Of a stretch of 50,000 nucleotides of DNA, positions 1 to 50,000 are shown in pieces (position 1 is the stretch's first letter; the number at the start of each line of letters is the position of its first letter). The notes below the pieces were generated by a model. The model made no database searches. It was not told the DNA's origin and was given only the letters and a program-made list of their open reading frames with translations. The stretch covers positions 1 to 50,000 of the forward strand of contig NW_027437482.1 of assembly GCF_964204645.1 (NCBI RefSeq), given 5' to 3'. A program made the position numbers and the translations under genes. Origin of the DNA: Tubulanus polymorphus (taxonomy: Eukaryota; Nemertea; Palaeonemertea; Tubulaniformes; Tubulanidae).

Positions 1-104
1 ATTGATACTCTGATTGGTTCCCCTAACCTATACCTCTAAACCTAACCCCGACCAGTGCCAGGAAAGCACGGAGATAGAGGGAAACCGAGAGCAATCGTCG
101 GTCC

Positions 105-190
105 GCCCAGGTAGCTCAATCGGTAGAGCAGTCGTCCGGCAAACGAAAGGTCCGGTGTTCGAGTCCCGGTCTAGGTGGTGGATTGCTTTT
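105..190 (+). other. tRNA-derived pol III head of the satellite monomer (representative, monomer 1)
   Basis: A canonical D-arm/A box (TAGCTCAATCGGTAGAGC) begins at 112. It is followed by an anticodon-like arm with a stem of about 4 bp and loop CCGGCAA (apparent anticodon GGC, Ala-like, but position 33 is C instead of T), and a B box (GTTCGAGTCCC) near 157-167. The acceptor stem does not pair: GCCCAGG at 105-111 has no complement after the T arm, and the T stem has mismatches. It therefore looks like a tRNA-derived promoter module and not a functional tRNA. A TTTT pol III stop lies at 187-190, giving a predicted transcript of about 85 nt. The same module recurs in every complete monomer, about 104 bp after each monomer start. 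Confidence 0.7.
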
Positions 191-346
191 CGGTATCCCT
201 AACTCTAATACCTTCCGGCAGGTGGAGTTAGCCGGCTTTCCCGCTGCCAGTGTCACAGTGGGTTCTGAAAAGATATCAGTTAATTACTCTCGATTAATTG
301 TGGTGGGTTAATCTGAAGAACACAAAAACATTAATTGATACTCTGA

Positions 347-395
347 TTGGTTCCCCTAACCTATACCTCTAAACCTAACCCCGACCAGTGCCAGG
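347..395 (+). repeat. PLE 3'-end-like, telomere-like C-rich block in the satellite (representative, monomer 2)
   Basis: This block (core CCCCTAACCTATACCTCT, then AAACCTAACC and ending GTGCCAGG) matches the end of unit A at 12664-12711, which has CCCCTAACCTCTATCTCT, AAACCTAACC and again GTGCCAGG. A second matching block (CCCGCTGCCAGTGTCACAG, 575 onward) corresponds to CCCGCTGCCCGTGCACTAG in the retroelement 3' UTR. The two blocks occur in the same order in both, separated by unrelated sequence. The satellite therefore carries the retroelement's presumptive 3' recognition region. Confidence 0.75.
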
Positions 396-3300
396 AAAGC
401 ACGGAGATAGAGGTGAAACCGAGAGCAATCGTCGGTCCGCCCAGGTAGCTCAATCGGTAGAGCAGTCGTCCGGCAAACGAAAGGTCCGGTGTTCGAGTCC
501 CCGGTCTAGGTGGTGGATTGCTTTTCGGTATCCCTAACTCTAATACCTTCCGGCAGGTGGAGTTAGCCGGCTTTCCCGCTGCCAGTGTCACAGTGGGGTT
601 CTGAAAAGATATCAGTTAATTACTCTCGATTAATTGTGGTGGGTTAATCTGAAGAACACAAAAACATTAATTGATACTCTGATTGGTTCCCCTAACCTAT
701 ACCTCTAAACCTAACCCCGACCAGTGCCAGGAAAGCACGGAGATAGAGGTGAAACCGAGAGCAATCGTCGGTCCGCCCAGGTAGCTCAATCGGTAGAGCA
801 GTCGTCCGGCAAACGAAAGGTCCGGTGTTCGAGTCCCGGTCTAGGTGGTGGATTGCTTTTCGGTATCCCTAACTCTAATACCTTCCGGCAGGTGGAGTTA
901 GCCGGCTTTCCCGCTGCCAGTGTCACAGTGGGGTTCTGAAAAGATATCAGTTAATTACTCTCGATTAATTGTGGTGGGTTAATCTGAAGAACACAAAAAC
1001 ATTAATTGATACTCTGATTGGTTCCCCTAACCTATACCTCTAAACCTAACCCCGACCAGTGCCAGGAAAAGCACGGAGATAGAGGTGAAACCGAGAGCAA
1101 TCGTCGGTCCGCCCAGGTAGCTCAATCGGTAGAGCAGTCGTCCGGCAAACGAAAGGTCCGGTGTTCGAGTCCCGGTCTAGGTGGTGGATTGCTTTTCGGT
1201 ATCCCTAACTCTAATACCTTCCGGCAGGTGGAGTTAGCCGGCTTTCCCGCTGCCAGTGTCACAGTGGGGTTCTGAAAAGATATCAGTTAATTACTCTCGA
1301 TTAATTGTGGTGGGTTAATCTGAAGAACACAAAAACATTAATTGATACTCTGATTGGTTCCCCTAACCTATACCTCTAAACCTAACCCCGACCAGTGCCA
1401 GGAAAGCACGGAGATAGAGGTGAAACCGAGAGCAATCGTCGGTCCGCCCAGGTAGCTCAATCGGTAGAGCAGTCGTCCGGCAAACGAAAGGTCCGGTGTT
1501 CGAGTCCCGGTCTAGGTGGTGGATTGCTTTTCGGTATCCCTAACTCTAATACCTTCCGGCAGGTGGAGTTAGCCGGCTTTCCCGCTGCCAGTGTCACAGT
1601 GGGGTTCTGAAAAGATATCAGTTAATTACTCTCGATTAATTGTGGTGGGTTAATCTGAAGAACACAAAAACATTAATTGATACTCTGATTGGTTCCCCTA
1701 ACCTATACCTCTAAACCTAACCCCGACCAGTGCCAGGAAAGCACGGAGATAGAGGTGAAACCGAGAGCAATCGTCGGTCCGCCCAGGTAGCTCAATCGGT
1801 AGAGCAGTCGTCCGGCAAACGAAAGGTCCGGTGTTCGAGTCCCGGTCTAGGTGGTGGATTGCTTTTCGGTATCCCTAACTCTAATACCTTCCGGCAGGTG
1901 GAGTTAGCCGGCTTTCCCGCTGCCAGTGTCACAGTGGGGTTCTGAAAAGATATCAGTTAATTACTCTCGATTAATTGTGGTGGGTTAATCTGAAGAACAC
2001 AAAAACATTAATTGATACTCTGATTGGTTCCCCTAACCTATACCTCTAAACCTAACCCCGACCAGTGCCAGGAAAGCACGGAGATAGAGGTGAAACCGAG
2101 AGCAATCGTCGGTCCGCCCAGGTAGCTCAATCGGTAGAGCAGTCGTCCGGCAAACGAAAGGTCCGGTGTTCGAGTCCCGGTCTAGGTGGTGGATTGCTTT
2201 TCGGTATCCCTAACTCTAATACCTTCCGGCAGGTGGAGTTAGCCGGCTTTCCCGCTGCCAGTGTCACAGTGGGGTTCTGAAAAGATATCAGTTAATTACT
2301 CTCGATTAATTGTGGTGGGTTAATCTGAAGAACACAAAAACATTAATTGATACTCTGATTGGTTCCCCTAACCTATACCTCTAAACCTAACCCCGACCAG
2401 TGCCAGGAAAGCACGGAGATAGAGGTGAAACCGAGAGCAATCGTCGGTCCGCCCAGGTAGCTCAATCGGTAGAGCAGTCGTCCGGCAAACGAAAGGTCCG
2501 GTGTTCGAGTCCCGGTCTAGGTGGTGGATTGCTTTTCGGTATCCCTAACTCTAATACCTTCCGGCAGGTGGAGTTAGCCGGCTTTCCCGCTGCCAGTGTC
2601 ACAGTGGGGTTCTGAAAAGATATCAGTTAATTACTCTCGATTAATTGTGGTGGGTTAATCTGAAGAACACAAAAACATTAATTGATACTCTGATTGGTTC
2701 CCCTAACCTATACCTCTAAACCTAACCCCGACCAGTGCCAGGAAAGCACGGAGATAGAGGTGAAACCGAGAGCAATCGTCGGTCCGCCCAGGTAGCTCAA
2801 TCGGTAGAGCAGTCGTCCGGCAAACGAAAGGTCCGGTGTTCGAGTCCCGGTCTAGGTGGTGGATTGCTTTTCGGTATCCCTAACTCTAATACCTTCCGGC
2901 AGGTGGAGTTAGCCGGCTTTCCCGCTGCCAGTGTCACAGTGGGGTTCTGAAAAGATATCAGTTAATTACTCTCGATTAATTGTGGTGGGTTAATCTGAAG
3001 AACACAAAAACATTAATTGATACTCTGATTGGTTCCCCTAACCTATACCTCTAAACCTAACCCCGACCAGTGCCAGGAAAGCACGGAGATAGAGGTGAAA
3101 CCGAGAGCAATCGTCGGTCCGCCCAGGTAGCTCAATCGGTAGAGCAGTCGTCCGGCAAACGAAAGGTCCGGTGTTCGAGTCCCGGTCTAGGTGGTGGATT
3201 GCTTTTCGGTATCCCTAACTCTAATACCTTCCGGCAGGTGGAGTTAGCCGGCTTTCCCGCTGCCAGTGTCACAGTGGGGTTCTGAAAAGATATCAGTTAA

Positions 3301-6300
3301 TTACTCTCGATTAATTGTGGTGGGTTAATCTGAAGAACACAAAAACATTAATTGATACTCTGATTGGTTCCCCTAACCTATACCTCTAAACCTAACCCCG
3401 ACCAGTGCCAGGAAAGCACGGAGATAGAGGTGAAACCGAGAGCAATCGTCGGTCCGCCCAGGTAGCTCAATCGGTAGAGCAGTCGTCCGGCAAACGAAAG
3501 GTCCGGTGTTCGAGTCCCGGTCTAGGTGGTGGATTGCTTTTCGGTATCCCTAACTCTAATACCTTCCGGCAGGTGGAGTTAGCCGGCTTTCCCGCTGCCA
3601 GTGTCACAGTGGGGTTCTGAAAAGATATCAGTTAATTACTCTCGATTAATTGTGGTGGGTTAATCTGAAGAACACAAAAACATTAATTGATACTCTGATT
3701 GGTTCCCCTAACCTATACCTCTAAACCTAACCCCGACCAGTGCCAGGAAAGCACGGAGATAGAGGTGAAACCGAGAGCAATCGTCGGTCCGCCCAGGTAG
3801 CTCAATCGGTAGAGCAGTCGTCCGGCAAACGAAAGGTCCGGTGTTCGAGTCCCGGTCTAGGTGGTGGATTGCTTTTCGGTATCCCTAACTCTAATACCTT
3901 CCGGCAGGTGGAGTTAGCCGGCTTTCCCGCTGCCAGTGTCACAGTGGGGTTCTGAAAAGATATCAGTTAATTACTCTCGATTAATTGTGGTGGGTTAATC
4001 TGAAGAACACAAAACATTAATTGATACTCTGATTGGTTCCCCTAACCTATACCTCTAAACCTAACCCCGACCAGTGCCAGGAAAGCACGGAGATAGAGGT
4101 GAAACCGAGAGCAATCGTCGGTCCGCCCAGGTAGCTCAATCGGTAGAGCAGTCGTCCGGCAAACGAAAGGTCCGGTGTTCGAGTCCCGGTCTAGGTGGTG
4201 GATTGCTTTTCGGTATCCCTAACTCTAATACCTTCCGGCAGGTGGAGTTAGCCGGCTTTCCCGCTGCCAGTGTCACAGTGGGGTTCTGAAAAGATATCAG
4301 TTAATTACTCTCGATTAATTGTGGTGGGTTAATCTGAAGAACACAAAAACATTAATTGATACTCTGATTGGTTCCCCTAACCTATACCTCTAAACCTAAC
4401 CCCGACCAGTGCCAGGAAAGCACGGAGATAGAGGTGAAACCGAGAGCAATCGTCGGTCCGCCCAGGTAGCTCAATCGGTAGAGCAGTCGTCCGGCAAACG
4501 AAAGGTCCGGTGTTCGAGTCCCGGTCTAGGTGGTGGATTGCTTTTCGGTATCCCTAACTCTAATACCTTCCGGCAGGTGGAGTTAGCCGGCTTTCCCGCT
4601 GCCAGTGTCACAGTGGGGTTCTGAAAAGATATCAGTTAATTACTCTCGATTAATTGTGGTGGGTTAATCTGAAGAACACAAAAACATTAATTGATACTCT
4701 GATTGGTTCCCCTAACCTATACCTCTAAACCTAACCCCGACCAGTGCCAGGAAAGCACGGAGATAGAGGTGAAACCGAGAGCAATCGTCGGTCCGCCCAG
4801 GTAGCTCAATCGGTAGAGCAGTCGTCCGGCAAACGAAAGGTCCGGTGTTCGAGTCCCGGTCTAGGTGGTGGATTGCTTTTCGGTATCCCTAACTCTAATA
4901 CCTTCCGGCAGGTGGAGTTAGCCGGCTTTCCCGCTGCCAGTGTCACAGTGGGGTTCTGAAAAGATATCAGTTAATTACTCTCGATTAATTGTGGTGGGTT
5001 AATCTGAAGAACACAAAAACATTAATTGATACTCTGATTGGTTCCCCTAACCTATACCTCTAAACCTAACCCCGACCAGTGCCAGGAAAGCACGGAGATA
5101 GAGGTGAAACCGAGAGCAATCGTCGGTCCGCCCAGGTAGCTCAATCGGTAGAGCAGTCGTCCGGCAAACGAAAGGTCCGGTGTTCGAGTCCCGGTCTAGG
5201 TGGTGGATTGCTTTTCGGTATCCCTAACTCTAATACCTTCCGGCAGGTGGAGTTAGCCGGCTTTCCCGCTGCCAGTGTCACAGTGGGGTTCTGAAAAGAT
5301 ATCAGTTAATTACTCTCGATTAATTGTGGTGGGTTAATCTGAAGAACACAAAAACATTAATTGATACTCTGATTGGTTCCCCTAACCTATACCTCTAAAC
5401 CTAACCCCGACCAGTGCCAGGAAAGCACGGAGATAGAGGTGAAACCGAGAGCAATCGTCGGTCCGCCCAGGTAGCTCAATCGGTAGAGCAGTCGTCCGGC
5501 AAACGAAAGGTCCGGTGTTCGAGTCCCGGTCTAGGTGGTGGATTGCTTTTCGGTATCCCTAACTCTAATACCTTCCGGCAGGTGGAGTTAGCCGGCTTTC
5601 CCGCTGCCAGTGTCACAGTGGGGTTCTGAAAAGATATCAGTTAATTACTCTCGATTAATTGTGGTGGGTTAATCTGAAGAACACAAAAACATTAATTGAT
5701 ACTCTGATTGGTTCCCCTAACCTATACCTCTAAACCTAACCCCGACCAGTGCCAGGAAAGCACGGAGATAGAGGTGAAACCGAGAGCAATCGTCGGTCCG
5801 CCCAGGTAGCTCAATCGGTAGAGCAGTCGTCCGGCAAACGAAAGGTCCGGTGTTCGAGTCCCGGTCTAGGTGGTGGATTGCTTTTCGGTATCCCTAACTC
5901 TAATACCTTCCGGCAGGTGGAGTTAGCCGGCTTTCCCGCTGCCAGTGTCACAGTGGGGTTCTGAAAAGATATCAGTTAATTACTCTCGATTAATTGTGGT
6001 GGGTTAATCTGAAGAACACAAAAACATTAATTGATACTCTGATTGGTTCCCCTAACCTATACCTCTAAACCTAACCCCGACCAGTGCCAGGAAAGCACGG
6101 AGATAGAGGTGAAACCGAGAGCAATCGTCGGTCCGCCCAGGTAGCTCAATCGGTAGAGCAGTCGTCCGGCAAACGAAAGGTCCGGTGTTCGAGTCCCGGT
6201 CTAGGTGGTGGATTGCTTTTCGGTATCCCTAACTCTAATACCTTCCGGCAGGTGGAGTTAGCCGGCTTTCCCGCTGCCAGTGTCACAGTGGGGTTCTGAA

Positions 6301-8817
6301 AAGATATCAGTTAATTACTCTCGATTAATTGTGGTGGGTTAATCTGAAGAACACAAAAACATTAATTGATACTCTGATTGGTTCCCCTAACCTATACCTC
6401 TAAACCTAACCCCGACCAGTGCCAGGAAAGCACGGAGATAGAGGTGAAACCGAGAGCAATCGTCGGTCCGCCCAGGTAGCTCAATCGGTAGAGCAGTCGT
6501 CCGGCAAACGAAAGGTCCGGTGTTCGAGTCCCGGTCTAGGTGGTGGATTGCTTTTCGGTATCCCTAACTCTAATACCTTCCGGCAGGTGGAGTTAGCCGG
6601 CTTTCCCGCTGCCAGTGTCACAGTGGGGTTCTGAAAAGATATCAGTTAATTACTCTCGATTAATTGTGGTGGGTTAATCTGAAGAACACAAAAACATTAA
6701 TTGATACTCTGATTGGTTCCCCTAACCTATACCTCTAAACCTAACCCCGACCAGTGCCAGGAAAGCACGGAGATAGAGGTGAAACCGAGAGCAATCGTCG
6801 GTCCGCCCAGGTAGCTCAATCGGTAGAGCAGTCGTCCGGCAAACGAAAGGTCCGGTGTTCGAGTCCCGGTCTAGGTGGTGGATTGCTTTTCGGTATCCCT
6901 AACTCTAATACCTTCCGGCAGGTGGAGTTAGCCGGCTTTCCCGCTGCCAGTGTCACAGTGGGGTTCTGAAAAGATATCAGTTAATTACTCTCGATTAATT
7001 GTGGTGGGTTAATCTGAAGAACACAAAAACATTAATTGATACTCTGATTGGTTCCCCTAACCTATACCTCTAAACCTAACCCCGACCAGTGCCAGGAAAG
7101 CACGGAGATAGAGGTGAAACCGAGAGCAATCGTCGGTCCGCCCAGGTAGCTCAATCGGTAGAGCAGTCGTCCGGCAAACGAAAGGTCCGGTGTTCGAGTC
7201 CCGGTCTAGGTGGTGGATTGCTTTTCGGTATCCCTAACTCTAATACCTTCCGGCAGGTGGAGTTAGCCGGCTTTCCCGCTGCCAGTGTCACAGTGGGGTT
7301 CTGAAAAGATATCAGTTAATTACTCTCGATTAATTGTGGTGGGTTAATCTGAAGAACACAAAAACATTAATTGATACTCTGATTGGTTCCCCTAACCTAT
7401 ACCTCTAAACCTAACCCCGACCAGTGCCAGGAAAGCACGGAGATAGAGGTGAAACCGAGAGCAATCGTCGGTCCGCCCAGGTAGCTCAATCGGTAGAGCA
7501 GTCGTCCGGCAAACGAAAGGTCCGGTGTTCGAGTCCCGGTCTAGGTGGTGGATTGCTTTTCGGTATCCCTAACTCTAATACCTTCCGGCAGGTGGAGTTA
7601 GCCGGCTTTCCCGCTGCCAGTGTCACAGTGGGGTTCTGAAAAGATATCAGTTAATTACTCTCGATTAATTGTGGTGGGTTAATCTGAAGAACACAAAAAC
7701 ATTAATTGATACTCTGATTGGTTCCCCTAACCTATACCTCTAAACCTAACCCCGACCAGTGCCAGGAAAGCACGGAGATAGAGGTGAAACCGAGAGCAAT
7801 CGTCGGTCCGCCCAGGTAGCTCAATCGGTAGAGCAGTCGTCCGGCAAACGAAAGGTCCGGTGTTCGAGTCCCGGTCTAGGTGGTGGATTGCTTTTCGGTA
7901 TCCCTAACTCTAATACCTTCCGGCAGGTGGAGTTAGCCGGCTTTCCCGCTGCCAGTGTCACAGTGGGGTTCTGAAAAGATATCAGTTAATTACTCTCGAT
8001 TAATTGTGGTGGGTTAATCTGAAGAACACAAAAACATTAATTGATACTCTGATTGGTTCCCCTAACCTATACCTCTAAACCTAACCCCGACCAGTGCCAG
8101 GAAAGCACGGAGATAGAGGTGAAACCGAGAGCAATCGTCGGTCCGCCCAGGTAGCTCAATCGGTAGAGCAGTCGTCCGGCAAACGAAAGGTCCGGTGTTC
8201 GAGTCCCGGTCTAGGTGGTGGATTGCTTTTCGGTATCCCTAACTCTAATACCTTCCGGCAGGTGGAGTTAGCCGGCTTTCCCGCTGCCAGTGTCACAGTG
8301 GGGTTCTGAAAAGATATCAGTTAATTACTCTCGATTAATTGTGGTGGGTTAATCTGAAGAACACAAAAACATTAATTGATACTCTGATTGGTTCCCCTAA
8401 CCTATACCTCTAAACCTAACCCCGACCAGTGCCAGGAAAGCACGGAGATAGAGGTGAAACCGAGAGCAATCGTCGGTCCGCCCAGGTAGCTCAATCGGTA
8501 GAGCAGTCGTCCGGCAAACGAAAGGTCCGGTGTTCGAGTCCCGGTCTAGGTGGTGGATTGCTTTTCGGTATCCCTAACTCTAATACCTTCCGGCAGGTGG
8601 AGTTAGCCGGCTTTCCCGCTGCCAGTGTCACAGTGGGGTTCTGAAAAGATATCAGTTAATTACTCTCGATTAATTGTGGTGGGTTAATCTGAAGAACACA
8701 AAAACATTAATTGATACTCTGATTGGTTCCCCTAACCTATACCTCTAAACCTAACCCCGACCAGTGCCAGGAAAGCACGGAGATAGAGGTGAAACCGAGA
8801 GCAATCGTCGGTCCGCG

Positions 8818-10119
8818 GCGGCTTGCACCGAAGCAGTAACGGTGCAGCTGCACGCTGCCGCGGACGTCTGGATGGAGACAGTTTCGAAAGAGCTGACCAT
8901 CCATTACGCTGCCACATTTGTTCAGCTAATGGGTGATCCTCTGCCGGACTGTCTATCAGCACAGGATGTCGCCCTGACATGGGCCCGGAGGAATTTCGGC
9001 TCCCGTCTAAGCCCCGGAACGATCCGGCTTTTCAACATCGCGCTGGATTTGCGGTCGAAATTCCGCGGTCAGGCTCTGTCTGACAAACTCAGAAATGTCC
9101 TATCTAACCCACCTTCTTCCCCTTCTCATTTCAGGTCACACCACCAGGAGGCACCCACGGAACCGAAGATTCGTCCGCCGCCGAGACCGAGCCGGAAGAT
9201 TCGAAAGCCCGCGACGCCGAGGACGCCTGCACCAACCGCAGCCGCGCCCGCCGCGCCCACAGCGCCTCCTTCTTTTTCTGATTCCAGGTCACCGAGAAGC
9301 TACGCGGATGTCACCAGGACGCCACCAACCAGAATGGCGCCACCACCGAGAAGTCCGATGCCGACGCCGCCGCCGCCACCAAGAAGTACGACGCCACCGA
9401 GAAGTCCGACGCCGCCGCCTCGAAACCCGACGCCGCCGCCGCCGCAGAGAACGCCGACCGCACCAACCAGCAGTCCGACGCCGTCTCTCTCTTCTTCTCT
9501 TTCCAGCTCTCCGTCTCATTACAGGTCACCAGGGCGCCTACTGCCAGCGCGAAGTCCGACGCCAACACCGAGACCGATGGCGCCCCAGGAAGTTCGCCGT
9601 CATCCGAATACGGGTCGGAAGAAACAGGATTGGAGTCTGCCACCAACCCGGCGACCCATTCTGGTGATTGGTGACTCAAATCTGAGTAACATCACATCAA
9701 GCCGCCGTCCGGATGACGTCCAGATCGAGAGCTTCCCCGGCTGCAAGATAGCTCATCTCGCCGACCTGATCGATGCTGTACCGGAGCGCCGAGATCGCCC
9801 GGATACGGTGATCATCAGCGTCGGAATCAACAACCGCGACAACAACTTCGAAGCGACCGCCAAGAAGACCACACAGCGCCTGATCAACGCCGCAGTCAAG
9901 AAGTATCAGCACTCGTTCGTCCACTTCGTTCAACTGAACACGACCCGCGAACACCAGCAGTTCGCCCGGAAGTTCAACGAATTCCTCGAGATTCACGACG
10001 ACGTCACCGCGATACCACCCATCGATGATCGACGCTTCAGAGTTGTTGGAGACGGGATCCACTGGAACCGTGGTACAGCTAACACCCTGCTGGACCACTG
10101 GCTCAGTGGTTTAAACTAA
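8818..10119 (+). CDS. ORF1 of unit A, N-terminally truncated (residues 87-519), SGNH-like domain
   Basis: The frame keeps 433 of 519 codons: the last part of the helical N-terminal region, the Pro-rich linker and the complete SGNH/GDSL-like domain with GDSN and DGIHWN motifs. An upstream GTG in the satellite at 8764 keeps the frame open, but that is a chance fusion and no start codon is supported. It ends with the same slippery TTTAAAC (10110-10116) and stop (10117-10119) as the intact copies. Without the native promoter and first 86 codons it is probably not expressed as a normal product. Confidence 0.85.
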   Translation, partial: AACTEAVTVQLHAAADVWMETVSKELTIHYAATFVQLMGDPLPDCLSAQDVALTWARRNFGSRLSPGTIRLFNIALDLRSKFRGQALSDKLRNVLSNPPSSPSHFRSHHQEAPTEPKIRPPPRPSRKIRKPATPRTPAPTAAAPAAPTAPPSFSDSRSPRSYADVTRTPPTRMAPPPRSPMPTPPPPPRSTTPPRSPTPPPRNPTPPPPQRTPTAPTSSPTPSLSSSLSSSPSHYRSPGRLLPARSPTPTPRPMAPQEVRRHPNTGRKKQDWSLPPTRRPILVIGDSNLSNITSSRRPDDVQIESFPGCKIAHLADLIDAVPERRDRPDTVIISVGINNRDNNFEATAKKTTQRLINAAVKKYQHSFVHFVQLNTTREHQQFARKFNEFLEIHDDVTAIPPIDDRRFRVVGDGIHWNRGTANTLLDHWLSGLN

Positions 10120-10146
10120 GTATTAGTGAGACCAACGGGTCCACTA
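10110..10146 (+). promoter_or_regulatory. -1 frameshift signal, unit A
   Basis: Slippery TTTAAAC at 10110-10116, stop at 10117-10119 and stem-loop at 10124-10146, identical to unit B. Confidence 0.8.
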
Positions 10147-12575
10147 TTGGTGAGTTAAATCAACCGGAATTAACCAATGCTTCTCTGATTTCTTCCATTT
10201 CCAGGTCCGACGAACACGAAGAACCGGCACCAAACCAAGCGCGACGCGATCCGGTCACCGCTCTCGGGAGCCCGGTGGTCAACCTCACACGTTCACTCCG
10301 CCTAAGTCCGGCGCAACATCAGCTACTCCGAAAGGGCCTCACTTATTGCCCGACTCCAAAAATCGGTTCTGATGCCGCCGCGACCGAGCGCACCAAGGGA
10401 GTGTGCCGATTCAACCGGCTAGTGAAACTCGACCATCACTTCCGAGACAAACCGGACCGCGAGGCTCCGCGTTTCCGTCTGCCCAGCAGTTGGGCTCCGG
10501 ATGAAATAGAACCAGTAATCGCCGGGTTCTGCAACGACGCGCACGAATTGGCTCAACAAACCAGGGATACGCGTCGCGTAAATGATAACCTCACTAAACA
10601 GGAACGCGAAGCCCTCCAGCAGCTGCGTGACAACACTAATATTGTCATCAAAGCCGCCGATAAGGGTTCCGCTACGGTTATCATGGACCGCGACGACTAC
10701 GTCCACGAAGCCATGCGCCAACTAGCCGATCTCGAGTATTATCAGCCGCTGCAGCAACCGATCTTCGAACAGACCGGGGAAGAAATTCGCGAAATCATCG
10801 AAAATATGGCTCGACGAAAAATCATCCCGCTAAAAACCGCCGAATATCTATTACCGCCCGATAATCCGAAACAGAGGCAGTTCTATCTGCTTCCCAAAAT
10901 CCATAAAGAACGCGAGAAGTGGACGGTACCCGATCGCGTACCGCCGGGGAGACCGATCGTCTCCGACTGCGGCTCCGAAACCTACGAAATTTCGGAATGG
11001 ATCGACTACTATTTGCAGCCGATCGCCCGCGGTCACCCGTCGTACGTCAAAGATACCAACCACTTTCTAGATATTTTGGCCGGTAAACAATTTAGCGCCG
11101 ATGCGTTACTCGTCACCATGGACATCGATTCGCTCTACACCAACATCCCCCACGAAGAGGGTATCGCCAGCATCCGACAAGCTCTCCGAGATAACCCGAA
11201 CCCGGGACGCCCGGATGCCGAGCTGCTGAAACTACTCGAAATCAGCCTGAAGAAAAATGACTTTAACTTTAACGAAAACACATATTTACAGGTAAAAGGT
11301 ACCGCAATGGGTAAGCGTTTTGCTCCTTCTTATGCCAATATCTTTGTAGCCGAATGGGAAAAAGAAGGTCTGTCCAGAAGCGAACTCCAACCATCGCTAT
11401 ACGCTCGGTTCATCGACGACATCTACATAGTTTGGGAACACGGCCGCGAAACGTTGATGCAATTCATCGACGTCCTACAAACAGTGAGCCGATCCATCAA
11501 ACTCAAGTTCGAAATCAGCGACACCAGCGTCAACTTCCTGGACGTAACCACTTTCAAAGGCCCGCGATTCGAGACAAGTGGCACAGTAGACACCAAAGTC
11601 TACTTCAAACCAACCGATTCGCATCAATTACTACATCGATCCTCGTTTCACCCTAAACACACATTTTCCGGTATAGTTAAAAGTCAAATTCTCCGGTTCC
11701 GGCGCATCTGCAATAACGATTCGGACTTACACGCAGCGTCCGGAACCGTCCTTAAAGTACTCAGAGGTCGTGGCTACAAAGACCGCGAACTGCGACACAT
11801 CAAAAGCCAAGCTCTACGGCACCACGCCGAACGAGATCTACGAGAACAACAACGGGCCGACGAACCGCCGAAAAAGCGTTTACCGCTTATCTTACCTCAC
11901 TCCGAAGCCAACCGAACCCTAGCCCGTAACATCCGAACCAGATTTACGGAACTGGCTACGGCCACCGGCCGGTCTGACGAGGTAACCACGGTCACCGCCT
12001 ACACCAAGCACAAGAGTCTCAAAGATCTCCTAACTTCGTCGCAGCTCAAACCCACGGAGCCACCCCCTCCCCGAGTCCCCTCTTCACCGCATCGTAACAG
12101 AAATACTTCCGTTGTTTCCAATTCTTCTATTTCCAGGTCTACTCAAAGAACTCCGTCAACCCGACGTCGAGGCACCGAGAAATGCAGAACACCGAGATGT
12201 CGTACGTGTCCACTCGTCCGAGAAACAACCGTTTGCCGCAGCCACAACAAAATGCACGCGATCCGCAGCACAATTAATTGCGCGACCCGTGAAATTGTAT
12301 ACTGCATCGAATGCACCAAGTGCAACATGCTGTACGTCGGCCAAACCGGAATGTCTCTACGAGAACGCGTCACTCATCACGTCTCACGCATCAGAACGAA
12401 GAATTCGACTCCAGTCTCGGACCACTTCAACCAAGTCGACCACACCCGCGAACACTTTCGGGTGTACGGTCTCCAACACCTACCAGGCTCCACGAGACCG
12501 ATCCGCGAAGCAGCCGAACAAGACTGGATACGACGACTCGACACGAACACGCCCCGAGGCATGAACGTCCCGTAG
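10116..12575 (+). CDS. ORF2 of unit A: PLE reverse transcriptase with GIY-YIG endonuclease
   Basis: The frame is entered at 10116 by the predicted -1 shift. It is intact to the stop at 12573-12575, and the 766 residues from the GTG at 10275 appear identical to those of units B, F and G. Domains are described under unit B (16458-18917). Because ORF1 is truncated in this unit, this polymerase frame is likely a passenger copy, yet it has no stop codon or frameshift, which points to recent formation or gene conversion. Confidence 0.93.
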   Translation, partial: LSISETNGSTIGELNQPELTNASLISSISRSDEHEEPAPNQARRDPVTALGSPVVNLTRSLRLSPAQHQLLRKGLTYCPTPKIGSDAAATERTKGVCRFNRLVKLDHHFRDKPDREAPRFRLPSSWAPDEIEPVIAGFCNDAHELAQQTRDTRRVNDNLTKQEREALQQLRDNTNIVIKAADKGSATVIMDRDDYVHEAMRQLADLEYYQPLQQPIFEQTGEEIREIIENMARRKIIPLKTAEYLLPPDNPKQRQFYLLPKIHKEREKWTVPDRVPPGRPIVSDCGSETYEISEWIDYYLQPIARGHPSYVKDTNHFLDILAGKQFSADALLVTMDIDSLYTNIPHEEGIASIRQALRDNPNPGRPDAELLKLLEISLKKNDFNFNENTYLQVKGTAMGKRFAPSYANIFVAEWEKEGLSRSELQPSLYARFIDDIYIVWEHGRETLMQFIDVLQTVSRSIKLKFEISDTSVNFLDVTTFKGPRFETSGTVDTKVYFKPTDSHQLLHRSSFHPKHTFSGIVKSQILRFRRICNNDSDLHAASGTVLKVLRGRGYKDRELRHIKSQALRHHAERDLREQQRADEPPKKRLPLILPHSEANRTLARNIRTRFTELATATGRSDEVTTVTAYTKHKSLKDLLTSSQLKPTEPPPPRVPSSPHRNRNTSVVSNSSISRSTQRTPSTRRRGTEKCRTPRCRTCPLVRETTVCRSHNKMHAIRSTINCATREIVYCIECTKCNMLYVGQTGMSLRERVTHHVSRIRTKNSTPVSDHFNQVDHTREHFRVYGLQHLPGSTRPIREAAEQDWIRRLDTNTPRGMNVP

Positions 12576-12696
12576 ACCGCCTCACTACAACAATTAACTC
12601 TCACTACTTTTTTACAGGGATAACCCGCTGCCCGTGCACTAGTGGGGTCTCCAAACCTTCGGTTTGGTCCCCTAACCTCTATCTCTAAACCTAACC
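12576..12696 (+). other. 3' UTR of unit A with terminal hairpin and C-rich end
   Basis: About 120 bp follow the ORF2 stop. They contain a polypyrimidine-AG tract (TTTTTTACAG at about 12608-12618), the block shared with the satellite (CCCGCTGCCCGTGCACTAG), a hairpin with arms CCAAAC and GTTTGG around a CTTCG loop (about 12650-12666), and the telomere-like terminus (CCCCTAACC ... AAACCTAACC). In units B-E and G this same terminus runs into true CCCTAA repeats, so it is the likely annealing or priming end of the RNA. It is an inferred function; the sequence itself is clear. Confidence 0.65.
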
Positions 12697-12953
12697 TTAG
12701 CCCGTGCCAGGTTTCCCTCGTAAATTATCTTAACTGATTAATTATTAATCATCAATCTATTTGCAGAATCATCCTCCGTCGCCTGAAGCAGAAACCCGCT
12801 CAGAGACAGAGTACAAAACAAACTCCAAGATCACAAGCTCCACAGGAATCATCAACCTTTTATCTTTTAATTAGTTCTCTCTGCTTTACTTTGAAAACTC
12901 AATCGAAATTCAGTAAGTAAGAAGACAGACCAAATATCAGAAACAGTTAGAAA

Positions 12954-12959
12954 AATAAA
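12954..12959 (+). terminator. Possible polyadenylation signal AATAAA
   Basis: AATAAA about 380 bp after the ORF2 stop of unit A. The equivalent in the second copy is at 35955-35960. It could set the 3' end of read-through transcripts from units A and F. Units joined by telomeric repeats lack it, so their RNA would have to end elsewhere or read into the next unit. A single hexamer in AT-rich DNA is weak evidence. Confidence 0.25.
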
Positions 12960-12969
12960 CAAAAGCGCG

Positions 12970-13015
12970 ATATCGGGAACCGAACCCTAACCGCTAGTAC
13001 AGACTGGTTGCCTGT
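12970..13015 (-). other. Degenerate tRNA-like relic 1
   Basis: On the minus strand a B-box-like GGGTTCGGTTCCCG lies directly after an A-box-like TAGCGGTTAG, with the middle of the tRNA missing. It looks like a deleted relative of the segment at 13193-13284, and the flanks (CTAGTAC...GACTGGTTGCC) are shared with that copy. Confidence 0.4.
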
Positions 13016-13192
13016 CCCAGGACGATAGAAACCGGTAACCAGTCCACCGCTATTATCTATTTCGAAAATATGCGTCAGCACTGAGATTATATCATAGAAA
13101 CACACGAAAAGTGTTAATTAATCTATTATAAATTTAGAAAGAAAGGGAATCTAGAATAGGTAAGAATATACTCAATTACTAAAAACGGCGCG

Positions 13193-13284
13193 CCTGATCG
13201 GGATTCGAACCCGCGGCACCCGAATTAAGCTCCGGAGAATACTCGGGAACCGTACCCGCCGCTCCGAAATTAACCGCTAGTACT
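13193..13284 (-). other. tRNA-like relic 2 (class II-like length)
   Basis: The minus strand reads A box (CTAGCGGTTAATTTCGGAGC), a long middle portion and a good B box/T arm (GCGGGTTCGAATCCCG), in about 92 nt. The length suggests a Leu/Ser-type tRNA origin, but I could not fold a full acceptor stem, so it is treated as a tRNA-derived repeat. The copy in the second 2.2 kb segment lies near 36192-36285. Confidence 0.45.
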
Positions 13285-13477
13285 GACGGGTTGCCGGTGC
13301 CCCGCGTTAGATACCGGTAACCGGTCCACCGCTCTTATTTATTTTGAAAATATGCGTCGGCACTAAGATTATATCGTAGAAACATCTGAAAAGTACTATT
13401 GTATCCGTCAAAGATTCGGAATTAAAAGGAATCCAGAATAGGTAAAAAACATTTGAAAAGAACTATTCAATTACTAA

Positions 13478-13580
13478 ACGGCGCCTGGTCGGGACTCGAA
13501 CCCGCGGCACCCTAATTAACCTCCGTTTAATCTATAACGTTCGGTCGGGGACCTAACCCGCTACGTCCTAATTAACTATT
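13478..13580 (-). other. tRNA-like relic 3
   Basis: A third minus-strand B box (GCGGGTTCGAGTCCCG) sits at 13488-13503 with a weak A-box-like GTAGCGGGTTAGG upstream on that strand. It is part of the same internal duplication that produced relics 1 and 2. The second copy lies near 36480-36583. Confidence 0.35.
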
Positions 13581-14693
13581 ATCGTACCCACGCGCCAACT
13601 CTTGGAGCATACTCTATATAGATCCGGGTGTCAAGTTTCAAATTTCTCTAAAACAGACAGTTTATTTTCGGATAACAATTCTAATGAGATCGCTCAAAAG
13701 TATTAGTAGCTATATTCAAAAACCGCACTATAGGTTGTAGAAGTATAAGAAGTTTATAGGATAAATAATAGTCCACGGACATCAATCACTGTTTACAAGT
13801 CACTCATAATTAGTGACCGATCGGCCACCTGCGCCTCTTGACTAATTATCCGACTCAATTCTATACAAAATCGCAGTTACGACGCCTTCAAACTCATCAG
13901 TTTTTTTCAAAGAACACAGCCCAATATTCCCGATTCAAAAAGAGTTTTATATCACGTATATATTTCAACCTTCGGATTAAAGAAGAGATCATAGTGTTTT
14001 TGAACCACTCAAACTACGCAAGCTTAAACCGATTTACTGAATACCCGCGCTCCGGTCTGAATATATTTGTCACATGTTCAAGTTCACATAGCTTTACTCG
14101 ATCCTAATAACTCTAAATAAGCGTAGTTTATCTAATAGAATTATATTTAAGAACTTAGAATTAAAACAGACGTATTAGTAAGACATTTCTATCAAAACTC
14201 GCCACCCATAATTAGGGCTAATTAACCACCCGCGCTCACTCAGTAATTTAGATCTTACGGGTTATAACTTCCTACTAAATCGCCGACGCCGCGCTGTCTA
14301 ATTCATCCAATTTTCGGTAGAATACCGCGTAGATATTTCAAAATCCGCTCTTAAAAGCTTTAGAATACGGAGAAAACTTGATTAACTAAGAACCGGATTT
14401 CACCATTTACGACTATTTAGTATACACGCGTATATCGGAATACGCCTCGGCCGCGCACCGCTAATTAACGCGTCTAAACTAATTAGGAATTAAGCAATTT
14501 TGAAACTGAACTCGGACATATTTCGAACATTCCGGTTCACGTATATTAATAATACATATTCTAGATTTCTCTTTATAGAAAACACTTTGAGTATTTATTA
14601 GGTTATATCGAAATAAACTTTTCAATTCTATATTAGACACGCCGTTCTTTAGATCTTTAGAACTATACATCAAAGCAAACTATTCAACAGCTA

Positions 14694-14820
14694 GATCAAG
14701 GGCCATAATTAGTGCTGTTTTCTAGTCACTCTGGATCAAAGGCATAATTAGTCAGACCCCTAGTTTGTCTATTAGCTTGATCACAGAAGTACAATTAGTC
14801 TAGATCACAAGGTCTCATAT
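14694..14820 (+). promoter_or_regulatory. Three imperfect ~40-45 bp repeats upstream of the PLE promoter
   Basis: GATCA followed by ATAATTAGT or CAATTAGT recurs at 14694, 14734 and 14779, with a fourth GATCAC at 14803. The cluster lies about 50-180 bp before the TATA box and is conserved at 37696-37822 before unit G. Its position suggests binding sites for an activator; the factor is unknown. Confidence 0.45.
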
Positions 14821-14870
14821 GGTCACTTAACTTCTAACTCGAATACTGTTCACTTGTTGCGCGCTGCGTG

Positions 14871-14901
14871 TATAAAAACCCGTGTCTAATCCTAGTTCAG
14901 C
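14871..14901 (+). promoter_or_regulatory. TATA + initiator promoter of unit B
   Basis: TATAAAA at 14871-14877 lies 28 bp before an initiator-like TTCAGC whose A (14899) would be +1. The ATG of ORF1 follows 3 nt later at 14902. Units C-F, which lack this promoter, start at precisely this ATG after telomeric repeats. The predicted RNA 5' end therefore coincides with the retrotransposed 5' end. An almost leaderless mRNA is unusual and suggests that capping or translation follows a special route, or that a true start lies a few bases away. Confidence 0.65.
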
Positions 14902-16461
14902 ATGATTCCTGCACTGACACTGACGAAGGCAACCTCGCCGAAATATCTGTCAATGGAGCGATCTACTCGAAAGAAGAAACGACCACCAGCTGAGAAGACC
15001 AGCAAGGGCGGAGGACGCCCTGAGCGACACCAGCAACCCGGGATGTCGCCGAAAAATTACTATAGAGCTCTTCAAGTGGCGCACCACCTTGCCCAGTTGA
15101 GCTCTGGTCCGAAAGCGATTCGGAGGAAGAAGGACCATCTGAAGATGTTCCTGCGGCCGGCGGCTTGCACCGAAGCAGTAACGGTGCAGCTGCACGCTGC
15201 CGCGGACGTCTGGATGGAGACAGTTTCGAAAGAGCGGACCATCCATTACGCTGCCACATTTGTTCAGCTAATGGGTGATCCTCTGCCGGACTGTCTATCA
15301 GCACAGGATGTCGCCCTGACATGGGCCCGGAGGAATTTCGGCTCCCGTCTAAGCCCCGGAACGATCCGGCTTTTCAACATCGCGCTGGATTTGCGGTCGA
15401 AATTCCGCGGTCAGGCTCTGTCTGACAAACTCAGAAATGTCCTATCTAACCCACCTTCTTCCCCTTCTCATTTCAGGTCACACCACCAGGAGGCACCCAC
15501 GGAACCGAAGATTCGTCCGCCGCCGAGACCGAGCCGGAAGATTCGAAAGCCCGCGACGCCGAGGACGCCTGCACCAACCGCAGCCGCGCCCGCCGCGCCC
15601 ACAGCGCCTCCTTCTTTTTCTGATTCCAGGTCACCGAGAAGCTACGCGGATGTCACCAGGACGCCACCAACCAGAATGGCGCCACCACCGAGAAGTCCGA
15701 TGCCGACGCCGCCGCCGCCACCAAGAAGTACGACGCCACCGAGAAGTCCGACGCCGCCGCCTCGAAACCCGACGCCGCCGCCGCCGCAGAGAACGCCGAC
15801 CGCACCAACCAGCAGTCCGACGCCGTCTCTCTCTTCTTCTCTTTCCAGCTCTCCGTCTCATTACAGGTCACCAGGGCGCCTACTGCCAGCGCGAAGTCCG
15901 ACGCCAACACCGAGACCGATGGCGCCCCAGGAAGTTCGCCGTCATCCGAATACGGGTCGGAAGAAACAGGATTGGAGTCTGCCACCAACCCGGCGACCCA
16001 TTCTGGTGATTGGTGACTCAAATCTGAGTAACATCACATCAAGCCGCCGTCCGGATGACGTCCAGATCGAGAGCTTCCCCGGCTGCAAGATAGCTCATCT
16101 CGCCGACCTGATCGATGCTGTACCGGAGCGCCGAGATCGCCCGGATACGGTGATCATCAGCGTCGGAATCAACAACCGCGACAACAACTTCGAAGCGACC
16201 GCCAAGAAGACCACACAGCGCCTGATCAACGCCGCAGTCAAGAAGTATCAGCACTCGTTCGTCCACTTCGTTCAACTGAACACGACCCGCGAACACCAGC
16301 AGTTCGCCCGGAAGTTCAACGAATTCCTCGAGATTCACGACGACGTCACCGCGATACCACCCATCGATGATCGACGCTTCAGAGTTGTTGGAGACGGGAT
16401 CCACTGGAACCGTGGTACAGCTAACACCCTGCTGGACCACTGGCTCAGTGGTTTAAACTAA
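14902..16461 (+). CDS. ORF1 of unit B: basic N-terminus, Pro-rich linker, SGNH/GDSL-hydrolase-like domain
   Basis: 519 residues. Residues 1-85 are basic (KKKRPP at 24-29, a likely nuclear signal). Residues 50-180 are predicted helical, with a long helix near 90-123 and a further helix near 134-145 that recall a histone fold. Residues 185-345 are Pro/Ser/Arg-rich and probably disordered. Residues 365-519 form an SGNH-like domain: block I GDSN (S373), Gly394, block III GINN (N424) and block V DGIHWN (D498, H501), so the catalytic triad is intact. Esterase-like domains occur in ORF1 of some CR1 LINEs and in rotifer Terminons; their role in retrotransposition is unclear. The ATG lies 3 nt after the predicted TSS. 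The frame ends in a slippery site at the stop. Copy-specific: Arg112 where the other copies have Leu. Confidence 0.92.
   Translation: MIPALTLTKATSPKYLSMERSTRKKKRPPAEKTSKGGGRPERHQQPGMSPKNYYRALQVAHHLAQLSSGPKAIRRKKDHLKMFLRPAACTEAVTVQLHAAADVWMETVSKERTIHYAATFVQLMGDPLPDCLSAQDVALTWARRNFGSRLSPGTIRLFNIALDLRSKFRGQALSDKLRNVLSNPPSSPSHFRSHHQEAPTEPKIRPPPRPSRKIRKPATPRTPAPTAAAPAAPTAPPSFSDSRSPRSYADVTRTPPTRMAPPPRSPMPTPPPPPRSTTPPRSPTPPPRNPTPPPPQRTPTAPTSSPTPSLSSSLSSSPSHYRSPGRLLPARSPTPTPRPMAPQEVRRHPNTGRKKQDWSLPPTRRPILVIGDSNLSNITSSRRPDDVQIESFPGCKIAHLADLIDAVPERRDRPDTVIISVGINNRDNNFEATAKKTTQRLINAAVKKYQHSFVHFVQLNTTREHQQFARKFNEFLEIHDDVTAIPPIDDRRFRVVGDGIHWNRGTANTLLDHWLSGLN
15463..15866 (+). other. In-frame 3'-splice-site-like tracts in ORF1 (unit B)
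   Basis: Polypyrimidine runs ending in CAG|GTC occur with AG at 15476, 15629 and 15866, plus a CAG at 15848. The same motif recurs in the ORF2 frame with AG at 16546 and 18478. In all five CAG|GTC cases the codon phase is the same (AGG coding Arg, before Ser). Some have branch-point-like CTAAC or TTAAC upstream. They could be splice acceptors, intron-loss relics, or a coding repeat for Ser-Arg peptides. Confidence 0.4.
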
Positions 16462-16488
16462 GTATTAGTGAGACCAACGGGTCCACTA
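16452..16488 (+). promoter_or_regulatory. Programmed -1 ribosomal frameshift signal (reference, unit B)
   Basis: Slippery heptamer T TTA AAC at 16452-16458 is in the ORF1 phase, and the ORF1 stop TAA follows at once (16459-16461). After a 7-nt spacer (16459-16465) comes a stem-loop: TAGTG (16466-16470), bulged A, GACC, loop AACG, GGTC, CACTA (to 16488), giving 9 base pairs. A possible pseudoknot or competing pairing exists between CCAA (16474-16477) and TTGG (16489-16492). A -1 slip puts the ribosome in the ORF2 frame, which is open from 16425 to its stop at 18915-18917. All seven copies keep the signal unchanged. The heptamer type is among the most efficient known -1 sites. Confidence 0.85.
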
Positions 16489-18917
16489 TTGGTGAGTTAA
16501 ATCAACCGGAATTAACCAATGCTTCTCTGATTTCTTCCATTTCCAGGTCCGACGAACACGAAGAACCGGCACCAAACCAAGCGCGACGCGATCCGGTCAC
16601 CGCTCTCGGGAGCCCGGTGGTCAACCTCACACGTTCACTCCGCCTAAGTCCGGCGCAACATCAGCTACTCCGAAAGGGCCTCACTTATTGCCCGACTCCA
16701 AAAATCGGTTCTGATGCCGCCGCGACCGAGCGCACCAAGGGAGTGTGCCGATTCAACCGGCTAGTGAAACTCGACCATCACTTCCGAGACAAACCGGACC
16801 GCGAGGCTCCGCGTTTCCGTCTGCCCAGCAGTTGGGCTCCGGATGAAATAGAACCAGTAATCGCCGGGTTCTGCAACGACGCGCACGAATTGGCTCAACA
16901 AACCAGGGATACGCGTCGCGTAAATGATAACCTCACTAAACAGGAACGCGAAGCCCTCCAGCAGCTGCGTGACAACACTAATATTGTCATCAAAGCCGCC
17001 GATAAGGGTTCCGCTACGGTTATCATGGACCGCGACGACTACGTCCACGAAGCCATGCGCCAACTAGCCGATCTCGAGTATTATCAGCCGCTGCAGCAAC
17101 CGATCTTCGAACAGACCGGGGAAGAAATTCGCGAAATCATCGAAAATATGGCTCGACGAAAAATCATCCCGCTAAAAACCGCCGAATATCTATTACCGCC
17201 CGATAATCCGAAACAGAGGCAGTTCTATCTGCTTCCCAAAATCCATAAAGAACGCGAGAAGTGGACGGTACCCGATCGCGTACCGCCGGGGAGACCGATC
17301 GTCTCCGACTGCGGCTCCGAAACCTACGAAATTTCGGAATGGATCGACTACTATTTGCAGCCGATCGCCCGCGGTCACCCGTCGTACGTCAAAGATACCA
17401 ACCACTTTCTAGATATTTTGGCCGGTAAACAATTTAGCGCCGATGCGTTACTCGTCACCATGGACATCGATTCGCTCTACACCAACATCCCCCACGAAGA
17501 GGGTATCGCCAGCATCCGACAAGCTCTCCGAGATAACCCGAACCCGGGACGCCCGGATGCCGAGCTGCTGAAACTACTCGAAATCAGCCTGAAGAAAAAT
17601 GACTTTAACTTTAACGAAAACACATATTTACAGGTAAAAGGTACCGCAATGGGTAAGCGTTTTGCTCCTTCTTATGCCAATATCTTTGTAGCCGAATGGG
17701 AAAAAGAAGGTCTGTCCAGAAGCGAACTCCAACCATCGCTATACGCTCGGTTCATCGACGACATCTACATAGTTTGGGAACACGGCCGCGAAACGTTGAT
17801 GCAATTCATCGACGTCCTACAAACAGTGAGCCGATCCATCAAACTCAAGTTCGAAATCAGCGACACCAGCGTCAACTTCCTGGACGTAACCACTTTCAAA
17901 GGCCCGCGATTCGAGACAAGTGGCACAGTAGACACCAAAGTCTACTTCAAACCAACCGATTCGCATCAATTACTACATCGATCCTCGTTTCACCCTAAAC
18001 ACACATTTTCCGGTATAGTTAAAAGTCAAATTCTCCGGTTCCGGCGCATCTGCAATAACGATTCGGACTTACACGCAGCGTCCGGAACCGTCCTTAAAGT
18101 ACTCAGAGGTCGTGGCTACAAAGACCGCGAACTGCGACACATCAAAAGCCAAGCTCTACGGCACCACGCCGAACGAGATCTACGAGAACAACAACGGGCC
18201 GACGAACCGCCGAAAAAGCGTTTACCGCTTATCTTACCTCACTCCGAAGCCAACCGAACCCTAGCCCGTAACATCCGAACCAGATTTACGGAACTGGCTA
18301 CGGCCACCGGCCGGTCTGACGAGGTAACCACGGTCACCGCCTACACCAAGCACAAGAGTCTCAAAGATCTCCTAACTTCGTCGCAGCTCAAACCCACGGA
18401 GCCACCCCCTCCCCGAGTCCCCTCTTCACCGCATCGTAACAGAAATACTTCCGTTGTTTCCAATTCTTCTATTTCCAGGTCTACTCAAAGAACTCCGTCA
18501 ACCCGACGTCGAGGCACCGAGAAATGCAGAACACCGAGATGTCGTACGTGTCCACTCGTCCGAGAAACAACCGTTTGCCGCAGCCACAACAAAATGCACG
18601 CGATCCGCAGCACAATTAATTGCGCGACCCGTGAAATTGTATACTGCATCGAATGCACCAAGTGCAACATGCTGTACGTCGGCCAAACCGGAATGTCTCT
18701 ACGAGAACGCGTCACTCATCACGTCTCACGCATCAGAACGAAGAATTCGACTCCAGTCTCGGACCACTTCAACCAAGTCGACCACACCCGCGAACACTTT
18801 CGGGTGTACGGTCTCCAACACCTACCAGGCTCCACGAGACCGATCCGCGAAGCAGCCGAACAAGACTGGATACGACGACTCGACACGAACACGCCCCGAG
18901 GCATGAACGTCCCGTAG
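16458..18917 (+). CDS. ORF2 of unit B: Penelope-like reverse transcriptase + GIY-YIG endonuclease
   Basis: Entered by -1 slip at 16458; 819 codons plus stop. There is no ATG before one inside the conserved IVIKAADKG...VIMDRDDY motif, so independent ATG initiation is unlikely. Residues are numbered here from the GTG at 16617. Features: PLE N-terminal motif 122-142; FYLLPKIHK (203-211) and RPIVS (226-230); RT motif A with D283/D285 in MDIDSLYTNI; motif B KGTAMGKRFAPSYAN (341-354); motif C FIDD (379-382); FLDV (421-424). A Cys cluster follows (C637, C642, C645, C654, C669, C677, C680, C683). The GIY-YIG domain has VYCIEC (675-680), YVGQT (687-691), R696/R698, E748 and terminal GMN. All catalytic positions are intact. 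It should copy the element RNA and nick target DNA in the nucleus. Confidence 0.95.
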   Translation, partial: LSISETNGSTIGELNQPELTNASLISSISRSDEHEEPAPNQARRDPVTALGSPVVNLTRSLRLSPAQHQLLRKGLTYCPTPKIGSDAAATERTKGVCRFNRLVKLDHHFRDKPDREAPRFRLPSSWAPDEIEPVIAGFCNDAHELAQQTRDTRRVNDNLTKQEREALQQLRDNTNIVIKAADKGSATVIMDRDDYVHEAMRQLADLEYYQPLQQPIFEQTGEEIREIIENMARRKIIPLKTAEYLLPPDNPKQRQFYLLPKIHKEREKWTVPDRVPPGRPIVSDCGSETYEISEWIDYYLQPIARGHPSYVKDTNHFLDILAGKQFSADALLVTMDIDSLYTNIPHEEGIASIRQALRDNPNPGRPDAELLKLLEISLKKNDFNFNENTYLQVKGTAMGKRFAPSYANIFVAEWEKEGLSRSELQPSLYARFIDDIYIVWEHGRETLMQFIDVLQTVSRSIKLKFEISDTSVNFLDVTTFKGPRFETSGTVDTKVYFKPTDSHQLLHRSSFHPKHTFSGIVKSQILRFRRICNNDSDLHAASGTVLKVLRGRGYKDRELRHIKSQALRHHAERDLREQQRADEPPKKRLPLILPHSEANRTLARNIRTRFTELATATGRSDEVTTVTAYTKHKSLKDLLTSSQLKPTEPPPPRVPSSPHRNRNTSVVSNSSISRSTQRTPSTRRRGTEKCRTPRCRTCPLVRETTVCRSHNKMHAIRSTINCATREIVYCIECTKCNMLYVGQTGMSLRERVTHHVSRIRTKNSTPVSDHFNQVDHTREHFRVYGLQHLPGSTRPIREAAEQDWIRRLDTNTPRGMNVP

Positions 18918-19031
18918 ACCGCCTCACTACAACAATTAACTCTCACTACTTTTTTACAGGGATAACCCGCTGCCCGTGCACTAGTGGGGTCTCCAAACCT
19001 TCGGTTTGGTCCCCTAACCTCTATCTCTAAA

Positions 19032-19063
19032 CCTAACCCTAACCCTAACCCTAACCCTAACCC
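19032..19063 (+). repeat. Telomeric CCCTAA tract between units B and C
   Basis: Five perfect CCCTAA-type units follow the C-rich end of unit B, with no mismatch. This is the longest telomeric tract in the window. Confidence 0.95.
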
Positions 19064-19097
19064 TTTGGTCCCCTAACCTCTATCTCTAAACCTAACC
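19064..19097 (+). mobile_element. 34-bp remnant of a PLE 3' end
   Basis: TTTGGTCCCCTAACCTCTAT plus the rest of the terminus to AAACCTAACC repeats the last 34 bases of a unit. It is embedded between telomeric repeats and followed by the same 13-bp telomeric spacer (19098-19110) found at every other unit joint. It is best read as an extremely 5'-truncated copy added to, or inserted in, telomeric DNA. Confidence 0.8.
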
Positions 19098-19110
19098 CTA
19101 ACCCTAACCC

Positions 19111-20670
19111 ATGATTCCTGCACTGACACTGACGAAGGCAACCTCGCCGAAATATCTGTCAATGGAGCGATCTACTCGAAAGAAGAAACGACCACCAGCT
19201 GAGAAGACCAGCAAGGGCGGAGGACGCCCTGAGCGACACCAGCAACCCGGGATGTCGCCGAAAAATTACTATAGAGCTCTTCAAGTGGCGCACCACCTTG
19301 CCCAGTTGAGCTCTGGTCCGAAAGCGATTCGGAGGAAGAAGGACCATCTGAAGATGTTCCTGCGGCCGGCGGCTTGCACCGAAGCAGTAACGGTGCAGCT
19401 GCACGCTGCCGCGGACGTCTGGATGGAGACAGTTTCGAAAGAGCTGACCATCCATTACGCTGCCACATTTGTTCAGCTAATGGGTGATCCTCTGCCGGAC
19501 TGTCTATCAGCACAGGATGTCGCCCTGACATGGGCCCGGAGGAATTTCGGCTCCCGTCTGAGCCCCGGAACGATCCGGCTTTTCAACATCGCGCTGGATT
19601 TGCGGTCGAAATTCCGCGGTCAGGCTCTGTCTGACAAACTCAGAAATGTCCTATCTAACCCACCTTCTTCCCCTTCTCATTTCAGGTCACACCACCAGGA
19701 GGCACCCACGGAACCGAAGATTCGTCCGCCGCCGAGACCGAGCCGGAAGATTCGAAAGCCCGCGACGCCGAGGACGCCTGCACCAACCGCAGCCGCGCCC
19801 GCCGCGCCCACAGCGCCTCCTTCTTTTTCTGATTCCAGGTCACCGAGAAGCTACGCGGATGTCACCAGGACGCCACCAACCAGAATGGCGCCACCACCGA
19901 GAAGTCCGATGCCGACGCCGCCGCCGCCACCAAGAAGTCCGACGCCACCGAGAAGTCCGACGCCGCCGCCTCGAAACCCGACGCCGCCGCCGCCGCAGAG
20001 AACGCCGACCGCACCAACCAGCAGTCCGACGCCGTCTCTCTCTTCTTCTCTTTCCAGCTCTCCGTCTCATTACAGGTCACCAGGGCGCCTACTGCCAGCG
20101 CGAAGTCCGACGCCAACACCGAGACCGATGGCGCCCCAGGAAGTTCGCCGTCATCCGAATACGGGTCGGAAGAAACAGGATTGGAGTCTGCCACCAACCC
20201 GGCGACCCATTCTGGTGATTGGTGACTCAAATCTGAGTAACATCACATCAAGCCGCCGTCCGGATGACGTCCAGATCGAGAGCTTCCCCGGCTGCAAGAT
20301 AGCTCATCTCGCCGACCTGATCGATGCTGTACCGGAGCGCCGAGATCGCCCGGATACGGTGATCATCAGCGTCGGAATCAACAACCGCGACAACAACTTC
20401 GAAGCGACCGCCAAGAAGACCACACAGCGCCTGATCAACGCCGCAGTCAAGAAGTATCAGCACTCGTTCGTCCACTTCGTTCAACTCAACACGACCCGCG
20501 AACACCAGCAGTTCGCCCGGAAGTTCAACGAATTCCTCGAGATTCACGACGACGTCACCGCGATACCACCCATCGATGATCGACGCTTCAGAGTTGTTGG
20601 AGACGGGATCCACTGGAACCGTGGTACAGCTAACACCCTGCTGGACCACTGGCTCAGTGGTTTAAACTAA
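19111..20670 (+). CDS. ORF1 of unit C (SGNH-like, 519 aa)
   Basis: Intact and equivalent to unit B, with Leu112, Ser-Pro at 276-277, Lys435 and Ile-His at 478-479. The GDSN and DGIHWN catalytic motifs are unchanged. It has no upstream TATA box, so expression would require read-through from unit B or a cryptic start in the preceding unit. Confidence 0.92.
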   Translation: MIPALTLTKATSPKYLSMERSTRKKKRPPAEKTSKGGGRPERHQQPGMSPKNYYRALQVAHHLAQLSSGPKAIRRKKDHLKMFLRPAACTEAVTVQLHAAADVWMETVSKELTIHYAATFVQLMGDPLPDCLSAQDVALTWARRNFGSRLSPGTIRLFNIALDLRSKFRGQALSDKLRNVLSNPPSSPSHFRSHHQEAPTEPKIRPPPRPSRKIRKPATPRTPAPTAAAPAAPTAPPSFSDSRSPRSYADVTRTPPTRMAPPPRSPMPTPPPPPRSPTPPRSPTPPPRNPTPPPPQRTPTAPTSSPTPSLSSSLSSSPSHYRSPGRLLPARSPTPTPRPMAPQEVRRHPNTGRKKQDWSLPPTRRPILVIGDSNLSNITSSRRPDDVQIESFPGCKIAHLADLIDAVPERRDRPDTVIISVGINNRDNNFEATAKKTTQRLINAAVKKYQHSFVHFVQLNTTREHQQFARKFNEFLEIHDDVTAIPPIDDRRFRVVGDGIHWNRGTANTLLDHWLSGLN

Positions 20671-20697
20671 GTATTAGTGAGACCAACGGGTCCACTA
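20661..20697 (+). promoter_or_regulatory. -1 frameshift signal, unit C
   Basis: TTTAAAC at 20661-20667 and stem-loop at 20675-20697, unchanged from unit B. Confidence 0.82.
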
Positions 20698-23126
20698 TTG
20701 GTGAGTTAAATCAACCGGAATTAACCAATGCTTCTCTGATTTCTTCCATTTCCAGGTCCGACGAACACGAAGAACCGGCACCAAACCAAGCGCGACGCGA
20801 TCCGGTCACCGCTCTCGGGAGCCCGGTGGTCAACCTCACACGTTCACTCCGCCTAAGTCCGGCGCAACATCAGCTACTCCGAAAGGGCCTCACTTATTGC
20901 CCGACTCCAAAAATCGGTTCTGATGCCGCCGCGACCGAGCGCACCAAGGGAGTGTGCCGATTCAACCGGCTAGTGAAACTCGACCATCACTTCCGAGACA
21001 AACCGGACCGCGAGGCTCCGCGTTTCCGTCTGCCCAGCAGTTGGGCTCCGGATGAAATAGAACCAGTAATCGCCGGGTTCTGCAACGACGCGCACGAATT
21101 GGCTCAACAAACCAGGGATACGCGTCGCGTAAATGATAACCTCACTAAACAGGAACGCGAAGCCCTCCAGCAGCTGCGTGACAACACTAATATTGTCATC
21201 AAAGCCGCCGATAAGGGTTCCGCTACGGTTATCATGGACCGCGACGACTACGTCCACGAAGCCATGCGCCAACTAGCCGATCTCGAGTATTATCAGCCGC
21301 TGCAGCAACCGATCTTCGAACAGACCGGGGAAGAAATTCGCGAAATCATCGAAAATATGGCTCGACGAAAAATCATCCCGCTAAAAACCGCCGAATATCT
21401 ATTACCGCCCGATAATCCGAAACAGAGGCAGTTCTATCTGCTTCCCAAAATCCATAAAGAACGCGAGAAGTGGACGGTACCCGATCGCGTACCGCCGGGG
21501 AGACCGATCGTCTCCGACTGCGGCTCCGAAACCTACGAAATTTCGGAATGGATCGACTACTATTTGCAGCCGATCGCCCGCGGTCACCCGTCGTACGTCA
21601 AAGATACCAACCACTTTCTAGATATTTTGGCCGGTAAACAATTTAGCGCCGATGCGTTACTCGTCACCATGGACATCGATTCGCTCTACACCAACATCCC
21701 CCACGAAGAGGGTATCGCCAGCATCCGACAAGCTCTCCGAGATAACCCGAACCCGGGACGCCCGGATGCCGAGCTGCTGAAACTACTCGAAATCAGCCTG
21801 AAGAAAAATGACTTTAACTTTAACGAAAACACATATTTACAGGTAAAAGGTACCGCAATGGGTAAGCGTTTTGCTCCTTCTTATGCCAATATCTTTGTAG
21901 CCGAATGGGAAAAAGAAGGTCTGTCCAGAAGCGAACTCCAACCATCGCTATACGCTCGGTTCATCGACGACATCTACATAGTTTGGGAACACGGCCGCGA
22001 AACGTTGATGCAATTCATCGACGTCCTACAAACAGTGAGCCGATCCATCAAACTCAAGTTCGAAATCAGCGACACCAGCGTCAACTTCCTGGACGTAACC
22101 ACTTTCAAAGGCCCGCGATTCGAGACAAGTGGCACAGTAGACACCAAAGTCTACTTCAAACCAACCGATTCGCATCAATTACTACATCGATCCTCGTTTC
22201 ACCCTAAACACACATTTTCCGGTATAGTTAAAAGTCAAATTCTCCGGTTCCGGCGCATCTGCAATAACGATTCGGACTTACACGCAGCGTCCGGAACCGT
22301 CCTTAAAGTACTCAGAGGTCGTGGCTACAAAGACCGCGAACTGCGACACATCAAAAGCCAAGCTCTACGGCACCACGCCGAACGAGATCTACGAGAACAA
22401 CAACGGGCCGACGAACCGCCGAAAAAGCGTTTACCGCTTATCTTACCTCACTCCGAAGCCAACCGAACCCTAGCCCGTAACATCCGAACCAGATTTACGG
22501 AACTGGCTACGGCCACCGGCCGGTCTGACGAGGTAACCACGGTCACCGCCTACACCAAGCACAAGAGTCTCAAAGATCTCCTAACTTCGTCGCAGCTCAA
22601 ACCCACGGAGCCACCCCCTCCCCGAGTCCCCTCTTCACCGCAGCGTAACAGAAATACTTCCGTTGTTTCCAATTCTTCTATTTCCAGGTCTACTCAAAGA
22701 ACTCCGTCAACCCGACGTCGAGGCACCGAGAAATGCAGAACACCGAGATGTCGTACGTGTCCACTCGTCCGAGAAACAACCGTTTGCCGCAGCCACAACA
22801 AAATGCACGCGATCCGCAGCACAATTAATTGCGCGACCCGTGAAATTGTATACTGCATCGAATGCACCAAGTGCAACATGCTGTACGTCGGCCAAACCGG
22901 AATGTCTCTACGAGAACGCGTCACTCATCACGTCTCACGCATCAGAACGAAGAATTCGACTCCAGTCTCGGACCACTTCAACCAAGTCGACCACACCCGC
23001 GAACACTTTCGGGTGTACGGTCTCCAACACCTACCAGGCTCCACGAGACCGATCCGCGAAGCAGCCGAACAAGACTGGATACGACGACTCGACACGAACA
23101 CGCCCCGAGGCATGAACGTCCCGTAG
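20667..23126 (+). CDS. ORF2 of unit C (PLE RT-GIY-YIG)
   Basis: Intact frame. One amino-acid difference from units A, B, F and G is visible: Gln for His at residue 606 (GTG numbering), in the linker between RT and the Cys cluster and outside any catalytic motif. Confidence 0.94.
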   Translation, partial: LSISETNGSTIGELNQPELTNASLISSISRSDEHEEPAPNQARRDPVTALGSPVVNLTRSLRLSPAQHQLLRKGLTYCPTPKIGSDAAATERTKGVCRFNRLVKLDHHFRDKPDREAPRFRLPSSWAPDEIEPVIAGFCNDAHELAQQTRDTRRVNDNLTKQEREALQQLRDNTNIVIKAADKGSATVIMDRDDYVHEAMRQLADLEYYQPLQQPIFEQTGEEIREIIENMARRKIIPLKTAEYLLPPDNPKQRQFYLLPKIHKEREKWTVPDRVPPGRPIVSDCGSETYEISEWIDYYLQPIARGHPSYVKDTNHFLDILAGKQFSADALLVTMDIDSLYTNIPHEEGIASIRQALRDNPNPGRPDAELLKLLEISLKKNDFNFNENTYLQVKGTAMGKRFAPSYANIFVAEWEKEGLSRSELQPSLYARFIDDIYIVWEHGRETLMQFIDVLQTVSRSIKLKFEISDTSVNFLDVTTFKGPRFETSGTVDTKVYFKPTDSHQLLHRSSFHPKHTFSGIVKSQILRFRRICNNDSDLHAASGTVLKVLRGRGYKDRELRHIKSQALRHHAERDLREQQRADEPPKKRLPLILPHSEANRTLARNIRTRFTELATATGRSDEVTTVTAYTKHKSLKDLLTSSQLKPTEPPPPRVPSSPQRNRNTSVVSNSSISRSTQRTPSTRRRGTEKCRTPRCRTCPLVRETTVCRSHNKMHAIRSTINCATREIVYCIECTKCNMLYVGQTGMSLRERVTHHVSRIRTKNSTPVSDHFNQVDHTREHFRVYGLQHLPGSTRPIREAAEQDWIRRLDTNTPRGMNVP

Positions 23127-23240
23127 ACCGCCTCACTACAACAATTAACTCTCACTACTTTTTTACAGGGATAACCCGCTGCCCGTGCACTAGTGGGGTC
23201 TCCAAACCTTCGGTTCGGTCCCCTAACCTCTATCTCTAAA

Positions 23241-23260
23241 CCTAACCCTAACCCTAACCC
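23241..23260 (+). repeat. Telomeric joint between units C and D
   Basis: CCTAACC of unit C continues as CTAACCCTAACCC, then the ATG of unit D. The spacer is exactly the 13 bp seen at D-E and E-F. Confidence 0.93.
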
Positions 23261-24820
23261 ATGATTCCTGCACTGACACTGACGAAGGCAACCTCGCCGA
23301 AATATCTGTCAATGGAGCGATCTACTCGAAAGAAGAAACGACCACCAGCTGAGAAGACCAGCAAGGGCGGAGGACGCCCTGAGCGACACCAGCAACCCGG
23401 GATGTCGCCGAAAAATTACTATAGAGCTCTTCAAGTGGCGCACCACCTTGCCCAGTTGAGCTCTGGTCCGAAAGCGATTCGGAGGAAGAAGGACCATCTG
23501 AAGATGTTCCTGCGGCCGGCGGCTTGCACCGAAGCAGTAACGGTGCAGCTGCACGCTGCCGCGGACGTCTGGATGGAGACAGTTTCGAAAGAGCTGACCA
23601 TCCATTACGCTGCCACATTTGTTCAGCTAATGGGTGATCCTCTGCCGGACTGTCTATCAGCACAGGATGTCGCCCTGACATGGGCCCGGAGGAATTTCGG
23701 CTCCCGTCTGAGCCCCGGAACGATCCGGCTTTTCAACATCGCGCTGGATTTGCGGTCGAAATTCCGCGGTCAGGCTCTGTCTGACAAACTCAGAAATGTC
23801 CTATCTAACCCACCTTCTTCCCCTTCTCATTTCAGGTCACACCACCAGGAGGCACCCACGGAACCGAAGATTCGTCCGCCGCCGAGACCGAGCCGGAAGA
23901 TTCGAAAGCCCGCGACGCCGAGGACGCCTGCACCAACCGCAGCCGCGCCCGCCGCGCCCACAGCGCCTCCTTCTTTTTCTGATTCCAGGTCACCGAGAAG
24001 CTACGCGGATGTCACCAGGACGCCACCAACCAGAATGGCGCCACCACCGAGAAGTCCGATGCCGACGCCGCCGCCGCCACCAAGAAGTCCGACGCCACCG
24101 AGAAGTCCGACGCCGCCGCCTCGAAACCCGACGCCGCCGCCGCCGCAGAGAACGCCGACCGCACCAACCAGCAGTCCGACGCCGTCTCTCTCTTCTTCTC
24201 TTTCCAGCTCTCCGTCTCATTACAGGTCACCAGGGCGCCTACTGCCAGCGCGAAGTCCGACGCCAACACCGAGACCGATGGCGCCCCAGGAAGTTCGCCG
24301 TCATCCGAATACGGGTCGGAAGAAACAGGATTGGAGTCTGCCACCAACCCGGCGACCCATTCTGGTGATTGGTGACTCAAATCTGAGTAACATCACATCA
24401 AGCCGCCGTCCGGATGACGTCCAGATCGAGAGCTTCCCCGGCTGCAAGATAGCTCATCTCGCCGACCTGATCGATGCTGTACCGGAGCGCCGAGATCGCC
24501 CGGATACGGTGATCATCAGCGTCGGAATCAACAACCGCGACAACAACTTCGAAGCGACCGCCAGGAAGACCACACAGCGCCTGATCAACGCCGCAGTCAA
24601 GAAGTATCAGCACTCGTTCGTCCACTTCGTTCAACTCAACACGACCCGCGAACACCAGCAGTTCGCCCGGAAGTTCAACGAATTCCTCGAGAATAACGAC
24701 GACGTCACCGCGATACCACCCATCGATGATCGACGCTTCAGAGTTGTTGGAGACGGGATCCACTGGAACCGTGGTACAGCTAACACCCTGCTGGACCACT
24801 GGCTCAGTGGTTTAAACTAA
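23261..24820 (+). CDS. ORF1 of unit D (SGNH-like, 519 aa)
   Basis: Intact. It differs from unit C by Arg435 and Asn-Asn at 478-479; both lie between SGNH blocks III and V and spare the catalytic residues. The Asn-Asn type is shared with F and G but not with adjacent E. Confidence 0.92.
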   Translation: MIPALTLTKATSPKYLSMERSTRKKKRPPAEKTSKGGGRPERHQQPGMSPKNYYRALQVAHHLAQLSSGPKAIRRKKDHLKMFLRPAACTEAVTVQLHAAADVWMETVSKELTIHYAATFVQLMGDPLPDCLSAQDVALTWARRNFGSRLSPGTIRLFNIALDLRSKFRGQALSDKLRNVLSNPPSSPSHFRSHHQEAPTEPKIRPPPRPSRKIRKPATPRTPAPTAAAPAAPTAPPSFSDSRSPRSYADVTRTPPTRMAPPPRSPMPTPPPPPRSPTPPRSPTPPPRNPTPPPPQRTPTAPTSSPTPSLSSSLSSSPSHYRSPGRLLPARSPTPTPRPMAPQEVRRHPNTGRKKQDWSLPPTRRPILVIGDSNLSNITSSRRPDDVQIESFPGCKIAHLADLIDAVPERRDRPDTVIISVGINNRDNNFEATARKTTQRLINAAVKKYQHSFVHFVQLNTTREHQQFARKFNEFLENNDDVTAIPPIDDRRFRVVGDGIHWNRGTANTLLDHWLSGLN

Positions 24821-24847
24821 GTATTAGTGAGACCAACGGGTCCACTA
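24811..24847 (+). promoter_or_regulatory. -1 frameshift signal, unit D
   Basis: TTTAAAC at 24811-24817 and stem-loop at 24825-24847, unchanged. Confidence 0.82.
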
Positions 24848-27276
24848 TTGGTGAGTTAAATCAACCGGAATTAACCAATGCTTCTCTGATTTCTTCCATT
24901 TCCAGGTCCGACGAACACGAAGAACCGGCACCAAACCAAGCGCGACGCGATCCGGTCACCGCTCTCGGGAGCCCGGTGGTCAACCTCACACGTTCACTCC
25001 GCCTAAGTCCGGCGCAACATCAGCTACTCCGAAAGGGCCTCACTTATTGCCCGACTCCAAAAATCGGTTCTGATGCCGCCGCGACCGAGCGCACCAAGGG
25101 AGTGTGCCGATTCAACCGGCTAGTGAAACTCGACCATCACTTCCGAGACAAACCGGACCGCGAGGCTCCGCGTTTCCGTCTGCCCAGCAGTTGGGCTCCG
25201 GATGAAATAGAACCAGTAATCGCCGGGTTCTGCAACGACGCGCACGAATTGGCTCAACAAACCAGGGATACGCGTCGCGTAAATGATAACCTCACTAAAC
25301 AGGAACGCGAAGCCCTCCAGCAGCTGCGTGACAACACTAATATTGTCATCAAAGCCGCCGATAAGGGTTCCGCTACGGTTATCATGGACCGCGACGACTA
25401 CGTCCACGAAGCCATGCGCCAACTAGCCGATCTCGAGTATTATCAGCCGCTGCAGCAACCGATCTTCGAACAGACCGGGGAAGAAATTCGCGAAATCATC
25501 GAAAATATGGCTCGACGAAAAATCATCCCGCTAAAAACCGCCGAATATCTATTACCGCCCGATAATCCGAAACAGAGGCAGTTCTATCTGCTTCCCAAAA
25601 TCCATAAAGAACGCGAGAAGTGGACGGTACCCGATCGCGTACCGCCGGGGAGACCGATCGTCTCCGACTGCGGCTCCGAAACCTACGAAATTTCGGAATG
25701 GATCGACTACTATTTGCAGCCGATCGCCCGCGGTCACCCGTCGTACGTCAAAGATACCAACCACTTTCTAGATATTTTGGCCGGTAAACAATTTAGCGCC
25801 GATGCGTTACTAGTCACCATGGACATCGATTCGCTCTACACCAACATCCCCCACGAAGAGGGTATCGCCAGCATCCGACAAGCTCTCCGAGATAACCCAA
25901 ACCCGGGACGCCCGGATGCCGAGCTGCTGAAACTACTCGAAATCAGCCTGAAGAAAAATGACTTTAACTTTAACGAAAACACATATTTACAGGTAAAAGG
26001 TACCGCAATGGGTAAGCGTTTTGCTCCTTCTTATGCCAATATCTTTGTAGCCGAATGGGAAAAAGAAGGTCTGTCCAGAAGCGAACTCCAACCATCGCTA
26101 TACGCTCGGTTCATCGACGACATCTACATAGTTTGGGAACACGGCCGCGAAACGTTGATGCAATTCATCGACGTCCTACAAACAGTGAGCCGATCCATCA
26201 AACTCAAGTTCGAAATCAGCGACACCAGCGTCAACTTCCTGGACGTAACCACTTTCAAAGGCCCGCGATTCGAAACAAGTGGCACAGTAGACACCAAAGT
26301 CTACTTCAAACCAACCGATTCGCATCAATTACTACATCGATCCTCGTTTCACCCTAAACACACATTTTCCGGTATAGTTAAAAGTCAAATTCTCCGGTTC
26401 CGGCGCATCTGCAATAACGATTCGGACCTACACGCAGCGTCCGGAACCGTCCTTAAAGTACTCAGAGGTCGTGGCTACAAAGACCGCGAACTGCGACACA
26501 TCAAAAGCCAAGCTCTACGGCACCACGCCGAACGAGATCTACGAGAACAACAACGGGCCGACGAACCGCCGAAAAAGCGTTTACCGCTTATCTTACCTCA
26601 CTCCGAAGCCAACCGAACCCTAGCCCGTAACATCCGAACCAGATTTACGGAACTGGCTACGGCCACCGGCCGGTCTGACGAGGTAACCACGGTCACCGCC
26701 TACACCAAGCACAAGAGTCTCAAAGATCTCCTAACTTCGTCGCAGCTCAAACCCACGGAGCCACCCCCTCCCCGAGTCCCCTCTTCACCGCATCGTAACA
26801 GAAATACTTCCGTTGTTTCCAATTCTTCTATTTCCAGGTCTACTCAAAGAACTCCGTCAACCCGACGTCGAGGCAACAAGAAATGCAGAACACCGAGATG
26901 TCGTACGTGTCCACTCGTCCGAGAAACAACCGTTTGCCGCAGCCACAACAAAATGCACGCGATCCGCAGCACAATTAATTGCGCGACCCGTGAAATTGTA
27001 TACTGCATCGAATGCACCAAGTGCAACATGCTGTACGTCGGCCAAACCGGAATGTCTCTACGAGAACGCGTCACTCATCACGTCTCACGCATCAGAACGA
27101 AGAATTCGACTCCAGTCTCGGACCACTTCAACCAAGTCGACCACACCCGCGAACACTTTCGGGTGTACGGTCTCCAACACCTACCAGGCTCCACGAGACC
27201 GATCCGCGAAGCAGCCGAACAAGACTGGATACGACGACTCGACACGAACACGCCCCGAGGCATGAACGTCCCGTAG
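24817..27276 (+). CDS. ORF2 of unit D (PLE RT-GIY-YIG)
   Basis: Intact. It has Asn634-Lys635 instead of Thr-Glu just before the first Cys of the zinc-finger-like cluster, shared only with unit E. The charge reversal there could alter nucleic-acid contacts, but no catalytic residue changes. Confidence 0.94.
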   Translation, partial: LSISETNGSTIGELNQPELTNASLISSISRSDEHEEPAPNQARRDPVTALGSPVVNLTRSLRLSPAQHQLLRKGLTYCPTPKIGSDAAATERTKGVCRFNRLVKLDHHFRDKPDREAPRFRLPSSWAPDEIEPVIAGFCNDAHELAQQTRDTRRVNDNLTKQEREALQQLRDNTNIVIKAADKGSATVIMDRDDYVHEAMRQLADLEYYQPLQQPIFEQTGEEIREIIENMARRKIIPLKTAEYLLPPDNPKQRQFYLLPKIHKEREKWTVPDRVPPGRPIVSDCGSETYEISEWIDYYLQPIARGHPSYVKDTNHFLDILAGKQFSADALLVTMDIDSLYTNIPHEEGIASIRQALRDNPNPGRPDAELLKLLEISLKKNDFNFNENTYLQVKGTAMGKRFAPSYANIFVAEWEKEGLSRSELQPSLYARFIDDIYIVWEHGRETLMQFIDVLQTVSRSIKLKFEISDTSVNFLDVTTFKGPRFETSGTVDTKVYFKPTDSHQLLHRSSFHPKHTFSGIVKSQILRFRRICNNDSDLHAASGTVLKVLRGRGYKDRELRHIKSQALRHHAERDLREQQRADEPPKKRLPLILPHSEANRTLARNIRTRFTELATATGRSDEVTTVTAYTKHKSLKDLLTSSQLKPTEPPPPRVPSSPHRNRNTSVVSNSSISRSTQRTPSTRRRGNKKCRTPRCRTCPLVRETTVCRSHNKMHAIRSTINCATREIVYCIECTKCNMLYVGQTGMSLRERVTHHVSRIRTKNSTPVSDHFNQVDHTREHFRVYGLQHLPGSTRPIREAAEQDWIRRLDTNTPRGMNVP

Positions 27277-27390
27277 ACCGCCTCACTACAACAATTAACT
27301 CTCACTACTTTTTTACAGGGATAACCCGCTGCCCGTGCACTAGTGGGGTCTCCAAACCTTCGGTTCGGTCCCCTAACCTCTATCTCTAAA

Positions 27391-27410
27391 CCTAACCCTA
27401 ACCCTAACCC
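27391..27410 (+). repeat. Telomeric joint between units D and E
   Basis: Same CCTAACC + 13-bp CTAACCCTAACCC spacer as the C-D joint. Confidence 0.93.
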
Positions 27411-28970
27411 ATGATTCCTGCACTGACACTGACGAAGGCAACCTCGCCGAAATATCTGTCAATGGAGCGATCTACTCGAAAGAAGAAACGACCACCAGCT
27501 GAGAAGACCAGCAAGGGCGGAGGACGCCCTGAGCGACACCAGCAACCCGGGATGTCGCCGAAAAATTACTATAGAGCTCTTCAAGTGGCGCACCACCTTG
27601 CCCAGTTGAGCTCTGGTCCGAAAGCGATTCGGAGGAAGAAGGACCATCTGAAGATGTTCCTGCGGCCGGCGGCTTGCACCGAAGCAGTAACGGTGCAGCT
27701 GCACGCTGCCGCGGACGTCTGGATGGAGACAGTTTCGAAAGAGCTGACCATCCATTACGCTGCCACATTTGTTCAGCTAATGGGTGATCCTCTGCCGGAC
27801 TGTCTATCAGCACAGGATGTCGCCCTGACATGGGCCCGGAGGAATTTCGGCTCCCGTCTGAGCCCCGGAACGATCCGGCTTTTCAACATCGCGCTGGATT
27901 TGCGGTCGAAATTCCGCGGTCAGGCTCTGTCTGACAAACTCAGAAATGTCCTATCTAACCCACCTTCTTCCCCTTCTCATTTCAGGTCACACCACCAGGA
28001 GGCACCCACGGAACCGAAGATTCGTCCGCCGCCGAGACCGAGCCGGAAGATTCGAAAGCCCGCGACGCCGAGGACGCCTGCACCAACCGCAGCCGCGCCC
28101 GCCGCGCCCACAGCGCCTCCTTCTTTTTCTGATTCCAGGTCACCGAGAAGCTACGCGGATGTCACCAGGACGCCACCAACCAGAATGGCGCCACCACCGA
28201 GAAGTCCGATGCCGACGCCGCCGCCGCCACCAAGAAGTCCGACGCCACCGAGAAGTCCGACGCCGCCGCCTCGAAACCCGACGCCGCCGCCGCCGCAGAG
28301 AACGCCGACCGCACCAACCAGCAGTCCGACGCCGTCTCTCTCTTCTTCTCTTTCCAGCTCTCCGTCTCATTACAGGTCACCAGGGCGCCTACTGCCAGCG
28401 CGAAGTCCGACGCCAACACCGAGACCGATGGCGCCCCAGGAAGTTCGCCGTCATCCGAATACGGGTCGGAAGAAACAGGATTGGAGTCTGCCACCAACCC
28501 GGCGACCCATTCTGGTGATTGGTGACTCAAATCTGAGTAACATCACATCAAGCCGCCGTCCGGATGACGTCCAGATCGAGAGCTTCCCCGGCTGCAAGAT
28601 AGCTCATCTCGCCGACCTGATCGATGCTGTACCGGAGCGCCGAGATCGCCCGGATACGGTGATCATCAGCGTCGGAATCAACAACCGCGACAACAACTTC
28701 GAAGCGACCGCCAGGAAGACCACACAGCGCCTGATCAACGCCGCAGTCAAGAAGTATCAGCACTCGTTCGTCCACTTCGTTCAACTCAACACGACCCGCG
28801 AACACCAGCAGTTCGCCCGGAAGTTCAACGAATTCCTCGAGATTCACGACGACGTCACCGCGATACCACCCATCGATGATCGACGCTTCAGAGTTGTTGG
28901 AGACGGGATCCACTGGAACCGTGGTACAGCTAACACCCTGCTGGACCACTGGCTCAGTGGTTTAAACTAA
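27411..28970 (+). CDS. ORF1 of unit E (SGNH-like, 519 aa)
   Basis: Intact. Arg435 as in D, F and G, but Ile-His at 478-479 as in A-C. Confidence 0.92.
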   Translation: MIPALTLTKATSPKYLSMERSTRKKKRPPAEKTSKGGGRPERHQQPGMSPKNYYRALQVAHHLAQLSSGPKAIRRKKDHLKMFLRPAACTEAVTVQLHAAADVWMETVSKELTIHYAATFVQLMGDPLPDCLSAQDVALTWARRNFGSRLSPGTIRLFNIALDLRSKFRGQALSDKLRNVLSNPPSSPSHFRSHHQEAPTEPKIRPPPRPSRKIRKPATPRTPAPTAAAPAAPTAPPSFSDSRSPRSYADVTRTPPTRMAPPPRSPMPTPPPPPRSPTPPRSPTPPPRNPTPPPPQRTPTAPTSSPTPSLSSSLSSSPSHYRSPGRLLPARSPTPTPRPMAPQEVRRHPNTGRKKQDWSLPPTRRPILVIGDSNLSNITSSRRPDDVQIESFPGCKIAHLADLIDAVPERRDRPDTVIISVGINNRDNNFEATARKTTQRLINAAVKKYQHSFVHFVQLNTTREHQQFARKFNEFLEIHDDVTAIPPIDDRRFRVVGDGIHWNRGTANTLLDHWLSGLN

Positions 28971-28997
28971 GTATTAGTGAGACCAACGGGTCCACTA
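28961..28997 (+). promoter_or_regulatory. -1 frameshift signal, unit E
   Basis: TTTAAAC at 28961-28967 and stem-loop at 28975-28997, unchanged. Confidence 0.82.
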
Positions 28998-31426
28998 TTG
29001 GTGAGTTAAATCAACCGGAATTAACCAATGCTTCTCTGATTTCTTCCATTTCCAGGTCCGACGAACACGAAGAACCGGCACCAAACCAAGCGCGACGCGA
29101 TCCGGTCACCGCTCTCGGGAGCCCGGTGGTCAACCTCACACGTTCACTCCGCCTAAGTCCGGCGCAACATCAGCTACTCCGAAAGGGCCTCACTTATTGC
29201 CCGACTCCAAAAATCGGTTCTGATGCCGCCGCGACCGAGCGCACCAAGGGAGTGTGCCGATTCAACCGGCTAGTGAAACTCGACCATCACTTCCGAGACA
29301 AACCGGACCGCGAGGCTCCGCGTTTCCGTCTGCCCAGCAGTTGGGCTCCGGATGAAATAGAACCAGTAATCGCCGGGTTCTGCAACGACGCGCACGAATT
29401 GGCTCAACAAACCAGGGATACGCGTCGCGTAAATGATAACCTCACTAAACAGGAACGCGAAGCCCTCCAGCAGCTGCGTGACAACACTAATATTGTCATC
29501 AAAGCCGCCGATAAGGGTTCCGCTACGGTTATCATGGACCGCGACGACTACGTCCACGAAGCCATGCGCCAACTAGCCGATCTCGAGTATTATCAGCCGC
29601 TGCAGCAACCGATCTTCGAACAGACCGGGGAAGAAATTCGCGAAATCATCGAAAATATGGCTCGACGAAAAATCATCCCGCTAAAAACCGCCGAATATCT
29701 ATTACCGCCCGATAATCCGAAACAGAGGCAGTTCTATCTGCTTCCCAAAATCCATAAAGAACGCGAGAAGTGGACGGTACCCGATCGCGTACCGCCGGGG
29801 AGACCGATCGTCTCCGACTGCGGCTCCGAAACCTACGAAATTTCGGAATGGATCGACTACTATTTGCAGCCGATCGCCCGCGGTCACCCGTCGTACGTCA
29901 AAGATACCAACCACTTTCTAGATATTTTGGCCGGTAAACAATTTAGCGCCGATGCGTTACTCGTCACCATGGACATCGATTCGCTCTACACCAACATCCC
30001 CCACGAAGAGGGTATCGCCAGCATCCGACAAGCTCTCCGAGATAACCCGAACCCGGGACGCCCGGATGCCGAGCTGCTGAAACTACTCGAAATCAGCCTG
30101 AAGAAAAATGACTTTAACTTTAACGAAAACACATATTTACAGGTAAAAGGTACCGCAATGGGTAAGCGTTTTGCTCCTTCTTATGCCAATATCTTTGTAG
30201 CCGAATGGGAAAAAGAAGGTCTGTCCAGAAGCGAACTCCAACCATCGCTATACGCTCGGTTCATCGACGACATCTACATAGTTTGGGAACACGGCCGCGA
30301 AACGTTGATGCAATTCATCGACGTCCTACAAACAGTGAGCCGATCCATCAAACTCAAGTTCGAAATCAGCGACACCAGCGTCAACTTCCTGGACGTAACC
30401 ACTTTCAAAGGCCCGCGATTCGAGACAAGTGGCACAGTAGACACCAAAGTCTACTTCAAACCAACCGATTCGCATCAATTACTACATCGATCCTCGTTTC
30501 ACCCTAAACACACATTTTCCGGTATAGTTAAAAGTCAAATTCTCCGGTTCCGGCGCATCTGCAATAACGATTCGGACTTACACGCAGCGTCCGGAACCGT
30601 CCTTAAAGTACTCAGAGGTCGTGGCTACAAAGACCGCGAACTGCGACACATCAAAAGCCAAGCTCTACGGCACCACGCCGAACGAGATCTACGAGAACAA
30701 CAACGGGCCGACGAACCGCCGAAAAAGCGTTTACCGCTTATCTTACCTCACTCCGAAGCCAACCGAACCCTAGCCCGTAACATCCGAACCAGATTTACGG
30801 AACTGGCTACGGCCACCGGCCGGTCTGACGAGGTAACCACGGTCACCGCCTACACCAAGCACAAGAGTCTCAAAGATCTCCTAACTTCGTCGCAGCTCAA
30901 ACCCACGGAGCCACCCCCTCCCCGAGTCCCCTCTTCACCGCATCGTAACAGAAATACTTCCGTTGTTTCCAATTCTTCTATTTCCAGGTCTACTCAAAGA
31001 ACTCCGTCAACCCGACGTCGAGGCAACAAGAAATGCAGAACACCGAGATGTCGTACGTGTCCACTCGTCCGAGAAACAACCGTTTGCCGCAGCCACAACA
31101 AAATGCACGCGATCCGCAGCACAATTAATTGCGCGACCCGTGAAATTGTATACTGCATCGAATGCACCAAGTGCAACATGCTGTACGTCGGCCAAACCGG
31201 AATGTCTCTACGAGAACGCGTCACTCATCACGTCTCACGCATCAGAACGAAGAATTCGACTCCAGTCTCGGACCACTTCAACCAAGTCGACCACACCCGC
31301 GAACACTTTCGGGTGTACGGTCTCCAACACCTACCAGGCTCCACGAGACCGATCCGCGAAGCAGCCGAACAAGACTGGATACGACGACTCGACACGAACA
31401 CGCCCCGAGGCATGAACGTCCCGTAG
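28967..31426 (+). CDS. ORF2 of unit E (PLE RT-GIY-YIG)
   Basis: Intact. Asn634-Lys635 as in unit D; all RT and GIY-YIG motifs as in unit B. Confidence 0.94.
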   Translation, partial: LSISETNGSTIGELNQPELTNASLISSISRSDEHEEPAPNQARRDPVTALGSPVVNLTRSLRLSPAQHQLLRKGLTYCPTPKIGSDAAATERTKGVCRFNRLVKLDHHFRDKPDREAPRFRLPSSWAPDEIEPVIAGFCNDAHELAQQTRDTRRVNDNLTKQEREALQQLRDNTNIVIKAADKGSATVIMDRDDYVHEAMRQLADLEYYQPLQQPIFEQTGEEIREIIENMARRKIIPLKTAEYLLPPDNPKQRQFYLLPKIHKEREKWTVPDRVPPGRPIVSDCGSETYEISEWIDYYLQPIARGHPSYVKDTNHFLDILAGKQFSADALLVTMDIDSLYTNIPHEEGIASIRQALRDNPNPGRPDAELLKLLEISLKKNDFNFNENTYLQVKGTAMGKRFAPSYANIFVAEWEKEGLSRSELQPSLYARFIDDIYIVWEHGRETLMQFIDVLQTVSRSIKLKFEISDTSVNFLDVTTFKGPRFETSGTVDTKVYFKPTDSHQLLHRSSFHPKHTFSGIVKSQILRFRRICNNDSDLHAASGTVLKVLRGRGYKDRELRHIKSQALRHHAERDLREQQRADEPPKKRLPLILPHSEANRTLARNIRTRFTELATATGRSDEVTTVTAYTKHKSLKDLLTSSQLKPTEPPPPRVPSSPHRNRNTSVVSNSSISRSTQRTPSTRRRGNKKCRTPRCRTCPLVRETTVCRSHNKMHAIRSTINCATREIVYCIECTKCNMLYVGQTGMSLRERVTHHVSRIRTKNSTPVSDHFNQVDHTREHFRVYGLQHLPGSTRPIREAAEQDWIRRLDTNTPRGMNVP

Positions 31427-31540
31427 ACCGCCTCACTACAACAATTAACTCTCACTACTTTTTTACAGGGATAACCCGCTGCCCGTGCACTAGTGGGGTC
31501 TCCAAACCTTCGGTTCGGTCCCCTAACCTCTATCTCTAAA

Positions 31541-31560
31541 CCTAACCCTAACCCTAACCC
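31541..31560 (+). repeat. Telomeric joint between units E and F
   Basis: Same 13-bp telomeric spacer as at C-D and D-E. Confidence 0.93.
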
Positions 31561-33120
31561 ATGATTCCTGCACTGACACTGACGAAGGCAACCTCGCCGA
31601 AATATCTGTCAATGGAGCGATCTACTCGAAAGAAGAAACGACCACCAGCTGAGAAGACCAGCAAGGGCGGAGGACGCCCTGAGCGACACCAGCAACCCGG
31701 GATGTCGCCGAAAAATTACTATAGAGCTCTTCAAGTGGCGCACCACCTTGCCCAGTTGAGCTCTGGTCCGAAAGCGATTCGGAGGAAGAAGGACCATCTG
31801 AAGATGTTCCTGCGGCCGGCGGCTTGCACCGAAGCAGTAACGGTGCAGCTGCACGCTGCCGCGGACGTCTGGATGGAGACAGTTTCGAAAGAGCTGACCA
31901 TCCATTACGCTGCCACATTTGTTCAGCTAATGGGTGATCCTCTGCCGGACTGTCTATCAGCACAGGATGTCGCCCTGACATGGGCCCGGAGGAATTTCGG
32001 CTCCCGTCTGAGCCCCGGAACGATCCGGCTTTTCAACATCGCGCTGGATTTGCGGTCGAAATTCCGCGGTCAGGCTCTGTCTGACAAACTCAGAAATGTC
32101 CTATCTAACCCACCTTCTTCCCCTTCTCATTTCAGGTCACACCACCAGGAGGCACCCACGGAACCGAAGATTCGTCCGCCGCCGAGACCGAGCCGGAAGA
32201 TTCGAAAGCCCGCGACGCCGAGGACGCCTGCACCAACCGCAGCCGCGCCCGCCGCGCCCACAGCGCCTCCTTCTTTTTCTGATTCCAGGTCACCGAGAAG
32301 CTACGCGGATGTCACCAGGACGCCACCAACCAGAATGGCGCCACCACCGAGAAGTCCGATGCCGACGCCGCCGCCGCCACCAAGAAGTCCGACGCCACCG
32401 AGAAGTCCGACGCCGCCGCCTCGAAACCCGACGCCGCCGCCGCCGCAGAGAACGCCGACCGCACCAACCAGCAGTCCGACGCCGTCTCTCTCTTCTTCTC
32501 TTTCCAGCTCTCCGTCTCATTACAGGTCACCAGGGCGCCTACTGCCAGCGCGAAGTCCGACGCCAACACCGAGACCGATGGCGCCCCAGGAAGTTCGCCG
32601 TCATCCGAATACGGGTCGGAAGAAACAGGATTGGAGTCTGCCACCAACCCGGCGACCCATTCTGGTGATTGGTGACTCAAATCTGAGTAACATCACATCA
32701 AGCCGCCGTCCGGATGACGTCCAGATCGAGAGCTTCCCCGGCTGCAAGATAGCTCATCTCGCCGACCTGATCGATGCTGTACCGGAGCGCCGAGATCGCC
32801 CGGATACGGTGATCATCAGCGTCGGAATCAACAACCGCGACAACAACTTCGAAGCGACCGCCAGGAAGACCACACAGCGCCTGATCAACGCCGCAGTCAA
32901 GAAGTATCAGCACTCGTTCGTCCACTTCGTTCAACTCAACACGACCCGCGAACACCAGCAGTTCGCCCGGAAGTTCAACGAATTCCTCGAGAATAACGAC
33001 GACGTCACCGCGATACCACCCATCGATGATCGACGCTTCAGAGTTGTTGGAGACGGGATCCACTGGAACCGTGGTACAGCTAACACCCTGCTGGACCACT
33101 GGCTCAGTGGTTTAAACTAA
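31561..33120 (+). CDS. ORF1 of unit F (SGNH-like, 519 aa)
   Basis: Intact. Arg435 and Asn-Asn at 478-479; protein equal to unit D as far as I can see. Confidence 0.92.
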   Translation: MIPALTLTKATSPKYLSMERSTRKKKRPPAEKTSKGGGRPERHQQPGMSPKNYYRALQVAHHLAQLSSGPKAIRRKKDHLKMFLRPAACTEAVTVQLHAAADVWMETVSKELTIHYAATFVQLMGDPLPDCLSAQDVALTWARRNFGSRLSPGTIRLFNIALDLRSKFRGQALSDKLRNVLSNPPSSPSHFRSHHQEAPTEPKIRPPPRPSRKIRKPATPRTPAPTAAAPAAPTAPPSFSDSRSPRSYADVTRTPPTRMAPPPRSPMPTPPPPPRSPTPPRSPTPPPRNPTPPPPQRTPTAPTSSPTPSLSSSLSSSPSHYRSPGRLLPARSPTPTPRPMAPQEVRRHPNTGRKKQDWSLPPTRRPILVIGDSNLSNITSSRRPDDVQIESFPGCKIAHLADLIDAVPERRDRPDTVIISVGINNRDNNFEATARKTTQRLINAAVKKYQHSFVHFVQLNTTREHQQFARKFNEFLENNDDVTAIPPIDDRRFRVVGDGIHWNRGTANTLLDHWLSGLN

Positions 33121-33147
33121 GTATTAGTGAGACCAACGGGTCCACTA
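33111..33147 (+). promoter_or_regulatory. -1 frameshift signal, unit F
   Basis: TTTAAAC at 33111-33117 and stem-loop at 33125-33147, unchanged. Confidence 0.82.
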
Positions 33148-35576
33148 TTGGTGAGTTAAATCAACCGGAATTAACCAATGCTTCTCTGATTTCTTCCATT
33201 TCCAGGTCCGACGAACACGAAGAACCGGCACCAAACCAAGCGCGACGCGATCCGGTCACCGCTCTCGGGAGCCCGGTGGTCAACCTCACACGTTCACTCC
33301 GCCTAAGTCCGGCGCAACATCAGCTACTCCGAAAGGGCCTCACTTATTGCCCGACTCCAAAAATCGGTTCTGATGCCGCCGCGACCGAGCGCACCAAGGG
33401 AGTGTGCCGATTCAACCGGCTAGTGAAACTCGACCATCACTTCCGAGACAAACCGGACCGCGAGGCTCCGCGTTTCCGTCTGCCCAGCAGTTGGGCTCCG
33501 GATGAAATAGAACCAGTAATCGCCGGGTTCTGCAACGACGCGCACGAATTGGCTCAACAAACCAGGGATACGCGTCGCGTAAATGATAACCTCACTAAAC
33601 AGGAACGCGAAGCCCTCCAGCAGCTGCGTGACAACACTAATATTGTCATCAAAGCCGCCGATAAGGGTTCCGCTACGGTTATCATGGACCGCGACGACTA
33701 CGTCCACGAAGCCATGCGCCAACTAGCCGATCTCGAGTATTATCAGCCGCTGCAGCAACCGATCTTCGAACAGACCGGGGAAGAAATTCGCGAAATCATC
33801 GAAAATATGGCTCGACGAAAAATCATCCCGCTAAAAACCGCCGAATATCTATTACCGCCCGATAATCCGAAACAGAGGCAGTTCTATCTGCTTCCCAAAA
33901 TCCATAAAGAACGCGAGAAGTGGACGGTACCCGATCGCGTACCGCCGGGGAGACCGATCGTCTCCGACTGCGGCTCCGAAACCTACGAAATTTCGGAATG
34001 GATCGACTACTATTTGCAGCCGATCGCCCGCGGTCACCCGTCGTACGTCAAAGATACCAACCACTTTCTAGATATTTTGGCCGGTAAACAATTTAGCGCC
34101 GATGCGTTACTCGTCACCATGGACATCGATTCGCTCTACACCAACATCCCCCACGAAGAGGGTATCGCCAGCATCCGACAAGCTCTCCGAGATAACCCAA
34201 ACCCGGGACGCCCGGATGCCGAGCTGCTGAAACTACTCGAAATCAGCCTGAAGAAAAATGACTTTAACTTTAACGAAAACACATATTTACAGGTAAAAGG
34301 TACCGCAATGGGTAAGCGTTTTGCTCCTTCTTATGCCAATATCTTTGTAGCCGAATGGGAAAAAGAAGGTCTGTCCAGAAGCGAACTCCAACCATCGCTA
34401 TACGCTCGGTTCATCGACGACATCTACATAGTTTGGGAACACGGCCGCGAAACGTTGATGCAATTCATCGACGTCCTACAAACAGTGAGCCGATCCATCA
34501 AACTCAAGTTCGAAATCAGCGACACCAGCGTCAACTTCCTGGACGTAACCACCTTCAAAGGCCCGCGATTCGAGACAAGTGGCACAGTAGACACCAAAGT
34601 CTACTTCAAACCAACCGATTCGCATCAATTACTACATCGATCCTCGTTTCACCCTAAACACACATTTTCCGGTATAGTTAAAAGTCAAATTCTCCGGTTC
34701 CGGCGCATCTGCAATAACGATTCGGACTTACACGCAGCGTCCGGAACCGTCCTTAAAGTACTCAGAGGTCGTGGCTACAAAGACCGCGAACTGCGACACA
34801 TCAAAAGCCAAGCTCTACGGCACCACGCCGAACGAGATCTACGAGAACAACAACGGGCCGACGAACCGCCGAAAAAGCGTTTACCGCTTATCTTACCTCA
34901 CTCCGAAGCCAACCGAACCCTAGCCCGTAACATCCGAACCAGATTTACGGAACTGGCTACGGCCACCGGCCGGTCGGACGAGGTAACCACGGTCACCGCC
35001 TACACCAAGCACAAGAGTCTCAAAGATCTCCTAACTTCGTCGCAGCTCAAACCCACGGAGCCACCCCCTCCCCGAGTCCCCTCTTCACCGCATCGTAACA
35101 GAAATACTTCCGTTGTTTCCAATTCTTCTATTTCCAGGTCTACTCAAAGAACTCCGTCAACCCGACGTCGAGGCACCGAGAAATGCAGAACACCGAGATG
35201 TCGTACGTGTCCACTCGTCCGAGAAACAACCGTTTGCCGCAGCCACAACAAAATGCACGCGATCCGCAGCACAATTAATTGCGCGACCCGTGAAATTGTA
35301 TACTGCATCGAATGCACCAAGTGCAACATGCTGTACGTCGGCCAAACCGGAATGTCTCTACGAGAACGCGTCACTCATCACGTCTCACGCATCAGAACGA
35401 AGAATTCGACTCCAGTCTCGGACCACTTCAACCAAGTCGACCACACCCGCGAACACTTTCGGGTGTACGGTCTCCAACACCTACCAGGCTCCACGAGACC
35501 GATCCGCGAAGCAGCCGAACAAGACTGGATACGACGACTCGACACGAACACGCCCCGAGGCATGAACGTCCCGTAG
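33117..35576 (+). CDS. ORF2 of unit F (PLE RT-GIY-YIG)
   Basis: Intact, with Thr634-Glu635. The protein appears identical to that of units A, B and G despite several silent differences. Confidence 0.94.
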   Translation, partial: LSISETNGSTIGELNQPELTNASLISSISRSDEHEEPAPNQARRDPVTALGSPVVNLTRSLRLSPAQHQLLRKGLTYCPTPKIGSDAAATERTKGVCRFNRLVKLDHHFRDKPDREAPRFRLPSSWAPDEIEPVIAGFCNDAHELAQQTRDTRRVNDNLTKQEREALQQLRDNTNIVIKAADKGSATVIMDRDDYVHEAMRQLADLEYYQPLQQPIFEQTGEEIREIIENMARRKIIPLKTAEYLLPPDNPKQRQFYLLPKIHKEREKWTVPDRVPPGRPIVSDCGSETYEISEWIDYYLQPIARGHPSYVKDTNHFLDILAGKQFSADALLVTMDIDSLYTNIPHEEGIASIRQALRDNPNPGRPDAELLKLLEISLKKNDFNFNENTYLQVKGTAMGKRFAPSYANIFVAEWEKEGLSRSELQPSLYARFIDDIYIVWEHGRETLMQFIDVLQTVSRSIKLKFEISDTSVNFLDVTTFKGPRFETSGTVDTKVYFKPTDSHQLLHRSSFHPKHTFSGIVKSQILRFRRICNNDSDLHAASGTVLKVLRGRGYKDRELRHIKSQALRHHAERDLREQQRADEPPKKRLPLILPHSEANRTLARNIRTRFTELATATGRSDEVTTVTAYTKHKSLKDLLTSSQLKPTEPPPPRVPSSPHRNRNTSVVSNSSISRSTQRTPSTRRRGTEKCRTPRCRTCPLVRETTVCRSHNKMHAIRSTINCATREIVYCIECTKCNMLYVGQTGMSLRERVTHHVSRIRTKNSTPVSDHFNQVDHTREHFRVYGLQHLPGSTRPIREAAEQDWIRRLDTNTPRGMNVP

Positions 35577-35697
35577 ACCGCCTCACTACAACAATTAACT
35601 CTCACTACTTTTTTACAGGGATAACCCGCTGCCCGTGCACTAGTGGGGTCTCCAAACCTTCGGTTTGGTCCCCTAACCTCTATCTCTAAACCTAACC

Positions 35698-37903
35698 TTA
35701 GCCCGTGCCAGGTTTCCCTCGTAAATTATCTTAACTGATTAATTATTAATCATCAATCTATTTGCAGAATCATCCTCCGTCGCCTGAAGCAGAAACCCGC
35801 TCAGAGACAGAGTACAAAACAAACTCCAAGATCACAAGCTCCACAGGAATCATCAACCTTTTATCTTTTAATTAGTTCTCTCTGCTTTACTTTGAAAACT
35901 CAATCGAAATTCAGTAAGTAAGAAGACAGACCAAATATCAGAAACAGTTAGAAAAATAAACAAAAGCGCGATATCGGGAACCGAACCCTAACCGCTAGTA
36001 CTGACTGGTTGCCTGTCCCAGGACGATAGAAACCGGTAACCAGTCCACCGCTATTATCTATTTCGAAAATATGCGTCAGCACTGAGATTATATCATAGAA
36101 ACACCCGAAAAGTGTTAGTTAATCTATTATAAATTTAGAAAGAAAGGGAATCTAGAATAGGTAAGAATATACTCAATTACTAAAACGGCGCGCCTGATCG
36201 GGACTCGAACCCGCGGCACCCGAATTAAGCTCCGGAGAATACTCGGGAACCGTACCCGCCGCTCCGAAATTAACCGCTAGTACTGACGGGTTGCCGGTGC
36301 CCCGCGTTAGATACCGGTAACCAGTCCACCGCTCTTATTTATTCTGAAAATATGCGTCGGCACTAAGATTATATCGTAGAAACATCTGAAAAGTACTATT
36401 GTATCCGTCAAAGATTCAGAATTAAAAGGAATCCTGAATAGGTAAAAAACATTTAGAATAGAACTATTCAATTACTAAACGGCGCCTGGTCGGGACTCGA
36501 ACCCGCGGCACCCTAATTAACCTCCGTTTAATCTATAACGTTCGGTCGGGGACCTAACCCGCTACGTCCTAATTAACTATTATCGTATCTACGCGCCAAC
36601 TCTTGGAACATACTCTATATAGATCCGGGTGTCAAGTTTCAAATTTCTCTAAAACAGACAGTTTATTTTCGGATAACAATTCTAATGAGATCGCTCAAAA
36701 GTATTAGTAGCTATATTCAAAAACCGCACTATAGGTTGTAGAAGTATAAGAAGTTTATAGGATAAATAATAGTCCACGGACATCAATCACTGTTTACAAG
36801 TCACTCATAATTAGTGACCGATCGGCCACCTGCGCCTCTTGACTAATTATCCGACTCAATTCTATACAAAATCGCAGTTACGACGCCTTCAAACTCATCA
36901 GTTTTTTTCAAAGAACACAGCCCAATATTCCCGATTCAAAAAGAGTTTTATATCACGTATATATTTCAACCTTCGGATTAAAGAAGAAGATCATAGTGTT
37001 TTTGAACCACTCAAACTACGCAAGCTTAAACCGATTTACTGAATACCCGCGCTCCGGTCTGAATATATTTGTCACATATTCAAGTTCACATAGCTTTACT
37101 CGATCCTAATAACTCTAAATAAGCGTAGTTTATCTAATAGAATCATATTTAAGAACTTAGAATTAAAACAGACGTATCAGTAAGACATTTCTATCAAAAC
37201 TCGTCACCCATAATTAGGGCTAATTAACCACCCGCGCTCACTCAGTAATTTAGATCTTACGGGTTATAACTTCCTACTAAATCGCCGACGCCGCGCTGTC
37301 TAATTCATCCAATTTTCGGTAGAATACCGCGTAGATATTTCAAAATCCGCTCTTTAAAGCTTTAGAATACGGAGAAAACTTGATTAACTAAGAGCCGGAT
37401 TTCACCATTTACGACTATTTAGTAAACACGCGTATATCGGAATACGCCTCGGCCGCGCACCGCTAATTAACGCGTCTAAACTAATTAGGAATTAAGCAAT
37501 TTTGAAACTGAACTCGGACATATTTCGAGCATTCCGGTTCACGTATATTAATAATACATATTCTAGATTTCTCTTTATAGAAAACACTTTGAGTATTCAT
37601 TAGGTTATATCGAAATAAACTTTTCAATTCTATATTAGACACGCCGTTCTTTAGATCTTTAGAACTATACATCAAAGCAAACTATTCAACAGCTAGATCA
37701 AGGGCCATAATTAGTGCTGTTTTCTAGTCACTCTGGATCAAAGGCATAATTAGTCAGACCCCTAGTTTGTCTATTAGCTTGATCACAGAAGTACAATTAG
37801 TCTAGATCACAAGGTCTCATATGGTCACTTAACTTCTAACTCAAATACTGTTCACTTGTTGCGCGCTGCGTGTATAAAAACCCGTGTCTAATCCTAGTTC
37901 AGC
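35698..37903 (+). other. Second copy of the 2.2 kb promoter-bearing segment (between F and G)
   Basis: Colinear with 12697-14901 throughout, with scattered substitutions and small indels (for example an extra AGA near 36987). Boundaries are the same: the CCTAACC end of the previous unit on the left and the ATG of the next unit on the right. It contains the same minus-strand tRNA-like relics, the GATCA...ATTAGT repeats (37696-37822) and the promoter. No conserved ORF. Confidence 0.8.
37873..37903 (+). promoter_or_regulatory. TATA + initiator promoter of unit G
   Basis: TATAAAA at 37873-37879, initiator TTCAGC with its A at 37901, ORF1 ATG at 37904. Sequence and spacing are identical to the unit B promoter. 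Confidence 0.65.
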
Positions 37904-39466
37904 ATGATTCCTGCACTGACACTGACGAAGGCAACCTCGCCGAAATATCTGTCAATGGAGCGATCTACTCGAAAGAAGAAACGACAACCAGCTGAGAAGA
38001 CCAGCAAGGGCGGAGGACGCCCTGAGCGACACCAGCAACCCGGGATGTCGCCGAAAACGTATTATAGAGCTCTTCAAGTGGCGCACCACCTTGCCCAGTT
38101 GAGCTCTGGTCCGAAAGCGATTCGGAGGAAGAAGGACCATCTGAAGATGTTCCTGCGGCCGGCGGCTTGCACCGAAGCAGTAACGGTGCAGCTGCACGCT
38201 GCCGCGGACGTCTGGATGGAGACAGTTTCGAAAGAGCTGACCATCCATTACGCTGCCACATTTGTTGAGCTAATGGGTGATCCTCTGCCGGACTGTCTAT
38301 CAGCACAGGATGTCGCCCTGACATGGGCCCGGAGGAATTTCGGCTCCCGTCTGAGCCCCGGAACGATCCGGCTTTTCAACATCGCGCTGGATTTGCGGTC
38401 GAAATTCCGCGGTCAGGCTCTGTCTGACAAACTCAGAAATGTCCTATCTAACCCACCTTCTTCCCCTTCTCATTTCAGGTCACACCACCAGGAGGCACCC
38501 ACGGAGCCGAAGATTCGTCCGCCGCCGAGACCGAGCCGGAAGATTCGAAAGCCCGCGACGCCGAGGACGCCTGCACCAACCGCAGCCGCGCCCGCCGCGC
38601 CCACAGCGCCTCCTTCTTTTTCTGATTCCAGGTCACCGAGAAGCTACGCGGATGTCACCAGGACGCCACCACCCAGAATGGCGCCACCACCGAGAAGTCC
38701 GATGCCGACGCCGCCGCCGCCACCAAGAAGTCCGACGCCACCGAGAAGTCCGACGCCGCCGCCTCGAAACCCGACGCCGCCGCCGCCGCCGCAGAGAACG
38801 CCGACCGCACCAACCAGCAGTCCGACGCCGTCTCTCTCTTCTTCTCTTTCCAGCTCTCCGTCTCATTACAGGTCACCAGGGCGCCTACTGCCAGCGCGAA
38901 GTCCGACGCCAACACCGAGACCGATGGCGCCCCAGGAAGTTCGCCGTCATCCGAATACGGGTCGGAAGAAACAGGATTGGAGTCTGCCACCAACCCGGCG
39001 ACCCATTCTGGTGATTGGTGACTCAAATCTGAGTAACATCACATCAAGCCGCCGTCCGGATGACGTCCAGATCGAGAGCTTCCCCGGCTGCAAGATAGCT
39101 CATCTCGCCGACCTGATCGATGCTGTACCGGAGCGCCGAGATCGCCCGGATACGGTGATCATCAGCGTCGGAATCAACAACCGCGACAACAACTTCGAAG
39201 CGACCGCCAGGAAGACCACACAGCGCCTGATCAACGCCGCAGTCAAGAAGTATCAGCACTCGTTCGTCCACTTCGTTCAACTCAACACGACCCGCGAACA
39301 CCAGCAGTTCGCCCGGAAGTTCAACGAATTCCTCGAGAATAACGACGACGTCACCGCGATACCACCCATCGATGATCGACGCTTCAGAGTTGTTGGAGAC
39401 GGGATCCACTGGAACCGTGGTACAGCTAACACCCTGCTGGACCACTGGCTCAGTGGTTTAAACTAA
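37904..39466 (+). CDS. ORF1 of unit G (SGNH-like, 520 aa)
   Basis: Intact. Differences from unit D: Gln28 for Pro, Thr52 for Asn, Glu122 for Gln, Pro257 for Thr, and one additional Pro in the proline run near 291-296. Catalytic SGNH residues are kept, shifted by one. Confidence 0.92.
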   Translation: MIPALTLTKATSPKYLSMERSTRKKKRQPAEKTSKGGGRPERHQQPGMSPKTYYRALQVAHHLAQLSSGPKAIRRKKDHLKMFLRPAACTEAVTVQLHAAADVWMETVSKELTIHYAATFVELMGDPLPDCLSAQDVALTWARRNFGSRLSPGTIRLFNIALDLRSKFRGQALSDKLRNVLSNPPSSPSHFRSHHQEAPTEPKIRPPPRPSRKIRKPATPRTPAPTAAAPAAPTAPPSFSDSRSPRSYADVTRTPPPRMAPPPRSPMPTPPPPPRSPTPPRSPTPPPRNPTPPPPPQRTPTAPTSSPTPSLSSSLSSSPSHYRSPGRLLPARSPTPTPRPMAPQEVRRHPNTGRKKQDWSLPPTRRPILVIGDSNLSNITSSRRPDDVQIESFPGCKIAHLADLIDAVPERRDRPDTVIISVGINNRDNNFEATARKTTQRLINAAVKKYQHSFVHFVQLNTTREHQQFARKFNEFLENNDDVTAIPPIDDRRFRVVGDGIHWNRGTANTLLDHWLSGLN

Positions 39467-39493
39467 GTATTAGTGAGACCAACGGGTCCACTA
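39457..39493 (+). promoter_or_regulatory. -1 frameshift signal, unit G
   Basis: TTTAAAC at 39457-39463 and stem-loop at 39471-39493, unchanged even in this most divergent copy. Confidence 0.82.
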
Positions 39494-41922
39494 TTGGTGA
39501 GTTAAATCAACCGGAATTAACCAATGCTTCTCTGATTTCTTCCATTTCCAGGTCCGACGAACACGAAGAACCGGCACCAAACCAAGCGCGACGCGATCCG
39601 GTCACCGCTCTCGGGAGCCCGGTGGTCAACCTCACACGTTCACTCCGCCTAAGTCCGGCGCAACATCAGCTACTCCGAAAGGGCCTCACTTATTGCCCGA
39701 CTCCAAAAATCGGTTCTGATGCCGCCGCGACCGAGCGCACCAAGGGAGTGTGCCGATTCAACCGGCTAGTGAAACTCGACCATCACTTCCGAGACAAACC
39801 GGACCGCGAGGCTCCGCGTTTCCGTCTGCCCAGCAGTTGGGCTCCGGATGAAATAGAACCAGTAATCGCCGGGTTCTGCAACGACGCGCACGAATTGGCT
39901 CAACAAACCAGGGATACGCGTCGCGTAAATGATAACCTCACTAAACAGGAACGCGAAGCCCTCCAGCAGCTGCGTGACAACACTAATATTGTCATCAAAG
40001 CCGCCGATAAGGGTTCCGCTACGGTTATCATGGACCGCGACGACTACGTCCACGAAGCCATGCGCCAACTAGCCGATCTCGAGTATTATCAGCCGCTGCA
40101 GCAACCGATCTTCGAACAGACCGGGGAAGAAATTCGCGAAATCATCGAAAATATGGCTCGACGAAAAATCATCCCGCTAAAAACCGCCGAATATCTATTA
40201 CCGCCCGATAATCCGAAACAGAGGCAGTTCTATCTGCTTCCCAAAATCCATAAAGAACGCGAGAAGTGGACGGTACCCGATCGCGTACCGCCGGGGAGAC
40301 CGATCGTCTCCGACTGCGGCTCCGAAACCTACGAAATTTCGGAATGGATCGACTACTATTTGCAGCCGATCGCCCGCGGTCACCCGTCGTACGTCAAAGA
40401 TACCAACCACTTTCTAGATATTTTGGCCGGTAAACAATTTAGCGCCGATGCGTTACTCGTCACCATGGACATCGATTCGCTCTACACCAACATCCCCCAC
40501 GAAGAGGGTATCGCCAGCATCCGACAAGCTCTCCGAGATAACCCGAACCCGGGACGCCCGGATGCCGAGCTGCTGAAACTACTCGAAATCAGCCTGAAGA
40601 AAAATGACTTTAACTTTAACGAAAACACATATTTACAGGTAAAAGGTACCGCAATGGGTAAGCGTTTTGCTCCTTCTTATGCCAATATCTTTGTAGCCGA
40701 ATGGGAAAAAGAAGGTCTGTCCAGAAGCGAACTCCAACCATCGCTATACGCTCGGTTCATCGACGACATCTACATAGTTTGGGAACACGGCCGCGAAACG
40801 TTGATGCAATTCATCGACGTCCTACAAACAGTGAGCCGATCCATCAAACTCAAGTTCGAAATCAGCGACACCAGCGTCAACTTCCTGGACGTAACCACCT
40901 TCAAAGGCCCGCGATTCGAGACAAGTGGCACAGTAGACACCAAAGTCTACTTCAAACCAACCGATTCGCATCAATTACTACATCGATCCTCGTTTCACCC
41001 TAAACACACATTTTCCGGTATAGTTAAAAGTCAAATTCTCCGGTTCCGGCGCATCTGCAATAACGATTCGGACTTACACGCAGCGTCCGGAACCGTCCTT
41101 AAAGTACTCAGAGGTCGTGGCTACAAAGACCGCGAACTGCGACACATCAAAAGCCAAGCTCTACGGCACCACGCCGAACGAGATCTACGAGAACAACAAC
41201 GGGCCGACGAACCGCCGAAAAAGCGTTTACCGCTTATCTTACCTCACTCCGAAGCCAACCGAACCCTAGCCCGTAACATCCGAACCAGATTTACGGAACT
41301 GGCTACGGCCACCGGCCGGTCTGACGAGGTAACCACGGTCACCGCCTACACCAAGCACAAGAGTCTCAAAGATCTCCTAACTTCGTCGCAGCTCAAACCC
41401 ACGGAGCCACCCCCTCCCCGAGTCCCCTCTTCACCGCATCGTAACAGAAATACTTCCGTTGTTTCCAATTCTTCTATTTCCAGGTCTACTCAAAGAACTC
41501 CGTCAACCCGACGTCGAGGCACCGAGAAATGCAGAACACCCAGATGTCGTACGTGTCCACTCGTCCGAGAAACAACCGTTTGCCGCAGCCACAACAAAAT
41601 GCACGCGATCCGCAGCACAATTAATTGCGCGACCCGTGAAATTGTATACTGCATCGAATGCACCAAGTGCAACATGCTGTACGTCGGCCAAACCGGAATG
41701 TCTCTACGAGAACGCGTCACTCATCACGTCTCACGCATCAGAACGAAGAATTCGACTCCAGTCTCGGACCACTTCAACCAAGTCGACCACACCCGCGAAC
41801 ACTTTCGGGTGTACGGTCTCCAACACCTACCAGGCTCCACGAGACCGATCCGCGAAGCAGCCGAACAAGACTGGATACGACGACTCGACACGAACACGCC
41901 CCGAGGCATGAACGTCCCGTAG
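39463..41922 (+). CDS. ORF2 of unit G (PLE RT-GIY-YIG)
   Basis: Intact; the protein appears identical to units A, B and F. A silent change near 41541 (CCCAGA for CCGAGA) is private. Confidence 0.94.
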   Translation, partial: LSISETNGSTIGELNQPELTNASLISSISRSDEHEEPAPNQARRDPVTALGSPVVNLTRSLRLSPAQHQLLRKGLTYCPTPKIGSDAAATERTKGVCRFNRLVKLDHHFRDKPDREAPRFRLPSSWAPDEIEPVIAGFCNDAHELAQQTRDTRRVNDNLTKQEREALQQLRDNTNIVIKAADKGSATVIMDRDDYVHEAMRQLADLEYYQPLQQPIFEQTGEEIREIIENMARRKIIPLKTAEYLLPPDNPKQRQFYLLPKIHKEREKWTVPDRVPPGRPIVSDCGSETYEISEWIDYYLQPIARGHPSYVKDTNHFLDILAGKQFSADALLVTMDIDSLYTNIPHEEGIASIRQALRDNPNPGRPDAELLKLLEISLKKNDFNFNENTYLQVKGTAMGKRFAPSYANIFVAEWEKEGLSRSELQPSLYARFIDDIYIVWEHGRETLMQFIDVLQTVSRSIKLKFEISDTSVNFLDVTTFKGPRFETSGTVDTKVYFKPTDSHQLLHRSSFHPKHTFSGIVKSQILRFRRICNNDSDLHAASGTVLKVLRGRGYKDRELRHIKSQALRHHAERDLREQQRADEPPKKRLPLILPHSEANRTLARNIRTRFTELATATGRSDEVTTVTAYTKHKSLKDLLTSSQLKPTEPPPPRVPSSPHRNRNTSVVSNSSISRSTQRTPSTRRRGTEKCRTPRCRTCPLVRETTVCRSHNKMHAIRSTINCATREIVYCIECTKCNMLYVGQTGMSLRERVTHHVSRIRTKNSTPVSDHFNQVDHTREHFRVYGLQHLPGSTRPIREAAEQDWIRRLDTNTPRGMNVP

Positions 41923-42035
41923 ACCGCCTCACTACAACAATTAACTCTCACTACTTTTTTACAGGGATAACCCGCTGCCCGTGCACTAGTGGGGTCTCCA
42001 AACCTTCGGTTTGGTCCCCTAACCTCTATCTCTAA

Positions 42036-42056
42036 ACCTAACCCTAACCCTAACCC
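42036..42056 (+). repeat. Telomeric repeat at the chain's inner boundary
   Basis: About three CCCTAA units end the chain. To the right no telomeric repeat follows, so this marks the former telomere/interior junction or an interstitial telomeric tract. Confidence 0.9.
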
Positions 42057-42093
42057 TTACAGTTACTGTAAGAGCTGATCAGTGATAATCAGC
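42056..42093. repeat. Two adjacent short inverted repeats at the telomere-interior boundary
   Basis: CTTACAG-TTA-CTGTAAG (42056-42072) overlaps the last C of the telomeric tract. GCTGAT...ATCAGC follows at 42074-42093. Both are perfect 6-7 bp arms with short loops. Confidence 0.6.
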
Positions 42094-42140
42094 AAAATGA
42101 GATGTAGTTGATGATAGAGCGCGACCTAAAACACAGCTTA

Positions 42141-42325
42141 CCCTGTGTCTCTAATGCGGCACCGCTCTCTTACCCCGCCCTGTGTCTCCAATGCGGCACC
42201 GCTCTCTTACCCCGCCCTGTGTCTCTAATGCGGCACCGCTCTCTTACCCCGCCCTGTGTCTCCAATGCGGCACCGCTCTCTTACCCCGCCCTGTGTCTCT
42301 AATGCGGAACCGCTCTCTTACTGAG
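42141..42325 (+). repeat. 37-bp minisatellite, five units with alternating variants
   Basis: Units start at 42141, 42178, 42215, 42252 and 42289 (CCCTGTGTCTCTAATGCGGC...). Units 1, 3 and 5 read GTCTCTAAT while 2 and 4 read GTCTCCAAT, so the true period is a 74-bp dimer. The last unit has GGAACC for GGCACC. Confidence 0.9.
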
Positions 42326-42573
42326 TCTCTCTCAAAATATTCCTGAGTTTAATTCCTAATAATCCATTTTTGTAAATTCAACTCGTATAAACTATCAAAC
42401 CGACATAAAACCACATTTCATCATCGTAACGCAGTTAGTTATTTTACTGTTACGTAATTTGTGTCGAGTCAACTAGACACCCGGATTAATGAGGATGACT
42501 GAGGTTTTTTTTTAAAGAGAAATATCTAGAGGTCACCCAGACTCAATTTTACCCCTTTGATATCATTCGAGGT
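42326..42573. other. AT-rich interval without recognised feature
   Basis: It contains a nine-T run near 42507. I see no gene or recognisable repeat here. Confidence 0.6.
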
Positions 42574-43966
42574 GAAGTTCTTTATTTCTGTGACAAATTT
42601 CTATGAAATATTTTGCTCAAATAAATTCATTCTGATCTAATATCAACGAAAATAAGTGTAGTTATTCATAATTCAGTATGAAATTGGGCTCTGTTTTGAG
42701 GAATTACTATTTTTCCAGAAATCGGATCCAGAATATCACCTTGCCATCACCATGACAACGCACCAGTCAAAACAAACAACAATCATTCAGAAATGAAGCC
42801 CTGTAGATTCTTAAATTTGGTTTCAAGTTTCTTTACTTTGGTTGAGTAGATTCTGAATGATGCAAAGTTTACTAGAGACACTGGTTTTATCAAAATCATC
42901 TCTGGAAGACAGTGCCAATCCTGGAAGGGTTTTAACAGTAACTCAGATATTGTGTTCCACAGCATTCAGATCAAACCAACAGTTCACACTCAATTTGAGA
43001 ACTATTTTGTGTTTATCTAAAATGCATTTCACGTTTATTTTGACTCAAGATATAAATTTCTAAATTTCCAATAGATGGCACCTGTGATATACAGTATATT
43101 CGTATTAATCCAATAATTTGGTGGTTCAGCAGAAATCCAATAGGTGGCGATCATGTCGTAATAACTATTCATCAGTATATATCAGACACCCTGGTTTATC
43201 ATCTGATCAAAATCACTGGGTTTGAACTTGGAACATCCTAAAAATCCTCTAAACAGCATGAAACATCACAGTCATTTAGAATCAATAATTCATTCATTTG
43301 ACGCGCAGTCAATTTCAGGTGTAGACGTGTCGCAGGTTTCAGTTATTGAGATCCTCCTCCATTAGACTGAAAATAAATCAAACAACGTTCATTATAACAT
43401 CATTAGAGCAATTCACAAAAATCATATCAAATATTCGATACAAATAAGAGTAACTAAACGAACCTGATCTAAACATCACCTTCTTTTGAGTAGAATAAAC
43501 AAAACTCTAGCGTTACGCCTACATCTGAAATAATACAAAACACTGAAAATCATTATTTCTTCATCAGATAAAAATGAAAACAGATTCAACAAGATTCAAA
43601 ATGCTTTTAGTGCCAAGAATTTTCAGTGTTACAATCTTTTTTTCATACAAGACTTAACGGTAAATTAGTTCAGACTTAGAGCAGGGAACACTATATGAAT
43701 TTATTCCCACACCGTCTGAAATTACAGATTTCACAATGAAATTTGCAGCGTGTTCGTTGCTCAGCAGCAGGTGAATCGCACCATTCAAACATGTTTGATA
43801 TTTCCACAGTTAATTTCAGCGCAGCAAAATTTTTGTTTAGTCCCAAACACAGTAAATTGAGCCGCAATCTTTGACAAGCTTTCAAATCATGACGGCATCA
43901 ATGATTTGAGAACGGCGCTGAAAACCTGCTTGGATTTTGGTTAACTCGGTTTTAAAACACCACAGT
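42574..43966. repeat. Dispersed repeat family X, copy 1 (longest)
   Basis: Its left part matches 49075-50000, its middle and right parts match 46800-47237 and 47283-47935. It is AT-rich without a long frame. A short minus-strand frame (43691-43885) is partly conserved in the copy at 47663-47848, but other copies break it. Orientation and class are undetermined; no terminal repeats or RT sequence were found. Confidence 0.7.
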
Positions 43967-44690
43967 TTTTAACTTCGAAACTGTTTCTACAAATCTACTG
44001 TGGGTTTTTTATTCGTCGACTAAAAGTGGTGCAACGCCGTGCATATCACAGCAGTTTGTGTCAGTTGCGATCGAAAGCAACTGTTGGCCTACTGTAGGCC
44101 GGAGTAGAACACGGGCATCTAGCCCGATACGGCTTGCGACGAGTCGGTAGGCGTCGCAAGCCGGCATATGTCGAACAGATAGAGCAGAAACTGGCGGCCT
44201 CTCGTAGGCCGTTAATCGGCGATAAACCCAGTTGTGTCGGTAGGCGTCGCGTTGCTTGTCGACATAAGTCAGCCTTAATCCTGCTTTCTCAGAGAACTGC
44301 TCTTCCTTCTCTTTGAGATTTTCCTAAATCTGCACCCGTACCTTCGCCGTGCCCTCCTCCAATTTTCCAGGGGATCCTCGTGATTCGTGAGATTGTAGTC
44401 GGGAAATTCTCTTACCTGTTTTGGAATCCGCTCGGTCCGGCAACGGCGCTTCCCGATAAACTACCGTTCAAACTGGAGCCAGCAATCGCTCTGTTACTGG
44501 CCGATTAGCGATCGCTCTCATCGCGGATTATCCCGACTCGGTCGATGTGGCTTCCGCTAGCGCTAAGACTGCCAGTCATAGCCATAGACATCTCACCGAT
44601 ACTAGGTCCGATACTGGAGTTCGCTACCCGGTGACTGGTCGTTTCTATACTGTGAGAATCAGCTACAACAAATATAAACATTCACTCATA
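43967..44690. other. Unique interval with one strong hairpin
   Basis: A perfect 12-bp inverted repeat, CGGCTTGCGACG (44130-44141) and CGTCGCAAGCCG (44152-44163), with a 10-nt loop. Related GTCGGTAGGCGTCG motifs recur at 44143 and 44237. A 60-codon frame spans it but has no recognisable features. No gene call. Confidence 0.5.
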
Positions 44691-45100
44691 CTAGTACTGA
44701 ACTAACTTAAATGACGTCATAGGGCGATTTATATAGCAGCCACACCAGACAACATGGCTTTATCAGTTAAACCCCCTATGACATCATCAAATTATCTTTC
44801 TCTTTCTGGCAAGTCTATATAAAACGTAGAAAAGTTGGCCACCTCCAATAAATCCGCCTATGACATCATCAAATTATCCCTTCAGAATCCTAGAAAGACC
44901 GCTGATTCCGGACCCTGCACTATATGAAAAGTATGGTTTAAGTACTTACGGGCGTAAGGCCCCGATGGGCCACTTCCTTCGTTCTTTTCGAACTCAAATC
45001 GAACTCCGCCCGGAGTCAGTCGTCGATACGCCGCAACCACCGCTGCGACACAGCGATATCGGTACCACGCCGTAAACATACGGCTAAACTAGCGACAACT
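44691..45100. repeat. Duplicated motif region with CRE-like and TATA-like sequences
   Basis: CCTATGACATCATCAAATTA occurs at about 44775 and again 82 bp later at about 44857. A palindromic TGACGTCA (CRE-like) lies near 44712, and TATATAAA near 44816. These could be a promoter or a decayed repeat; no downstream gene is recognisable. Confidence 0.35.
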
Positions 45101-45520
45101 GGCGCTACGATAACAGACGCAGTTACACCACCGGCTATTACCATATTCCTCTTGTGCTGTGGTAGGTGACCGTAACGTGTGTGTAACTGAAACACAAGAT
45201 AAACACATGAGAAATAGCATTTTTCATAGTAAAATTTGCGATAAAAATCTAGCGCGTGGTGGATTTAGGTTCCAATTTCTGTTTCTGACTAGCGCCATCA
45301 AGCGAGTAATTTCAGAACTTGAATATGTCGATATCCTGTATTTCACCCGATAAGCCTTATCCTATGTCCTTGTCATTACGGTTAAATGACAGTAACCACT
45401 TGATACAGTTTATGCGCAGTGTTTAGAACTAGGATTTTGACAAATAAAATCAATAAGGATTTATTACTTCTAAGTGTTGGTTATTCAACGTCACTCTGTG
45501 AATTCAATTCGAATACAGTC
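45101..45520. other. Interval with one short shared segment
   Basis: A segment of about 45 bp (45388-45432, ACAGTAACCACTTGAT...) recurs at 47238-47282 between family X copies. Otherwise nothing recognised. Confidence 0.5.
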
Positions 45521-45830
45521 TATATTCAATCCCAGTTTTTGGCTATATTCAATTATTGAAAAACTGGGATTGGGATTGACAATCCCAGTTTTTTGTGTGG
45601 TTTTAATTTGACACTGGACCCAGTTCCACAGTTGTGGGGGTTTAATTTCATCCAGTTCCACAGTTGTATGGGTTTAATTGAGACTGGATCCAGTTCCAGT
45701 AAGGGTTATAACTGTTCCTAGGTGGGAGGTGTTTACATACAGTGACATCAGTTCGTTAACAGTCCCTATAGTCAATTATAGTCAATTTGACTTTGTATTG
45801 AGTTTAACAGTTGTGTGGGTTTAATTTCAA
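45521..45830. repeat. Inverted and direct short repeats (CAATCCCAGTTTTT / CCAGTTCCACAGTTGT)
   Basis: A perfect 14-bp inverted repeat at 45527-45540 and 45559-45572 is followed by a third CAATCCCAGTTTTT at 45580. Then CCAGTTCCACAGTTGT occurs twice near 45620-45670 with GGGTTTAATT between. It looks like decayed transposon ends. Confidence 0.5.
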
Positions 45831-46215
45831 CATGAAAGGACTTTTCAAAGGACATAATAATATCTGTAATGAGGCATTCAATGAATGAACACTTTAAATC
45901 CCAATTCATCTGTTTGGGTTAAATTCCTTTAGTTCAACAATTTCATCAAATTGAAAAACTGTAGTCAGAAAGCTGACCTATCACACATATTAAGCTATCA
46001 TTTTATGTCTCACGTGGTCACCCTGTGTGATAGGCTTCACGTATAAAAGACTTTCAGTTATGTGTCCATGCGTATATGTTCTCGGAATTCGGATCAAAAA
46101 TGACCTTTTGGGCACGAGGCCCTTGTGATTCGTGTGGAAATATAATAATGATCACTAAATTGAGATTCTCAGAGACAGACGGCAGATGGATTCCTAATAT
46201 TAGTCGATAATTTAC

Positions 46216-46378
46216 CTCGCGTCCGACCCAGACGGGAATCTCTATGATCATCGCGGGAACTGCGATTCCAGCAACGAGTCCGATACCGACCGGAGCGCCA
46301 ACTAACGTGCCGAGTTGCCACAATATCTTCTTCTTTCGGCTCCATGGCTTTTTACCCCAGAAAGTGCAGCCAGACGGA
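46216..46378 (-). CDS. Possible single exon of an RNF19-like RBR E3 ubiquitin ligase (partial)
   Basis: On the minus strand a 163-bp open segment is bounded by an acceptor (TTGATTTTCAG before 46378) and a donor (GAG|GTAAAT after 46216). It encodes [20 protein letters not shown] followed by a Gly/Ala-rich hydrophobic stretch ending IPVWVGREV. From memory this resembles the first transmembrane region of RNF19A/B (Dorfin-type, ER-associated RBR ligases), where the family has IGIPVYVGR; here IEIPVWVGR puts a Glu in the hydrophobic part. No RING, IBR or further exons are visible nearby. It is therefore either one exon of a gene with long introns or a stranded pseudo-exon. The enclosing frame is 46054-46392. 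Confidence 0.45.
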
Positions 46379-46540
46379 CTGAAAATCAACATAATCGACT
46401 AAATTATTACTCAATTTCTAAGGACTTATAAACCTTTATCATCGATTAAAGGCCGAGCTCGGGTTTACAAGGAAGGACCATAAATATCAATGGATTCATT
46501 CTATCACTTGCAACCATTTGATTCAGAGCTCTGACAACTA

Positions 46541-46800
46541 GAGAATCGCCATGTGTGCAGGGGCCAGTTGCATAGTCATGGCTTAGACTTAAGACTACTC
46601 TAAGACCAACTTAGTTAATAATATAACCAATCTAACAACTTAAGACCAGGGCCCTGTTTCACAAAAAAGTTAAACTCAAATTCTTGGTGTAATTGCCATT
46701 GGTTACTTCATTTCTTCAATGAACACAACAATTCAAACTTAACCGTTTAAGCCTTAAACTTTTTCGTGAAACTGCACCCAGTCCCAAGATTTAAGACCAC
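46541..46800. mobile_element. MITE-like element (46649-46779) nested in a second decayed palindromic repeat
   Basis: Terminal inverted repeats GGGCCCTGTTTCACAAAAAA (from 46649) and the reverse complement of ACTTTTTCGTGAAACTGCA (ending about 46779) enclose about 130 bp without coding sequence. Flanking TTAAGACCA and TTTAAGACCA, and an outer GGGCCAGTTGCATAGTCATG, suggest insertion into another non-autonomous DNA-transposon relic. Confidence 0.6.
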
Positions 46801-47237
46801 CATTATAACATCATTAGAGCAATTCACAAAAATCATATCAAATATTCGATATAAATAAGAGTAACTAAACGAACCTGATCTAAACATCACCTTCTTTTGA
46901 GTAGAATAAACAAAACTCTAGCGTTACGCCTACATCTGAAATAATACAAAACACTGAAAATCATTTTTTTCATACAAGACTTAACGGTAAATTGGTTCAG
47001 ACTTAGAGCAGGGAACACTATATGAATTTATTCCCACACCGTCTGAAATTACAGATTTCACAATGAAATTTGCAGCGTGTTCGTTGCTCAGCAGCAGGTG
47101 AATCGCAACATTCAAACATGTTTGATATTTCCACAGTTAATTTTGTCGCAGCAAATATTTTTGCTAAGTCCCAAACACAGTAAATTGAGCTGCAATCTTT
47201 GACAAGCTTTCAAATCATGATAGCATCAATGATTTGA
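46800..47237. repeat. Dispersed repeat family X, copy 2 (internal part)
   Basis: Starts at CATTATAACATCATTAGAGC and matches 43390-43910 of copy 1, lacking about 60 bp near 46965 and truncated at both ends. Confidence 0.7.
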
Positions 47238-47282
47238 GACAGTAACCACTTGATCTGGTTTATGCGCAGTGTTTAGAACTAG

Positions 47283-47935
47283 GTCAATTTCAGGTGTAGA
47301 CGTGTCGCAGGTTTCAGTTATTGAGATCCTCCTCCATTAGACTGAAAATAAATCAAACAACATTCATTATAACATCATTAGAGCAATTCACAAAAATCAT
47401 ATCAAATATTCGACATGAATAAGAGTAACTAAACAAACCTGATCTAAACATCATCTTCTTTTGAGTAGAATAAACAAAACTCTAGCGTTACGCCTACATC
47501 TGAAATAATACAAAACACTGAAAATCATTATTTCTTCATCAGATAAAAAATGAAAACAGATTCAAAATGCATTTAGTGCCAACAATTTTCAGGCTTAGAA
47601 TTTTTTTTCTCATACAAGACATAACTGTAAATTGGTTCAGACTTAGAGCAGGGAACACTAGCCTATATGAATTTATTCCCACACCGTCTGAAATTACAGA
47701 TTTCACAATGAAATTTGCAGCGTGTTCGTTGCTCAGCAGCAGGTGAATCGCACCATTCAAACATGTTTGATATTTCCACAGTTAATTTTGTCGCAGCAAA
47801 TAATTTTGCTAAGTCCCAAACACAGTAAATTGAGCCGCAAGCTTTCAAATCATGATGGCATCAATGATTTGAGAACGGCGCTGAAAACCTGCTTGGATTT
47901 TGGTTAACTCGGTTTTAAAACACCACTGAAACTGG
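47283..47935. repeat. Dispersed repeat family X, copy 3
   Basis: Starts at GTCAATTTCAGGTGTAGACG and matches 43310-43960 of copy 1. It carries the partly conserved minus-strand short frame (47663-47848). Not recognised as any known protein. Confidence 0.7.
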
Positions 47936-48195
47936 TTTGTAGAGGTCTGTGATTAGGGCCTAAGATATATCTACCTGAATTGAGGGATCACTTGTTCACT
48001 TCATCGCCAAACAGTTATTCCTTGAACTCTCTGATGACTGCAGTTATTCAGTTGAGCATCACCCTGAAATAAACATAGAAACCTGTCAGAGAAAGCACTC
48101 TAAAATCCAGGGTATCAGAGGGTCAAATGCTCCATCTGTATTGATAGTAATAGTTTAGGCCTCGATCCACTCTTTATGTCATTGATACTTTTTAC
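47936..48195. other. Interval without recognised feature
   Basis: No coding frame, RNA gene or repeat recognised between family X copy 3 and the SINE. Confidence 0.5.
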
Positions 48196-48510
48196 TGCGG
48201 TGAGGGCTAGTGGTTAGAGCGTTCATCTCTGGGAAGCCAGGTCGTGGGTTCGATCCCCGTTGTGTCCTCGGGCAAGACACTTATCCTCACTGCCTCTCTC
48301 CACCCAGGAGTAAATGGGTACCTGGTCTGATAGAAGACTCCTGAGCGCTTGTTAGCAGCTCGGTGTTACTTCTCCAAAGGGAGAGATGACTGATACATGT
48401 TAGAGTATTAAAATTGGCCCGGGTAATAATACCGAAAAATGTAAAGCGCTCTGAGCAGCTTGGCTGGATTTAGCACTATATAAGACACATATTAATATTA
48501 TTATTATTAC
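48196..48510 (+). mobile_element. tRNA-derived SINE with conserved central domain and LINE-like tail
   Basis: The head has an A box (GGCTAGTGGTTAGAGCG) and B box (GTGGGTTCGATCCCC). The centre (GGCAAGACACTTATCCTCAC, then TCCACCCAGGAGTAAATGGG) resembles the conserved core domain of widespread metazoan SINEs. The tail (GTAAAGCGCTCTGAGCAGC, then AGCACTATATAAGAC) is of the CR1/L2-clade LINE type and ends in an ATT microsatellite (about 48490-48510). It is unrelated to the satellite's tRNA head or to the PLE tail. Confidence 0.85.
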
Positions 48511-49074
48511 TGAATGATAATGGTTTTACAGCACGCATCAGTGAATAGAGATTGCTGCTGCTCGTGGGGTTAAACCGGAGTGTTTTATGTCGCTCTCCAT
48601 CTCGAATCACCTTCATACATCACAAGTATTCGATTCATAAGTAAATCTACTTACTGTATTTCAATGTTGAAATGGTTTGAAGACATTCTGTCGCTTCTGC
48701 GTTGAAAGAGAAGCTTCTAAATATTTCAAGTGTAAATAGCGATTTATTCGTCCGCCATGCTTGTTCTGCAGACCGCGCAGCTCGAGGTCGACTCGGACTC
48801 AGGCTTTGCGCTCCGAGCACCAACTAAAGAGTTCACGGTTCTAGCCGCGGATGGCTTTAGATACCGCTCCGGATTACTAGCGGGGGTAATGAATTCCACG
48901 GAATTAGCAATACGTAGCAATTCTAGTGAACTTCCGAGCTATTGTTCGAATAAAACATTCTAAAATTATTCCCAATTAATGAAAGAATCAAATAATCTTA
49001 TAAGTTGAATTGGTGACTCACAACACGTATTTAACCTAATAGTTTTTTTCAGCGGGGCACGGCTGAGAGTATCG
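48511..49074. other. Interval without recognised feature
   Basis: A 68-codon frame at 48757-48963 is open but has no recognisable domain, and no splice or promoter context supports it. Confidence 0.5.
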
Positions 49075-50000
49075 ACAAGTTTTGTATTTCTTTAACAAAT
49101 ATCTGTGAAATTTTTTGCTAAAAATTCATTCTATTATTATATCGATAAAAATAAGTGTAGTTATTCATTTCAGTATGAAATTTGGCTCTGTTTTCAGGAA
49201 TTACTATTTTTCCAGACATCGGATCCAGAATATCACCTTGCCATCACCATGACAACGCACCAGTCAACAAACAACAATCATTCAGAAATGAAGCCCTGTA
49301 GATTCTTGAATTTGGTTTCAAGTTTCTTTATTTTGTTTGAATAGATTATGAATAATGCAAAGTTTACAAGAGACACTGGTTTTATCAAAATCATCTCTGG
49401 AAGACAGTGCCAATCCTGGAAGGGTTTTAACAGTCACTCAGATATTGTGTTCCACTGCATTCAGATCAAACCAACAGTTCACACTCAATTTGAGAACTAT
49501 TTTGTGTTTATCTAAAATGCATTTCACGTTTATTTTGACTCAAGATATAAATTTCTAAATTTCCAATAGATGGCGTCTGTGATATACAGTTTAATCCAAT
49601 ACGAATACGTATTCGTATTAATCCAATAATTTGGTGGTTCAGCAGATATCCAATAGGTGGCGATCATGTCGTAGTAACTATTCATCAGTATATATCAGAC
49701 ACCCTGGTTTATCATCTGATCAAAATCACTGGGTTCGAGCTTGGGATATCCCTCCAAATCCTCTAAACCGCATGAAACATCACAGTCATTAAGAATCAAC
49801 AATTCATTCATTTGACGTGCAGTCAATTTCAGGTGTAGACGTGTCGCAGGTTTCAGTTATTGAGATTCTCCTCCATTAGACTGAAAATAAATCAAACAAC
49901 ATTCATTATAACATCATTAGAGCAATTTCACAAAAATCATAGTAAATATTCGATATAAATAAGAGTAACTAAACGAACCTGATCTAAACATCATCTTCTT
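49075..50000. repeat. Dispersed repeat family X, copy 4 (runs off the window)
   Basis: Aligns with 42574-43480 of copy 1 in the same orientation with small indels. It contains a perfect 22-bp palindrome (AATACGAATAC/GTATTCGTATT, 49598-49619) that is only half present in copy 1 near 43100. It continues past 50000. Confidence 0.75.

Follow-up and report, generated by a model that had tools for sequence, protein, structure and literature searches.

The window analysed here, the first 50 kb of a Tubulanus polymorphus contig (C65; genome 267.8 Mb in 77 contigs), contains seven copies of a Penelope-like element (PLE) arranged head-to-tail. Among the classes of eukaryotic retroelements, PLEs are described as the least understood, and they are said to share a common ancestry with telomerase (available parts of PMC3846280 and PMC6431247). 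In the second copy, two open reading frames on the forward strand, ORF1 (14902..16461) and ORF2 (16425..18917), overlap in such a way that ORF2, which encodes the reverse transcriptase (RT), lies in the -1 frame. How, then, is the RT translated? The most likely answer, to which we assign a probability of about 0.87 on the basis of the comparisons described below, is programmed -1 frameshifting that would yield a gag-pol-like fusion of ORF1, RT and endonuclease (ORF1-RT-EN).

ORF1 encodes 519 aa from the ATG at 14902, with a proline-rich middle part and a C-terminal SGNH/GDSL-like domain. The Pfam match of this domain was weak for the window copy (E 0.053), whereas the ORF1 of a second T. polymorphus family (family 2; the window element belongs to family 1) matched with E 1.8e-6; a Pfam search with the ORF1 of a third, fish-like element (L031) gave no match. 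A profile of 16 ORF1 sequences matched PDB entry 4c1b, an ORF1-encoded protein that we take to be the zebrafish L2 esterase, with E 2.5e-9. ORF2, with its stop at 18915-18917, encodes a PLE-type RT and a GIY-YIG endonuclease. The RVT_1 match of the RT was above the cut-off, and many columns were invariant in an alignment with 12 proteins from the ORF2 search; a search of PDB with the RT profile returned nothing at 0.001. The GIY-YIG score of the window ORF2 (21.1 bits) was slightly below the Pfam cut-off of 22.6, the domain has conserved columns in the alignment, and the two relatives, family 2 and the fish-like element, scored 27 and 28.2 bits. Within the frameshifting reading, ORF1 with its SGNH-type domain would be the gag-like component and ORF2 with RT and GIY-YIG the pol-like one.

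Since ORF1 ends in GGT TTA AAC TAA, the heptamer T TTA AAC (16452..16458) stands in ORF1 phase, with the stop codon TAA (16459..16461) directly 3' of it. The -1 frame, which opens at 16425, continues past the heptamer and closes at 18917. After a spacer of 7 nt follows a stem-loop (16466..16488) of 5 bp, a bulged A, 4 bp and a 4-nt loop. An earlier note on this DNA had proposed exactly this arrangement, and the heptamer with its adjacent stop was found in the sequence, the -1 overlap in the reading frames and the 9-bp stem in the predicted fold, where it is bulged. The fusion length of 1338 residues given there is also correct by coordinates (519 + 819). In retroviral gag-pol and coronaviral ORF1a/1b, -1 frameshifting takes place at an X XXY YYZ heptamer followed by a short spacer and a stem, with a 0-frame stop nearby; U UUA AAC is known as a viral shift site, and so is A AAA AAC. 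The window junction shares these features, namely the heptamer, the short spacer, a predicted stem and the adjacent 0-frame stop; it differs in sitting in a PLE, which belongs to another class of retroelements, and the shift itself is here a prediction from sequence. The family-1 stem has a folding energy of -9.9 kcal/mol in a 40-nt fold and ranks in the top 1.1-1.8% of element windows at 25 nt, at about 10% at 35 nt and at 13-47% at 50-70 nt, while the 48-nt stem region gave z = -1.73 against shuffles. The heptamer and its phase are thus the strong part of the family-1 signal, and the stem is moderate.

TTTAAAC occurs at all seven positions reported in the earlier note. Besides copy 2, these are, on the forward strand, 10110..10116 (copy 1; ORF1 frame 8755-10119, ORF2 10083-12575), 20661..20667 (copy 3; 19108-20670 and 20634-23126), 24811..24817 (copy 4; 23258-24820 and 24784-27276), 28961..28967 (copy 5; 27408-28970 and 28934-31426), 33111..33117 (copy 6; 31558-33120 and 33084-35576) and 39457..39463 (copy 7; 37898-39466 and 39430-41922). 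The ORF1 of copy 1 is 5'-truncated, the element sequence beginning at 8816. Successive heptamers are 6342, 4209, 4150, 4150, 4150 and 6346 bp apart, so that the units of 4137 bp postulated earlier have to be replaced by spacings of 4150-6346 bp. Copy 2 is 99.5-99.9% identical to the other six copies; because of this similarity, their common heptamer is little evidence of constraint, and the argument from seven identical signals is weak.

A TATA-box-like site (14871..14882, forward strand) begins 31 bp upstream of the ORF1 ATG, and the same site is found again at 37873. The 3' end of copy 2 runs into (CCCTAA)n telomere-type repeats (19003..19110, forward strand), directly after which comes the ATG of the next copy. 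These CCCTAA tails are complementary to the telomere G-strand. The 3' ends of the elements are oriented away from the left end of the contig, an orientation that would be expected if a chromosome end primed reverse transcription. As a further part of the favoured explanation, the element is probably an active-looking, telomere-addressed PLE of T. polymorphus.

Family-1 copies were collected from the whole genome with a junction pattern in which the heptamer was left free and up to 3 mismatches were accepted, more diverged copies being outside its reach. The pattern hit 61 places, 60 of family 1 and one off-target, compared with 2 for the reversed control. A slippery heptamer is kept in 58 of the 60 family-1 places: 56 have TTTAAAC and 2 have TTTAAAT (C10), which is still slippery and silent in both frames. 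The two others read TCTAAAC (on C9) and TTAAAAC (on C8, with one flank mismatch). The terminal stem pair is lost in 6/60 places, and one of the TTTAAAT copies also has a broken stem pair.

Two diverged relatives could be read as DNA, family 2 in T. polymorphus itself and the fish-like contig L031. The family-2 copy L033 (contig C4) has ORF1 at 615-2585 (656 aa) and, in the -1 frame, ORF2 at 2513-4975 (820 aa); its RT is 49% and its ORF1 35% identical to those of family 1. Its ORF1 ends in HWLETVKNE-stop, encoded by GTA AAA AAC GAA TAG at the end, with the heptamer A AAA AAC at 2573. The second family-2 copy, L032, has the same A AAA AAC site and a broken ORF1. These were the two exact places found with a family-2 pattern, which also gave four places with 3 mismatches, apparently unrelated, and one for the reversed control. 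L031 (LJHE01000041.1, 11,018 bp), the one relative found in a scan of genome contigs, comes from an Epulopiscium single-cell assembly and carries two head-to-tail copies, which we counted as one. It is evidently a eukaryotic contaminant; Epulopiscium bacteria live in surgeonfish, and the fish host is a plausible source. Its ORF1 (1290-3140) and ORF2 (3056-5353, -1 frame) are 25% and, over the RT, 40% identical to family 1, and ORF1 ends in HWISYLNFKAP-stop (TAT TTA AAC TTC AAA GCC CCT TAA) with T TTA AAC at 3119. Scans of viral contigs with ORF2, the RT alignment and the ORF1 alignment gave no relatives, and five PLE proteins compared with the 7 kb of an SGNH-type gene at C2:30792379 (L041) gave no RT match.

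In all three families the heptamer stands in the same place, after a conserved His-Trp. The earlier note had pointed to relatives with both ORFs and no heptamer as evidence against its reading; both of the diverged relatives (2/2) have an in-phase canonical heptamer at the end of ORF1 and ORF2 in the -1 frame. Since family 2 uses another heptamer and has Lys-Asn in place of Leu-Asn, it is the class of signal that is kept and not the encoded residues. A site that is not in use should have drifted between ORF1s of 25-35% identity. The stem is more variable, being moderate in family 1, strong in the fish-like element and weak in family 2. The L031 stem lies 6 nt after the heptamer and its 35-nt windows are in the top 0.02-0.3% of the element, with z only -0.63 against shuffles in a 60-nt fold; in family 2 the hairpin that follows the heptamer at 5 nt has no more than 4 bp, and the z of -2.09 over 63 nt is owed mostly to a hairpin further downstream. 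The relatives therefore support the heptamer and the layout of the earlier frameshift reading, while a downstream stem holds for two of the three families and is weak in the third. They also bear on the idea that the -1 overlap is merely a product of decay or of an assembly error. Single-base frameshifts are common in old copies of transposable elements; against this, ORF2 is open over all 830 codons in 48 of the 54 scored family-1 matches (926 candidates), and the layout recurs at two places in family 2 and in the fish-like contig. We regard this explanation as hardly credible.

How readily could such a heptamer arise by chance? TTTAAAC, a near-palindrome, matches the window 14 times on both strands against 8.8 expected, a number reached in 11 of 100 shuffles. 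The scan of the family-1 ORF1 started at 14938, 12 codons past the ATG, and among the 508 of 520 codons thus covered T TTA AAC is the sole in-phase canonical heptamer. The fish-like ORF1 likewise has one, and the family-2 ORF1 has a second one elsewhere, at 1478. When codons were shuffled, the probability of a heptamer inside the ORF1/ORF2 overlap was 0.012 for family 1 (12 codons) and 0.070 and 0.075 for family 2 and the fish-like element, and that of a heptamer within the last 7 ORF1 codons was 0.0066, 0.017 and 0.015 for the three families. The family-1 value of 0.012 alone is not decisive, and because the families share ancestry, the values are not independent and their product is only a guide.

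The ends of ORF1 proteins from elsewhere were also compared. We found 17 homologs (5, then 12 more; P0123-P0139), for which the heptamer can be deduced from the residues alone, and counted 15 of them as non-redundant, omitting P0128 and P0129 as near-duplicates of P0126. Seven homologs end in LN-stop (P0124, P0126, P0127, P0128, P0129, P0130 and P0133); the other ends are VN (P0125), LNL (P0134, P0137), LNM (P0135), LNY (P0138), LNLN (P0132), FLE (P0136) and IEF (P0131), with longer tails in P0123 and P0139. Leu-Asn lies within the last 6 residues of 10/15 homologs, compared with 18 occurrences in 2385 positions of the same domain. Residues compatible with a canonical heptamer occur within the last six places in 10/15 homologs, against 4.2 expected from the domain as a whole (P = 0.0017), and the end residues of the remaining 5/15 fit no canonical heptamer. 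Because of shared ancestry, this statistic is supportive only.

To follow selection on the two frames, we counted variants in 26 distinct copies over the stretch 15900-18917. Copies were admitted if they had the full segment length, GGTTTAAA[CT]TAAGTAT at the junction and <60 differences; decayed copies were left out. The body of ORF2 had 26 synonymous and 12 nonsynonymous variants in its own frame (P = 5e-7; the other frames gave P of 0.96 and 1), which shows purifying selection on ORF2. In the linker from the heptamer to the RT block, 5 variants were synonymous and 3 nonsynonymous when it was read as ORF2 (P = 0.06), and the other two frames gave no selection signal among these copies. For the end of ORF1, selection was not significant in the same 26 copies (7 synonymous, 9 nonsynonymous; P = 0.15).

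The first Met of ORF2 is residue 201 of the open frame in family 1, and residues 208 and 392 in the other two families, in each case after the N-terminal conserved block. An ORF2 product that includes this block therefore needs either upstream coding sequence or a non-AUG start. The latter leads to another explanation, in which ORF2 starts independently, at a non-AUG codon or by re-initiation, and the heptamer is there by chance or is kept by the Leu-Asn of ORF1. The chance of a heptamer under codon shuffling, 1-7% per family, leaves some room for this, and Leu-Asn is frequent where ORF1 ends, so a constraint at the protein level could keep TTA AAC. The absence of an early Met speaks against it, although it is modest statistical evidence only, because Met is rare in these ORF2s (0.5-1.2%). 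Two further observations argue against independent initiation: family 2 has Lys-Asn for Leu-Asn and its heptamer is still canonical, and the ORF1/ORF2 overlap is -1 in all three families. We consider it very unlikely.

Splicing was examined as well, since a spliceosomal intron is known in a PLE (PMC3846280, in the part available). Such an intron could join the two frames, or remove most of ORF1 so that the spliced RNA gives the RT. The best donor (GTGAGT at 16492) and acceptor (16546) of the unit indeed lie 34-88 nt downstream of the heptamer, past the stem, and a GTAAGT with a pyrimidine-rich AG is present at a comparable place in family 2. However, removing this intron-like stretch of 55 nt (GTGAGT...TTTCCAG, 16492..16546, forward strand) would not join ORF1 to ORF2, because the TAA is upstream of it and the resulting phase would not fit. 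We then scored all combinations of a donor in ORF1 with an acceptor before the RT block, a scope that covers introns beginning within ORF1, using general splice matrices that were not trained on T. polymorphus. The length class that would join the frames was never the best of the three: its top score was 16.5 in family 1 (the other two classes reached 18.0 and 19.7), 15.8 in family 2 (12.3 and 17.5) and 6.1 in the fish-like element (7.8 and 8.8). Moreover, no acceptor of the fish-like element exceeds 2.4 bits from the opening of ORF2 to the RT block, acceptor-like sites scoring 11-13 bits are present at other places in ORF1 and ORF2 too, and the ORF2 frame is open through the junction region in all three families. 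On the other side stands LOC141902624 (P0003), an NCBI prediction for one decayed copy that fits a predicted splice into ORF2. Its residues 3-590 are encoded at 100% by the C1 copy L035, which has an in-frame TAA, and the first residues of the protein are consistent with an exon ATGGCAG, ahead of GTAACT, being spliced to the ORF2 frame. By these computations splicing is not favoured as the joiner of the frames, and an intron in either role appears improbable.

Two other candidates were rejected: stop readthrough, since the ORF1 frame hits another stop soon after 16461, and polymerase slippage, since the family-1 site is without a long run.

For programmed -1 frameshifting the following course of translation can be proposed. 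Ribosomes would translate ORF1, and a fraction of them would slip back by one base at U UUA AAC, with two tRNAs shifting, as is usual for -1 slippage. The stem 7 nt downstream may slow the ribosome and aid slippage. The slipped ribosomes would continue through ORF2 to give the ORF1-RT-EN fusion as a minority product, and the remaining ones would stop at UAA and release free ORF1 protein as the majority product. ORF1 may package RNA, by analogy with the ORF1 proteins of LINEs and with Gag. The slippage and how often it happens, the part played by the stem, and what free ORF1 and the fusion do are inferred. The junction would read SGLN-LSISET with two-tRNA slippage, and not Gly-Phe/Leu-Lys-Leu-Ser as assumed in the earlier note; the predicted tryptic junction peptide of the fusion is GTANTLLDHWLSGLNLSISETNGSTIGELNQPELTNASLISSISR.

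The element resembles several known systems in part. Like the canonical endonuclease-bearing (EN+) PLEs (Penelope/Poseidon, e.g. PAc of Anolis), it has an RT with GIY-YIG and head-to-tail tandem copies. In PAc, a hammerhead overlaps the ORF start (available part of PMC11167929); this resembles a hammerhead-like core, CTGACGA...GAAA, near the ORF1 start of the window element (14920-14943), for which an Rfam hammerhead search gave no match. Canonical EN+ PLEs have a single ORF with RT and EN according to the accessible descriptions (PMC11167929, PMC6431247), whereas the window element has two, an SGNH-type ORF1 and the ORF2 that overlaps it in -1, and its 3' tails are of telomere type. With the rotifer Athena/terminon PLEs, as far as PMC6431247 was accessible, it shares 3' ends of reverse-complement telomere repeats, head-to-tail chains and 5' truncation. 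The same source describes GDSL domains in Athena/terminon elements as accessory ORFs, and the elements themselves as EN-deficient and up to 40 kb long. In contrast to their RT ORF without an endonuclease domain, GIY-YIG sits in the RT ORF of the window element, and the GDSL-like domain is in a gag-position ORF1 that overlaps the RT in -1. With the ORF1 esterases of LINEs (L2 and CR1 clades), ORF1 has in common the profile match to 4c1b and the gag-like position, and it differs from them in being part of a PLE and in having an end that coincides with a -1 shift site. PLEs are described, in the accessible text of PMC6431247, as falling into those that have RT and EN in a single ORF and those that have two ORFs and lack EN, larger terminons apart. 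A PLE with two ORFs in -1 overlap, an EN and telomere-type tails matches neither description. A search of the open-access literature found no report of frameshifting in PLEs, although central papers beyond it may mention it; where the accessible portions of PLE texts speak of a "frameshift", decayed ORFs are meant (PMC3846280, PMC6431247, PMC5408684, PMC11167929, PMC3849965, PMC8504770, PMC4465651).

Going beyond T. polymorphus, we lean towards the view that a clade of PLEs with SGNH-type ORF1, found across animals and perhaps in other eukaryotes, makes its RT by -1 frameshifting with interchanging heptamers (U UUA AAC, A AAA AAC and maybe others), and has telomere-type 3' ends and an endonuclease. 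The sequence signature HW-4-LN-stop can serve to find further such elements, whose RT gene callers may miss or mis-splice. If frameshifting takes place, PLEs would, like retroviruses, maintain a ratio between a gag-like protein and the polymerase, and an RT that extends chromosome ends would be preceded by a protein containing an esterase-like domain. If it also holds for the clade, PLEs, as the third class of retroelements in eukaryotes, would possess a gag-pol-like ratio control of their own.

Two of the Penelope-like element (PLE) copies in the window carry a 2.2-kb segment upstream of ORF1 (12704-14901 and 35705-37903), so that PLE units of about 6.34 kb result; TATA-like sites lie within these segments at 14871 and 37873. 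The 4150-bp PLE units start at the ORF1 ATG, after CCCTAACCC. In a genome search with a pattern that left the heptamer open, adjacent copies of the heptamer (TTTAAAC, the proposed frameshift site) on contigs C54 and C4 were often spaced 6.25-6.35 kb apart.

Hammerhead-like cores (CTGANGA...GAAA) were observed at or upstream of the ORF1 start in the window PLEs, in the related PLE of a probably fish-derived contaminant contig (L031) and in a family-2 copy on contig C4 (L033). A search for the core motif placed them at 14920-14943 and also at 19129, 23279, 27429, 31579 and 37922 in the window, and the remaining seven window matches fell at an unrelated place inside ORF2; the cores in L031 (about 6382-6408) and L033 (about 593-607) were recognized by eye. 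None of the cores near the ORF1 start received an Rfam score. Degenerate CCCTAA-type repeats terminate the fish-like element too (L031, 1-240 and 5437-5679), even though this element has a GIY-YIG endonuclease.

At the start of the contig (1-8816), a 335-bp unit is repeated in tandem about 26.3 times; in this array Rfam gave 26 tRNA matches and ARAGORN found no tRNA genes. Part of the array is 81-88% similar to the telomere-type 3' end of the PLE, in stretches of 26-54 bp. The array looks like a tRNA-derived SINE with a PLE tail, amplified at the contig end. Outside it, the stretch 48196-48490 also resembles a tRNA-derived SINE by eye and is absent from the Rfam matches of the window.

Seven ORF1 homologs (P0124, P0126, P0128-P0131 and P0133) bear PF08719, which we take to be the ADP-ribose-related NADAR domain, as a second domain beside the SGNH-type region; one of them is named ribA/ribD-fused. 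A standalone ORF on contig C2 (L041, C2:30790500-30797500, at 1565-2482), with no RT match nearby, encodes an SGNH-type domain like that of PLE ORF1 and a glutamine-rich repeat, and possibly represents a domesticated ORF1.
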